A DNA stretch of 64,000 bases from Closterium sp. NIES-65 (Eukaryota; Streptophyta; Zygnematophyceae; Desmidiales; Closteriaceae). Below the pieces are notes generated by a model that saw nothing but the letters and a program-made list of their open reading frames with translations, was not told where the DNA came from and did not search any database. The stretch covers positions 1,054,001 through 1,118,000 of the forward strand of contig CANXME010000542.1 of the NCBI GenBank assembly GCA_948144175.1. The letters run 5' to 3'. Shown in pieces: positions 1 to 64,000 of the stretch. The translations under genes and the position numbers were made by a program. Each line of letters starts with the position of its first letter. The stretch's first letter is position 1.

Positions 1-74
1 TTCGCTGGTCCTCGCTGCGCAGGGCGCTACTAAATGATCCCCGCCGCCTCTCAATCGCCGAAACGTCGCGCGCG

Positions 75-190
75 TGTCCCCTCGTCGCACTTGTTTCCCC
101 TCGTCGCACTCGTTTCGCGTCATCGCACTTGTTTCCCCTCGTCGCGAGGGTCTCTCGTCCTCGCACTCGCTATCCGTCATCGCCCTCACT
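75..190. repeat. Imperfect 20-bp C/T-rich tandem repeat
   Basis: About five degenerate copies of a 20-bp unit of the form tcccctcgtcgcacttgttt follow each other here. No gene is supported in the first 375 bases; the open frames are low-complexity. The stretch from 190 to 375 is purine-rich and unassigned. Confidence 0.5.
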
Positions 191-377
191 CCCCCTTGTC
201 ACGCTCGCTCCCCCACGGCAGCCGTAGGGAGTGTAGTAAGGAAGGAGACAGAGAGGACAAGAAGGGATGAGAAATGGAGGGCGGAGAGATATGGGAGTGG
301 GAAGGCTGGAAGAGATGCGGGAGGGCGGGGTGCAATGGGAGCGGGACAGCGGGAAGGAAGGAGATAGGCCAGGGGGA

Positions 378-772
378 ACTACGAGCGACGGAGGGAACTG
401 CGGGCGACGGAGGGAACTGCGGGCGACGGAGGGAACTGCGGGCGACGGAGGGAACTGCGGGCGACGGAGGGAACTGCGGGCGACGGAGGGAACTGCGGGC
501 GACGGAGGGAACTGCGGGCGACGGAGGGAACTGCGGGCGACGGAGGGAACTGCGGGCAACGGAGGGAACTGCGGGCGACGGAGGGAACTGCGGGCGACGG
601 AGGGAACTGCGGGCGACGGAGGGAACTGCGGGCGACGGAGGGAACTGCGGGCGACGGAGGAAACTGCGGGCGACGGAGGGAACTGCGGGCGACTGAGGGA
701 ACTGCGGGCGACGGAGGGAACTGCGGGCGACGGAGGGAACTGTGGGTGATGGAGGGAATTGCGGGCGACGGG
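378..772. repeat. 19-bp minisatellite, about 20 copies
   Basis: A 19-bp unit, cgggcgacggagggaactg, is repeated head to tail with few changes; the first and last copies are more degenerate. Because 19 is not a multiple of three and the unit lacks stops in most readings, several frames stay open on both strands and give a 19-residue protein-like repeat. That is a by-product of the period and not evidence for a gene. Confidence 0.95.
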
Positions 773-1017
773 GGAGGGGGAACGACCGCGATGGGGATGG
801 GGGGGAGAGGGTGATGGAAGATAGGTGGTAGGGAAGGGGAGATGGTGATAGAAATGGAAGGGCGCGTTCATGGGAAGAGTGAGAGAAAGGCTGGGAGAGA
901 TTGAAAGAGAGAGGCGGGGAGGGATGTGAGGGGGGGGAGGGAAGAGGATAACAGGGGGTAGGCAAATCAGTGGTTGGAGGAAGGACTGTGGGGTAAAACA
1001 GGTTGGTAGGGAGGATG

Positions 1018-1906
1018 GATGTGTTTGGGGATATGTGTTTGAGGATATGTATTTGGGGATATGTGTTTGGGGATATGTGTTTGGGGATATGTGTTTGAGG
1101 ATATGTGTTTGAGGATATGTGTTTGGGGATATGTGTTTGAGGATATGGGTTTGGGGTCATGTGTTTGAGGATATGTGTTTGGGGATATGTGTTTGAGGAT
1201 ATGTGTTTGGGGATATGTGTTTGAGGATATGTTTTTGGGGATATGTGTTTGAGGATATGTGTTTGGGGATATGTGTTTAAGGATGTGTTTGGGGATATGT
1301 GTTTGGGGATATGTGTTTGAGGATATGTGTTTGAGGATGTGTTTGGGGATATGTGTTTGGGGATATGTGTTTGAGGATATGTCTTTAGGGATATGTGTTT
1401 GGGGATATGTGTTTGGGGATATGTGTTTGAGGATATGTCTTTAGGGATATGTGTTTGGGGATATGTGTTTGAGAATATGTGTTTGGAAATATGTGTTTGA
1501 GGATATGTATTTGGGGATATGTGTTTGGAAATATGTGTTTGAGGATATGTGTTTGAGGATATGCGTTTGGGGATATGTGTTAGAGGATATGTGTTTGAGG
1601 ATATACGTTTGGGGATATGAGTTTGGGGAGGATATACGTTTGGGGATATGTGTTTGGGGATATGTGTTTGGGGATATGCGTTTGGGGATATGCGTTTGGG
1701 GATATGCGTTTGGGGATATGCGTTTGGGGATATGCGTTTGAGGATATGTGTTTGGGGATATGGGTTTGGGGATATGTGTTTGAGGATATGTGTTTGGGGA
1801 TATGTGTTTGGGGATATGTGTTTGGGGATATGTGTTTGAGGATATGTGTTTGGGGATATGTGTTTGGGGATATGTGTTTGGGGATATGTGTTTGGGGATA
1901 TGTGTT
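1018..1906. repeat. 14-bp G-rich minisatellite, about 60 copies
   Basis: A 14-bp unit, atatgtgtttgggg, is repeated for almost 900 bp. The common variants are tttgaggat, tttggggatatgcg and rare shortened copies. The G-rich strand is the plus strand. Open frames of 60-100 codons with a Cys-Val-Trp-Gly flavour are artefacts of a repeat without stop codons. The unit resembles no plant or green-algal telomere repeat (TTTAGGG, TTTTAGGG). Confidence 0.95.
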
Positions 1907-2747
1907 AGAGACTTAGGACGGAGTCTATGAAGATTAGGGGCCGAAATATCACAAAATCGTTTCTCAATTCCTGGACGGAATAGTCGCGCTCACAAGAAAC
2001 GTCGTAGACAGAAAACGCACCGTCAAAACTTCCTTAATTTCGGATATGTTGTAGCTGTATTCCGTGGCTACAATTCCCAAGTTGGATCGTACAAAAAGAT
2101 GAAGTATTTCTTGAGTTATCAATTTCGGCGCACTAGGGGGTATGCTGCCATAGAATCTTAACTCAATCACAAACTTCACACAATCACTACACAAGAGAGT
2201 TAGAGTAGCTAGAATCCAGGTAGGAGGTAGAGGAGGACGAGAGGGAAGGTCCCCAAGAGAGTCCCCAACCAAGGAAACCCCATGCCACACAATTTCCCTC
2301 TCTATAGCAACCCCACTTTTACTTTTGTCACTTTCCCAATCCATGCCATCCACCTCACCCAACTTGGCCACACTTGCCAACCTGGTTTGGCTCCTCCCAA
2401 CCACTTGGCAGCATCTACAGTGATGTTGACGAATTTTCCAACCCCCAAAAGTCTATACCTCTTATGAAGTCAACCCCATAACTTCCCATAGTCACCACAA
2501 CCAAATATCAAAAGCATACGAACTTCTAACGTTCGTAACTTTCTTGTTCGTGCTCCGATTGAAGCGATACTTGGTTCGTCGGAAAGCTCTTGAGCAGAGG
2601 AGTCACTTCAGATATTTTCTCAAGCCAAATGAAATTCACACACACTCAGAAAAACCAAACCAAATCAAACACACCACGCATGCAACGCACGAACATGTGA
2701 TGGGAGGCAGACAGACGTGAATGCAAGTGATAGCATCACATAACAAT
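1907..2747. other. Unassigned segment between two blocks of the 14-bp repeat
   Basis: This 840-bp non-repetitive segment separates the main 14-bp array from two stray copies at 2748. It contains one 146-codon minus-strand open frame (1964-2404) with no motif I recognise. The part around 2520-2620 resembles the kind of sequence seen in plant LTRs, but I see no borders or target duplication. Nothing further can be supported. Confidence 0.4.
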
Positions 2748-2773
2748 ATGTGTTTGGGGATATGTGTTTGAGG
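2748..2773. repeat. Two stray copies of the 14-bp repeat
   Basis: Two consecutive 14-bp units identical to the array ending near 1906 occur here, 840 bp downstream. They suggest that the array once continued and was split by an insertion, or that short patches were copied. Confidence 0.8.
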
Positions 2774-2865
2774 TCGGCATGTGGGGGCGATGAGGGGAGG
2801 CGAGGACGAGCAGGAAAAGCCAATGCATCGAGGGGGAGCGAGCGAGCCATATGCCCTACCTTCCC

Positions 2866-3250
2866 CCCTCGTATGCCCTGCTTCCCCCCCCTCATATGCC
2901 CTGCTTCCCCCCCTCATATGCCCTGCTTCCCCCCCTCGTATGCCTTGCTTCCCCACCCCGTATGCCCTGCTTCCCCCCCTCATATGCCCGTCTTCCCCCC
3001 CTCATATGCCCTGCTTCCCCCCCTCGTATGCCCTGCTTCCCCCCCTCGTATGCCCTGCTTCCCCCCCTCGTATGCCCTGCTTCCTCCCCTCGTATGCCCT
3101 GCTTCCCCCCCTCGCATGCCCTGCTTCCCCCCCTCGTATGCCCTGCTTCCCCCCCTCATATGCCCGTCTTCCCCCCCTCATATGCCCTGCTTCCCCCCCT
3201 CATATGCCCATCTTCCCCCCCTCATATGCCCCGCTCCCCCCCCCCTCATA
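2866..3250. repeat. 22-bp C-rich minisatellite
   Basis: About 17 copies of a 22-bp unit built of tatgccctgcttcc followed by a C-run and ctc. Its period is not a multiple of three, so all three plus frames stay open and give Pro-Cys-Ala-Ser-rich open frames up to 303 codons. I treat those as artefacts. Confidence 0.95.
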
Positions 3251-3372
3251 TGCCCTGCTACCCCCCATCCCCTTCTCTGCTACCCCCCCATCCCCTTTCC
3301 CGCTACCCCCCCTCCCCTTTCTTGCTACCCCCCCATCCCCTTCCCTGCTACCCCCCATCCCCTTCCCTACTT
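3250..3372. repeat. Related 22-23-bp C-rich repeat
   Basis: Five to six copies of a sister unit, gctacccccccatcccctt with small length changes, directly continue the preceding array with the same spacing. It looks like a diverged block of the same minisatellite. Confidence 0.8.
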
Positions 3373-3494
3373 CCTCTCTGGCAGGTCCTCCCTCTACTCC
3401 TCCTCCCGCGCCTCCTTTTAACATGGTGCATTTCCCAGGTAATGGCAGGTGGTTCTGCCAGGTCATTGTGTGAGGGGCAGATGATTTGCCCGTC

Positions 3495-3575
3495 CCCTTC
3501 CACGGCACTCACACGCACCACTTTTCTGCTCTTCATATCCTCCCTCAGATTCCACGGCACTCGCACGCACCACAT
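3495..3575. repeat. Short direct duplication
   Basis: The sequence ttccacggcactc, followed by cacacgcaccac or cgcacgcaccac, occurs twice, near 3498 and 3550. Confidence 0.6.
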
Positions 3576-3659
3576 GTATTGCGGAACCCTTCTCTGCACT
3601 TTGCCTCACTACATGTCTGCCTGCGTTTGTGCCTCTGTGTGTGTCTTTTTTGCCTCCGT

Positions 3660-3716
3660 GCCTGCGTGCGTGCGTGCGTGTGTGCGTGCGTGCGTGCGTG
3701 CACGTGTGTGTGCGTA
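3660..3716. repeat. (GCGT)n-type microsatellite
   Basis: Alternating gcgt and gtgt units form a simple repeat of about 55 bp. The Cys-Val-Arg-Ala peptide in overlapping open frames comes from this repeat. Confidence 0.85.
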
Positions 3717-3739
3717 TACCTGTGCACGGCCGGCAGGAC

Positions 3740-4641
3740 CTGATGCCAATCATCGACCGTGACCCCGTGGGAGGCACACCCGGTGCAGGTGGGGAGGTGC
3801 GGCCGCCCAAGAAGCTGCGGGATGTGGGAGCGGGGGTGGGGGCCGTGGGGAGCGACGAGGAGGATGAGAAGGAGCAGCTGCGCCTGGCCCCGGCGGCTTC
3901 CATGGAGGGGCACACAGAGGATCAGGGGGGCGACACTGAGGGGGGAGAGCAAGGTGGGCCATGGGCCCATGCAGGGACGACGCCTCCCGTGCGGCAGAGG
4001 GTCAGGAGCAACAAGGGGCGTGGGCAGGAGGGGCAGCGGAGGAGGAGGTTGAGTTACCAGAGGAGCCATCAGTGCGCATTCCTGCCAGCCGTTGCATTGC
4101 CATTCGCTGCCCGGATGGCACTCGGCTGCAGTGTCGGTTCCGGGCCCAGGCACTCTCTGCAGGTTCTGTCCCCATCCTTCAAAACAACCTGCTTGCCACC
4201 CGTCCTACGTCTGAGCACTGTCCTTCCTGCCATGCTCATTCCCTTGCTCTCCCACTCACTCCCTTGTTTTCCCACGCCCCACTCCCAACCCCCCCAGCTG
4301 CTCGGAAGCCGATCTAAGACTGGATCCGCCCTGTGGCGAACCCCTTTACGCGCACCGTCACGCTGCTCACGGAGCAGTACCAGCCCACGGCGCACTTCTG
4401 CGGGTTCTGCAAGATGGGCGCGCAGCTGGCAGAGCTGCAAGGCAGCCTAGTCTCGAGACTGCCTTCAGCCTCCCCTGCTGCCCCTTACCCTCTGCCGACC
4501 TGCATTGTATAAGGCCCTGCACTTTCTGTTGCCACCGTCCCTGCGTGTAAGGAGGGATTGGGAGGTGCAACGCCTGACAGCGCGCACTTTGCAGGCAAGT
4601 GTGTTGAAGGTGGATCATGGGGCAGGGGTAATGGAGTGATG
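3740..4641 (+). pseudogene. Host-like exons with a UBX-domain-like segment
   Basis: Three stretches on the plus strand read like protein, in different frames. The first (about 3740-3960) is acidic and Gly-rich and contains the run DEEDEKEQ. The second (about 3990-4150) contains ELPEEPSVRIP followed by IRCPDGTRLQCRF, which looks like the entry and first strands of a UBX domain, the p97/Cdc48-binding fold that usually reads LPEEP..IRLPDG.RLQRRF. The third (about 4505-4641) reads LYKALHFLLPPSLRVRRDWE and ends at a stop. Possible acceptors (ggccggcag at about 3738, accccccag at about 4300) and a possible donor after ctctgcag at about 4160 fit introns, but I cannot draw a full gene model. It could be an intron-bearing host gene, a truncated copy, or a fragment carried by a transposon. 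The second half of a UBX domain is not recognisable. Confidence 0.4.
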
Positions 4642-5340
4642 CCTCTGCAGCATGGTCAGTGCGGAGTGGCGTGGGAGGAAGGCACAAAAGGCAGGGGTTA
4701 GCTGGCTGTAGGGATCGACTTGTGGGTCGTGCTTTGTTTTGTGCAGGATGTTTATAGGCTGAATTCGGTTTACCTATTATGATACTGTTTACAAGGTTTA
4801 GAATGTGTATGCCATAGTTGACCCGAGCTCCTACGCATAATAAGGATGAAGAAATGAGCTTGTACCTAGCTGTGTAAGATATATCCTCTACCAAACATAC
4901 ACAAAGTAGCCAAGGTTACCATAGTTGGCTTGGTATAAAGGCGTGTCATACATGGTGAGTACATAGCTCGGGAATCACTGTTCAGGCTGGTACCGTAAAT
5001 ATCACTTCAAATCGGTGAAGCACACTTGACGTTATAGAACGCACAATGTCGTAGCCAGCCGCTTAGAATGAACTGCAAGTTCACCGAGCATGACACGCCC
5101 TTAGAGAAAGAACTTGTTGTTGCCTATAAACGGGGAGCAATTTCACCAAGATACATCAGGCGATTCATGCGGGGCGACACTCAAGACGATCGAGCTGAAT
5201 AAGTCCAGGTAAGCCCAGCAGAGAGGAGTGGCGGCGTCTGGCAAATATGAGGGGTAGAGGGAAAATTTGGAGAGGCTCTCTACTGTTGCTGTGCAATGGC
5301 CTAGGTGGCAGAGGGGGGAGGGGGAGGATGGGGGGGTCAG
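4642..5340. other. Non-coding, AT-richer spacer with an inverted repeat
   Basis: No supported gene. An imperfect inverted repeat of about 19 bp brackets 4935-5104: ggcgtgtcat followed by acatggtga on the left, and tcaccgagcatgacacgcc on the right. It could be a small MITE-like element or a chance hairpin. Confidence 0.4.
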
Positions 5341-6424
5341 AGGGGTTGGGCGAGTGACTACACAAGCACCTACACTAAAAGCACAAGTACCTACACTAGC
5401 AACAGGCAAAGGTCCTACACGCAAGCCAAGAGATTCATACGTGATAGAATAAATAGCATCCATAGACATAGCAAACACATGGTAACCACTACGAAACAGA
5501 CGGGGCCAGATTGGGGGAGCCGACCCAGGCCCAAAACGCTCACGGTAGAGGTCGTCGAGGCGGTTGTAGCAGCGCTGTGTAGAGTGGTCAGGACGCCAGC
5601 AGGTAGTGCCAGCACCAGGGCCAGTGAGGATCCGGTACTGGCAGGGGCCGACGTCGCGGCCACCGCGTTGGCTGCCTGGACCGCTACTGCAGCCAACGCT
5701 ACTCAAACCACCAGGCCCCCACGGCTGCTGAGGGTGCCACAGCTGCTAAGGGCGGAGCTGCTGCTGAGGGCGCCCCAGCTGCTGCGGAAGCCACTGCTAC
5801 TGTGGGCGCCACTGCTGAAATGGCCGCTCCTGCTGTCCCTGCTGCTGGAGAACCCTAGTGGACTCCATGATAAAAGCTAGTGGGGTGGAGGAGCGGTAGG
5901 CTAGAAGCGACAGGAGCTAGGGACGGCAACAGTGAAAAACGAGAACAACTAGGAGCGCCAAATGAAACTAGGCGAGTAACTGCTGGAGCACGGAGAGAAC
6001 TGAGCTAGGAGCGAGGAGTGAGAACTCCTGGAGCTGAAATGGCTGGAGTGAGAACGGCTGGAACTAGAACGGCTAGAGCACAACTGGCTGGAGCTAGAAA
6101 CGGTGAGCTAGGGCCGGCTGGAGGTGGGAACGGCTGGAGCTAGAGACCGTAAGTGCGGTTGTCGGCTGCCGCTAGTAGAGCCACTGGCAGTGGCAAGTAC
6201 GTGCGGCAGTAGGGGCTGCAGTACTTACGGCTGCGGGATGTAGGCATCTGTGCAGGTCGTCCGGCAAGCAGGTTCGCGGGCGACAGTTGCAGGCCCCCAC
6301 CCTAAACCCCATTTTTTTTTAGGGTTTACTTTATTTATTTATTTTCTGGCGCTAAAGCGCTTCGAGGCGCGCTGCCTGCAGGGTGTGCTACCTGCGGGGC
6401 GTGCTACCCGTGGGGCGCACTGCC

Positions 6425-6690
6425 TGCGGGGCTGGGGCGACGGGCCAGGGCGACGGGCCAGGGGGCGGGCTGGGGCTACGGGCTAGGGCGCGGGCTAGGG
6501 CGACGAGCTAGGGCGCGGGCTGGGGCGACGGGTTAGGTCGCGGGCTGGGGCAACGGGCCAGGGCGCGGGCTAGGGCGACGGGCTAGGGCGCGGGCTGGGG
6601 CGACGAGCCAGGGCGCGGGCTGGGGCGACGGGCTAGGGCGCGGGCTAGGGCGACGGGCTAGGGCGCGGGCCTGGGCGACGGGCTAGGGAT
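6425..6690. repeat. 25-bp GC-rich tandem repeat in the E1 leader
   Basis: Alternating 12- and 13-bp half units, gggctagggcgc and gggctggggcgac, make a 25-bp period of about ten copies. Degenerate gcgcggagggcgctagg-type units continue to about 6960. The position between LTR and gag matches the GC-rich repeated leaders of E3, E6, E7 and E8, although the unit differs. Confidence 0.85.
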
Positions 6691-6990
6691 GCGGGCTAGG
6701 GGCGCGGAGGGTGCTAGGCGCAGAGGTCCGCGACAGCGCGGGCTAGGGGCGCGAGGGGCACTAGGCGCGGAGGATCGCGACGGCACGGGCTAGGGGCACG
6801 GAGGGCGCTAAGGCGCGCGGGCCGAAAACACAGGCTAGGGGCGCAGAGGGCGCTGACGTGCGGAGGAGGAGGGCACTAGGGCGCGGAGAGGGCGCGGAGG
6901 GTGCGAAGGCTAAGGCGCGGAGGGCGCGGAGGTGCGCTAGAGAGGGTGCGGGCTAGGAAGAAACGGGGAACTAACCTACTCGCGATACCA

Positions 6991-7117
6991 TCTTAGAGTA
7001 GGAATGCAACGGAATGATGAACTAGAAACGGGATGGGGTACAAATATGCAAACCTAAAAGTTGTACCCCCTAGAAGGCACCTCACTACAGCCTATATCAC
7101 ATCTTTTATATTTGACA
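6991..7117 (-). repeat. LTR of E1 (127 bp)
   Basis: On the minus strand it starts TGTCAAATATAAAAG, contains the family core (ggctgtagtg, a gtaccccc-type block) and is followed by TGGTATCGCGAGTAGG, a diverged initiator-Met-tRNA primer site. No second LTR is present. Confidence 0.7.
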
Positions 7118-7440
7118 TGGGGTGGGAGGCAGAGGAGAAGAAGATGGTAAAGGGATCTGAGAACAGGAAGGAGGGGTAGCAGGCTGACAAGCTCGTATTC
7201 ACTGCTTATTGTGTGCAATGGTTGTCAGAAAGGGGGGGAGTGGAGAGTGGTGGGGCAGGGGGGAAAAGAAGAAAGAGAGGGGAGGTGGGAAAGGGGCAGT
7301 GTGATTGTCTCTGGGGTTGGCTGCAAATAGGTATCATGTGTTGGGCTGAGTGAGCCCTTAGGATATTTTTCAAGACTGAAGACTCAGAGTAGTGATGTAT
7401 TAGCGGAAGCGAATTTGTGAGCTGATTAAACCACCTTGCA
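7118..7440. other. Unassigned spacer
   Basis: Purine-rich plus strand with no supported gene. Some of it may be the outer part of the E2 3' LTR, whose outer border I cannot place without a complete partner LTR. Confidence 0.3.
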
Positions 7441-7775
7441 CTGGGATGTGAGAACAAGATACGTTGATAATAGCGAAGAGATATAAGATTTAATATGATT
7501 ACAAGGAATACGAAAGGTCTAACTAGCTGTAACTGCTGTTGCGGTTCGATACAGCGACGACTCAGGTAACTGCTCAGTATCGAGTCAGATATGTGGCCTT
7601 GCTGTCGCACTGCCTTCGGCGAGTCAAAGGTCGCTGACCTTTGACGATCACTCAACTTCTAGCTGTTGTCTTTCTGTCAACCGCTTTGGTTGACTCGCTA
7701 TTGCTTTGCTTTAGTTTGCATTGCTTTTGTTGTATTGCTCGACACATCAGAAGCGCAAACTATATGCTTCCAACA
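7440..7775 (-). repeat. 3' LTR of E2 (inner border sure, outer border approximate)
   Basis: The inner border at 7775 is clear: on the minus strand a purine tract (gcgaagggggg, 7776-7788) is followed at once by TGTTGGAAGCATATAG. The outer border is a guess. About 25 bp of the same LTR start recur at 12,562-12,586 at the other end of the element. Confidence 0.6.
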
Positions 7776-7788
7776 CCCCCCTTCGCTT
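7776..7788 (-). other. Polypurine tract of E2
   Basis: The G-rich purine run, read on the minus strand directly before the LTR start, is the expected plus-strand primer site for reverse transcription. Confidence 0.6.
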
Positions 7789-7789
7789 C

Positions 7790-9215
7790 TGGAGTGTCAT
7801 CGCCTTGAATGTTGGTGACGTGGTCTTGTTCAGTCAGCAGCATGCAGTACTCGAACTTCTGCTTTCTTAGTTTCTTGGTCAAGTAGTCTGCTGCCATCTC
7901 GGACGTGGGGCAGTAGGATAGCTCGAGTCTTCCTTTCTCGATCTCGTCCTTCACGAAGAAATATCGCAGGGTGATGTGCTTCGTTCGGTTCGCGAACCTG
8001 TTCTTGTTCGCTTTGCGAATAGCAGATTGGTTGTCGCTGAAGAGGGAGAAGCTGGGTAACTGGGCCAGCTTTGCTTCTTACAGTAGTTCGCGAAGGTACA
8101 CTCCTTCCTTGGTGATTGAACAGAGTGCTATTTATTCAGCTTCAGCAGAGGAGAGAGCAATTAGTTCTTGCTTGCTCAACTGCCACGAGAGAGGACCGAT
8201 GGGTTCGAGTCGGTAGATGTAGCCAGTGCGCGATCGCCTGTTGTCGGAGTCACCAGCGTGGTCAGCATCTACGTAGCCGATTAGTTTAGGCGTCGTGGTT
8301 CCGGTTTTGTGGTGTGTTAAACTGACTGTCAGCATGCTGACGAGGTAGCGTAGTGCGCGATCAAGTTCTGCCATGTGCTCTGCTTCGGGCTTCTTGAGAT
8401 TGGTGGCGAGTTGGCTCGCTGAGTACGACAGTTCAGGTGGCAGGTAACGGCTGCGAAGAGTAGGCATCCCAACTTTCGCTTGTAGTCGTGTATGCCGGCG
8501 GAGTGGAGGCTTCCTTGTGATTTCCGGCGGTGTAGCGGTATAGCGTGGAGATAGTGGCTGGGGTTAGTCCAAAGCGTTTTGCGATGGTGTCGGTGTATTT
8601 TGCAGTGCTGAGGTAGATCGCGTTCTCTTCGTCTTGTATGTTGAGTCCCAAGTATTGCGTTACAGTAGAGCCAGGTAGGTGTGAGGTCCCGCTGCAACTC
8701 CCCTTCGAACCAGGTGGTGATGCTATCGGTAGAGCCTATGTAAAGCAGATCGTCGATATTGACAATAAGTAGGATGTACTCAGCAGCATTTGTGAGACGG
8801 TACATTCCCTAGTCATGTGGCAGTTGGAGAAAACCAATGCGGATTTATCGGGCGTGTAGGTACTGTTGCCACAGTTTCGGTGCTTGCTTGATGCCGTACA
8901 GGGACTTTAGCAGTTGACAGACTTGATTAGGGTCTGTGTCGGACCCGTGTGGTTGCTCGACGAAGATCTCGACGTCAGTGGGAGCGTAGAGGAACGCGTT
9001 GGCCACGTCAATTTGGCGGAGCTTCTTCCGCTTCATCGCTATTGCAAGAAGGATTCGCAGAGAGGTATGTCGATTGAGCGGCACGAAGGTCTCGGTGAAA
9101 TCTCGTCTGTGCTCTTGATCGAAGCCGTGCCTTAAATTTGTCAATTGTTCCGTCAGCTTTTGTCTTCACGCGGAAGACCCACTTTTCCGTGAGGATAGTT
9201 TTGTTGCGTGCCACT
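7790..9215 (-). mobile_element. E2 reverse transcriptase and RNase H region
   Basis: Read on the minus strand, the segment opens with WVFRVKTKADGTIDKFKARL, the usual Copia RT entry, then DVANAFLYAP, LYGIKQAPKLW and an ILLIVNIDDLLY block. The RNase H part reads GYVDADHAGDSDNRRS, followed by SKQELIALSSAEAE and, near the end, SEMAADYLTKKL, all hallmarks of Copia RNase H. It is fossil and not continuous. Confidence 0.85.
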
Positions 9216-9499
9216 CCGATGGGTACTATCTTCTAGGTGTTTCAGTCTTCCAGTGCCTTTAATTCCCTGTCCATGGATTCGCGCCATTTTTCTCTGTGCT
9301 CCCCCCCCAGAGCTTGCTGAACTGTGGCAGGCTCCTTTGGTGGCGATGCTCCGTGGACGGCGGCGACGAGTCCGAGTATCTGGAGCCCACTCTGTGCGTA
9401 GCGAGGGAGATTTGGGTCCTCGAGATAGACTGCTTCGTCTCCCCCTTCTGGATCAGGTAAGAAGATGGGGCCTATGCGTTCTGAATCATTTGTGTTGAC

Positions 9500-10600
9500 C
9501 GGCTAAGGTGTAACATAACCGTTGTCGGCGAAGTGGTAGAAAAATTCGGCGTTGATGCTTTCGCGAGGGTTTTCGTCGTCCATCAAAACAGGTACCGAGC
9601 AGTAAGGAAGGGGTCCGGCTTCCTCGGATGCTCCATCCACGTTTTGCTCATCCCAGTCAGCCTCATATGCTGGTGTGGCGAAGGCTCGGTTGCCACGGAA
9701 GCCGCCCGTGAGGTCCTGATCTGCTGCCAAGTTGTCCACGTACGTTTGGAGGGTGAGTCGTTCGTAGAAAATCACGTCACATGCTGCTACTGTTTCCTTC
9801 AGGTGGACGTTGAAGATTTTCCATGCGTTGTAGTGTTTTTTTATGCCCAGGCGTAGTCCCCACTGTGTGCGTTGTGAGAATCTTCCGGCTCGTACAGTGT
9901 GTGGCCGGTATTGTACCATGCAGCCAAAAACTCGTAACATTTTTGTATTGCCCAGTTTTCCTGTCCACAACAGATGACGAAAGCAAGTTGTGCAACAGCA
10001 CAGCGTGGTGATTGCCTCAGGCCACTGATGGTTGGGTAGCCACATGCCATGTAGCAGCTTGCGCATGGGGTTCTGAAGGGTCTTGTTCATTCTTTCTTCC
10101 ATGCCTTGCTACTGATGAGCATAGGGAAGAGAGATGAGTCGCTTGATGCCTCTCTCCACCAGGCACTGCTTGAACAGCTAGGACTGATATTCTCCTCCCC
10201 TGTCTGACTGGAAGCTTTTCAGCTTCACTCCTAATTCTTTTTCTGCTACTGGAAGCCATGCGACGAAGGCTTCGAAGGCCATGTCGCGACTCGGAAGGTT
10301 TAGGTGCAAGACGTATCTGGTGGCAGCGTCGATGAATGTGATGACGTGGTTGTATGCTCCTAGTCCGCTTTCGCGAGCGTACAGTATGTCGCTGTAAACC
10401 TTCTCCAGTGGTGCGTATGCTGGTGCGCTCGGGTTGTGGTGGGAGACGAACAGCTGATGGGGTAAGTCGGCTTTAGGGCACTCGTTGAAGTTCTCTGCCG
10501 ACGAGTAGGAGTAGTGAGTCTTTGTTGAGCACTCCTGATCTTATCGTGTCGTTCAATGTTGTGTTGCTAGGATGCCCTAACCTTTGATGCCATAACGATT
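9500..10600 (-). mobile_element. E2 integrase region
   Basis: Minus-strand reading includes MEERMNKTLQNPMRKLLHGM and later KMLRVFGCMVQYRPH, which match the second half of a Copia integrase and the conserved KLRVFGC-type block after it. The upstream half is recognisable at lower quality. Broken fossil. Confidence 0.7.
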
Positions 10601-10699
10601 CGTCAGCGCGATGTCCAGGTGAAAGTCTGTACAGATCGGAGTTGGAGTAAGAACTGACAGTGATGTTGGCGCTCTGGTGAACGTCGCGTGGGGCGCGAG

Positions 10700-10920
10700 T
10701 CAGCTACTGAGCGGCCGTTGGTGCTGGTGTCGTTGTCTCAGTTTCTGCCGATGTTGCCGCTGCTGCTCCTGTTGTCGTTGCTGCTGCTGTTGCCGCTGCT
10801 TCCCCTGTTGTCGCTGCTACTGCTGTTGCCGCTGCTTCTGACGATGTCTCCGTTGCTGTTGTCTCTGCTGCTGCTGATGTTGATGTTTCTCCGGATGTCT
10901 CTTGGATCATGGCTAACACC
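10700..10920. repeat. GCT/GTT-rich low-complexity stretch in E2
   Basis: Repeated tgctgttgccgctgct-type triplets form a codon-scale repeat. On the minus strand it encodes Ala/Thr/Ser-rich or Asn/Ser-rich peptide depending on frame. It lies between the protease and integrase regions. Confidence 0.65.
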
Positions 10921-11569
10921 CTTGTTCGTTCTGCTTCGGGTATGGTGTGCGACTACCAGAATCCTCCGGGGCTGAAGTCGGGGTCGAGATCTGGTAGGTG
11001 CGACCAAGTGGTGAAGTTAACAATCGCGTCGCTGTCGGCGGTGCCTTGATCCGGGATAAAGTCAAGGACAAAGACGTTGTTCTATAGGACCGCTCTTCCG
11101 ATGTAAAGTCCGCCCTTGCCATTGTATAGCTTAAACTCCTGAGTGGTGATGTCGGCTCCGAGGTGGATACCCTTCGCCATGAGTTGACTGACGCTAAGTA
11201 TGTTGTAACCAAGACCTCTTGCAATCAAAACTTTTGACATCTACAGAATGACGTTAGTTTCGCGGGATTGAAGTTGAACTACTCCTTGTCGTCGTGTGCG
11301 CAGGTTCTGATTGTTGGCAACGGTGATTAAAACTTCGCAGTTGAGACGTTCCCGTTGAACAAAGCGACCCGAAGAGCACATATGTTGTCCGCAACAGCTA
11401 TCCAAGATTAGGTGTCTTTCCCGAATGGTTCGCTTTGAACGATGGCTGCGTACGTCGGATTCGGTTCAAGTGATTCGCGACGAGGCGTGCTTTTGTCGAG
11501 CTGTTCTTCGGGTGAGCAGTTCGGTGGTGAACCGGTGATGCAGGAGTCTATTGTTCTTGTCATGCAACT

Positions 11570-12531
11570 TATGATATTCCTTGTTTCTCTTGCAGGTTGT
11601 GATGTTGCCATTGAAGACGACGCCTGGTTGGAAGGATGCTGTTGTGTGGAAGCCACTTGGCTACTTGAAGGTTGAAGCTAGCGTGGTGGTGGTGGTGTTG
11701 ATTGCTGTTGATTCGGGGAGTGGACGCGAGAGTGCCCTGATATTTTACAGAGGTGACAGAACGGTGGTACTTATCTTCGTGCTTGGTGCTCGTGTTGTCG
11801 GTTGTTGTTGTTGTTGTTCCGCCACCGAGTATGAATGTGAACTCCGGTACTGATGCCTTCTTCTTGTGACGTTCTTCGTGCCGGTCCATGTCTTGTTGCT
11901 TGGCGTGGATTTCAGCGCAGAGGGCTGCTTCAGAGATTCTTCCGTGGGCTCGGAGAATGGCTCGGGTGGAGCGCCACTGAGGGCCAAAACCAGTGATGAC
12001 AAGAGTGACGAACGCTTCTTCGGATATTGATCCGCCGCATCGAAGGAGTCTATCGCGCAGACCACAACAGTGACTGAGATATGCCATTCCTTTTTCGCTG
12101 GGTTGCATTTGCACCGCTGTCAATTGTGCCATGAGACGACTCTGATTAACGATGTCGGTTGCCCAATACAGGTTCTTCAAATGGTTGTAAGCGAGCTCGG
12201 CGGAGTTGCCGTATCCGCGATAAGATCATATGTTCTGCTGCTCATTTGCCGTTATGTTGCACAGAAGTATGGTGTATGCCATTAGTGACTGATACATGTA
12301 CTGCTGCTTGTCGTACTGCATTTTGTGTGTTGGGTATGGCAGGGAACCGTCAAAGAAGCCAAGGATTTGAGAGCCCTCCATCATCAGCTCGAACTCAGAA
12401 GACCAGGTATAAAAGTCTTTGCCGTCAAATGGTGTTGACGTTTGTAGTTTCAGGATGTGTGCAAACTGCGACTGCAGCTGAAGTGCGTCCAGTGTCTTTG
12501 TTTCTTGTCCATGTGGGAGTCGATTTGGCAT
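11570..12531 (-). mobile_element. E2 gag region
   Basis: Minus-strand reading starts near 12,531 and shows FDGKDFYTWSSEFELMM, then RLMAQLTAVQMQPSEKGMAY and LVITGFGPQWRSTRAILR. This is the layout of the Copia gag family (UBN2/Retrotran_gag): a W-S-x-E block, an L-x-x-L..G block and a G-x-x-P/Q-x-W block. No canonical zinc knuckle is clear. Fossil. Confidence 0.75.
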
Positions 12532-12586
12532 GAAGCTGATAGAGCCGCGTTGAGGCTCATACGACGCGAACTATATGTTTCCAACA

Positions 12587-13230
12587 TCATGGAAAGGATG
12601 AGAGAGTTTAGTGGATCCAAGAGAGAGGAGAGGGAAGAGGAGAGAATGGGGAGAGGGTAGGGGATATCATGCACTGGTGCAGATGCCAAATGTACCAAAG
12701 GTCACCTGCAGCCGACTAGAGACACCTGCACTACACCAGGTGTCATTTGCACTAGGAGGTCCCCAAGTCAATGATGATGTGTTTAAAGACGGCCATTAGG
12801 CGCCTGACGACCCGGGGGGCCAAGGCTTCCACCAAAGACAGCCGCCCTGCCACTTCCATGTCCCTCTGTTCGTGCGGCAGCAACTGCACTCCCTACATAG
12901 GAAGGATGTATAGTAGGAATGGGGGATGAGGAGACGAAACAGTGCAAGTTTTTTGGTCAAGCAGAAAGACTGGAGGGAGTCTTGGAAGCGTGGAGGGGAG
13001 GGAGGGGTAGGCGAAGGCCCAGTGGTACGGGTGTTTGGGGGTACATAGTATGGATAGTAGGGTTCATTCTTACCATGGGGTTGCAAATGGGTGTCGTTGA
13101 TACCGGAAGCAAAACGGCGTGATGGTCAAAACAATAATGTGGGACCTTTTTGAGCCCCATAGGTGTGTCGTTTATGTTTACCGAGGATAGTTGGTGACAT
13201 TACCTGTAACATTAGCACAAACAGAAAGTG
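12587..13230. other. Unassigned spacer right of E2
   Basis: Short open frames on both strands look like chance. An imperfect palindromic stretch lies around 12,690-12,750 (cacctgc, gacacctgcac, accaggtgtc). No gene, RNA or element border is supported. Confidence 0.35.
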
Positions 13231-14716
13231 TCAGTCAAGTTCATGAGATAGGCTGTGATATGTTGCAAATGTGCCACTAGTCTCACATAAAAGTCTGCGC
13301 GCAGCACCGTGTGCCGATGACGGACCGCGGCCCCTCCCACCACGTCGCACAGGTGTCACGGGCTGTTGTACAGATGGGTTACCCCCTTCATTAGATATGT
13401 CATAGGACTGCTGCTCCGATCCTTGGCTCCTTAATGCATCTTCAATAATATCGTCGACGACGCCATCCCCTAAAGATTGTTGCCAGTCCGTCATGATCCG
13501 ATCAACCCACGACCAATCCATAGGTCGTAGTGTCCAATCTGTGTTGCCTTGACGCACGCGCATTACTTGCCATACTCGTGTGTGATAGGAAGTGACCAAT
13601 CTATCCTCTCTTCATCGCCGCACTAGAATGTGCATGCACAATGAATGTACTGGCAACAGACGAGGGCCGCGCGCTGTGTACTGGATGCAAATCCTAACTC
13701 CAAAGCTCCACATTCGGCCACTCCACGTCAACTTGTGCATTGTCCGATTCCGCCTCGTCAACCACATCATCGATCGCAGTGGTCCCCCTATCTCTTGTTG
13801 GGTCAGATCGCGCCTCAGCCAAAGCCACAGGGACATCTACAGCCCCCTGTTCCCCCCTCCCCACTCTTCACACCTTTCTCAGCTCCGAAAACTTCCACGT
13901 TGCTTAATCAGGTGTCATGTACACGTACGCAATAGTGCCATGGCTGTGTAGACCGATTGCACAAGAGCCGATTTGAGTGATGCCTTCGCCTCTTTCTCCA
14001 AACCCCGTTCCCAACCATTGTCGTAGCCCTTCCACCGTAGCTCACAGCTCCTCAATACAACCTGCTTGTCCACAGCTACCGGCACCCGCACGTCCTCTTG
14101 ACGCTCTTTACGGAAACGTTTGTACAACGTTTTCTTCACGTGCCACCAATCCGCCTCGTGGTTCAGTTTTCGCTCCGTCGCATCACCTCTGAATGTCGTC
14201 CCCTGATCTGAAATGATTCCTTCCACATCAAATCCTAACAGCGCCAGCTCATCAACTGTTGAACGCAAACCGCTCCAATCGCACAAATGAAGAGTCATCA
14301 ACCCCTTTTCTTGTTGTCACACAGTACAATATCTTCCGCGTAACAGCATCCATGAATGACACCATACAACACTCGCCCTCTCGGACATGTGACCACCGAC
14401 CATCCACCGTCACCCATTCTCCACGAATGTCTCGTTTGCGCACCTCTTCCAGCACCGCTGCCATCGATTTCTCTGCCTCCCTAAGAATCGTGTTCCGCAA
14501 CCCATTAACGTCCCCCAAATACTTATAGAAAGAGCCTTTTCCGGGACATGGGATGCCAACATTGCGGCTAAACTCCCACATCTGTTGATACCCTATCCCG
14601 ACGAGCACAAATGATTCTATGGATTTGGAATGGAGTATAGGCATGCGTGCCCTAACAAGAGCTCTTCTTTTCTCAACGGTTCGATTGGTGCACGACCAGA
14701 ATTCTGTTAAATGCAC
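13231..14716 (-). mobile_element. Decayed DNA transposon with DDE-type transposase
   Basis: Two long minus-strand frames overlap. The first (14,716-14,252) ends with EWVTVDGRWSHVREGECCMV and SFVRLERFAF. The second (14,301-13,915) has LGFDVEGIISDQGTTF and ADWWHVKKTLYKRF. In order these give an Asp in VTVDG, a second Asp in IISDQ and a D-x-WHVKK helix, the pattern of a cut-and-paste transposase of the RNase-H-fold class. The family is not one I can name. It resembles a group of animal proteins with an IVTDRH...DVWH pattern, which I recall without being able to check. One frameshift near 14,258 separates the two frames. A third frame (13,599-13,231) with a basic Gly/Arg tail may be the C-terminus after more decay. 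I found no terminal inverted repeats or target duplication. Confidence 0.6.
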
Positions 14717-15046
14717 GTTAGTTTGCGTGCATGTTTGGCACGTAAGATGCTGGAGGCTGTGCGTAAGATATTTTTAGGGGATTGTTTGGTGCGGCGCTAG
14801 AGGATGATTTTAAAAGCGATAAGGAATTGAGCCAAAATGAGTTGGAGGGGTTCAAATCTCGTCGTGGGAGAGTCCTGAAATTTCCTTTCACAGCGGAAGT
14901 TCCTAGTGAGCTGCATGTGACAAGAAAGCACGACGCCAGCACAAATATCTCACCTACTGTGGCGCGACCACCTGCTTCGCGTCTCCCCCCTCTTAGCAAA
15001 CTCCCATCGCCCCTCCCCACCACCCAAACCCTCCTACCACTTCGCC
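14717..15046. other. Unassigned spacer between DNA transposon and LINE
   Basis: From about 14,777 the strand reads ggggattgtttggtgcgg followed by AT-rich sequence. This recalls Tourist-like MITE ends, but no matching inverted end was found. The last 100 bp are C/T-rich, like the LINE that follows, and may be its 5' UTR. Confidence 0.3.
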
Positions 15047-17818
15047 ATGACTGCATCCTCGCTTGCGTCAACCCCCACTGCCACACCAACTGACAACTTC
15101 ATTTCCTTTCCACCTGCCTTCTTACACTCCCTCACTTTCCAAAGTCATTACCTACCTATGTCACGAGCCCATTGCCTCACAACATAACAAGCCGCAAAAG
15201 GGGCCGCGGTGCCCAAGATTCTGAACCCCTTCCTCCACGTCCTCCTGCCCGTTTGCGACCGACTCCAACCTCTGAAACACTTTCGACTGTTCCATCGAAC
15301 CTCGTGCCACCCCCTTTTCCTCAGCCTCAACCATCGTTTGCTCCTCCGCATCTTCAGCCAATGTCAGCGCCAAAACTTGTCTCGAAACAACAGAAGGAGG
15401 TTCTCCAGTAGGTTCTTAAGGACACCCTATATAATTCCCCCTCTTCATCTCAACCTCAAACCTCTCAACCTAAACTCTTGCCTTCACGTGACCATCCCTT
15501 ACCTTCCTCAACCCCTGCTCCAATTACCTCAACAGATGCACTCGGCTCCATGGCCCCTACCGACGACTTGCACCCGCTATCACACTACGTAAACGCTTCT
15601 TCGCCGCAACCCCCTTCTTGTTCCTCTACCCCTCCCCCTCCTCCTTCCACATCCCCCCTCTACCCCACCCACCGCGCCTTCTCCCACCAATCCTCCTCCT
15701 GCTACCCGTTCTTTTACCTGCCCTACATGCCGCCGTCCTTGTGCTAATGCTGGTGTCATGGCTCGTCATACTAATTCCTACCAACAAAACTCTACTGCCA
15801 GACAATCTGCGTGTCCTCCTCCACGCCCCGCCCCTCGTGCTCACACTGCAACTGCACAGTTCGGCAATTCCTTCTGCCACCTGGGATGCTGTTCTTGAGT
15901 GGGATTAGCTCGCACTTTTCAGCCCTACGGTTTCTCCTGGACCCATCATCCGCCGCATTCCTCCTCACATTCGCCTCCTCGTGGTGGATGCCATGCTTAA
16001 TCCCCTTTGACATCTCACGCAACTTCTTTCTGACATTGCTGCACACCTTATCTTGCTTGCTTTCCCATGCCTAGACCTCCGCTTGACTGCCGCCGTGCCC
16101 TCTCAAACGCTTGCTACAGCATGTGCCCTTCTTGCTCAATGCTTCATTAGTGGTGACTGGCATGCTCAAGCCCTCTGTCGCTGCTACTCCCGCTGCCCGT
16201 CCTCTTGGCCTAGCTTCAGCTCGCTCTACCGCCACCCAAGCATGCCTTCATCGTGCTACACTGTTTGCTAAGTGTGGGGACTGATCGCGCTCACTTGCAA
16301 CGCTAGAAGCTGGTGAATTCGTTCCTCCTTCTGACAATCTTATCTCTCTCCTCCAAGCATTCGCCTGCATCATAACCTCTCCCCTAATGGATCCACCTTC
16401 ACCCTAGAATCTTACCCACAAATTTATGCTACACTCCTCCACTTGGCCCTTCGATCGGCCCCACGAGGAACCACTGCTGGGCCTTCGGGTTGGTTAATTG
16501 AGCATCTTCGAGATACATTCCTCACTTCCCAGCAGCACCTTCTCTCCCTCCTCCGCCTCTTATAAAACTGGTTTTAGGGCGACCTTCCACCCGCAGTCCA
16601 TTCATACTTTACCATATCCACTCTGGTAGCCCTTAAGAAGCCGCATGGTGGGGTACGCTCGAATGCTAAAGGAGAATTTCTTCCGCGTCTTCTTTTCCCG
16701 CTGCATCACCCTCATGTTCAAACAGCAGTTGCACGACACCTTCCTCCCTTGCCTTCGGTTCGGGGTTGCGGTTCCTGCCGGTTAGAAGTGATGGCGCATC
16801 TTCCCTTTCTCTTCATCCTGATTGGGTGGCAATTCAGCTCGATGTAGCAAACGCTTTCAACTCCTTCAACAGGACTGCCATGTTCGAGGCCCTTCGCTCC
16901 TCGGATTTCTCTCCTCTCATTCCCTACTTCCGCCTCTTCTACTCCTCCCCCTCTTCCCTTTACTACTGCAATGGCCCAACCCTCCATACATTCGAGTCCG
17001 GCTCAGGCGTGCGCTAGGGGGACCCCTGTGGTCCCATTCTTTACGCCCTCACCCAGCAACCTGGCATTCTTCCCACCCATAACCATTTCCCATCAATCTT
17101 CACTTCATCTTACGCTGACGACACCTTCCTAGTCGGCCCTCCCTGAACAGTTACCGCTACCTTAACTGCACTGACCAACTGCCTCCATTCCTTGGGACTA
17201 CCAGTCCAACCCTCGACATGCTCTATTTGGTGCCAGGACTCAAATAGAGCCTCAACGTTGCAGGGGTCCCGATCGGTTTGGACGGCTATATCATTTCCAC
17301 CGTACGGAAGAAGCTTGACTCATTTCCAGCCTCTCATCCTCTCCATCATCAGCTTCACGACCCTCATACTACTTCCCGCATCCTCTCTCAGTGCGTCTCT
17401 GCCCGTCCTTCCTTCCTCTTCCGAATTGTTTCGCCATTCCCAGATATACATGACCTCTTCAGCTCTTGGGACTCTACCATTCTGAACCATTTCACCTAGA
17501 TTTTTTGCCCTGGTTACTGGATCCCAGACACGGAGCAGACCAACACGACGCAGCTACAGGCCTTCCTCCTTAATCGCCTTGGGGGTTTTGGCCTTCGTTC
17601 CTCCGCCTCTGCAGCACCTCTCAGCTATCTTTGCAGTTGAGCTCAGCTGCTTCCATTACTATCCACACACTTCATCACTGATAGCTCGCCGCTTTTCCGC
17701 CCGTTTCTTTCCTCTCACACCATTCACCGCCTGGACGAGTTCATCCTAGCTGCAACTACCATGCTTTGCAAAGACGTTCGTGACTATTTCCCTTTAGGGT
17801 CTCATCTTCTACCCGGTT
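15047..17818 (+). mobile_element. LINE (non-LTR retrotransposon), 5' part with RT
   Basis: C/T-rich plus-strand sequence starts at an ATG (MTASSLASTPTATPTD) and runs through a Pro/Ser-rich N-region. A C2H2-like finger follows near 15,719 (CPTC, twelve residues, His, then Tyr where a second His is expected). Next come GPSGWLIEHLRDTFL (about 16,475) and the RT core: QLDVANAFNSFNR (motif A), GSGVR then GDPCGPILYAL (motif B, with a stop between Arg and Gly at 17,018) and SYADDTFLVGP (motif C). It is broken by several stops and frame changes. The Copia element E3 cuts it at 17,818 and it continues at 32,058. The A/B/C motif set with GPSGW is typical of LINE-type RTs found with a restriction-like endonuclease. 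Confidence 0.8.
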
Positions 17819-17949
17819 TGTCAAACTATTTTTTTGGATGTGTTGTGTAGGCTGTAGTGGGGTAGCCTATATGGGGTACAAACCAATTAGGGTTAGTACT
17901 TGTACCACATTTCTGTTCAATGCATTCATTCTCGCTTAGTCTTCTGACA
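17819..17949 (+). repeat. 5' LTR of E3 (131 bp)
   Basis: Starts TGTCAAACTA and ends CTTCTGACA, so the ends form an inverted TGTCA...TGACA. It carries the family core gtagtggggtagcctatatg and a ggggtac block. Confidence 0.9.
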
Positions 17950-17963
17950 TGGTTTCAGAGCAG
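17950..17963 (+). other. Primer binding site of E3
   Basis: TGGTTTCAGAGCAGG directly follows the LTR. It matches TGGTATCAGAGC, the complement of plant initiator-Met tRNA, with one change. About 18 bp further on is a run of 14 T. Confidence 0.8.
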
Positions 17964-18059
17964 GTCCTGTTCCAAGACCGTTTTTTTTTTTTTTGGCCCA
18001 CCGTACAGTTCCCTGCCCGTAGCACGTTTCCCTGCCCGTAGCGCCCTACCCTGTTCGTT

Positions 18060-18800
18060 GTGCTGCCCCACCAGTCGCGCTCCCCTGCCTTGACTTGCGT
18101 TCCGTCGCCCCGTGCGCGCTCTGCCCTGAGTCGCACCGCCCGCGCACGCCCTGTCCTGCCCCGCGTCGCGCCGCTCGCGCGCCCCCTGCCTTGCGTCGCG
18201 CTGCCCCGCGCATGCCATGCCCTGCATCACGCTACCCCTGCGCGCCTGGCCCTACCCTATGTCGCGCTGCCCGCGTACGCCCGGCCCTGCCCTGCGTCGC
18301 GCTGCCCCGCGCACGCCCCGCCCTGTGCCGCGCTGCCCGCACACGCCCTGCCCTGCCCTGCATCACGCCACCCGCGCACGCCCTGCCCCTGCGTCGCGCC
18401 ACCCACGCACGCACTGCCCTGCTGGCCCTACTGGCTGCCGTGTTGCCCTGCCCTACCTGCGCACCGCTCTACTGGCCGTCGCACCGCCCTGCCCTGCCTG
18501 CGCGCCGCCCTGCTGGCCGCCGCACCGCACTGCCCTGCCCGCGCGCTGCCCTGCTGGCCGCCGCACCGCCATGCCCTGCCCGCACGCTACCTTGCTGGCC
18601 GCCGCACCGCCCTGCCCTGCCCGCGCGCCGCCCTTCTCGCCGCCGCCCTGCCCTGCCCTGCCCGCGTGCCGCCCTGCTGGCTACCGCCCTGCCCTGTCAG
18701 TTGCGCCGCCCTGCCCTAGCCGTGCGCCGCCCCGCCCTCCCCTGCTGCCCTCCCCTTGCCGTGCGCCGCCCCGCCCTCCCCTGCGCGCTTCCCTAGTGCT
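18060..18800. repeat. GC-rich tandem repeats in the E3 leader
   Basis: Between the primer site and gag the sequence is built of CCCTGCC-rich units. A 41-bp period (gccctgctggccgccgcacc plus a ctgccctgcccgcgcg part) is clear from about 18,460 to 18,700; the part before it is more degenerate. All plus frames are open and give Arg/Ala/Pro/Cys-rich peptides, which I do not regard as genes. Confidence 0.8.
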
Positions 18801-18878
18801 TGCACGCCGCCCTGCCCGTCGCGTCGTCCTTGCTTGCGCGCTGCGCTGTTGCTCGCGCGCCACCCTGCTCTGCACGCT

Positions 18879-20165
18879 ATGGCTACTCTCAGCGTTCTCA
18901 CTTTCGATCTTGAGGGCCGTCCGATCCAGTTCGCTGCGTGGCTTGATGACTTACAGATGTACCTACCGAGCGATTCTAGAGTCAGCGTTTCGTTGTTTGA
19001 CCACACGTCTGGAGCCTCTCTCGCCCCTCCCAACACAACTGCCAGTGCGACTCGCTCATAGTGGCTTACCCGTGTCGCTGCTGCTCGCTTAGCCGTTCGC
19101 AGCCACCTGCCGTTAGCCGAACGCGCTCACTTTGGCCAGCATAAGACAGTTAAAGCCCTGTACAACGCTGTAGTCGCTCGTTACTCTTCCCCTGCCACTG
19201 CTGCTCTCGGCCGACTTATACTGCCCTACCTCTTTCCCGAGCTGTCCGCCTTTGCCACAGTCGACGACCTAGTCACCCACCTCCGCACCAGTGACACTCG
19301 CTACCGTGCTTCCCACTAAGTTTTTAGACAAGAACCCTCCCCCCATATACATCGCTCTCTACTTCATAGTCGCCCGCCTCCCTAACTCTCTTAGCGCAGT
19401 CAGGAACCTCTTTCTCACCATGGACCCCACGGACCTCACTATCGACCTGCTCAAGAAGCACCTCCTTGCAGCTGCGGCTAGCATAGCCGCTGTACGTGCT
19501 GCTCGTGGCACTCCTTGCACTCCCTTCTTCGAGGGGTGTTCCCCCTCCCCCCTTGCCCCTCCTATGCTTCTGCTGCTGCTCTTGATCTCCTTCGTGCTGA
19601 GGAGGTCGGGGCTGCATCTGCTCCTAGTGGGAGGCGCCGTAGCGACAAGGGCAAGGGAGGCAAGGGTGGTGGGGGTGGCAGCGGTGGAGGCGGTGGTGGA
19701 GGCGGGGGAGGCGGTGGAGGTGGCGGTGGTGGCAGAGGGAGTGGTGGTGGGAGTGGAGGCATTGGTGGCGGCGGTGTTGGCGGTAGTGGGAGTGGTGGCG
19801 GCGGTGGTGGTGGCGGTCGGGGTGGGACCGGTCAAAGGGGAGGTTCTGGCGGTGGTCTGAGGCAGCACCAGCAGCGTTCGCGTGAGACCACTACGTCCCA
19901 AGTGCTTCGTGAGTGGTTTGCTCAGCGTGGGACGTCTGGGGGTAGTGTTCGCTGCCAGTACGTCATTCGCACACGTGACCGCGCTGGTCAGACATGCGGG
20001 AAGGTTGGTCACACACAGTCCCGCTGCTTCTCCCGTCTTGACGACGCCTAGCGCGCAGAGTTTCCCGACGTGACTGAGCTCCCTCACTGGCTAGAGCTGC
20101 TTAGGCAGGGTGTGGATATCTTTGCTCTTTACTATGTTGCTATCCTTAATGCCATGTATGCCTTG
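18879..20165 (+). mobile_element. E3 gag region
   Basis: From the ATG at 18,879 the reading is MATLSVLTFDLEGRPIQFAA and WLDDLQMYLPSDSRVSVSLF, then the conserved FCAKNPPP-like and YTVAVARLPNSL-like blocks. A Gly-rich tract of GGN codons lies at about 19,670-19,840. A zinc knuckle variant follows (Cys-x13-Cys-x4-His-x4-Cys, about 19,955-20,030). Broken fossil. Confidence 0.8.
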
Positions 20166-20781
20166 ACTGTTAGTGCTGAGGGTGAATGTTACCTATGTAT
20201 GCCGCCCGAGCCATGTATAGAGGCTGCTGCTCTAGGTGCTAGTGAGTTTGCTCTACCTGGTACTGCGCTTGCTGAGGCCTTGCACACCTTCACGCTTGAC
20301 TCAGATGCTTCCCGCTGTTTCTTTCGTGACAGTACCACAGTCACACCGCTCCCTGCACCTGTTGCAGTCAGATTGGCTGACCCCTCAAGGGGCCCAGTTC
20401 TTGCACGTTCCTCCATTGTTCTCCTGTGTCAGGCAGTTCCGTCTGGCTCACTCACAGGTCTTCACCTCCCCTCGTTCTCTACAAACTTGGTGAGTACCGC
20501 TGCCCTCCAGGATGCGATGGTGACTACCACCACTCCTGGAGGTCAGCCTGTGTTGATCTGCACGTGTACACGGACGGGCCGTCACCTGGCCACGTTCACC
20601 CGTCGGCCGGGGTCGAGTCTGTACACACTGAGGACTGAGCCGCCTTAAGTAGCTGCGTTTGCATCCGCGTCAGGTCAGCTATCAGCCCTCTGTTCGTGTC
20701 GCCTCCTGTCGCACCAGACTCTCCTTTGGCACCACCGCCTTGGTCACCCCTCCCTGCCACGACTCCATTGCATGCACTTCC
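20166..20781 (+). mobile_element. E3 protease region, first part of pol
   Basis: Reads TFTLDSDASRCFFRDST, corresponding to the Asp-Ser-Gly-Ala-Ser protease block of better kept copies, and then LPSFSTNLVSTAALQD and FTRRPGSSLYTL. It stops at the E4 insertion; the matching continuation begins after 26,711. Confidence 0.8.
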
Positions 20782-21801
20782 TGTTGTGCCAACACATTAC
20801 AGCTGCACGGTCATCGCACTCCCATTCGGCCTACAAGCCTGCTCAGCTTCTGGAATTTTGTGGGGAGGTTTTTCATCATGTGTTCTTCAAACCCTCAAAG
20901 TTTCAGAGTTTTTGAAGCTGTTACCAAGGCATGACAACATTTTTATGTTTCAAGACTTATGGCATCCCGGAAGTGTGTGTTACTCCTTTTTTGGTAACAC
21001 CCGAGTTCACAATTTCGGCTGCTGACTCGTCTACCGAGCTCTGATTGGTCTGAAATTCGGTCTGGCAGTCTTTTGCCCCGCTTTGCAGATGGTCAGTAAG
21101 TTTCAGAACGATCCAACATCTGAGCATTGCGTGACAGCTGCCGAAATTCACTGTTCCGTAGTCATGGTGCACTGTTGGTAGCATTTCCCTTGCCACCCTT
21201 TCATTGTTGTCATGCTAATGGTGCAGGGACAGAGAATGAGACAAGAAGTACAGGTGGTCAAGTGGGACTCTACAGCACTCCTTTTGAGAAGTGTGGTCTT
21301 CCTGGAACCAGCTTGCAAGAGGGTGCAAGTGGGAAGACAAGCTGACTCATGGTTGGCTTAACTCACAATTGGTTGCCTTGAGTACAGCTCTGAACATCCA
21401 TGTGTGGTTGGCTTTGCTGACCTAGCTAGGACGTTTCCTATCCTTCTCTAGCCTTTCTCCCCTAGGACTCAACCTTCTCTGAGTTCCCAGGATGACCTAA
21501 CCCCTTATGAGTCCCCTAGGCAATGTTGTACTCACCTCTTCCTTGCATCAATGAGAATACACGTTTTTCAGCCGAGCTTACGTTTTCATTCACAGCGTAG
21601 CGCATACACCTTTGGTGAACGCAAGCAATACACCGTTGGAACGCAGACAGTTACGGCTAACTGCTGTCCAAGTTTCAGCCTCATGTGTTATCGGAAATGA
21701 TCGTGACGGCGTTTTGAACAGAGGCGGTTTGAAGACGTCAGATTCTGCTTAGGCGGTATCATGGGCATCCGCGACCTCTAAGTGGACTCTTGACTATAAC
21801 A
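20782..21801 (+). repeat. 5' LTR of E4
   Basis: 1,020-bp LTR starting TGTTGTGCCAAC and ending ACTATAACA, preceded by target duplication cttcc (20,777-20,781). Confidence 0.95.
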
Positions 21802-21803
21802 AG

Positions 21804-21815
21804 TGGTATCAGAGA
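21804..21815 (+). other. Primer binding site of E4
   Basis: TGGTATCAGAGA, two bases after the LTR, matches the initiator-Met tRNA primer site TGGTATCAGAGC except for the last base. Confidence 0.85.
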
Positions 21816-21840
21816 TGTTTTACTCTGTTCGTGGGTGAAT

Positions 21841-23121
21841 ATGGAGGCTGAAGGTTCTGCTCCAGCTGGTCCCAGTGGCAGTGGTGGCGTGAGAGGCGCT
21901 GGGGAAGCGGGAAGAGGCGTTGCAGGCGGATCTGCACCAATGGCTTCCGTTTCAACATCAGCTAAAGATGATGTGAAGGCATTCAACCTGGAGAAGTTCT
22001 CTGGGGAGGATTGGGCATCATGGAGCTTCAGGATGGAGCTCCTCTTCAACCATTATGGGCTGCTTGAAGTGATGGATGGAGAATTGAAGAGGCCTGCGAG
22101 CGAAGGAGCGACCAAAGAATGGGATCGCCGGTCCAAGGATGGATTCTTCCTTCTCTCCCAATGCCTCTCATCCAACCAGCTGCACCACATCAAGCATCTC
22201 ATCAAGGAAGCTGAGTGTGGTCCTAAGGCATGGAGGATATTGAAGGATGTCCATGCCCCCAGCAGCGAAGCTATGGTGGTGGGGCTCGAGCGACAACTTC
22301 ATGCGGTGAAGATCAACGAGGGTGATGCCGTACAAGGAGCGTTCGATCAACTCAGGGACCTCTATGTGAAGCTCTCTGCTGCTGGTGTGGACTACCCTGA
22401 GAAAATCAAGTGCTACAAGGCTCTCTCCCTGCTGCCGGAGTCGTGGGGGCCCTTGGTGGTCAACCTTAATGGCATGAAGGACTCGTGGTCCCTTGAGTGG
22501 ATTCGGGCGCAAGTTCTTCAAGAGGAGTTTCGGAGGAAGGAGCTGACCGCCGCTGCCGGTGAAGGTGGAGGTTCAGCCTACGGCATGAAGGGCTTCAAGG
22601 GGCGTGGAAGAAAGAAAGGCAAGGCCAAGGAAGGCTCTGGAGGGGAGCAGCATTCGGGAGGGAAGCGTGGCAACAAGGGAGGCAAGCGGTGTGGCGGCAA
22701 GTGTTGGTATTGCCATGTGGAAGGGCACCCATGGTTCAAGTGCCGCAAGCTACCTGACGGTTGGAGGCCTGGTCAGCCATCAATTGAGGGCTCCAAGGGT
22801 GTTCATGGAGCTATGGGAGAAGGCATGGGCAGTGAGGAGGGCGATGGAGGTGCTGGCGGATACGGCGGCATGTTCTACCATGTAGGGGAGGCGTGCCCCG
22901 AGGACATGGTTGTGCCGGCCAGCAAGATTGCTCTTCACCGCTCCTCCCATTGGGTCATCGACACGGGAGCCTTCATGACCATGACCAACCGAGAGGATCT
23001 ACTGGATGAAGTTAGGCCATCAAAGGCAGCCACCGTCGTTTCAGCCACCAGCCAAGTTGTACCCGTGCGTGGCGAGGGGAGAGCCATGTTCATGGTGCGG
23101 ATGGGAGGCTTGTGGGGCTGA
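21841..23121 (+). mobile_element. E4 gag and protease-like region
   Basis: The reading starts MEAEGSAPAGPSGSGG. A gag domain follows: FNLEKFSGEDWASWSFRMEL (about residues 48-67), later LHAVKINEGDAVQGAFDQL and LSLLPESWGPLV. A basic Gly/Lys-rich stretch leads to a canonical zinc knuckle CWYCHVEGHPWFKC (Cys-x2-Cys-x4-His-x4-Cys), then a protease-like block SSHWVIDTGAFMTMTN with the Asp-Thr-Gly triad. Starting at 21,841 is favoured over upstream codons because it follows the primer site closely and opens the conserved region. Confidence 0.85.
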
Positions 23122-23576
23122 AGCGTGTTCTCCTTGTTCCTGGATTGTGTGCCAACCTCCTCTCTACCAAGGCCCTAAGTGAGGCAAGGATGAAGATGGA
23201 GATGTTGGGCACAAAGGTTTTCAAGGCAACTCTGGTTGGGCGCGTGTTGTGGGACCTCCGAGGCGGCAAGGACATGCACCGGTCCATGTGGGAGATACCG
23301 GTGCTGCCATGGAAGGAGGTGGTTGCGCGCTTGGCTGCTGGAGGTGTGAGAGGAGGGCATGTTAACCACGTGGACAATGGAGGAGGTGGTGATGATAGTG
23401 ATGGTGGGCTCCTTGGGCATGGAGGGGCTGAGTTACCAGGTGTAACTCCGAGCACGGGTGAGACGGATTGGCTCACCGCACACCGTCGCTTTGGCCAAGT
23501 GGCGCTACCTCAGTTGTAGCAGCTGTTCAAGGAGGAAAGAGTCAAGGGGCTGAGGATAAAGGGGGAGCCCAAGGAG

Positions 23577-25631
23577 GTGGGATCTTGTGAGACTTGCTTG
23601 ACCAGCAAGTTTTCACGGTTTCCCTTCCATTCGGTGGAGGGGAAGTCGAGCGACCCGGTGGAGCTCGTGCATGTGGATCTCGTGGGACCCATGAAGGTGG
23701 AGGGAGTGTTGCAGCAAGAGGCGGCCCCTGTAGCTGAGAGAGGTGATGCCGGGGAGGAGGTGCAGCAGCCAACAGCATCCCCTTCACTTCCATCAAGGCG
23801 GACAACCCAAGGGAAGCGTGGTGCTGTCCGCGGTGGAGCTAAGGAGGGTGCAGCCAAGGAGAGGCCCAAGAGAGCTGCTCACCCAAGGGATTTCCTCAAG
23901 TATGAAGGGCTTGGGGGTCCTAAGGCATTGCTGGTCCAGGGGGAGGAAGATGATGAGGAGAAGGGAGCCGAGGGAGAGATGGAGCAGATTTGTTGCTTCG
24001 GTGTCAACTTACCTCATGAACCGGCTTCAATGGAGGAAGCACTTGCTGGAGATGATCAAGAGGCTTGGTTGGCTTCAAGGGAGGATGAGTTTCAGAGCCT
24101 CATGGAGAATCGAACATGGACCCTCACTGATCGGCCCCCTGGAAGAAAGGCATTGGATTGCACGTGGATATTACGTGTGAAGACCGATGCGGAGGGGAAG
24201 TTGGAGAGGCGAAAAACAAGACTTGTGATCAAGGGTTTCCAGCAGAGGGAGGGGGTTGACTTTAAGGAGGTTTTTGCTCCTGTTGCCAAGGCTCCTACGC
24301 TTTGGGTGTTGCTGGCAGCAGCTGCCGTTTGTGGTTGGAAGGTGGAGCAAATGGATGTGAAGACGGCTTTCCTCTATGGCGTGGTAGATGAGGAGATCTA
24401 CATGAAGCAGCCAGAGGGGTATGACGATGGGAGCGGACGTGTTTACAGGCTCAACAAGGCCCTCTATGGCCTCAAACAAGCTCCAAGGTGCTGGTATGCA
24501 AGTCTGGTGGAGGCTTTGGAGGCTCTTGGCTTCAAAGTCAGCGGGTGCGACGAGAGTCTCTTCATGACCGAGGGGAAGGAGGAGAAGGTGTTTCTTCTTG
24601 TCTACGTCAATGACATTCTCCTCTTCTCTCCATCCCTAGAGAGGATCAAGGAGGTGCAAGGGAAGCTGAAGGGGACCTTTAAATGCAAGGCCCTTGGACC
24701 AGTGGGGTATTACCTTGGTCTTCATGTGGAGCGGGAGGCGGTGAAGGGATGGTTGAGGCTTCACCAACACAAGTACCTTGCAGCCATGGGGGAGAGGTAT
24801 GGGCTGGAGGAAGGGAGGAGTGTGAAGACTCCTCTACCCTCAGGATTTCAGCTACTCCTTGATGAAGAGGAGGGTGAGGTGTTGGAGCCCGAGTTGCAGC
24901 GTCGGTTCCAGTCAATGGTGGGGAGCTTGATGTATGCTTCGGTCAACACTCGCCCCGATATTTCATTTGCGGTTTCGCAGCTAGCTCGTGTGGTGTCTAG
25001 GCCCCTTCAAGAGCACCTTGATGCAGCAGAGAGGCTGGTGAGGTACTGCATGGCAACCTCAAGGGTGGGGCTGCAATATTCAGTGCATGGGCAGCTGAAG
25101 CAAAAGGGAGTGGAGGAGGTGAGCACGAAGACCGGTGCACCTGCAAGGCGTGGACACTTGTACCTATCGTGCTTCACCGATGCTACCTGGGCAAGTGACA
25201 TTAGTGATGCAACATTCCATGGTGGCTATGTATGCTGTGTTGGAGGTAGTCCAGTGAGCTGGAAGTCTAAGAAGCAAGGGGAGATAGCTCACTCATCAAT
25301 AGAGAGCGAGTACATGGCATTGTTTCATGGGGTGAAGGAGGTGGTTTGGATGAGGAGGTTGCTTGAGGAGTTGGGGCAGGAGCAAGAGGGTACTACACCT
25401 GTGTTTTGTGACAGCCAAGGAGCAATTGCAATGGCTCGCAATGCTGTACTCCATGGGCTGAACAAGCACATGCATATCAAATGGCATTGGGTGAGGAAGG
25501 AGGTGAAGAAGAGCACGGTCTCCTTGCACTACATCAACACTACCAAGCAACCTGCAGATTTCTTGACCAAGCGGCTTGCAGAGCATCAGCATTGGACCTG
25601 TGCCACCTTGTGTGGCACGTCCTTCAACTAA
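23577..25631 (+). mobile_element. E4 pol region: integrase remnant, RT and RNase H
   Basis: A 684-codon open frame. Near its start CETCLTSKFSRFPF and VELVHVDLVGPM mark the end of the integrase zinc region and the first Asp block. A linker leads to RT: TWILRVKTDAEGKLERRKTR, VEQMDVKTAFLYG, LYGLKQAPRCWY and FLLVYVNDILLF. RNase H reads CFTDATWASD, SWKSKKQGEIAHSSIESEYM and KQPADFLTKRL. Together with the gag frame this is the coding content of E4, which is broken overall. Confidence 0.85.
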
Positions 25632-25667
25632 GGGAGGCAGCTTCAGGGAGCAGCTAAGGGATGAATG

Positions 25668-25688
25668 AGAGCACGACGAGGGGGAGTT
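25668..25688 (+). other. Polypurine tract of E4
   Basis: gagcacgacgagggggagtt precedes the 3' LTR start; the G-rich purine part is the likely plus-strand primer site. Confidence 0.6.
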
Positions 25689-26706
25689 TGTTGTGCCAAC
25701 ACATTACAGTGGCACGGTCATCGCACTCCCATTCGGCCTACAAGCTTGCTCAGCTTCTGGAATTTTGTGCAGAGGTTTTTCAACATGTGTTCTTCAAATC
25801 CTCAAAGTTTCAGAGTTTTTGAAGCAGTTACTAAAGCATGACAACATTTTATGTTTCAAGACTTATGGCATCCCGGAAGTGTGTGTTACTCCTTTTTGGT
25901 AACACCCGAGTTCACAATATCGGCTGCTGACTCATCTAAGGAGCTTTGATTGGTCTGAAATTCGGTCTGGCCGTTATTTGCCCCGCTGTGCAGGTGGTCA
26001 CTAAGTTTCAGAACGATCCAACATCTGAGAATTGCGTGACAGCTGCCGAAATTCACTATTCCGTAGTCATGGTGCACTGTTGGCAGCATTTCCCTTGCCA
26101 CCCTTTCATTGTTGTCATGCCAATGGTGCAGGGACAGAGAATGAGACAAGAAGTACAGGTGGTCAATTGGGACTCTACAGCTCTCCTTTTGAGAAGTGTG
26201 GTCTTCCTGGAACCAGCTTGCAAGAGGGTGCAAGTGGGAAGACAAGCTGACTCATGGTTGGCTTAACTCACAATTGGTTGCCTTGAGTACAGCTCTGAAC
26301 ATCCATGTGTGGTTGGCTTTGCTGACCTAGCTAGGACGTTTCCCATCCTTCTCTAGCCTTTCTCCCCTATGACTCAACTTTCTCTGAGTTCCCAGGATGA
26401 CCTAACCCCTTATGAGTCCCCTAGGCAATGTTGTACTCACCTCTTCCTTGCATCAATGAGAATACACATTTTTCAGCCGAGCTTACGTTTTCGTTCACAG
26501 CGTAGCGCATACACCTTTGGTGAAAGCAAGAAATATACCGTTGGAAAGCAAACACTTAAGGCTAACTGCTGTCCAAGTTTCAGCCTCATGTGTTATCGGA
26601 AATGATCGTGACGGCGTTTTGAACAGAGGCGGTTTCAAGACGTCAGATTCTGCTTAGGCGGTTTCATGGGCATCCGCGACCTCTAAGTGGACTCTTGACT
26701 ATAACA
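25689..26706 (+). repeat. 3' LTR of E4
   Basis: 1,018-bp LTR matching the 5' copy, followed at 26,707-26,711 by target duplication cttcc and then by E3 sequence. Confidence 0.95.
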
Positions 26707-26711
26707 CTTCC

Positions 26712-27019
26712 GACTCCTTGTCTCTGGTCTTCCCAGGTCTCTGCCTCCCCTCCCAACCTCACTTGCCCCTCCCTTTCTTCCCAGTGTCGAGGGGCGGCAG
26801 CGCGCCGCTCCTCACTCCTCGTTTCCCCCGACGAGTGCTCCCCTTCAGACTCTCCACATGGACGTGTGGGGCCCAGCCCGCATCCATGGACAGGGCCGCA
26901 AGCAATACTTTCTGCTGGTTGTTGACGACTACTCGCGTTACACCACGGTCTTCCCCTTGCGCAGCAAGGGGGAAGGCCCCTGATGTTTTTATCCCTTGGA
27001 TCCGCACTGTCCGTTGCAG
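26712..27019 (+). mobile_element. E3 integrase, first part
   Basis: After E4 the E3 pol sequence resumes. The DNA corresponds to the block coding LHMDVWGPAR and FLLVVDDYSRYTTVFPL in better kept copies, the start of the integrase core. It runs into unrelated sequence at about 27,020. Confidence 0.75.
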
Positions 27020-28011
27020 AGATAACTACTACAACGGGAGCTAGACTACGGGCTAGGCACGGGTGCTCGTGTGATCTTTGCGTTCGTTCCTTAGTCGTTT
27101 TGCTTGTGCTTGCACTGTTTGCTGGTTCACGAGGAAAGTTGGCCAGAGTTTCACTAGCAAAAGCTCACAACAATGGTACAATGAAGTTGGCATGGCAAGA
27201 CTACATCAGAGCTAGGATGCAAGTCGGTCGACTACCAATGTAGCATGGTCGACCGCGCTCCAGCACGACTTGGTCGACCGCGCACCAGCAGTACAAAATC
27301 GCGGCTTGCCAACACTGCAAGTCGACGGAGTGCCAACGTCGCGGGTCGACAGCGTGCCAACGTTGCATCCGCAGAACAACAGTGCACCTGCTTCGCAGGT
27401 GATTGGCGCGCCGTGCCTTGTCACCTGCACAGCGCACACACACCAAATCAACCTGGCGCTGAGGACTGCATCTGATCATCCACGTCGACCTCGGGATACC
27501 ACACCGAGGTTGGTCTCGCCAAAACCGCCTGGGCGACTTTTGCACTCCTCCGCAGAACCTCGTCACCCAAGTAACCTGGTCAGCCGAGCAACCACGACAA
27601 CCAGCTGCTCCTTCGCGGGCCCGTCGACCGCCCAAGTGGACGACCACGTCTTGTCGACCTCACTAGGTCGACCACACCCTTGGTCGACCAGCCCCAGGTC
27701 GACAAAACTCCTGGTCGACCAGCTCCACGTCGACCAGCACAGCTGTCAGCCGACTACCCAAGTTGGCTTGTCCAGGTCGGCGTCACCAAGTCGACGCCCT
27801 ACACAGGTTGACCTCCCACGTCGACCTCCCCGAAGTCGGCGCCCTCCCGAAGTCGGCGCCCTTGAAGTGGCCCCCGTGCAGGTCGACCAACCCCATCGAC
27901 CAGCCCGCCCACAGCTGTAGGTGGGCTGCTCTCCTCACACCTGACCACGAAGTCGGCTCCGCCCAAGCGAGGACGGGGCCAAACCTAACTCTCGTTGACA
28001 TCCGTCTCTAG
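27020..28011. other. About 1-kb GTCGAC-rich insert in E3 integrase
   Basis: Alignment by eye with E7, E8 and E11 shows that family S DNA before 27,020 (ggatccgcactgtccgttgc) and after 28,011 (ctccgcgagcg) should be adjacent. The segment between is unrelated to Copia. From about 27,230 to 27,930 the motif gtcgac or tcgacc recurs every 10-40 bp in an irregular array. No reverse transcriptase, transposase or clear terminal repeats were seen. It could be a non-autonomous transposon or captured DNA. Confidence 0.6.
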
Positions 28012-31000
28012 CTCCGCGAGCGTTTCCACACGGACCTTCCTGTCTTGCCTCTGACCTCTTGCAGGACTTTTATCGTGGGGAGGGCATCCGCCAGTCGTTC
28101 ACACTTCCTGCCTCTCCGCAGCAATATGGGGTTGTTGAGCGCCGCATTTGCCTAGTCATGAAGGTTGCTCATACCTCCATGATCCATGCGACTGCTACCC
28201 ATTTTTTGTGGTCGTTTGCGGTCCAGTACGCTGCCCATCAGCTCAACCTCTGGCCCCGTGTCTCCTTGCCGGAGACCTCGCCTACAGTGCGTTGGACGCG
28301 GGAGGTGGGCAATGCGTCGGTGTTCCGGGTCTGGGGCTCTTGTGCCTTTGTATGCGATACTTCCGCAGACAAGCTCTCCTCCCGCGCCATTCCCTGTGTC
28401 TTCCTTAGCTTTCCCCCTGATACGCCTGGCTGGTAGCTTTACCACCCCACCTCACGTCGTGTCCTGCCCTCTCATGACGTCACGTTTGACGAGTTGGTTC
28501 CTTTTTACTGTCTCTTCCCCTACCGGACTGCCCCACTCCCCCCCCCGCCACTCTTCCTCGCACCAGGTCCTCCTCCGGTAGACCCCCTCTTCCCTCAGGG
28601 TCCTGCTCCCTTAGGTGTGTCTCTGGTAGACCCACTCCCCTTGGCTGAGCCTGTCAAGGTAGCTGTCGACTCAGGTGCTGCTGGGGGGGGTGCTGCTAGA
28701 GGTGTTGCGTCTAGGGGTGCTGAGCCTGAGCGTGCGGTGCCTGGGGGTGGTGAGTCTCGGGTTGCTGAGTCTGAAGGTGCGGAGCCTAGGGGTGCTGAGC
28801 CTGAGCGTGCGGAGCCTGGGGGTGTTGCGCCTGGGGTTGCTTTGTCTGAGGGTGTGGAGCCTGGAGGTGCTGAGCCTGAGCGTGTAGAGCCTGGGGGCTC
28901 TGAGTCTGGGGGTGCTGAGCCGAGAGGTACTGTGTCTGTTGGAGGTCCTACGGGTACCTCGTCATGGCGGGAGCCTCAGTCTCCACTATAGCTGTGCGAG
29001 TGGTTTGCTCGGCGCACCCGCCTTCAGAGTGGTGCTGCTAGTGCTAGAGGTGCTGGCGGTCTTGCTGGAGCTGCAGATACCGAAGGTGCTAGAGCTGCTG
29101 TCCTGGAGGTGCTCGTGATGGAGGTACTGGAGCTGCCGGTGCTGGTGGTGCTGCTGGTGCTGAAGGTGCTGGCGGTCCTGCTGGAGCTGGAGGTACCGGT
29201 GGTGCTGGAGCTGCTGGTCCTGGAGGTGCTTGTGCTGGAGGTACTGGAGCTGCCGGAGCTGGTGGTGCTGCTGGTACTCGAGGTGGTGGAGGTGCTGGAG
29301 GTGCTGGAGTTGCTGGTCCCGGAGGTGCTCCTACTGAAGGTACTGGAGCTACTAGAGCTGCTGGTGCTGCTAGAGCCGGTGCTGCTGCATGCGCTAGAGA
29401 TGGAGACCCTGGAGCTGCAGGCGCTGGGGTTGGAGAACCTGGAGCTGGAGCTGATGGCGCTGGAGGTGCTGGAGCTGTTGGTACAAGTGCTGGAGGAACT
29501 GTGCGGCGGCAACCGTACTTCGCTCCACTGCTTCGCCAGATTCTTAGTCTCCCGTCTTCTACTGACCTTACTCCACCTCTACTGTGTCCACCGCTTGACC
29601 AGTCGCGGCCATGGATACTACCACCCTCTCCAGTGCTTGCTCCTTCTCCTTACACTGAGCAGACAGACTCTCTTACAGAGCGTCGTGAGCCTGCGTCTCG
29701 TCCTGCCTCGCCTGTTCGCGCTGGTCGCACTGGTCGTCGTGTTACGCGTCCGCGTCCTCCTCCCGTCACCGGCACTCACCTTATGACACTTCGTCCTTCC
29801 TCTGTTCCACTGCGAGTTCCCCTGCCGTCTCCGCCTAAGTCCTCTCTTGCTGATGTTCCGGACCCTGAGTCTGACTTAATTCGTGCTACCAGTCCTACTG
29901 TCGCACGTCTTCTAGCCACTGTTGTCAATGACCCGTCGTTAGAGTCCACTGCTTTATCTGCCCTTGTTGCTAAGCTTGTTGACTTTGTTGCCGCCTGTCG
30001 TCTTGACTACGCCACTAGTCTTGTTGCTGAGTCTGAGTCTGACTGTCCTCCGTGCGTTGGGGGTGAGTGTGCTCTTGGCACTGACGTCCTTGACGACAGG
30101 TAGGAGAACTTTTAGTGTCTTGCAGTTGCTGTACCTCATCTTGTGTCCATGCTGATTGCACCTGAGGAAGATCCGGATGCACCAGACATCCCGACCCCAC
30201 TCTTACGTTGGCAATTACGGGTCCCTACTCCTCTCTATGGCAGACAGCCATGGTCGTAGAGATAACATAATGGAAGTCCACAAGCACTTACGTCGACGCA
30301 GTTCCTCCTCCTGGGGCAAACAGAGTCGATGGCATGTGCACTTTCAGGGTGAAGCGGCCGTCGGGTTCTCCGCCTGCCTTCAAGGCTCGTTACGTTGCAA
30401 GAGGCTTTAGTCAGCGACACGAAGTTGACTTCTTCCAGACCTTCTCCCCTACCCCAAAGATGACCACTCTTCAGGTGCTGCTGCTCGTCGCCATTCAGCG
30501 TGACTACGAGCTTCACTCTCTTGACTTCAGCACAGCTTTCTTACAGGGCAGCCTGCACAAGGACATCTGGCTGTGCCGCCCACCTGGCTTCACTGGGCCG
30601 TTTCCTGCAGATACCCAGTGGAGCCTTCGACGGCCAGTCTACGGTCTCCGCCAGGTGCCTCACGAGTGGCACGACACAGTGAGGATGACGCTTGCATCTC
30701 TTGGGTTTTCTCCTTGGACTGCTGACCTGTCGATGTTTCTACGCATTGACACTTCGCTACTGCCGTTCTACATCCTTGTGTACGTCAACAACTTGATTTT
30801 TGCCACTACTGACACTGAGGCACTAGCCCTAGTGAAGTCTGAGCTGCAGAAGAGACACACGTCACAAACCTGGGTGAGCTGCGCAACTATCTTTGAGACA
30901 CAACACGGCGCACCATCACATTGACTCAGTTACACATGGTGCACCAAGTCCTTCAGCGCTTCAGCTTCCAGTACTCCTCGCAACAATCCACTCCTCTGCC

Positions 31001-31700
31001 TACTCGCTCTCAGCTCCACCTTTGAACGAGTCCGTAGAGCCGAGTGGCCCGTATCCAGAGCTTGTGGGCTGCCTCATGTACCTGATGACATGCAATCGAC
31101 CTGGCCTTGCCTACCCTCTTAGCATCCTAGCACGCTACGTTGCGCCCGGGAGACACCGACCAGAGCACTGGGAGGCCGCTAAGAGGGTGTTGCGCTACTT
31201 GTGCAGTACGTTGGGCATGGGGCTTGTGCTTGGAGGACGGGGTCCAGTTGTTCTCACTGGCCACGCAGACGAGTCTTGGGTTGACGACTTGACTATTTAG
31301 TGGTCGTCACAGGGTTACACCTTCAGCCTTGGCTCCAATTCGGTTTCTTGGCGGTCTACCCGCATGGACCATGGCTGCACAGGAGTTACGCTGGCTCAAC
31401 TACCTGCTGGCCGACTTGGGAGAGCCGCCTCGTTCTCCTCCAGTTCTATACGTAGACAACAAGGCCATGATTGCCTTGTGTCAGGAGCACAAACTTGAGC
31501 ACAGGACGAAGCACATCGCTCTGCGTTACTTCCTTTCTCGAGAGTTGCAGCAGCGTGATCAACTTCGTCTTGCTTACGTTGCCACTCGGCCCAACTCTGC
31601 TGATATATTCACCAAGGCACTTCAGCCTTGTGATCATCAGCATTTCTATACTGTTTTAGGCCTTGTGCCTACTTGGCCTCACTTGCTCACTTCGTGAATT
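28012..31700 (+). mobile_element. E3 pol: integrase end, linker, RT, RNase H
   Basis: In order: the integrase second half (RQSFTLPASPQQYGVVERRI, VWGSCAFV, about 28,060-28,440), a linker of 15-bp repeats coding Gly-Ala-Glu-Pro-Gly variants (about 28,670-28,930) and a second Gly-Ala repeat (29,030-29,500), then RT (VDFFQTFSPTPKMTTLQVLL, HSLDFSTAFLQGSLH, YGLRQVPHEW) and RNase H (TGHADESWVDD, YVDNKAMIALC, KHIALRYFLSREL, ADIFTKAL). It ends near 31,697. Broken in several places. Confidence 0.85.
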
Positions 31701-31926
31701 TGCTTGTAATGTGATCTATATACATATACATGCATGCTTACACTTGCTAGGTTGTGATCACTATATTGCTTGTTCCCATTTATATAACTCTGCATGTGAA
31801 CTGGCCTTGTGGCCAATTGCTTGTGCTTAGAGTGTGTGGTGACTTCGTGATCCACCCTGAGCTTCCTTTGCTTTTCTTGACTGGTCTTATGACCCCTTGT
31901 TCTCCCCCACTTTGCCTATGGGCGTG
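31701..31926 (+). other. 3' UTR of E3 with the conserved pre-LTR block
   Basis: Contains gtgatccaccctgagctt and, just before the LTR, ccccttgttctcccccactt then tgcctatgggcg. The same two blocks occur at the matching position in E5, E6 (in part), E7, E8 and E11. The G-run directly before the LTR is the probable plus-strand primer, unusually short for a polypurine tract. Confidence 0.7.
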
Positions 31927-32057
31927 TGTCAAACTATTATGTTGTGTGTGTTGTGTTGGCTGTAGTGGGGTAGCCCATATGGGGTACAACCCAATTAGGT
32001 TTTGAACTTTTACCACCTTTCTGTTCAATGCATTCATTATAGCTTAGTCTTCTGACA
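31927..32057 (+). repeat. 3' LTR of E3 (131 bp)
   Basis: Same length and ends as the 5' LTR, with about 14 differences. It is followed by cagtt (cggtt at the other end). Confidence 0.9.
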
Positions 32058-32935
32058 CAGTTACCCCCCCAAACTCTTCACACACCTTTCGCAGCAGCTT
32101 GAGGCCTCTTTCCTTGAGAAAGTTTGCGCGACTGTCGTGCGGGGGATTGGCTTACTACGGCTCCTTCTTCCTTCAGCTGTAGCTCACCGAATCTGAATGG
32201 TACATCGTTGCTGCCATCCTCCTCGGCCTCCCCATTTCTCACCTCAACTCCGCTGAATCTTGCTCCTGCAGACACTCCTTCTCATACCCTTCCCTTCCTT
32301 CCCATGCCCTTCGTTGTCCCAAGAACAATGTGCCTACCAAAGTGACAAACGCCATCAAGCACAAACTGCACCACATCACTTTGGAGCTCATCCTTGTGGC
32401 GCATTTGGAAGATCACCACCTTCTCCCAGGCCGTCGACCTGACATCAGCTGCAGGGACGTCTTGGCCGGCACCACATTGGCTCTTGACATGTTAGTGGCT
32501 GATTAGCACAATGGCTTCACCCACTCCAACACCGCCACTATCATCGGTTCAGCCGCTTCTGCACGTGAAACCGAGAAGGCAACATTGTACGCTTCGTCTC
32601 TGTGCGCTCGTCCCGACGTCAAGTTTCTTCCGCTGGCTCTTGAGACATGTGGGTGCTAAGGGAAATCAGTCCAGGTGTTCCTTAGAGATTGTAGTCGCCG
32701 TGGAGCATCGCCCCTGCGTGACATAGGCTTCTCCGACCTTCTTCCGCAGCTGTTCGAAACCAGCTTCTACAAGCGTATCTCCCTCGTTCATCAGCACGAG
32801 CAAGCCTGCACGATTTGCAGGCGGGCGTACGTTCGGTTAACGGTTGGTTCCAGCATCAGCCCTTTGGACGTTACCCCCCCATCAGCGGCGGACTTTGCGT
32901 GCATGGGTAACGATTTGTGGATCACTAGAAAATAG
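32058..32935 (+). mobile_element. LINE, 3' part with RLE-like C-terminus
   Basis: Reading resumes where E3 ends. It shows SHALRCPKNNVPTKVTNAIK, then HLEDHHLLPGRRPDISCRDV and LALDMLVAD, then SAASAREPRSKATLYASSL and DVKFLPLALETCGC. Arg-Pro-Asp followed by a distant Asp and Lys is the signature of the restriction-like endonuclease region of RLE-type LINEs, and the His-x4-Cys before it resembles their zinc motif. The frame is interrupted (for example a stop after LVAD near 32,493). Together with 15,047-17,818 it forms one LINE split by 14.2 kb of later insertions. Confidence 0.7.
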
Positions 32936-33422
32936 GGACTACTAGTGCTGTTTTGTTTGTGTAACTCCTCTTAGGCATCATTATAGACCTTAAGACCCAT
33001 GTAACATTGTACTTCTTATATTGTCAATAAATGAGTCTAGTGTCATGTAGCCTCCGATTTGTTTTCGGTTGGGCCTATGACTGGCTACCGAACCTGCACA
33101 AATGCCCCTGTAAGTTTGCTCGATACAATGGCAAACATTTGGTTTGTGTTTATTGGGCGCGATGCTTCTCTCCATTCGATGTCACATCAGCAAAACTGTC
33201 GTGATAAAAACTTGGTCACGGAATATGTTTTGGTGACAAAAGTAATTTGGAAAATTTTCGGACCTTCATGTATACACTGAGTGAACAATGTTCTATTACC
33301 GAAAGTGCAATTACACATTTTTTATTGATAAAGGTTGAATGGTTTGCGTCTAATAGTATCAGATAGAATGCTATCCTTATTTTGTTGGACGAATATAACG
33401 TATTTGTTAAGAAGATAGACTA
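32936..33422. other. AT-rich LINE 3' UTR or spacer
   Basis: The AT content rises sharply here. An aataaa signal lies at about 33,026. No open frame or RNA is supported. The LINE 3' end is not marked by a poly-A run that I can see. Confidence 0.4.
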
Positions 33423-33534
33423 TGTTGGGTATTAGGTCAACAAGGGTGGTACAAGAGAGTGTCGAGAAACTAGGTGTACCCCCTAAGGCTAGGCCCACTA
33501 CAGCCCAGATGAATAATAAACATATGATTTGACA
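33423..33534 (-). repeat. 3' LTR of E5 (about 112 bp)
   Basis: On the minus strand it starts TGTCAAATCATATG, directly after the conserved gctttcccccacttcgccta-type pre-LTR block. The outer border at about 33,423 is inferred from a terminal ...CAACA; no partner LTR exists to confirm it. Confidence 0.65.
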
Positions 33535-33634
33535 CACCCCCATAGGCGAAGTGGGGGATAGCCAGAGAAAGCAATGGTCACAAGACCAGTCAAGAGAAGC
33601 AACAAAGCAAAGCAAGCTCAGGGTGGATCACGAA

Positions 33635-33758
33635 TGTCAGAATGTTATGCTCTAGCCTGTAGTGGGGTGCTCTATAGCGAGTACAACCCTTCTAGGGTTT
33701 GCTATTTGTATCCCCATTCTTGCTAGTTCAATCCTCTTCTTTCTTCTAAATTTTCACA
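33635..33758 (+). repeat. 5' LTR of E6 (124 bp)
   Basis: Starts TGTCAGAATG and ends TTTTCACA; identical to the 3' copy. Target duplication acgaa precedes it at 33,630-33,634. Confidence 0.95.
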
Positions 33759-33770
33759 TGCTATCAGAGC
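33759..33770 (+). other. Primer binding site of E6
   Basis: TGCTATCAGAGC differs at one position from the initiator-Met tRNA primer site TGGTATCAGAGC and directly abuts the LTR. Confidence 0.8.
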
Positions 33771-34014
33771 ACGTCGATCCTCTTGGATCGATCCTGTGGG
33801 TGGGCTCACCACCTCGTTGCTTCCGCTGCAACTACTACTGCTACTCTCTGTGCCGCACGCCCCGTGGCGTGCGGCAGTTTTTTCTTCCCGCCGTGCGCCC
33901 CGAGGCGCGCGGCGGGGCGCACGGCGGTTCTTGGCCCGCTGTGCGCCCCGAGGCGCGTGGCGGGCTTCTGCCCCGTCACTCGGCGCGTCGCCCTCGGGAG
34001 GCGCTGCGACGGGC

Positions 34015-34355
34015 GACGGGGACCCGCGCGTCGGCCCCGTCGCCGCCCGCAGCGGGCCAGTCGCCGCGCGCAGCGGCCCCGTCGCCGCCCGCATCGGCCC
34101 CGTCGCCGCCCGCAGCGGGCCCGTCACCGCGCGCAGCGGCCCCGTCGCCGCCCGCATCGGCCCCGTCGCCGCCCGCAGCGGGCCCGTCGCCGCACGCAGT
34201 GGCCCCGTCGCCGCCCGCATCGGCCCCGTCGCCGCCCGCAGCGGGCCCGTCGCCGCGCGCAGCGGCCCCGTCGCCGCCCGCAGCGGCCCGGTCACCGCCC
34301 GCAGCGACCCGTCCCCGCCCGCATCGGCCGCGCCGTCGCCGCGCGCAGCGACCCC
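34015..34355. repeat. 21-bp repeat in 63-bp higher-order units inside E6
   Basis: A 21-bp subunit (cgcagcgggcccgtcgccg core) is repeated about 16 times. Three subunit types (cgcagcggg, gcgcagcgg, gcatcgg) alternate in order, giving a 63-bp period. Because 21 is a multiple of three, one frame reads SGPVAAR SGPVAAR IGPVAAR in exact register. Open frames exist on both strands, so coding use is not shown. Confidence 0.9.
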
Positions 34356-34486
34356 GTCGCCGCCCTTGCATGGCCCCGGCCCCGCCCCGGCCATTTCCCG
34401 TCGTCCGTCAAGGCGACCTGGGGGAAGGGGGCGGGCGCCGTCCCTTCTGCCGCCTGTTGTGGCGCCCAGGGAGGCCGCGCATCGGT

Positions 34487-34508
34487 CCCCCCCCCCCCCC
34501 CCCCCCCC
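34487..34508. repeat. Homopolymer of 22 C
   Basis: Uninterrupted C-run inside E6; its length is likely variable or uncertain in the assembly. Confidence 0.9.
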
Positions 34509-35183
34509 TCCCCCGTAACCTCCCTACCCGCCATCCCGCCCTGCCCTGTGTTAGGGTTTGGGGGTGGCGAGTGGGGGGGTGGCGGGTGTGTGGTCTCCCC
34601 TGCTCCTCCTCCTCCTCTGTCTCCCACTGCTGCAGCTGCCGCTGAGGGGGGTGGGTGTGTGGGAGTCGACGGAGTCGTGCTAGGGGGTGGGTGTGAGTGA
34701 CCCTAGGGGTGCAGTAGGGGGTGTGTGTCAGGGGGGGTGGGATAGTTTGGGGAAGCTGAATGGAGGTTGCCGTCGTGTCGCCAGCAGCACCTGTATTCCG
34801 GGGACTTCGTCCGGTAGCCCAGTCATAGCCAGCTGTGCCAGCCGCCCGTGGGTCTGTTGCTCGTCTGCCGCTACTTTTAGCCGCGGGGCCAGTTACTCCA
34901 GTAGTCCGGAGCGTTGTTCCGGTAGCCGCTGTGCCAGTGTGCCTCCTGTTGCCCGTGTGTGTGCAGCTTCACTCGTCGCCTCCTATCTCCTCTCCTCTTA
35001 CAGTCTCGCCTCCTCCTCCTCACTTGCCCTCTGCTATAGCCTCTAGCTTTGCTTACACTTGTGAACTTTAAACTGTTGCTTCTTGAACTTGTGCTCAGAA
35101 TGTGTGGTGACATTGTGATCCACCCTGAGCTTGTTCTGCTTTGCTTGCTCTGCTGATTACACCCCACTTTGGCTATGGGGGTG

Positions 35184-35307
35184 TGTCAGAATGTTATGCT
35201 CTAGCCTGTAGTGGGGTGCTCTATAGCGAGTACAACCCTTCTAGGGTTTGCTATTTGTATCCCCATTCTTGCTAGTTCAATCCTCTTCTTTCTTCTAAAT
35301 TTTCACA
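35184..35307 (+). repeat. 3' LTR of E6 (124 bp)
   Basis: Identical to the left LTR and followed by target duplication acgaa at 35,308-35,312. Confidence 0.95.
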
Positions 35308-35459
35308 ACGAAGTCACCACACACTCTGAGCACAAGCAAATGGCCACAAGGCCAGTTCACATGAACAATAATATAAAAGAGAACAAGCAGTACAGAGATC
35401 ACAAACTAGCAAGTATAAGCATGCAGGTATATATATATATATACATATCACAGTACAAG

Positions 35460-36013
35460 CAAAGTCAAGAAGTGAGCAAGTGAGACCAAGTAGGCACAAG
35501 GCCTAAAACAGTACAGAAACGCTGATGATCACAAGGCTGAAGTGCCTTGGTGAATATATCAGCAGCGTTGGCCCGAGACGCCATGTAAGCAAGACGAATC
35601 TGACCACGCTGCTGCAACTCTCGAGCAAGGAAGTAACGCAGAGCGATACGCTTCGTCCTTTGCTCTAGTCTGTGCTTCTGACACAAGGCCAGCATTGCCT
35701 TGTTGTCTTTGTATAGAACTGGAGAACGAGGCGGCTCTCCCGAGTCGGTTAGCAAGTAGGTGAGCCAGCGTAACTCATGTGCAGCCATGGCCCTTGCGTA
35801 GATCTCAGCCTCACAACTGGAACTGAGAACAGAAGAAGAGCGGGTAGACTGCCAAGAAACAGAGCCGAAGCCAAGGCTGAAAGTGTAACACTGTGATGAC
35901 CGCTGCGTAGCCAAGTCATCAACCCAAGACGCGTCTGCGTGTCCAGTGAGGACAACTCGACCCCGTCCTCCAAGCACGATCCCCATGCCCGACGTACTGC
36001 GCAAGTAGCGCAA
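35460..36013 (-). mobile_element. E5 RNase H, downstream part
   Basis: Minus-strand reading shows TGHADASWVDDLATQRSSQ, SSSCEAEIYARAMAAHELRW, YKDNKAMLALC, KRIALRYFLARELQQRGQ and ANAADIFTKALQPCDHQRF, a good match to the RNase H of E7 and E8. It is cut at 36,013 by E7; the continuation is at 50,783. Confidence 0.85.
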
Positions 36014-36144
36014 TGTCAGAACATATAGCTTGTGCATATTGTGTAGGCTATAGTGGGGTAGCCCATAAGGGGTACAACCCAATTAGGGTTAGTAATTGTA
36101 CTCAGTTCATTTATAGTTCATTCTTTCTCATTTCAGTTTTCTCA
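36014..36144 (+). repeat. 5' LTR of E7 (131 bp)
   Basis: Starts TGTCAGAACATATAG, ends AGTTTTCTCA, and is followed by TGGTATCGAGCAGG, the primer site (36,145-36,158). Confidence 0.92.
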
Positions 36145-36199
36145 TGGTATCGAGCAGGTTCCCTCGTGGGAACTGTTCTTAGGGCCCACCAACTCGGAA

Positions 36200-36955
36200 A
36201 ATTTTTTTTCCTGCCCGGAGCGCGCTCAACCCTAGCCCGAGTCGCGCTCCCCTTCCTCCACCTAGTCGCGCCGCCCTAGAAGCCCTGGTGCCTTCCTCGC
36301 GGCCCTCACGCCGCCCTGCGGCCTCGCCACCTACCTCGCGGCCCGTGCGTCGCCCTCTCCTGGCCCCGATCCGCCGCCCTGCGGCCTCAGCGCCTACCCT
36401 CCGGCCCAGCCGCCTGCCTGCGATCTCGCCGCCCTTACGTGCGGCCCCGCCTACTGCCTGCGGCCCCGCCCTAACCTGCGGCCCCGCCACTCAACAGCGG
36501 CCCCGCCGGCCTTACCTGCGGCCTCGCCGCCCTTACCTCCGGCCCCGCCGCCCTCACCTGCGGTCCCCGCCGCCCTTACCTGCGGCCCCAACGCCCTCAC
36601 CTGCGGTCCCCGCCGCCCTCACCTGCGGCCCCGTCACCTGCTGCAGCGCCGCCCGCCACCCGAGCTGCCCGAGCCGCCTCACCCAGCCGAGCAGCCGACC
36701 ACCGCGCCGCCCTGCAGTAGCATAGCCGAGCCGCCCAGCAGCCAAGCAGCCGGATAGCCGAGCCGCCAAGCCGCCCAGCAGCCGAGTCGCCGAGCCGCCG
36801 AGCCGCCCTGCAGCCGAGCCGCCCAACAGCCAAGCCGCCGTGCAGCCGAGCCGCCCTACCGCCGAGCCGCCCGAGTAGCCCCGTCCGGTGAGCACAGCGC
36901 CTCTGTCACTGCACTGCCCTTTCCCTACTATTTGCGCTGCTAGTCTACTGTTGTC
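36200..36955. repeat. GC-rich repeated leader of E7
   Basis: After a short T-run (36,199-36,207), CGGCCCCGCCGCCC-type units (36,400-36,660) pass into gccgagccgcccagcagcc-type units (36,660-36,890). Period is about 18-25 bp and irregular. Same position as the leaders of E3 and E8. Confidence 0.7.
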
Positions 36956-38330
36956 ATGGCTACCCCTAGTGTCCTCGCTTTTGACGCTGAGGGTCGAGCC
37001 ATTGACTTTAAAGTCTGGGTAGATGACCTGCAGCTGTTCTTACAGTGCGACAGGGCAGACGGTCTCTCTCTCTTTGACCTCACCTCTGGCGCCTCTCCTG
37101 CCCCTGCTGCTGATGCTGACGCCACTGTTCGCTCCCAGTGGGCCACGCGCAACGCTGCTGCACGACTTGCTGTGCGTTGCCACCTCCCTAGCTCCGAGCG
37201 TGCGCACTTTAGTCAGTACAAGAGTGCTCAGACCTTGTACGGCGCTGTAGTTGCGCGCTACTCCTCCCCTGCCACTGCTGCACTGAGCCGTCTCATGCTA
37301 CCGTACCTCTTCCCTGACCTTGCTGCCTTTCCCACAGTCGCTGACCTCATTACGCACTTCCGCACTAGTGATACTCGCTACCACGCTGCGCATCCTACTG
37401 TTTTCTGCGCCAAGAACCCCCCCCCCCCGTGTACATCACTCTCTACTACATAGTCACTCGCCTCCTTGACTCCCTTCGTGTAGTCCGGGACCACTTCCTC
37501 CTAGTCTGTCCCACCACTCACACTGTTGACCTCCTCGAGAAGTCCCTCCTAGCGGCCGAGAAGAGCATAGTCGCAGTAGGGGCCTCTCGTGGTGACCCGC
37601 GCACCCCCATCTTTCAGGGGTGCTCCTCCTCCCCCCTTCTGCCCTCTGTTGCCTCTGCTGCTGCGGCCGACCTCCTTGGTCTTGAGTCGGTCGTTGCGGC
37701 GTCTGCCCCTAGCGGGAGACGCCGCTCTGGCAAGGGCAAGGGGGGCAGGGGCACTGGAGGAGCGAGCGTGAGCGGTGGATGTGGAGGTGGAGGCGGCGGG
37801 GGGAGTGGGGGTGGCAGTGGGAGTGGAGGTGGGGGAGGAGGTGTCGGTGGCGGCAGTGGAGGCGGAGGCGGCGGCGGCGGTGGCGGTGGGAGCGGAGGTG
37901 GCGGAGGTGGCGGCGGTGGAGGAGGCGGCGAAGGCGGCGGTGGTAGCGGAGGCAGCGGAGGTGGCGGAGTCGGGGGGGGTGGCGGTGGAGCTGGTCGTGG
38001 GTCTACGCAGAGGAGTGGTTCCGGTGGTGGTCCGCGCCAGCAGCAGCAGCGCGGTCGTGAGACCCTGTCCCCTCAGCAGCTCCGTGAGTGGTACACTGCA
38101 CGCCAGCGGGGTGGGGGTTTTGGTCCGTGCACCTACGTCCTGCGCACCGGCGACCATGCAGGTGAGCAGTGTGGGGGTGCGCACCCCACCCAGCGCTGCT
38201 TTGGCGGCCTGACGGACGCGTGGCGTCACCAGTTCCTGGAGGCCACAGAGATCCCTCGCTGGGGCGAGCTGTCTAGGGCGGGAGATGCCATCTATGATCT
38301 TGATTTTGATGCTATTCTTTCTGCCATGTA
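36956..38330 (+). mobile_element. E7 gag region
   Basis: Starts MATPSVLAFDAEGRAIDFKV and continues WVDDLQLFLQCDRADGLSLF. A long Gly-rich tract of GGN codons spans about 37,740-38,000. The zinc knuckle variant Cys-x13-Cys-x3-His-x4-Cys lies near 38,125-38,200, followed by DAWRHQFLEATEIPRW. Fossil. Confidence 0.88.
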
Positions 38331-38334
38331 AGCT

Positions 38335-39880
38335 GTGACTATTAGTGATGAGGGTGACTATTACCGGTGTTTCCCGCCCGATCCGGGCATTGAGACTGCT
38401 GCTCTAGGTACTGGTGAGGCTGCTGCCCCAGGTGCTTGCGACGCTGCTGCTCTAGGTGCTAGTGCGTTTGCGTCCTTAGGTACTGGTGAGTCTGCGCTCT
38501 CAGGAACTGCGTCGGCTTCGGCCTCCCTCACCTTCACCCTTGACTCTGGGGCTTCTCGCTCCTTCTTTCGGGACAGCACCACACTCACGCCGCTTAGTCG
38601 GCCGGTTGCGGTGTCTCTGGCTGACCCCTCTGGGGGTCCTGCCCTGTCTCACTTCTCCACAGTCCTCCCGTGTCCGGCGGCTCCCTCTGGCACCCTGTCT
38701 GGTCTCTGCCTCCCCTCGTTCTCTACGAACTTGGTGAGTGGTGCTGACCTACAGGATGGGGGAGTAAACCAGTTCACTCCTGCGCGTCAGCGGGTGACGC
38801 ACTACACAGAGGCTCGCACAGGCCGACACTTGGCTACATTTACACGGCAGCCGGGGTCGAGCCTGTACACTCTGACCACCGCGTCTCCTCCAGGTTCTGA
38901 GTCTGGTAGGGTAGCTGCGTCGGGTCAGATGTCTGGTCCTGAGTCTGCCCCCTGTTCGGGTCGTCTCCTGTCTCACGAGACTCTCCTCTGGCACCACCGC
39001 CTTGGTAACCCCTCTTTGCTTTGTCTCAGAGGCATGGCCTCCCGTCTTTTTGTTTCTGGTCTCCCCCGGTCCCTCCCTCCCCTTCCTCAGGGGCCTGGCC
39101 CTACCTGTGTCCCCTATCTCGAGGGGCGCCAGCGGGCTGCCCCTCACTCCTCCCAGTTTCCTCCGAGAGATGCCCCGCTGCAGACGCTCCACATGGACGT
39201 GTGGGGCCCAGCCCGCGTCCGTGGACAGGGTCACGAGCGCTACTTCCTGCTCGTTGTTGACGACTTCTCGCGTTACACCGCGGTCTTCCCCTTGCGCAGC
39301 AAGGGTGATGTCACTGAGGTGCTGATCGACTGGATCCACGCAGCTCATCTCCAACTCAGGCAGAGCTTTGGCTCGGACTTTCCTGTTCTGCGTCTGCACT
39401 CGGACAGAGGCGGAGAGTTTTCCTCTGGCCTTGTGAGAGCCTATTGTCGCTCACGAGGCATCCGTCAGACCTTCACGCTTCCGGACTCCCCGCAAAAAAA
39501 TGGGATCGCTGAGTGCCGCATTGGCATGGTCATGGACGTCGCTCGTACGTCTATGATGCATGCGGCTGCCCCCCATTTTCTGTGGCCGTTTGCGGTGAGG
39601 TACGCGGCGCATCAGATCAACCTTCACCCCAGGGTCTCCAGGCCGGAGACCTCCCCAGGCTTGCTGTGGACGGGGAAGGTTGGCGATGCGTCGGCGTTCC
39701 GGGTCTGGGGATCTCGGGCGTTTGTCCGCGACTTGTCTGCGGACAAGCTGTCCCCTCGTGCTGCTCCTTGCGTCTTCCTGGGGTTCCCCCCTGACGCGCC
39801 TGGGTGGCAGTTCTACCACCCCACCTCTCGCCGTGTTCTGTCCTCCCAAGACGTCACGTTGGATGATTCGGTCCCCTAAT
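38335..39880 (+). mobile_element. E7 protease and integrase region
   Basis: A 514-codon frame. Protease block TFTLDSGASRSFFRD near 38,535; integrase zinc region LLWHHRLGNPSLLCLR; catalytic core LHMDVWGPARVRGQG, VLRLHSDRGGEFSS and NGIAECRIGMVMDVARTSMM; then VWGSRAFVRDLSADKLSPRA and the post-core block FLGFPPDAPGWQFYHP. Confidence 0.9.
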
Positions 39881-40039
39881 ACCGCTTCTTCCCCTACCGC
39901 ACTCCGTCCCTCCCCCCCCCACCCCCCCCCCCCCTCTTCCTTGTCCCAGGTCCCCCCCCGATAGACCCCCTCCCCCCTCAGGGTCGTGCCCCTTCAAGTG
40001 TGTCCCAGGTAGACGCAGTCGAGCCTGTCGAGGTCACTG

Positions 40040-40474
40040 GTGACTCTGGTGCTGCTGAGGGTGCTGAGCGTGGGGGTTTTGAGCCTGGGGGTGCTGAGAC
40101 TGGGGGTGCTGAGCCTGGGGGTGCTGCGCGTGGGGGTGCTGAGCTTGGGGGTGCTGCGCCTGGGGGTGCTGAGCCTGGGGGTGCTGCGCCTGGGGGTGCT
40201 GAGCCTGAGGGTGCTGAGCCTGGGGGTGCTGGGCCTGGAGGTGCTGTGCCTGGGGGTGCTCCACTTGGGGGTGCTGCGCCTGGAGGTGCTGAGCTTGGAG
40301 GTGCTACGCCTGGAGGTTCTCCGGGTGCTTCGTCTCTACGGGAGCCACTGTCTCCACAGGAGCTTCGCGAGTGGTTTGCCCGACGCTGGAGCCGTGCTGC
40401 TGGAGCTGGAGGTTCTTCGACTACTAAGGGTGCTGCTGTCGCGGGTCCCGGAGGTGCTCGTACTGGGAGTACTT
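40040..40474 (+). repeat. 15-bp codon repeat of the E7 linker
   Basis: Units of ggtgctgagcctggg and close variants code Gly-Ala-Glu-Pro-Gly for about 20 copies. The linker joins integrase and RT in all family S copies with variable copy number. It continues at 48,008 after E8. Antisense and off-frame open reading (for example His-Pro-Gln-Ala repeats) is a shadow of it. Confidence 0.9.
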
Positions 40475-40604
40475 TGTGAAACAGGAAAACAGGAATGGAT
40501 TGACTAAGGAAAGATTGGGTACAAATACAACCCTAGAAAGCTGTACCCCATATGTGCTACCCCACTATAGCCTACAAACATGCATGAGCTATAATACTCT
40601 GACA
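40475..40604 (-). repeat. 3' LTR of E8 (130 bp)
   Basis: On the minus strand starts TGTCAGAGTATTATAGC and ends CCTGTTTCACA. Target duplication tactt at 40,470-40,474. Confidence 0.95.
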
Positions 40605-40815
40605 CACCCCCATAGGCTAAGTGGGGGAGAACAAGGGGTCACAAGACCAGTCAAGCAAAGCAAAGCAAAGCAAGCTCAGGGTGGATCACAAAGTCACCAC
40701 ACAGTCCGAGCACAAGAGCAGGGCCAGAGGCCAGTTCACATGCAGGAGTACAGACATATATACAAAACTAGACAAGCAAGAGCAGGTATATATATATGTC
40801 ACAGTACAAGTGAAG
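40605..40815 (-). other. 3' UTR of E8
   Basis: Contains the family's conserved blocks, read on the minus strand: gtgatccaccctgagcttgc, a repeated ttgct run, and ttctcccccacttagcctat with ggggg just before the LTR. A short (TA)n lies near 40,788. Confidence 0.75.
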
Positions 40816-43800
40816 TCAAGAGGAGAGCAAGTGAGGCAAGACAGGTACAAGACCCAGCTGGGTGCAAAAGCGCTGATGGTCACAAGGCGCGAGTGCCTTG
40901 GTGAACACATCAGCAGTGTTGGCCTCAGAGGCCACGTAAGCAAGTCGCAACTGACCACGCTGCTGCAGCTCACGAGCAAGGAAGTAGCGGAGAGCAATGT
41001 GCTTCGTTCTGTGCTCCAAGCGCTGCTCTCGACACAAGGCCAGCATGGCCTTGTTGTCCACGTACAGCACTGGAGGAGAACGAGGCGGCTCTCCAAGGTC
41101 AGTCAGCAGGTAGGTGAGCCAGCGAAGCTCCTGTGCACCCATGGCCCCAGCGTAGATCTCAGCCTCACAACTGGAGCCGAGAACCGAAGACGAGCGAGTA
41201 GACCGCCACGAGACAGAGCCGGAACCAAGGCTGAAGGTGTAACCCTGTGACGACCGCTGCGTAGCCTGGTCGTCAGCCCAAGAAGCGTCCGCGTGGCCGG
41301 TAAGGACCACTGGACTCCGCCCTCCAAGCACTAGCCCCATGCCCGACGTACTGCACAGGTAGCGCAATACCCTCTTCGCTGCAGCCATGTGCTCCGGTCT
41401 GTGTCTCCCAGGAGCGACATAGCGTGCAAGAATGCTCAGAGGGTATGCAAGGTCAGGTCGTGTGCAGGTCATCAGGTACATGAGGCAGCCAACAAGCTCT
41501 GCATACGGACCACTCGACTCTACGGACTCATCCGAAGGCAGAGCTGAGAGTGAGTGGCGAGTAGGCAGAGGAGTGGCCTGAGGCGAGGAGTACGTGAAGC
41601 CGAAGCGCTGAAGGACCTGCTGCACCATGTGTGACTGAGTCAAGGTAATGGTGCGGCGTGCTCTGTCCCGAGTGATCTGCAAGCCAAGGTAGCTGCGCAG
41701 TTCACCCAGGTCTGTGCACGTGTGTCTCTTCAGCAGCTCGGACTTCACGTAGGCAAGTCCAGCAGTGTCCGCTGTGGCAAAGACCAAGTCGTCGACGTAC
41801 ACGAGGATGTAGAACGGCGGCAGGGAAGTGTCGGTGCGAAGAAACAGCGACGGGTCAGCAGTAGAAGGAGCAAACCCAAGAGCCGCAAGCGTAGTCCTCA
41901 GTGTGTCGTGCCACTCACGCGGTGCCTGGCGGAGACCGTAGACTGGCCGTCGGAGGCTCCACTGGGTGCCAGGAGGGAAAGTCCCAGTGAAGCCAGGTGG
42001 ACGGCGAAGCCAGATCTCCTCGTGCAGGCTACCCTGCAAGAACGCAGTGCTGAAGTCGAGAGAGTGAAGCTCGTAGTCGCGCTGAGCGGCTATGTGCAGC
42101 AGCACCCGAAGAGTAGTCATCTTCGGGGTGGGAGAGAAGGTCTGAAAGTAGTCAACTCCCTGCCGCTGACTGAAGCCACGAGCAACGTACCGTGCCTTGA
42201 AGACAGGTGGAGAGCCCGGCGGTCGCTTCACCCTGAAGATCCACATGCCACTGACGATGTTCGCCCCAGGAGGGGGAACCGCGTCAACGTAGGTGCCTGT
42301 GGACTTCCAGGAAGCCATCTCTGCATCCATAGCTGCCTGCCACTGAGAGGAGTAGGGACCCTCTACGGCCTCCGCGTAAGAACGCGGAGTCGGGATGTCT
42401 AGTGCATCCGGGTCTCCCTCAGGGGCAAGCAGTACAGACGCGAGATGAGGTGAAGCAGCCGCTAGACACTGTAACTCCTCCTGCCTGTCCTCTAGGACGT
42501 CCGTGCCAAGAGCACACTCACCCCCGACGGACGGAGGACAGACAGACGCAGACTCAGCAACAAGACTAGCAGCGTAGTCGAGACGACAGCGAGCAGCAAA
42601 GTCGACGAGCTCAGCGACAAGGGCAGACGCAGCAGTGGACTCAAACGAGGGGTCAGTGACGACAGTAGCAAGGAGACGCGTGACAGTAGGACTGGCAGCA
42701 CGAAGAGAGTCCGACTCAGGGTCGGCGAGCGCAGGAAGAGAGGACTCAGGAGGAGAAGGCAAAGGGGCACGCAGAGGAGCAGTGGACGGACGCAAAGACA
42801 TCCGGTGCGTGCCAGGGACAGGAGGAGGACGCTGACGCGAACTGCGACCACTAGCGCGAGCAGCACGAACAGGCGACGCGGGACGAGACGCAGGCTCACG
42901 ACGCTCAGCAAGACCTCCAGTAGGACCAGCGTAAGGAGAGGGAGCAGGCAGTGGAGAGGAAGGCTCCAGCAGGGACTGCGACTCGACAGGCGGTGGACCC
43001 TCTACTGGAGGAGAAAGACCAAGAACCTGCTGCAGGAGCGGAACGAAGTACGGTCGAGGCCGCGCAGCAGCTCCAGACTCAGCAGGGACAGCACCAGCAC
43101 CCTCAGCGACAGCACCAGCGCCACCCACACCTCCACCGGCAGGACCAACAGCAGTAGGCTCAGCACCAACGCCCTCAGCAGGTCCAGCTCCAGGAGGACC
43201 CGCAGGTCCAGCAGCTCCGGGACCGGCAGCACCCGCACCCTCGACGGTCGAAGAAGCTCCAGCTCCAGCTCCAGCAGCACCTCCAGACTCAGCAGCACGC
43301 CTCCAGCGGCGAGCGAACCACTCGCGCAGCTCCTGTGGAGAGAGGGGCTCCCAGCGAGACGCAGCAGCAGGAGAAACCCCAGGCTCAGCAGCTCCAGACG
43401 CAGCACCCCCAGGCTCAGCAGCTCCCAGCTCAGCACCCCCAGGCTCAGCAGCTCCCCACCCAGCACCCCCAGACCCAGCACCTCCAGGCACAGCACCCCC
43501 CGGCTCAGCATCCCCAGGCTCCGCACCCCCCGCAGTAGCACCCTCAGGCCCAGCACCCCCAGCAGTAGCACCCCCAGGCTCAGCACCCCCGCGCACAGCA
43601 CCCCTAGAGTCAGCACCCCCAGGCTCAGCACCCGCAGCAGCACCAGAGTCACCAGTAACCTCGACCGGGTCAACGGCGTCTACCTGGGACACACCTGAGG
43701 GGGCAGGAACCTGAGGGGGGAGGGGGTCTACCGGGGGGGGAACCGGCACAAGGAAGTCCGGGGGAGGGGGGAGGGAAGGAGTGCGGTAGGGGAAGAGACG

Positions 43801-45231
43801 GTAGAAGGGGACTGACTCGTCGAACGTGACGTCCTGGGAGGACAGAACACGACGAGAGGAGGGGTGGTAAAACTGCCACCCTGGGGCGTCAGTGGGGAAG
43901 CCAAGGAAGACACAGGGAGCAGCACGAGGGGACAGCTTGTCCGCAGACAAGTCGCGGACAAACGCCCGAGATCCCCAAACACGGAACACAGACGCATCGC
44001 CAACCTTCCCCGTCCACAGCAAGGCTGGGGACATCGCAGGCCGAGAGACCCGGGGGTGAAGGTTGAGCTGATGCGCCGCGTACCTCACCGCAAACGGCCA
44101 CAGAAAATGGGGGGCAGCCGCATGCATCATGGACGTACGAGCGACATCCATGACCATGCCAATGCGGCGCTCAGCAATCCCATTTTGCTGTGGAGAGTCC
44201 CGAAGCGTGAAGGTCTGGCGGATCCCCCGTGCACGACAGTAGTCTCGCAGAAGGCGAGAAGAGAACTCTCCGCCTCTGTCCGAGTGCAGACGCAGAACAG
44301 GAAAGTCCGAGCCGAAGCTCTTACTGAGCTGGAGACGAGCCTCGCGGATCCAGTCGATCAGCACCTCAGTGACCGCACCCTTGCTGCGCAAGGGGAGGAC
44401 TGTGGTGTAACGCGAGTAGTCGTCAACCACCAGCAGGAAGTAGCGCTCGTAACCCTGCCCACGGACGGGGGCTGGGCCCCACACATCCATGTGAAGCGTC
44501 TGCAGGGGAGCCTCTGTTGGGGGGAAGTGGGAGGAGTGAGGAGTAGCCCGGAGGCGACCCTCGACACAGGGGACACAGGAAGGTCCTGGCCCGGAGGGGA
44601 GAGGAGGGAGAGACTGGGGAAGACCAGAGACAAGGACACGGGAAGCCATGCTCCGAAGACGGGGCAAGGAGGGGTGGCCAAGACGGTGGTGCCACAGGAG
44701 AGTCTCGTGAGACAGGAGGCGACAAGAACAGGGGGCAGACTCAGGACCTGACCGGGACGCAGCAGCAAGCACCTGACCCGACGCAGCCACGTGACCAGAC
44801 GCAGGGACAGGAGGAGACTCAACGGTCAGGGTGTAGAGACTCGACCCCGGCCGACGCGAGAACGTGGCCAGGTGTCGGCCTGTGCGTGCCTCCGTGCAGT
44901 GGGTCACCCGCTGACTCGCAGGAGTGAACTGGTGAACCCCCACATCCTGCAGGTCCGCTCCACTCACCAAGTTCGTAGAGAACGAGGGAAGGTACAGACC
45001 AGACAGGGTGCCCGAAGGGGCAGCCGGACACGGGAGGACAGTGGAGAAGTGAGACAGGACAGGACCCCCAGAGGGGTCAGCAAGGGAGACCGCAACCGGC
45101 CGGCCGAGCGGCGTAAGGGTAGTGCGGTCTCGAAAGAAGGAGCGAGAAGCCCCGGAGTCAAGTGTGAAAGTGAGGGAGGACGAGGACGACGCAGTACCTG
45201 AGAGCGCAGTCTCACCAGTACCTGAGAGCAC
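40816..45231 (-). CDS. E8 pol polyprotein (family S Copia)
   Basis: A 1,471-codon open frame. Domains in order: aspartic protease (TLDSGASRSFFRD, about residues 24-36), integrase zinc region (LLWHHRLGHPSLPRL, CVPCVEGR), integrase core (LHMDVWGPAPVRGQG, LHSDRGGEFSSRLL, NGIAERRIGMVMDVA), a 15-bp-repeat linker of Gly-Ala-Glu-Pro type (about residues 520-660), a Pro-rich stretch, RT (MWIFRVKRPPGSPPVFKARY, LDFSTAFLQGSLHEEIW, YILVYVDDLVFA) and RNase H (TGHADASWADDQATQRS, YVDNKAMLALC, ANTADVFTKALAPCDHQRF). The ATG used is simply the first in the frame; the natural product would be a gag-pol polyprotein as usual for Copia. It is the longest open frame in the window and could supply proteins to non-autonomous relatives such as E6. 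Confidence 0.92.
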   Translation of the reverse strand: MLSGTGETALSGTASSSSSLTFTLDSGASRSFFRDRTTLTPLGRPVAVSLADPSGGPVLSHFSTVLPCPAAPSGTLSGLYLPSFSTNLVSGADLQDVGVHQFTPASQRVTHCTEARTGRHLATFSRRPGSSLYTLTVESPPVPASGHVAASGQVLAAASRSGPESAPCSCRLLSHETLLWHHRLGHPSLPRLRSMASRVLVSGLPQSLPPLPSGPGPSCVPCVEGRLRATPHSSHFPPTEAPLQTLHMDVWGPAPVRGQGYERYFLLVVDDYSRYTTVLPLRSKGAVTEVLIDWIREARLQLSKSFGSDFPVLRLHSDRGGEFSSRLLRDYCRARGIRQTFTLRDSPQQNGIAERRIGMVMDVARTSMMHAAAPHFLWPFAVRYAAHQLNLHPRVSRPAMSPALLWTGKVGDASVFRVWGSRAFVRDLSADKLSPRAAPCVFLGFPTDAPGWQFYHPSSRRVLSSQDVTFDESVPFYRLFPYRTPSLPPPPDFLVPVPPPVDPLPPQVPAPSGVSQVDAVDPVEVTGDSGAAAGAEPGGADSRGAVRGGAEPGGATAGGAGPEGATAGGAEPGDAEPGGAVPGGAGSGGAGWGAAEPGGAELGAAEPGGAASGAAEPGVSPAAASRWEPLSPQELREWFARRWRRAAESGGAAGAGAGASSTVEGAGAAGPGAAGPAGPPGAGPAEGVGAEPTAVGPAGGGVGGAGAVAEGAGAVPAESGAAARPRPYFVPLLQQVLGLSPPVEGPPPVESQSLLEPSSPLPAPSPYAGPTGGLAERREPASRPASPVRAARASGRSSRQRPPPVPGTHRMSLRPSTAPLRAPLPSPPESSLPALADPESDSLRAASPTVTRLLATVVTDPSFESTAASALVAELVDFAARCRLDYAASLVAESASVCPPSVGGECALGTDVLEDRQEELQCLAAASPHLASVLLAPEGDPDALDIPTPRSYAEAVEGPYSSQWQAAMDAEMASWKSTGTYVDAVPPPGANIVSGMWIFRVKRPPGSPPVFKARYVARGFSQRQGVDYFQTFSPTPKMTTLRVLLHIAAQRDYELHSLDFSTAFLQGSLHEEIWLRRPPGFTGTFPPGTQWSLRRPVYGLRQAPREWHDTLRTTLAALGFAPSTADPSLFLRTDTSLPPFYILVYVDDLVFATADTAGLAYVKSELLKRHTCTDLGELRSYLGLQITRDRARRTITLTQSHMVQQVLQRFGFTYSSPQATPLPTRHSLSALPSDESVESSGPYAELVGCLMYLMTCTRPDLAYPLSILARYVAPGRHRPEHMAAAKRVLRYLCSTSGMGLVLGGRSPVVLTGHADASWADDQATQRSSQGYTFSLGSGSVSWRSTRSSSVLGSSCEAEIYAGAMGAQELRWLTYLLTDLGEPPRSPPVLYVDNKAMLALCREQRLEHRTKHIALRYFLARELQQRGQLRLAYVASEANTADVFTKALAPCDHQRFCTQLGLVPVLPHLLSS

Positions 45232-45306
45232 AGACGCACTGGCACCTAGAGCAGCAGCCTCACAAGCACCTAGCGCAGCAGTACCAATGCCCGGGTCGGG
45301 CTGGAA

Positions 45307-46746
45307 TCACCGGTAACCCTCATTCTCTTCACTATAATCCACAGCATACATAGCAGCAAGGATAGCATCAAAATCAAGATCAAAGATCGCTACACCAGCC
45401 CTAAGAAGCTCATCCCAGCGAGGGATCTCACTAGCCCCAGGGAACTGCCGACGCCAAGCGTCCGTCAGGCGGCCAAAGCAGCGCTGGGTGGCGTGGGCAC
45501 CCCCACACTGCTCACCCGCGCGGTCGCCGGAACGAAGAACGTAGGTGCAGGGACCAGTACCCCCACCCCTCTGACGCCCAGCGTACCACTCACGAAGCTG
45601 CTGAGGCGGAGGGATGTCCCGCGAGCGCTGCTGCTGCTGCCGCTGCGAGCGCTGGCCACCACCACCGCCGCTACGCTGCTGGGTACCACCCCGACCAGCT
45701 CCACCTCCTCCACCACCACCGCCTCCTCCGCTGCCGCCTCCACCGCCTCCACCTCCGCCGCCTCCACCTCCGTCGCTGCCTCCACCACCACCGCTGGCAC
45801 CACCACCGCCGTCTCCGCTGCTGTTGCCACCACCACCACCACCACCCCCGCCACTAGTCCCGCCACCACCCCCACTCCCTCCGCCGCCACCGCCGCCACC
45901 GCCACCGCCCCCTCCAGCCCCACCCGCGCCCTTGCCCCCCTTGCCCTTGCTAGAGCGACGTCTCCCACTAGGGGTAGACGCCGCGCCGACCGACTCAAGA
46001 CCAAGCAGGTCGGCAGCAGCAGCAGAGGCAACAGAGGGCAGCAAGGGGGAAGGAGAGCACCCCTCAAAGATGGGGGTGCGAGGGTCACCACGAGAAGCAC
46101 CTACAGCAACTATGCTCTTCTCCGCTGCGAGGAGGGCCTTCTCGAGGAGGTCGACGGTGAGGGTGGTGGGATAGACAGCGAGAAAGTGGTCCCTGACGAC
46201 GCGAAGGGAGTCAGGGAGGCGCGCGACTACGTAGTAGAGAGCGATGTACATGGGGGGGGGGTTCTTAGCGCAGAACTCAGCAGGAAGGGCGGCGCGGTAG
46301 CGAGTGTCACTAGTGCGGAGGTGCGTAATGAGGTCAGCAACAGTGGGAAAGGCAGAGAGGTCAGGAAAGAGGTAGGGAAGCATGAGACGGCTCAGTGCAG
46401 CAGTGGCAGGGGAGGAGTAGCGCGCAACTACAGCGTCGTACAAGGTCTGAGCACTCTTGTACTGGCTAAAGTGCGCACGCTCAGAGGTAGGGAGGTGGCG
46501 ACGCACAGCAAGACGTGCAGCAGCATCGCGGGTGGCCCACTGAGAGCGGACAGAGGGATCAGCATCAGCAGCAGGAGCAGGAGAGGCGCCAGAGGTGAGG
46601 TCAAAGAGAGAAAGGTCGTCAGCCCTGTCGCACTGTAAGAACAGCTGCAGGTCGTCTAACCAGACCTCAAAATCAATGGCGCGACCCTCAGCGTCGAAAG
46701 CTAGGACACTAGGGGTAGCCATGGCGACGACAGCGACGCAGTGCAA
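45307..46746 (-). CDS. E8 gag (family S Copia)
   Basis: A 479-codon frame; the start conserved between copies is MATPSVLAFDAEGRAIDFEV at 46,722. The N-terminal half is an alpha-rich gag domain (WLDDLQLFLQCDRADDLSLF, LPDSLRVVRDHFLAVYPTTL). A basic SGRRRSSKGKGGKGAGG stretch leads into a Gly-rich tract of about 80 residues coded by GGN triplets (45,690-45,930). Then comes a Gln/Arg run and a zinc knuckle with a 13-residue first loop, Cys-x13-Cys-x3-His-x4-Cys (about 45,545-45,475), and DAWRRQFPGASEIPRWDELL. The gag would coat the RNA in the virus-like particle. The long first loop is unlike the normal Cys-x2-Cys knuckle but is the same in all family S copies. Confidence 0.9.
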   Translation of the reverse strand: MHCVAVVAMATPSVLAFDAEGRAIDFEVWLDDLQLFLQCDRADDLSLFDLTSGASPAPAADADPSVRSQWATRDAAARLAVRRHLPTSERAHFSQYKSAQTLYDAVVARYSSPATAALSRLMLPYLFPDLSAFPTVADLITHLRTSDTRYRAALPAEFCAKNPPPMYIALYYVVARLPDSLRVVRDHFLAVYPTTLTVDLLEKALLAAEKSIVAVGASRGDPRTPIFEGCSPSPLLPSVASAAAADLLGLESVGAASTPSGRRRSSKGKGGKGAGGAGGGGGGGGGGGGGSGGGGGTSGGGGGGGGGNSSGDGGGGASGGGGGSDGGGGGGGGGGGGGSGGGGGGGGGGAGRGGTQQRSGGGGGQRSQRQQQQRSRDIPPPQQLREWYAGRQRGGGTGPCTYVLRSGDRAGEQCGGAHATQRCFGRLTDAWRRQFPGASEIPRWDELLRAGVAIFDLDFDAILAAMYAVDYSEENEGYR

Positions 46747-46759
46747 GCAGTAGGGAAAG

Positions 46760-47760
46760 AGCTCGCAGTGTCAGTGGGACTGTGCTCACTAGGCAGGGCA
46801 GGTCGTGTAGCTCTGCAGAAAGGCGGCTCAGCGACCGGGCGGCTCGGGTGCACAGCGGCTCGGCTCCCGGGCGGCTCGGTGGCTGGGCGGCTCGGGCGCA
46901 GGGCGGCTCGGCTCTCGGGCGGCTCGGCGGCTGGGCGGCTCGGGTGCAGGGCGACTCGGCTCCCGGGCGGCTCGGCGTTGGGCGGCTCGGCTCCCGGGCG
47001 GTTCGGCTGCTGGGGCGGCTCGGCCGGGAGATGCAAGGGCGGGGCCGTCAGGTGCAGCGGCGGGTCGACCGGTGCAGTGACGGGCCGGCAGGTGCAGCGG
47101 CGGGCCGGCAGGTGCAGCGGCGGGCCGGCAGGTGAAGCGGCGGGCCTCTGGGTGCAGCGGCGGGCCGGCAGGCACAGCGGCGGGCCGGCAGGAGCAGCGG
47201 CGGGGCCGTCAGGAGAGGCGGCGGGCCGTAGGGTGCAGCGGCGGGCCGTAGGGTGCAGCGGCGGGCCGTAGGGTGCAGCGGCGGGCCGTAGGGTGCAGCG
47301 GCGGGCCGTAGGGTGCAGCGGCGGGCCGGCAGGTGCAGCGGCGGGGCCGTCAGGCGAAGCGGCGGGCCGTTGGGTGCAGCGGCGGGCCGGTAGGTGCAGC
47401 GGCGGGCCGGCAGGTGCAGCGGAGTGCCGGCAGGAGCAGCGGCGGGCCGGCAGGAGCAGCGGCGGGGCCGTCAGGTGAGGCGGCGGGCCGTAGGGTGCAG
47501 CGGCGGGCCGTAGGGTGCAGCGGCGGGCCGGCAGGGCCGCGTCAGAGGCGGCGGCGGGGCCGCGGCAGTAGAGGCGGGGCCGCGTCAGGGGAGGCGGCGG
47601 GGCCGCGTCAGGGGAGGCGGCGGGCCGCGTCAGGAGAGGCGGCGGGGCCGCGTCAGAGGAGGCGGCGGGCCGCGTCAGGAGAGGCGGCGGGGCCGCGTCA
47701 AGCAGGAGAGGTGGCGGGGCCGCGTCTGAGGGACAGCGGGGCCGCGAGGGAAAAGGCGAC
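46760..47760. repeat. GC-rich tandem repeats in the E8 leader
   Basis: Several blocks: cgggcggctcgg-type units (46,830-47,030), a 20-bp unit gggtgcagcggcgggccgta (clear at 47,230-47,330, with ggcaggtgcag variants on both sides) and gccgcgtcaggagaggcggc-type units (47,540-47,720). Between gag and LTR, in the place of the leaders of E3 and E7. The long open frames here are artefacts. Confidence 0.85.
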
Positions 47761-47773
47761 CCCAGGGGTCGCC

Positions 47774-47801
<28 letters not shown>
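47774..47801. repeat. Run of 28 A (T on the E8 sense strand)
   Basis: In E8 orientation this is a T28 tract about 70 bp after the primer site. E3 has T14 and E7 about T8 at the corresponding place. Confidence 0.9.
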
Positions 47802-47805
<4 letters not shown>

Positions 47806-47858
47806 GCGCCTCGGGGCGCGCTTCGGTGGGCCCTAAAAAAAACGGTCCTAAGGCAGGA

Positions 47859-47872
47859 CCCGCTCTATACCA
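47859..47872 (-). other. Primer binding site of E8
   Basis: On the minus strand TGGTATAGAGCGGG directly follows the 5' LTR, close to TGGTATCAGAGC. Confidence 0.8.
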
Positions 47873-48002
47873 TGTGAAACAGGAAAACAGGAATGGATTG
47901 ACTAAGGAAAGATTGGGTACAAATCCAACCCTAGAAAGCTGTACCCCATATGTGCTACCCCACTATAGCCTACAAACATGCATGAGCTATAATACTCTGA
48001 CA
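47873..48002 (-). repeat. 5' LTR of E8 (130 bp)
   Basis: Differs from the other LTR at one site. Followed on the plus strand by target duplication tactt (48,003-48,007) and then by the E7 linker. Confidence 0.95.
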
Positions 48003-48007
48003 TACTT

Positions 48008-50450
48008 GAGCTGGTGGGCCTGCAGGTTCGACTGGAGCTGGTTCTGCTGAGGGTGTTGGCGCTGAGACTACTGCTGGCGGTCCTATTGGGGGTACTACTG
48101 GTGCTGCTGGAGGTTCTGGAGCTGCTGGAGGTGCTACTGGAGCGGTTGCTCCTGTTGGGAGTACTGGTACTGTTCCTGCTGTGTCTGGCGTCGCCGCGCG
48201 GCCTCGACTGTACTTCGTTCCCCTCCTGCAGCAGGTTCTTGGTCTTCCGCCTTCTACTGGTCCTCCTCCTTCTTTAGAGTGTCCACAGCCTGTCCCGTCA
48301 CAGTTACAGTTGCAGCCTACCTCCCCTTTGCCTGCTCCTTCTCTCTACACTGGTCCTACTGGAGGTCTTGCTGAGCGTTGTGAGCCTGCGTCTCGCCCTG
48401 CGTCACATGTCCGAGCTGCTCGCACTAGTGGTCGTGGTTTGCGTCAGCGTCCACCTCCTGTCCCTGGCACGCACCGGATGTCTCTGCGTCCGTCCACTGC
48501 TCCTCTGCCTTCTCCTCCTGAGTCCTCATTTCCTACTCTTGCCGACCCTGAGTCGGACTCTCTTTGTGCTGCCAGTCCTATTGTCACGCGTCTCCTTGCT
48601 ACTGTCGTAACTGACCTTTCTTTCGAGTCCACTGCTGCGTCTGCCCTAGTTGCTGAGCTCGTCGACTTTGTTGCTTGCTGTCGCCTAGACTACGCTGCTA
48701 GTCTTGTCACTGAGTCTGAATCTGTCTGTCCTCCGTCCGTCGGGGGTGTGTTTGCCCTTGGCACGGACGTCCTTGAGGACAGGCAGGAGGAGTTCCAGTG
48801 TCTGACAGCTGCTTCACCTCATCTCTGGTCTGTACTGCTTACCCCTGAGGGAGACCCGGATGCACTTGACATCCCGACTCCGTGCTCTTACGCGGAGGCG
48901 ATAGAGGGTCCCTACTCCTCTCAGTGGCAGGCAGCTATGGATGCAGAGATGGCTTCCTGGAATTCCACAGGCACCTACGTTGACGCTGTCCCCCCCTCTT
49001 GGGGCGAACATCGTCAATGGCATGTGGATTTTCAAGGTGAAGCGGCCGCCGGGTTCTCCGCCTGTCTTCAAGGCGCGTTACGTGGCTCGTGGCTTCAGAC
49101 AGCGGCAGGGAGTTGTCTACTTTCAGACCTTCTCCCCTACCCCGACGATGAACACTCTTCGGGTACTGCTGCACGTAGCTGCTCACCGTGACTACGAGCT
49201 ACACTCTCTTGACTTCAGCACTGCTTTCCTGCAGGGCAGCCTGCACGAGGAGATCCGGCTGCTCCGCCCACTTGGCTTCACTGGGAATTTTCCTTCTGGC
49301 ACCCAGTGGAGCCTCCGGCGGCCAGTCTACGGTCTCCGCCAGGCACCGCGTGAGTGGCACGACACACTGAGGACTACACTTGCGGCTCTTGGGTTTGCTC
49401 CCTCTACTGCCGACCCGTCGCTGTTTCTACGCACCGACACTTCTCTGCCGCCGTTCTACATCCCCGCGTACGTTGACGACTTGGTCTTTGCCACAGCTTA
49501 CACTGCTGGACTCGCCTACGTGAAGTCCGAGCTGCAGAAGAGACACACGTGCACAGACCTGGGTGAGCTGCGCAGCTACCTTGGCTTGCAGATCACCCGG
49601 GACAGAGCACGGCGCACCATTACCCTGACTTAGTCACACATGGTGCAGCAGGTCCTTCAGCGCTTCGGCTTCACGTACTCCTCGCCTCAGGCCACTCCTC
49701 TGTCTACTCGCCACTCGCTCTCAGCTCTGCCTTCGGATGAGTCCGTAGAGTCGAGTGGCCCGTACCTAGAGCTTGTTGGCTGCCTCATGTACCTGATGAC
49801 CTGCACACGACCTGACCTTGCATACCCTCTTAGCATTCTCGCACGCTATGTTGCTCCTGGGAGACACCGACCAGAGCACATGGCTGCAGCGAAGAGGGTG
49901 TTGCGCTACTTGTGCAGTACGTCAGGCATGGGGCTAGTGCATGGAGGGCGGAGTCCAATGGTCCTCACTGGGCACGCGGACGCTTCTTGGGCTGACGACC
50001 AGGCTATGCAGCGGTCGTCACAGGGTTACACCGTCAGCCTTGGTTCCGGCTCTGTTTCGTGGCGGGCTACTCGCTCGTCCTCTGTTCTCGGCTCTAGTTG
50101 TGAGGCTGAGATCTACGGAGGGGCCATGGCTGCACAGGAGCTTCGCTGGCTCACCTACGTGCTGACAGACCTTGGAGAGTCGCCTCGTTCTCCTCAAGTC
50201 CTGTACGTAGACAACAAGGCCATGCTGGCCTTGTGACGAGAGCAGCGACTGGAGCACAGAATAAAGCTCATTGCTCTTTGCTACTTCCTTGCTCGTGAGC
50301 TACAGCAGCGTGGTCAGTTGCGGCTTGCGTACGTGGCCTCTGAGGCCAACACTGCTGATGTCTTCACCAAGGCACTTGCGCCTTGTGATCATCAGCGCTT
50401 CTGCACGCAGCTGGGTCTTGTACCTGTCTTGCCTCACTTGCTCACCTCTT
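48008..50450 (+). mobile_element. E7 linker end, RT and RNase H
   Basis: E7 resumes with Gly-Ala-type linker DNA and YFVPLLQQVLGLPPS, then a Ser/Pro-rich part (PASHVRAARTSGRGLRQRPP, TDLSFESTAASALVAELVDF). RT follows (VDAVPP, MWIFKVKRPPGSPPVFKARY, LHSLDFSTAFLQGSLHEEIR, YGLRQAPREWHDTL), and RNase H (YLELVGCLMYLMTCTRPDLA, TGHADASWADDQAMQRSSQ, SSCEAEIYGGAMAAQELRW, YVDNKAMLAL). Fossil with several breaks. Confidence 0.88.
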
Positions 50451-50662
50451 GACCTTGCTTGTACTGTTGCATATATATACACCTGCTCTTGCTTGTCTAG
50501 TCTTTTATTTATATGTACTCCTGCATGTGAACTGGCCTTGTGGCCTTGAACTTGTGCTCGGAATGTGTGGTGACTTTGTGATCCACCCTGAGCTTGCTTT
50601 GCTTTGCTTTGCTTTACTGGTCTTGTGACCCCTTGTTCTCCCCCACTTTGCCTATGGGGGTG

Positions 50663-50782
50663 TGTCAGAACATATATCTTGTGCATATTGTGTAGGCTAT
50701 AGTGGGGTAGCCCATAAGGGGTACAACCCAATTAGGGTTAGTACTTGTACTCAGTTCATTCATTCTCGTTTCAGTTTTCTCA
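50663..50782 (+). repeat. 3' LTR of E7 (120 bp)
   Basis: Same start and end as the 5' LTR, shorter by 11 bp, with about four base changes. Preceded by ttctcccccactttgcctat with ggggg; followed by target duplication cgcaa. Confidence 0.92.
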
Positions 50783-51459
50783 CGCAAAACCCTCTTAGCG
50801 GCCTCCATGTGCTCTGGTCCATGTCTCCCGGGCTCAACGTAGCGTGCCAGGATGCTAAGAGGGTAGGAGAGGTTAGGTCGAGTGCAGGTCATCAGGTACA
50901 TGGGGCAGCCCACAAGCTCTGGATACGGGCCACTCGGCTCTACGGACTCGTCCAAAGGTGGAGCTGAGAGCGAATGACCGATAGGCAGAGGAGTGGAATG
51001 TGGCGAGGAGTACTGGAAGCGGAAGCGCTGAAGGACCTGGTGCACCATGTGTGACTAAGTCAAGGTAATGGTGCGCCGTGCTCTGTACCGGGTGATCTGC
51101 AAGCCAAGATAGTTGCGCAGCTCACCCAGGTCTGTGCACGTGTGCCTCTTCTTCAGCTCCGACTTCACAAGGGCTAGTCCCTCAGTGTCGCAAGCGTCGT
51201 TGTCAGTGTGGCATGCCACTTGCGAGGCGCCTGACGGAGACCGTAGACCTGGGCGCCGGAGGCTCCACTTGGTACTTGCAGGAAACGACCCAGTGAAGCC
51301 AGGTGGGCGGCGCAGCCAGATCTCTTCGTGCAGGCTGCCCTGTAAGAAAGTTGTGTTGAATTCAAGAGATTGAAGCTCGTAGTCACGCTGAGCGGCGGAG
51401 TGCAGCAGCACCCGAGGAGTGGTCATCTTTGGGGCAGGGGAGAAGGTCTGGAAGAAGGC
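50783..51459 (-). mobile_element. E5 RNase H start and RT end
   Basis: Minus-strand reading shows YGLRQAPRKWH-type, YLGLQITRYRARRTITLT, MVHQVLQRFRFQYSSP and GPYPELVGCPMYLMTCTRPN, all homologous to E7 and E8. Bounded on the left by E7 and on the right by a solo LTR. Confidence 0.85.
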
Positions 51460-51581
51460 TGTCAAATTATAATATTCTGTAGGCTATAGTGGGGTAGTCC
51501 ATATGGGGTACACATTTCTAGGGTTGCATACTTGTATCACTTTCATTCCATAGTTCATTCATTCTCGTTCTACTTTTTTCA
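51460..51581 (-). mobile_element. Solo LTR of family S in E5
   Basis: A 122-bp sequence starting tgtcaaattataatattc and ending ttttttca on the plus strand has the family core (ggctatagtggggtag). It is flanked by aaggc on both sides (51,455-51,459 and 51,582-51,586). No internal region is present, so it is most likely the scar of LTR-LTR recombination after a full insertion. By its TGTC start and CA end the LTR points along the plus strand although it sits in a minus-strand element. Confidence 0.9.
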
Positions 51582-51586
51582 AAGGC

Positions 51587-53086
51587 AACTCCCCGTCGCT
51601 GACTGAAGCCTCGTGCAACGTAACGCGCTTTGAAGACAGGCGGAGAACCCGGCGGCCGCTTCACCCTGAAAATCCACATGCCATCGACTATGTTCGCCCA
51701 AGGAGGGGGAACTGCGTCGACGTAAGTGCCTATGGACTTCCAGGATGCCATCTCTGTGTCCATGGCTGTCTGCCACGGAGAGGAGTAGAATCCCGAAATC
51801 GCCTCAGGGTAAGAGCGCGGGGTCGGGGTGTCTGGTGCATCCAGGTCTCCCTCAGGTGCAATCAGCATGGATACGAGATGAGGTACAGCAGCTGCAAAAC
51901 ACTCAAAGTCCTCCTCCTTGTTCTCAAGGACGTCCGTGCAAAGAGCACACTCACCCCTGACGGACGGAGGACAGACAGACTCAGACTCTGCAACAAGACT
52001 AGTGGCGTAGTCGAGACGAAAGGCGGCAGCAAAGTCAACAAGCTCAGCAACTAGGGCAGACGTAGCAGTGGACTCAAATGAAGGGTCGGTGATAACAGTG
52101 GTTAGAAGACGGGTGACAGTAGGGCTGGCAACTAAGTCAGACTCAAGGTCCAGAACGTCAGGAAGAGAGGACGCGGAGGAGACGACAAGGGAACTCGAAG
52201 AGGAATAGAGGAAGGACGAAGTGCCATACCGTGCGTGCCTGGGACAGGATTAGGACGCGTACGAGGGACACGACGACTAGTGCGAACAGCACGAACAGGC
52301 GAGGCAGGACGAGACTCAAGCGCACGACCTTATGTAAGAGAGTCTTTCTGCTCAGTGTTAGGAGAAGGAGCAGGCAGTAGGGAGGCTAGCTGTATTGTGA
52401 CTGCGACTTGTCAGACGGTGGATATAGTAGAGGTGGAGTAAGTTCGGTAGATGACGGGAGGCCAAGAACTTGGCGAAGCAGTGAGACGAAGTACGGTCAC
52501 GGCCGCACAGTGCCTCCAGCACAAGTACCGACACCTCCAGCACCCCCAGCGCCAACACCTCCAGCTCCAGGGTCTCCTGCTCCAGTACCTGCAGAACCAC
52601 CAGCTCCAGCACCTCCAACACCTCCAGCACCTCGAGCAGCAGCAATATCACCAGCTCCGGCAACTCCAGTACCTCCAGCACGAGCACCTCCAGGACCAAC
52701 AGCTCTAGCACATCCAGTACCTTCAGCAGCACCACCACCACCAGCTCCGGCAGCTCCAGTACTTCCATTACGAGCACCTCCAGGACCAGCAGCTCAAGCA
52801 CCTTCAGTAGCTCTAGCAGCAGTGTCTCCAGCGGCAAGCCTCCAAGCTCCAGCATTGCCATTCTGAAGGGGGGTGCGCTGAGCAAACCACTCGTGTAGCT
52901 GCAATGGAGAGAGCAGCTCCCATCCCGTCGAGGCAGCCGTAGGACCTCCAGCAGACACAGGCTCAGCACCCCCAGGCTCCACACCCTCAGGCACAGCACC
53001 CCCAGGCTCCACACGCTCAGACTCAGCACCCCTAGGCTCCGCACCCTCAGACTCAGCAAATCGAGGCTCAGCACCCCCAGGCTCAT
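51587..53086 (-). mobile_element. E5 RT start and linker
   Basis: Minus-strand reading shows TPTPRSYPEAISGFYSSPWQ and MWIFRVKRPPGSPPVFKARY (RT entry, about 51,600-51,870), a Leu/Ser-rich spacer and codon-repeat linker (about 52,500-53,080; Gly-Gly-Ala-Glu-Pro-type units). Fossil, with more decay than E7. Confidence 0.8.
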
Positions 53087-53735
53087 GCCACTGCTGCACT
53101 GAGCCGCCTCATGCTACCGTACCTCTTCCCTGACCTTGCTGCCTTTCCCACGGTCGCCTCGACGCACCCCCATCTTTGATGGGTGTTCGCCCTCCCCTCT
53201 TTTGCCCTCTGTTGCCTCTACTGCTGCGGCCGACCTCGTTGGTCTGGAGTCGATCGGTGCGGCGTCTACCCCTAGTGGGAAGCGTCGCTCTGGCAAGGGC
53301 AAGGGGGGCAGGGGCGCTGGAGGAGCTAGCGGGGGCGGTGGAGGCGGCAGTGGAGGCAGTGGAGGGGGTGGGGGTGGTGGTGGGAGTGGTGGCGGGGGTG
53401 GAGGTGTTGACGGCGGCAGTGGAGGCCGAGGCGGCGGCGGCGGTGGCAGTGGGAGTGGAGGTGGTGGAGGTGGCGGAGGTGGAGGAGGCGGTGGCGGAGG
53501 AGGAGGAGGAGGAGGAGGAGGAGGAGGAGGAGGAGGAGGTCGTGGCTCTTCGCAGAGGAGTGGCTCCGGTGGTGGTCAGCGCCAGCAGCAGCAGCGCAGT
53601 CGGGAGACCCTGTCCCCTCAGCAGCTCCGTGAGTGGTACGCTGCACGCCAGCGGGGTGGGGGTACTGGTCCGTGCACCTACGTACTGCGCACCGGCGACT
53701 GTGCGGGTGAGCTGTGTGGGGGTGCGCACCCCTTC
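53087..53735 (+). mobile_element. Inverted gag fragment inside the E5 linker
   Basis: At 53,087 the sequence switches from minus-strand E5 linker to plus-strand family S gag. The homologous DNA in E7 begins at about 37,268 (ccactgctgcactgagccg). The fragment carries part of the N-terminal half, the basic SGKRRSGKGKGGRGAGG stretch, a Gly-rich tract with a pure GGA run (about 53,490-53,540) and the zinc knuckle region, and ends near 53,735. About 55 bp of filler follow before E5 resumes at about 53,790. There are no LTRs and no evident target duplication. Confidence 0.8.
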
Positions 53736-53939
53736 AACTCGAACTCGATCACTAAACCTCCTTCCTAAACTCTCTCGACATTTCCTTAGGCTCCGCACGC
53801 GCAGGCTCAGCACCCCCAGACGCAGCACCCCTAGCAGCACCACCCCCAGCAGCACCAGAGTCGAAAGCGACCTTGACAGGCTCAACCAAGGGGGGTGGGT
53901 CTACCTGAGACATACCTGAGGGAGCAGGAACCTAAGGGG

Positions 53940-54213
53940 GGAGGGGGTCTACCGGAGGGAGACGTGGTGCAAGGAAGAGCGGCAGGGGAAAGAGAGGGGC
54001 AGTGCGGTAGGGGAAGAGACGGTAAAAGGGAACCAACTCGTCAAACGTGACATCCTGAGCAGGCAGGACACGGCGCGAGGTGGGGTGGTAAAACTGCCAG
54101 CCAGGCGCGTCATGGGGAAATCCAAGGAAGTCACAAGGAATGGCGCGGGAGGAGAGCTTGTCCGCGGTTGTATCGCGGACAAAGGCACGAGATCCCCAGA
54201 CCCAGGGGGAGCG
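53940..54213 (-). mobile_element. E5 integrase end
   Basis: Minus-strand reading shows VWGSRAFVRDTTADKLSSRA, FLGFPHDAPGWQFYHPTSRR and ELVPFYRLFPYRTAPL, the block after the integrase core. The family similarity stops at about 54,213, where AT-richer unrelated sequence begins. Confidence 0.85.
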
Positions 54214-54320
54214 TTCGACGGGCATCACTCACCCTCCCATCCTAATTGCTCAATTGGATTATAGGAAAGCTACATTTGATTTGATGAAATAATGCATACA
54301 TTAAAATATAAACCCTATAT

Positions 54321-55507
54321 TTAGAACATCTCCTTCTGCACCTCGTCCGCGGTGTGAACCCCGCGTAAGAGGCCCTGGGGTTGAGGTCATCTCGGATCAA
54401 ATCACCGAGCTTATCCGCTTCCAGCTTAGCTTTAGAAGCTTCCTTCAATCCAACTATGCAGATGCTCCCAATGCCAACAAGTCGTCATCTCATTCAACAG
54501 GTCTCTCGTTGATCCATCATTGCACTATGTGTGCCTGCCTGGAGAAGGCTGACGGCCTTCCTATGTAGATATCAAAGCTTGAAGCGCACCTGAAATGTGT
54601 GAACCAGCACCATTATTAAGAATGAAACATTAACAACCAGAAACTAGAATTAAAGTAGATTACATACTGCTGCAAGGATAACCAGCAGGTGATTAGGAAA
54701 CAACGCAATGGGAAGGGCACCGTCAAATTCCGTGTCCCAAAGGGATGCGCACTTAACAGACGATGGGCTAGAAAAGGGTGACCCCTCCCACAAATGGCAA
54801 TAGATTCCGATCATCACTCCCAACGGAAGAAAGCAGCGGTTGGATTGAAGCAACAAAATAATATTAATAATTAAAAAAAAGGACGATGCCATCACTTACG
54901 GTCAGAGTATTTCTTTGCATAGTTCGTGCACAACTTAGCAAAGTCATAAGGCTCAGAGAAAGTGAGCTCACCCTTCAGGGTGCGCTTGTCTCACATAATG
55001 ACACAAGATACACGGATCTCATCTCAACAAGTAAACGCGGCAGAAGCGGTAGATCTTCCCGATGCAATCATTAAACCGCTCACAAGCATGATTCAGCTTG
55101 CCCTTGGACTTGGCAATCGCAACCACCTACACCCCTTCAGATGACTCAAGGGTGTAGCCTGCATGCCTTGCACACAACGTAACACGGGTGATTATTAGTG
55201 TATCACTGAAGAGAAACGTAGCACTAATATGGAACGTAATAACGTGGCTATCAATGCATTTAGCATGTCCTCATAATCGGGATTGAGGTTGAGCGTCGCC
55301 TTCTTGATAAGGAGGTCGTCACAAGCGTCCTTGGTGTACTTTTGCTAAACGATGTAATAGAGTCAAGACGAATGTAACAATGCAATATACATTGAACTGT
55401 ACCTTCCAGTCGAGAGTCGGCCAGTCTACTTGCGTTGACTTCTTAGCAAGGTGCGTTATAGGTGCCAGGGCGCTTTTCTGGTCTTCAACGAGGCATCTAT
55501 TCTCTTT
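54321..55507 (-). pseudogene. Decayed multi-exon host-like gene, unknown function
   Basis: Several minus-strand stretches look like exons. 55,507-55,403 is exactly 35 codons between ttattag and GTACAG (KENRCLVEDQKSALAPITHL...DWPTLDWK). 55,344-about 55,240 follows gtttag (QKYTKDACDDLLIKKATLNL, NPDYEDMLNALIAT). About 55,160-54,900 holds VVAIAKSKGKLNHACERFND and KRTLKGELTFSEPYDFAKLC and ends at a good donor, GACC then GTAAGT. A last exon 54,374-54,321 after accccag would end VHTADEVQKEMF. In-frame stops inside the third stretch (for example before VVAIAKS and before DKRTLKG) suggest a pseudogene, though misread exon borders could mimic this. Lys-rich and without a family I recognise. Confidence 0.45.
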
Positions 55508-55663
55508 CTAATAAACCTCGGTGATCGCCTTTTGAGCTTCGGCCTTCGTTCGGTGTGGGCTTCCTCGTCGTACTAAGCGGCATCAGTTGAATACATATGC
55601 CCTATTTCTCGGGTCATAAGCAACTCCATCGGACTACGGTCGGGGGTTCCTGTTGAGGGCGCT

Positions 55664-55907
55664 ACATGTGACAAAGCATCACCAGGTTGTAAAGAGCGGC
55701 TAAATGATTCAGAACAGCATCAGAGAGCAACCACTTTAAGCACTGTATAACATACATACCTTCCTCACCAGCGACTACCCCAGGGCTCGTTACATATGAC
55801 AAAGCATCACCGGTTTATAAAGGGCGGCTGAATGATCCAGAACAGCATCAGAGAGCAACCACTTTAATCACGGTATTACAGACATACCTTCCTCACCAGC
55901 GACTGTC
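55664..55907. repeat. 128-bp tandem duplication
   Basis: Two direct copies (55,664-55,791 and 55,792-55,907) share gacaaagcatcacc, cagaacagcatcagagagca and taccttcctcaccagcgact with about 85-90 percent identity. On the plus strand both read DKASP..K.RLND.EQHQRA. On the minus strand both contain GAGGAAG followed by GTATGT, a donor-like site. The second copy runs on in one open plus frame to about 55,963. The unit may be a duplicated exon plus border of the plus-strand gene that follows. Confidence 0.75.
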
Positions 55908-56278
55908 CCGGCGGGTAAAAACAGGATCGGGAGCCACATCCACAGGAGGGGACCACCATCAAAAGTAGCAGCAGGGAAGATCTTGCAGCAACGGCAGCAG
56001 TAGTGAAGGGACCACTATTGGTGCAAACTACGGTTTGCACTCGGCTTGTTGTCCGTGTGCGTGCATACGTGTGTGTATGGAGTGGTATGAGGGCATGAGA
56101 TAATATAAATTTCATGCTTATAATAGTGTGTGAATGATGAGTTGTGATGTCAAATGTGTGCGTGTCGAGTCAATAGCGAGTCATCGCTAATCGCGGTTTC
56201 TATTTCGCCGTTTGTGTGTCCCGCGCGGTTTCTATTTTGTCGTCTGTCGAACGTTCGACTCGTTGCAGGTGTGCGCAG

Positions 56279-56722
56279 CAGACCCATCAAAAACTCGATG
56301 ATGAGTTTATGGTGAAGAACCAGAACCTTGGTTTCAAGTTTCAAGTGATCGCGAAGCCCGCGAAAAAAAGGTACACTTCAAGGTAGTGAGAATGGTTACA
56401 TTACTTTGTGTGGTGTAACATTTCACTTGGCGTAGGCCCTTGTGAAGGGTAGTTTCGAGACCCTACATGGTGGGGGACAGTATGGCACTGTTCCACATCA
56501 CTGTACCTCGGCTCTTGGGGTTTGTAGGAGGCTGGGAGTCATTCCCAACTCGTAACTCTTCCTGATTTGTGTTGAAAGACTGTAGTGGCTGCCATAGTGC
56601 CGTTTGTTCAAACTGGCGTTGCGTCGTCAATACTTGATGAAATCGTGCGATCTAAATTGCCTATTGTAGACGACCTCAAGAAGCTCCAGATACAACTTGT
56701 AGCATGTCATTTAAAGTTGTGA
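56279..56722 (+). CDS. Plus-strand host gene, three C-terminal exons, unknown function
   Basis: Three exons fit together. 56,279-56,370 (after tgcgcag; QQTHQKLDDEFMVKNQNLGF then KFQVIAKPAKK) is followed by GTACAC. 56,436-56,519 (after cttggcgtag) is exactly 28 codons (ALVKGSFETLHGGGQYGTVP then HHCTSALG) and is followed by GTTTGT. 56,579-56,722 (after gttgaaag) is 47 codons plus stop (TVVAAIVPFVQTGVASSILD, EIVRSKLPIVDDLKKLQIQL, VACHLKL). Exons two and three are in phase 0. Exon one would join in phase only if its run of seven A (56,363-56,369) were six, so it carries either a real frameshift or a base-count uncertainty. Upstream exons probably include the duplicated region at 55.66-55.96 kb. 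No domain recognised; no signal peptide or membrane segment in the part seen. It ends 18 bp before the convergent gene. Confidence 0.5.
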
Positions 56723-56740
56723 AAAGAATGCTATGAACGC

Positions 56741-57138
56741 TTAAAGTCGCTCTGCCGAAATCCGTCTGTGCACTCTATCTCTCGTTTTAGGCATATTCAA
56801 GACTATTCTGACTATAACAACCACAAGCAGCAGCAGTAGCGAGGGCACCACCGCCAGCCACGGAACGTTGTCTGACAACGTCGTGACGTTCATCTTCGGT
56901 AGGAGCGCTGAGTAGGGGGCGAGTAATGTTTGGTGTAGACTGCATCCCTGCTGCATGTACAGGCACGGTTTCTCCAGCGACGGGGCCCCTGTTGACGTCA
57001 TCAAGGCTCCGCCTTGCTTGTTTGGACCGTTAGCCGGTACGATGGCGGTGCGGCACTTGCTCGTTAGTCGATTCATTGTGGCTTTCTTCTGCGACAAAAC
57101 AAGAACAGTGTTTAGATGTGTGATACGATTTTGTTAGA

Positions 57139-57169
<31 letters not shown>

Positions 57170-57257
57170 CTCAACATGAAACCAGCGTGAAGTTACCTGC
57201 GGTAGAAAGGTCCCAATGAACTTATGATTATCCTTGCTCTTCCGTGTCGGGAGCTGT
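56741..57257 (-). CDS. Minus-strand host gene, two 3' exons with a C-terminal membrane anchor
   Basis: The last exon (57,088-56,741; 115 codons plus stop) follows a strong acceptor (ttgttttgtcgcag). The exon before it (57,257-57,197) reads QLPTRKSKDNHKFIGTFLPQ and ends at CAG then GTAACT; the two join in phase across a 108-bp intron. The last exon has two Cys close together (PCLYMQQGC), a polar part (LLPKMNVTTLSDNV), then the hydrophobic segment WLAVVPSLLLLLVVVIVRIV and the basic tail PKTRDRVHRRISAERL. That is the layout of a type I or tail-anchored membrane protein with a short cytosolic end. Upstream exons are not identified; a frame at 57,665-57,462 beginning MKVVLVLSACLYLG could be a signal peptide but is not linked. 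Function unknown. Confidence 0.6.
57149..57171. repeat. (AT)n microsatellite
   Basis: Eleven or so AT units preceded by a short A-run, inside the intron of the minus-strand gene. Confidence 0.9.
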
Positions 57258-58079
57258 CTAGTCTACGACGTACACAAAGATTCCGGAACAAGGTCTTGAG
57301 CATTACCGCGTGCCATGAGCGTGTAAGAAAAACAAAACCAACTAGAAGCGTATAGCCAGCTAGATGCCAACCTAGCTTTTAATTTAGAGGTGTCCATGTG
57401 AGAAAAAAGTGGGATAAAATGTTGGCGAATGAATTACTAATGAAAGAGCAATGTCGAGGGCTTATGAAACCCAACATGATTGGCTGCCACCGGATTCATT
57501 ACCAAACGTGAGACCAAAGTTGCATCGCATGGAGGCTCGGCACGGGTCACGCGAAGAGCGAATGAGAAACAAGTGGGGGATCGAGCAAGGTAAAAGTAAA
57601 GTTTGAAATTTCAAAAATTGAATTCCTAAATAGAGACACGCCGACAAAACAAGTACCACTTTCATCTGCCAATGAAGAAGGGAAACTAAGGAGAGAAGGG
57701 GATGGGGAGGTGCTTTAGAGAATATGAGTTGTTGCTCGTGGGATGGAGTGCGGTAGCGACCTCAGGTGCGCTGACGTTCACATTGATGAATAGCAGTACA
57801 CCTGAGGTGTGTTGCGATCCATCTGCGCCTTTGAATAACTTTGTCCTTTGTCCGCGCAAGGTGTCACCACCACACATCCCCCATTTGCATAGCTGGACAA
57901 GTTGGATGAGGCTGGTTCTTGAAGGTGGCGATGTCATCCTGGATGGCATGCAATGTGCTGGAGCCTATGTGGCTTGGAGCCTATGTGGCTTTAAATTAGG
58001 TTTGGCCCAACTTAGAACCATTGTATGGTTGTATTTATGATAGATTGTAACTAGATTTCGCTGTTTTCTATTGGTCGGA
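57258..58079. other. Host spacer, possible upstream exons
   Basis: Open frames exist on both strands (57,702-58,040 plus; 57,949-57,686 minus), but none has clear exon borders or a recognised motif. A 15-bp direct repeat gagcctatgtggctt occurs twice near 57,965 and 57,980. No gene is supported with confidence. Confidence 0.35.
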
Positions 58080-58386
58080 AATCCAACCATTGGTTTCACT
58101 TGGAATTTCCCGAACCTCTAAGTTGGGGGCTGGAAAATCATGAACCAGTGGGTTCTTACGACAAAGTACAACGCCAATGATATCACGCGAAAGGCACGAC
58201 TCACTGTGAAAGGTTTCACGCAGATGTATGGCGCAGATTACGACAAGACGTATGCACGAGTCAGCAACTACGTTAAGCTGCGAAATTTCCTCTTCATCGC
58301 TGCGGTAATCGATCTGCATCTCATGAAGCTGGACATGAATAACGCATTTCTGCAAAGAAAGTGGGACCGAGTACCGTACATGGATC
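58080..58386 (+). mobile_element. E10: Copia RT fragment of a third lineage
   Basis: Plus-strand reading shows WVLTTKYNANDITRKARLTV, KGFTQMYGADYDKTYARVSN and LMKLDMNNAFLQ, the entry and motif A of a Copia RT quite unlike family S, E2 or E4. Left of about 58,080 no similarity is seen. On the right it is cut by the LTR of E11 at 58,387. Fossil fragment. Confidence 0.75.
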
Positions 58387-58515
58387 TGTGAGAAAAGTAC
58401 GAGGAATGAATGCCCTAGGAGAAAGGTGGGTACCACTGATGAACCTAAAATGTCGTACCCTATATTATCTACCCCACTACAACCTACACAGACTATAGAA
58501 TATATAAGTTTGACA
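58387..58515 (-). repeat. 3' LTR of E11 (129 bp)
   Basis: On the minus strand starts TGTCAAACTTATATATTC and ends CTTTTCTCACA, with the family core between. Directly preceded (minus strand) by the conserved ctttgcctatgggtg block. Confidence 0.85.
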
Positions 58516-61019
58516 CACACCCATAGGCAAAGTGGGGGAGAAAAAGAGGTCACAAGACCAGTCAAGAAGAGCAAAGCAAGCTCAGGGTGGATCACGACGT
58601 CACCACACATTCCGAGCACAAGCAAATGGCCACAAGGCCAGTTCACATACAGAGTTATATAAAGTAAAACAAGCAAGACAGTGATCACAACCTAACAAGT
58701 GTAAGCATGCATGGATATATATAGAGATCACACTACAAGCAAAGTCAAGAAGTGAGCAAGTGAGGCCAAGTGGGGACAAGGCCTAGAACAGTACAGAACC
58801 GCTGATGATCACAAGGCTGAAGTGCCTTGGTGAAGATATCAGCAGTGTTGGCCTGAGAGGCCACGTAAACAAGCTAAAGCTGACCACGCTGCTGCAAATC
58901 TCGAGCAAGAAAGTAGCGAAGAGCGATGTGCTTCGTTCTGTGCTCTAGTCTCTGCTCGCTACACAAGGCAAGCATTGCCTTGTTGTCGACGTACAGAACT
59001 GGAGGAGAACGAGGCGCCTCACCCAGGTCGGTCAGCAGGTAGGTGAGCCAGCGAAGCTCCTATGCAGCCATGGCCCCTGCGTAGATCTCAGCCTCACAGC
59101 TGAAGCTGAGAACAGAAGACGAGCGGGTAGACCGCCACGAGACACATCAGATCCAAGGCTAAAGGTGTAACCCTGCGACGACCGCTGGGTAGCCAGGCCG
59201 TCAACCCAAGAAGCGTCTGCGTGACCAGTGAGAACAACTGGACCCTGTCCTCCAAGCACGAGCCCCATGCCGGACGTACTGCACAATTAGTGCATCACCC
59301 TCTTAGCTGCCTTCCAGTGCTCTAGTCGGTGTCTCCCGGGCGCAATGTAGCGTGCCAGGATGCTAAGAGGGTAAGCAAGGTCAGGACGAGTGCAGGTCAT
59401 CAGGTACATGAGGCAGCCCACAGGTTCAGGATACAGGCCACTCGGCTCTACAGACTCATCCGAAGGCACAGCTCAGAGCGAGTGACCAGTAGGCACAGGA
59501 GTGGACTGTGGCGAGGAGTACTGTAAGTCGAAGCGCGGAAGGACCTGCTGCACCATGTGTGACTGAGTCAGGGTAATGGTGTGGCGTGCTCTGTCCCGGG
59601 TGATCTGCAAGTCAAGATAGCTGCGTAGCTCACCCACGTCTGTGCACGTGTGTCTCTTCTACAGCTCCGACTTCACTAGAGTCAGTGCCTCAGTGTCAAC
59701 AGTAGCAAAAACTAAGTCGTCGATGTAGACGAGGACGTAGAACGGCGGCAACAACATGTCGGTGCGTAGAAACGCGACGGGTCAGTAGTAGAAGGCGCAA
59801 ATCCAAGAGCCGCAAGAGTCGTCCTCAGTGTGCCCAGCCACTCCCGAGGCGCCTGGCGGAGACCGTAGACTGGCCGCCGGAGGCTCCACTAGGTACCTGG
59901 AGGGAATGACCCAGTGAAGCCAGGTGGGCGGCGCAGCCATATCTCCTCGTGCAGGCTGCCCTGTAGGAAGGCTGTTCTGAAGTCAAGAGAGTGAAGCTTG
60001 TAGTCACGCTGAGCGGCAACGTGGAACAGTACCCGAAGAGTGGTCATCTTTGGGGTAGGAGAGAAGGTCTGGAAGAAGTCAACTTCCTGTCACTGATTCA
60101 AGCCTCGTGCAACGTAACGCGCCTGTAGACAGGCGGAGAACCCGGCGGCCGCTTCACCCTGAAAATCAACATGCCATCGACAATGTTCGCCCCAGGTGGG
60201 GGAACCTTGTCCACGTAAGTGCCTGTGGACTTCCACGAAGCCATCTCTGCGTCCATGGCCATCTTCCACTGAGAGGAGTAGGGACCCTCAACTGCCTTTG
60301 CGTAAGAGCGTGGAGTGGGGATGTCTGAGGCATCTGGGTCTCCCTCAGGGGCAAACAGCATGGACAGGAGATGAGGTGAAGCAGCGGCAAAACATTGGAA
60401 CTCCTCCTACCTCTCCTCAAGGACGTCCGTGCCAAGGGCACACTCACCCCCGATGGACACAGTACAGATAAACTTAGACAGAGCAACAAGACTAGCAGCG
60501 TAGTCTAGACAGACGACAGCAAGCACCAAAGTCGCCAAGCTCAGCAACACGACCAGACGCAGCAGTAGACTCAAAGGAAAGGTCAGTGACAACAGTGGCA
60601 AGGAGATGCGTGACAGTAGGACTAGCAGCACGAAGGGAGTCAGACTCCGGGTTAGCAAGGGCAGGAAGAGAGGATTCAGGACGAGACGGCAGAGGGACAC
60701 GCTGCGAAGCATTGGAAGGACGCAGAGCCATCTGATGCATGCCAGGAACAGGAGGAGGACGCTGACGCGAACCACGATGACCAGTGCGAGCAGCACGAAC
60801 AGGCAACGCAGGACGAGACGCAGGCTCACGACGCTCAGGAAGACCTCCGGTCGGACTAGTGTAGGGAGAGGGAGCAGGCATTGTGGAGGCGGGCTGTAGT
60901 TGTGACTGCGACAGGACAGGCGGTGGACACTCTAAGGAAGGAGCAGGACTAGTAGAAGGTGGGAGACCAAGAACCTGCTGAAGGAGCGGAACGAAGTACG
61001 GCCGCGGCCGCGCAGCGCC

Positions 61020-61720
61020 TCCAGAACCAGCAGGGACAGCACCAGCACCCTCAGCGTCAGCTCCAACTCCTGCAGCACCACCAACTTCAGTAGCACCTCC
61101 AGCAGCAGCTCCAGTAGCGCCATCTCCAGCACCCCCAGGACCACCGGCGCCAGCAGCACCTCAAGCTCCAGCACCTCCAGTAGCTCCAGCTCTAGCAGGA
61201 CCACCAGAAGGCCCAGCAGCTCCTGTAGCACCAGCTCCAGTACCCTTAGCAACACCTGCTCCAGCACCTCCAGCAGCACCGCCAGCTCCAGCACCTCCAG
61301 CAGCTCCAGCTCCAGGAGCACCACCAGGCCCTGCAGCTCCAGTACCTCCAGTACGAGCACCTCCGGGACCAGTGGCTCCAGATTCCCTAGCAGCTCCAGC
61401 AGCAGCAGGACCTCCTGCGCCCGTAGTACCATCAGCTCCAGCAGCACGGCTCCAGCGCCGAGCAAACCACTCGCGCAGCTGCTGTGGAGAGAGTGGCTCC
61501 CGCCGGGACGAAACAGCCAAAGGACCTCCAGGCTCAGCACCTCCAGACTCCACACGTGCAGGCTCAGCACCCGCAGGCTCCGCACCCCCAGACTCAGCAA
61601 CCCCAGGCTCAGCACCCCCAAGCTCAGCACGCCCAGATGCAGTAAACCCAGGCTCCGCACGCTCACGCTCAGCACCCCCAGACCCGGCACCCTCAGGCGC
61701 AGCACCCCTAGCAGCACCAA
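61020..61720 (-). repeat. Codon-repeat linker of E11
   Basis: Units such as ctccagcagcaccagctcc on the plus strand and, further right, ccaggctcagcacccc code Gly-Ala-Gly and Gly-Ala-Glu-Pro-Gly repeats on the minus strand. This is the longest linker of the family in the window. Confidence 0.8.
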
Positions 61721-62923
61721 AGTCAACAGCTACCTCGACAGGCTCTACTGCATCTACCTGGGACACACCTGAGGGGGCAGGACCCTGAGGGTGGAGGGGG
61801 TCTACTGGGGGAGGAACTGGCGCGAGGAAGAGCGGCCGGAGGGGGAGGGGGGCAGTGCAAAAGGGGAAGAGACGGTAGTAAGGAACCGACTCGTCAAACG
61901 TGCCGTCCTGAGAGGACAAAACACAGCGCTAGGTGGGGTGGTAAAACTGCCAACCAGGCGCGTCAGGGGGGAAGCCAAGGAAGACGCAGGGGACAGCACG
62001 GGAGGACAGCTTGTCCGCAGACAAGTCGCGGACGAAAGCTCGAGATACCAAGACAAAGAACGCAGACTCATCGCCAACCTTCCCTATCCACCGCAGAGTA
62101 GGTGTAGCCGCCGGCATGGAGACCCGGGGCTAGAGGTTGATCTGATGCGCCGCGTACTGAACGGCGAACAGCCACAGAAAATGGGGAGTAGCCGCATGGA
62201 TCATGGACGTTCGAGCGACGTCCTTGACAATGCCAATGCGGCGCTCAAGGATCCTATTTCGCTGTGGAGAGGCCGGAAGCGAGAACGTCTGGCGGATGCC
62301 CTGTGCACGACAGAAGGCTTGTAGAAGGTCGGAGGAAAACTCTCCACCTGTGTCGGAGTGCAGACGCACAACAGAAAGGTCCGAGCCAAAAATCTCGCTC
62401 AGCTGACGACGGGCAGCGCGGATCCAGTCGATCAGCACCTCAGTGACCTCACCCTTGCGGCGCAAGGGGAAGACTATGGTGTAACGCGAGTAGTCGTCAA
62501 CGACCAGCAGAAAGTAGCCCTCGTGACCCTGTCCACGGACGCGGGCTGGGCCCCACACGTCCATGTGAAGAGTCTGCAGGGAACCCTCCGTCGGAGGGAA
62601 CTCAGAGAGTGAGGAGCGGCGCGCTGCTGCCCCTCGACGCAAGAAATGCAGGTAGAGGCAGGCCCCTGGGGAAGGGGAGGGAGTGACCGGGGAAGACCAG
62701 TGACAAGGACACGGGAGGCCATGCCTCGGAGACGAGGCAGGGAGGGGTGACCAAGGCGGTGGTGCCTGAGGAGAGTATGGTGAGACAGGAGGCGACACCA
62801 GCAGGGGGCAGACTCAGGGCCAGACCGGGACGCCGCAGCAAACACCTGACCCGACGCGGCTACCTGACCAGACTCAGCAACCGAAGGAGACACGGTAGTT
62901 AGGGTGTACATGCTCGACCTAGG

Positions 62924-63721
62924 TTAACGGGTGAACGTGGCCAGGTGCCGGCCCGTCCGAGTACATGAATAGTGGGTCACCCGTTGACCTCCAGGAGTGA
63001 ACTGGTCAACCAACGCGTCCTGAAGGTCAGCTCCACTCACCAAGTTCGTGGAGAACGAGGGGAGGTGGAGGCCAGACAGAGAGCCAGACGGGACCGCCGG
63101 ACACGGCAGAACCGTGGAGGAGTGTGCAAGGACCGGACCCCCAGAGGGGTCAGCCAGAGATACTGCCACTGGCCGTCTGAGCAGCGAGAGTGTGGTGCAG
63201 TCGTGAAAGAAGGAGCGGGAAGCACCTGAGTCAAGGGTGAAAGTGTGCAAGACCTGAGCCGACGCGGTACCTGAGAGAGTAGACTCACCAGCACCCGGAG
63301 CAGCAGACTCACTAGCACCTAGAATAGCAGCGTGAATGCCCGGGTCGGGCGGAACACACAGGTAAGAGTCACCCTCAGCTCTTATAGTCACAGCATACAT
63401 AGCAGCAAGGATAGCATCATAGTCAAGATCAAAGATAGCCACCCCTGACCTAAGCAGATCACCCCAGCGAGGGAGCTCCGTGGCGTCAGGAAACTGTGCA
63501 CGCCAGGCGTTAGTCAGGCGGCCAAAACAGCGCTGCGTGGCGTGCGGCCCTCCGCACGTCTCCCCACTACGCTTGCCAGTGCGGAGAACGTAAGCACAAG
63601 GACCAGCACCCCCAGACCTCCCACGCCGAGCGTACCACTCACGAAGCTGCTGGGGCAACAGGGTCTCACGAGAATGCTGCTGCTGCTGGCGCTGGCCACC
63701 ACCAAGGCCTCCCCGCTGCAC
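62924..63721 (-). mobile_element. E11 gag end and protease region
   Basis: A 265-codon minus-strand frame runs from a Gln/His-rich stretch through the zinc knuckle CAYVLRTGKRSGETC with GGPHATQRC (Cys-x13-Cys-x3-His-x4-Cys), then DAWRAQFPDATELPRW and AIFDLDYDAILAAMYAV, into the protease block FTLDSGASRSFFHD and LPSFSTNLVSGADLQD. In this copy gag and protease are read in one frame. Confidence 0.88.
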
Positions 63722-63925
63722 AGCGCCACTCTGACCAGCACCACCGCCGCCACCACCCCCACCGCCGCTGCCACCTCCGCCACCCCCACTGCTGCTGCCG
63801 CCACCGCCTCCACCTCCACCGCCGCCACCAAAGCCCCCACTCCCACCACCACCCCCGCCTCCACCCCTAGCCCCTCCGCCGCCTCCACCGCCACCACCGC
63901 CGCCCCGGCCGTCTCCTCCAGCACC
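63720..63925 (-). repeat. Gly-rich GGN tract of E11 gag
   Basis: Minus-strand GGN triplets (plus-strand ccaccgccgcc type) encode a Gly-rich tract as in the other family S gag copies. Confidence 0.85.
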
Positions 63926-64000
63926 CTTGCCCCCCTTGCTCCTGCCGCTGCGGCGCCTCCCACTAGGAGCAGACGCAGCGCCGACCGACTCGGTGCCAAC

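Follow-up and report, generated by a model that had tools for sequence, protein, structure and literature searches.

A gene-less, high-copy LTR retrotransposon lineage of Closterium with an antisense initiator tRNA-like leader, probably copied in trans by related copia elements

How does an LTR retrotransposon that encodes no protein multiply, and what do its non-coding parts do? The question is raised by E6, an element in a 64,000-nt stretch of the Closterium sp. NIES-65 genome (the window). E6 has paired TG...CA LTRs, a target site duplication (TSD), a primer binding site (PBS), a polypurine-type tract (PPT) and no gag or pol, the features by which a non-autonomous LTR retrotransposon is recognized. 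Its parts and those of its surroundings are the following.

33527..33634, minus strand: start of the 3′ LTR and end of the 3′ UTR of the host copia, interrupted by E6 and continuing at 35308-36013
33630..33634, no strand: left copy of the TSD, ACGAA
33635..33758, plus strand: 5′ LTR, 124 nt, equal to the 3′ LTR
33759..33770, plus strand: PBS-like site TGCTATCAGAGC, with C at position 3 where the CCA of tRNA-iMet predicts G
33759..33840, plus strand: leader block aligning to the reverse complement of a nearly whole initiator tRNA
33849..33964, plus strand: GC-rich hairpin-forming repeats, akin to the ~36-bp leader unit of the family
34027..34365, plus strand: 21-bp/63-bp tandem array, 87% G+C, copy number variable across the family
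34368..34740, plus strand: family-specific middle
34741..35183, plus strand: family 3′ region
35089..35133, plus strand: conserved 45-nt tail motif, common to E6 and coding copia
35174..35183, plus strand: PPT TATGGGGGTG, just before the 3′ LTR
35184..35307, plus strand: 3′ LTR
35308..35312, no strand: right copy of the TSD, ACGAA
35308..36013, minus strand: remainder of the host copia, 3′ UTR and end of the reverse transcriptase region, truncated at 36013
40475..48005, minus strand: coding copia in the vicinity, its two LTRs 98.5% identical, with an open frame of 1496 aa that has integrase and RVT_2 domains

E6 is 1673 bp long and sits within the 3′ UTR of a minus-strand copia that is itself truncated. 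Its LTRs (33635-33758 and 35184-35307, 124 nt each) are 100% identical, its termini read TG...CA, ACGAA flanks it on both sides, and the PBS-like TGCTATCAGAGCACG and the tract TATGGGGGTG are in place. An earlier reading of the window, made from the sequence only, had reported the identical LTRs and the exact target duplication, and both were borne out; the primer site that it had listed is present too, except for the C instead of the predicted G at position 3. It had also called the element very young, which is compatible with identical LTRs and weakly constrained by them: zero differences over 124 sites bound the divergence only to less than about 2.4%. The absence of gag and pol was confirmed in that Pfam found no retrotransposon domain in the four stop-free frames of E6 (three plus, one minus). 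MINT_RAM7, in two frames, and MSSP matched below their cut-offs and were read as low-complexity noise; HV_Gp350_C-term on the minus-strand frame scored above its cut-off and was still read as such. Rfam returned four matches over 33400-35500, all far below gathering scores, and ARAGORN (bacterial setting) predicted no tRNA gene in the whole window.

E6 was compared with known kinds of gene-less LTR element. Retrozymes are small non-autonomous LTR elements of plants; the hammerhead ribozyme that marks them was not found in 33400-35500 with Rfam at E values up to 1. LARDs are non-autonomous elements that have LTRs and no coding and are kilobases larger, with long LTRs; E6 is like them in lacking autonomy and coding, but does not have their kilobases of LTR and interior. 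The TRIM/LARD idea of the sequence-only reading, that of an element of intermediate size, was right about a non-autonomous, TRIM-like character; at over 1 kb E6 is too long for a strict TRIM, and it does not reach the size of a LARD. In the available part of a TRIM survey (PMC4717578), TRIMs resemble E6 in their short LTRs, 5-bp TSD, PBS, PPT, lack of coding and, usually, lack of a known coding partner: LTRs are below 250 bp in 197 of 289 subfamilies, and for 278 of the 289 no coding partner is known. TRIMs are defined there by a total length below 1 kb, to which 64 of the 289 subfamilies do not conform (PMC4717578). With LTRs of 124 bp and a TSD of 5 bp, E6 lies within the TRIM ranges of less than about 250 bp and 4-6 bp, but its length of 1.67 kb fails the size rule, and we therefore call it a TRIM-like variant; tandem arrays and a whole-tRNA antisense leader are also not among the TRIM features described in that part of the survey (PMC4717578). 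Helenus/TRIMp3, as far as the available account goes (PMC10886601), is likewise a short non-autonomous LTR element with tRNA-derived sequence, but there the tRNA sits within the LTR as a pol III promoter, whereas the best iMet match of E6 is antisense and lies in the leader, adjoining the PBS.

Relatives of E6 were sought in the genome (874 Mb, 2,400 contigs). The LTR, leader, array, middle and 3′ region each have many genomic copies, and as only 40 of 1,732 to 9,737 candidates were scored per search, copy counts are lower bounds. The sample consisted of the window and of 60 loci, fetched by place, that had been selected for their similarity to E6. In it a script recognized 53 spans running from LTR to LTR: 48 are short, E6 among them, three are long (L009-L011), and two (L049 and L050) are false because they reach over nested neighbours. 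For nine more 5′ ends the rules of the script yielded no partner, and L026, L031, L061 and L063 are among the loci without a pair. The 48 short elements, E6 and 47 others, measure 1443-1944 bp. By script, 41 of them have an exact 5-bp TSD; in the other seven (L019, L022, L024, L036, L052, L062 and L065) it is missing or imperfect, or the boundary is off. Mismatches between the two LTRs number 0 to 7 per element, apart from L044, L045 and L051, where the start of the 5′ LTR is poorly aligned, and seven elements including E6 have none (L027 with one gap).

Across the genome, the E6-type 5′ junction with the T-arm complement that follows it occurs at 2,995 places (1,468 + 1,527) with at most two mismatches, and the reversed pattern at none; a shorter, 21-nt form of the junction occurs at 6,519. 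The junction of PPT and LTR was found at 29,501 places, and near-identical forms are present in coding copia as well. When the zero-mismatch lists for contigs C1-C52 were inspected by eye, five of nine 5′ junctions had a same-strand 3′ junction 1.06-1.37 kb away and are short elements; the remaining four were unpaired. Other copies, for which the sequence-only reading had suggested a search, are many, as the 47 short elements and the 2,995 5′ junctions show.

Some copies on different contigs have a TSD in common (L013/L014/L015; L020/L032/L033/L035; L021/L023; L030/L055; L044/L045/L051; L049/L050; L059/L060), and in one TSD-sharing group two copies sit on the same contig. Such copies represent either later duplication of the surrounding DNA or haplotypes of one site. 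Dropping 13 of them leaves 37 other insertions, L009 included. Across these, identity to E6 is highest in the LTR core (98-99.5%), in leader nt 1 to ~130 (about 95-97.5%), at 34522-34720 (94-98%), where the 3′ region begins (96%) and in the last ~110 nt (96-98%); in the least similar intervals it is 83-88%. The interior recurs as well: 34740-35183 is 95-99% identical in 39 other scored places (40 scored out of 4,500 candidates) and 34370-34760 is 88-95% identical in 39 (40 scored out of 4,471 candidates). The part from 34,700 to 35,050, singled out earlier as GC-rich, is therefore ordinary middle and 3′ region found family-wide, and the suggestion that the middle was DNA captured by this copy was not supported, every part of E6 being shared across the family.

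Several of the matches to 34740-35183 have an equal identity of 96% and an equal span, as if they formed one homogeneous subfamily. Two larger structures were seen in passing. At L061 (3112-7532, G000:C1672), an element of 4,421 bp has E6-type LTRs (123/125 identical), the TSD ATCTT, a 1.9-kb array with 55 copies of a 35-bp unit and, ahead of the middle and 3′ region of E6, a foreign LTR-like stretch with its own PBS; it looks like a composite from template switching. On the minus strand of G000:C752 (553231-557256), the distance of 4.0 kb between a 5′ junction and a 3′ region of E6 type points to a further element of about 4.3 kb.

The array at 34027-34365 contains 5.3 copies of the 63-bp period, or 15.8 copies of the 21-bp period, and the higher-order repeat of 21-bp subunits described from the sequence is thus real. 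In the top two TRF rows of the 48 elements, a 21-bp array is reported for 19, with 3.6 to 26.8 copies, so that repeat number does vary as the sequence-only reading had proposed to check; the 63-bp phase is reported for E6 and L029 only. In many elements without the 21-bp array the GC-rich unit measures about 50, 81 or 131 bp instead; the ~36-bp leader unit is frequent (TRF). GC-rich arrays are also present near the 5′ ends of coding copia in the window (18011-18796, 36398-36872 and 46822-47746). Tat/Ogre elements, in the portion of the literature at hand (PMC7004042), have hypervariable 3′ UTR tandem repeats, for which recombination between co-packaged copies has been proposed as the source. 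Their arrays vary in unit and number between copies as those of the E6 family do, but Ogre arrays lie downstream of gypsy coding regions, whereas the E6 array lies between leader and middle of a gene-less element (PMC7004042).

The best full-length relatives of E6 are only 88-89% identical to it, while individual pieces are 96-100% like different copies. The LTR is closest to L009-L011 and L027 (99.2%), leader nt 1-90 to L036, L029 and L025 (98.9%) and leader nt 91-272 to L029 (97.3%). The first half of the middle is closest to L012 and L046 (95.9%; in L029 only 68.9% of letters matched) and its second half to L048 (100%); in the 3′ region, the first half is closest to L021, L022, L034 and L014 (99.1%; L029, 88.6%) and the second half to L021 (99.1%). 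Of the sites that distinguish L029 from L021, the numbers at which E6 sides with the former and with the latter are 10:3 for the leader, 15:6 for the middle and 0:28 for the 3′ region (Fisher's test, leader versus 3′ region, 2.6e-7; these parents were picked post hoc from the identity table, and seven other pairs gave 6.9e-7 to 0.036). On these comparisons E6 is a mosaic of sub-lineages. Such a pattern is usually explained by switching of templates between co-packaged RNAs, which may have produced it here; gene conversion is a possible alternative.

We then compared E6 with coding copia of the same genome, with which it has the LTR core, primer region, 3′ tail and PPT in common; relatives with these cis signals carry rve and RVT_2, and E6 itself is without pol. 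The local identity of the E6 LTR to coding copia A, B and C is about 70-77% over 59-111 aligned nt, with weaker matches to the host copy (82.6% over 23 nt) and to D (69.1% over 94 nt). Most coding copies agree at 91-98% in the 116-nt tail of the coding type, to which E6-type elements are 75-80% and the interrupted host copy 76% identical. In the loci examined, the 45-nt tail motif is present 76 times (59 E6-type, 15 coding and 2 unclear), in 27 distinct forms. A hairpin in the tail, GCTCAG...CTGAGC, was rejected: 98.5% of cells pair, yet 500 of 500 shuffles pair likewise because the alignment columns hardly vary, and covariation gave no support.

L009-L011 were candidates for coding elements with E6-type LTRs, with lengths of 7.2-8.8 kb, a common TSD (AACCG) and copia domains in broken frames. 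They proved not to be a coding partner but an E6-type element into whose GC-rich array a coding copia had inserted, because L009 has an inner LTR pair (738-871 and 6338-6471, 97.8% identical) with the TSD CCCGT on both sides. The pol of this inner element has 97-100% identity in the 40 places scored out of 4,656 candidates, indicating that coding copia is high-copy. None of the loci examined, which were chosen by E6 similarity, contains a coding element whose LTRs are of E6 type.

Taken together, these comparisons make it likely that E6 represents a gene-less, high-copy lineage of LTR retrotransposons for which Gag and Pol of related copia in the same genome do the copying in trans. The basis is the many insertions with different TSDs, the lack of coding, the signals shared with coding copia, the mosaic ancestry of E6 and the tRNA-like leader described below; a common LTR core, primer region, tail and PPT would fit copying in trans. 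What counts against it is that no coding E6-LTR element was seen among the loci examined and that LTR and tail are only moderately like the coding type (70-77% and 75-80%). The copia at 40475-48005 is the kind of element that could provide the proteins.

Other origins for E6 and its interior have to be weighed against this. A recent internal deletion of a coding family S copia of the window would account for the common layout of LTR, primer region, GC-rich array, 3′ tail and PPT, and TRIMs are thought to originate by internal deletion in the available part of the survey (PMC4717578). However, the LTRs are only about 70-77% like those of A, B and C over the aligned parts, the middle (34368-34740) and the first part of the 3′ region share a single 37-bp patch with coding copia of the window, and the E6-type family is large and diverse, so that we regard a recent deletion as quite improbable; an old deletion from an unseen coding relative is possible. 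The two findings that the sequence-only reading had named as speaking against itself, a lack of other copies and an interior explained as that of a deleted family S element, were not made: copies are many, and the interior has just the one patch. Capture of host DNA by the founder of the family could explain why 34368 to about 35080 is GC-rich, has no similarity to coding copia of the window and gave no Pfam domains in the frames scanned, but the middle and 3′ region are present across the E6-type family, and we consider such a capture unlikely. For the array, the 63-bp repeat might encode a peptide, SGPVAAR, under selection. The 21-bp period is divisible by three, and in the SGPVAAR frame adjacent 21-mers differ at codon positions 1, 2 and 3 in 9, 11 and 24 of 93 sites, which alone looks coding-like. 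The excess at position 3 nevertheless comes from a few fixed variant sites recurring in each 63-mer, and between 63-mers the differences are 16, 10 and 20 of 89. All three plus frames of E6 are open (263-329 codons), and because they are open at the 87% G+C of the array the SGPVAAR frame is not special; moreover, for 29 of the 48 elements the top two TRF rows do not include a 21-bp array. Selection on a peptide is thus very improbable, and the coding-like character attributed to the repeat from the sequence was not upheld.

Under the preferred reading of copying in trans, the start of the leader deserves attention. We compared it with what we take to be the plant tRNA-iMet sequence, whose 27-nt anticodon-arm core is exact at 28 of 32 genomic places found with at most two mismatches (reversed control, 0). 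The reverse complement of this tRNA, assumed outside the 27-nt core, aligns to nt 1-82 of the E6 leader. After removal of the 12-nt PBS, the E6 leader scored 53, compared with a maximum of 39 in 2000 shuffles (0/2000); among coding leaders, the scores of B and the inner L009 element were reached by 4/2000 shuffles, that of A by 34/2000 and that of C by 86/2000. When both strands of the window were scanned, the top four places were the four copia leaders (E6 66, B 50, C 38 and A 35) and the best place outside them scored 33; only E6 and B stand clear because the reversed-tRNA control, at 39, exceeds C and A. Beyond the PBS, all 53 parsed spans score 49-57, as opposed to 14-19 for the reversed control, and each score is the maximum of its span. 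A looser search gave 31 distinct E6-class leaders with scores of 22-57 (at least one poor match) and 13 other leaders, two of them E6-type with TGG and 11 coding-type. For eight of the 11, no more than 6 of 300 shuffles reached the score; for the other three, 10, 33 and 37 did. The predicted duplex of tRNA and E6 leader has an energy of -88.0 kcal/mol, and shuffles beyond the PBS reached -64.2 at best (0/200); B, L026 and, narrowly, A were likewise ahead of every one of 200 shuffles, and C was reached by 11/200.

An antisense copy of a nearly whole initiator tRNA at the start of the leader is a new observation, and it is partly kept in coding relatives; in a limited literature collection we found no paper that uses the term extended primer binding site for a retrotransposon, and none of the papers listed speaks of antisense tRNA in connection with the PBS of an LTR retrotransposon. 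The block is no working tRNA gene, and neither Rfam nor ARAGORN predicted one. Positions usually unmatched to the tRNA are PBS position 3, position 12, two positions in the T arm and the anticodon-loop TTA; mostly unmatched, too, are isolated positions beyond these and roughly the last five nt. Among 100 E6-type junctions listed, 91 have C and 9 have G at the third position of the PBS, and coding leaders here have TGG. Re-copying of the PBS from the CCA of the tRNA would yield G at this position, and the E6-type PBS seems to be inherited from element RNA, not rewritten from tRNA. The departures from the tRNA are common to members of the family and therefore inherited, from which we infer one old capture, perhaps of a primer read-through product.

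We prefer a role for the leader in primer capture by long pairing. A copia-related lineage may have captured a near-complete antisense primer tRNA once and kept it for ~70 nt of pairing; the gene-less E6 family, in which the copy is better preserved than in the coding relatives, may have an advantage over these in competing for primer and particle. We advance this scenario tentatively and give it somewhat less than an even chance. The leader could instead hold no captured tRNA but several short, separate stretches complementary to the tRNA and selected because they bind the primer. In the available part of the work on Ty1 and Ty3 (PMC4974528), sequences outside the PBS that are complementary to the TPsiC and DHU arms help to package the primer and to initiate reverse transcription. 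E6 is like them in having tRNA-iMet complementarity past the acceptor end, which in Ty1 lies downstream of the PBS, but they carry short patches whereas E6 has a near-complete collinear antisense tRNA (PMC4974528). The weak matches in three of the 11 coding leaders, reached by 10, 33 and 37 of 300 shuffles, agree with separate patches; the collinear match in E6 over nearly the whole tRNA, including anticodon- and D-arm stretches, and its presence in 53/53 parsed spans do not, and we find this explanation possible but doubtful. A further parallel exists in some retroviruses. According to the portion available (PMC13191261), plus-strand synthesis can reach the 5′ end of an unmodified tRNA, and lentiviruses and spumaviruses carry a primer over-extension sequence. 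As in E6, the sequence after their PBS is complementary to further parts of the primer tRNA; there it is a short stretch adjoining the PBS, in contrast to about 70 nt with inherited departures from the tRNA in E6 (PMC13191261).

With the leader acting in long pairing, copying in trans would proceed as follows. The LTR would drive an RNA that retains only cis signals, and the antisense-tRNA leader would pair with initiator tRNA far beyond the usual PBS, helping to bring the primer and to start reverse transcription. Tail and PPT would complete copying, two RNAs in one particle could recombine to give mosaics and changed GC-rich arrays, and integration would produce the 5-bp TSDs. Gene-less LTR elements are natural minimal constructs whose retained parts point to RNA signals sufficient for trans-copying; in the E6 family, the most conspicuous of these are the LTR core, the leader start, the tail and the PPT. 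With a leader mirroring nearly the whole primer tRNA, the family also makes the extent of primer-template pairing in LTR retrotransposons testable outside yeast, as well as the question whether a parasite can win by better pairing.

The surroundings of E6 are rich in copia, with gag, integrase and RVT_2 domains among ten open frames scanned in the window. A plus-strand copia (LTR pair 36014/50663; span 36014-50782) appears to contain the minus-strand copia at 40475-48005 with its long open frames. Nesting by this one superfamily is heavy, with copia in copia adjoining E6 in the 3′ UTR of a third. Elsewhere in the assembly, rbcL, which is of the green type and has 34.9% G+C around it, was found at 20 full-length places on several contigs (G000:C75, C97, C162, C265, C824, C1848, C1961, C2174 and C40) in both orientations, representing either plastid DNA assembled in rearranged or repeated form or nuclear insertions.
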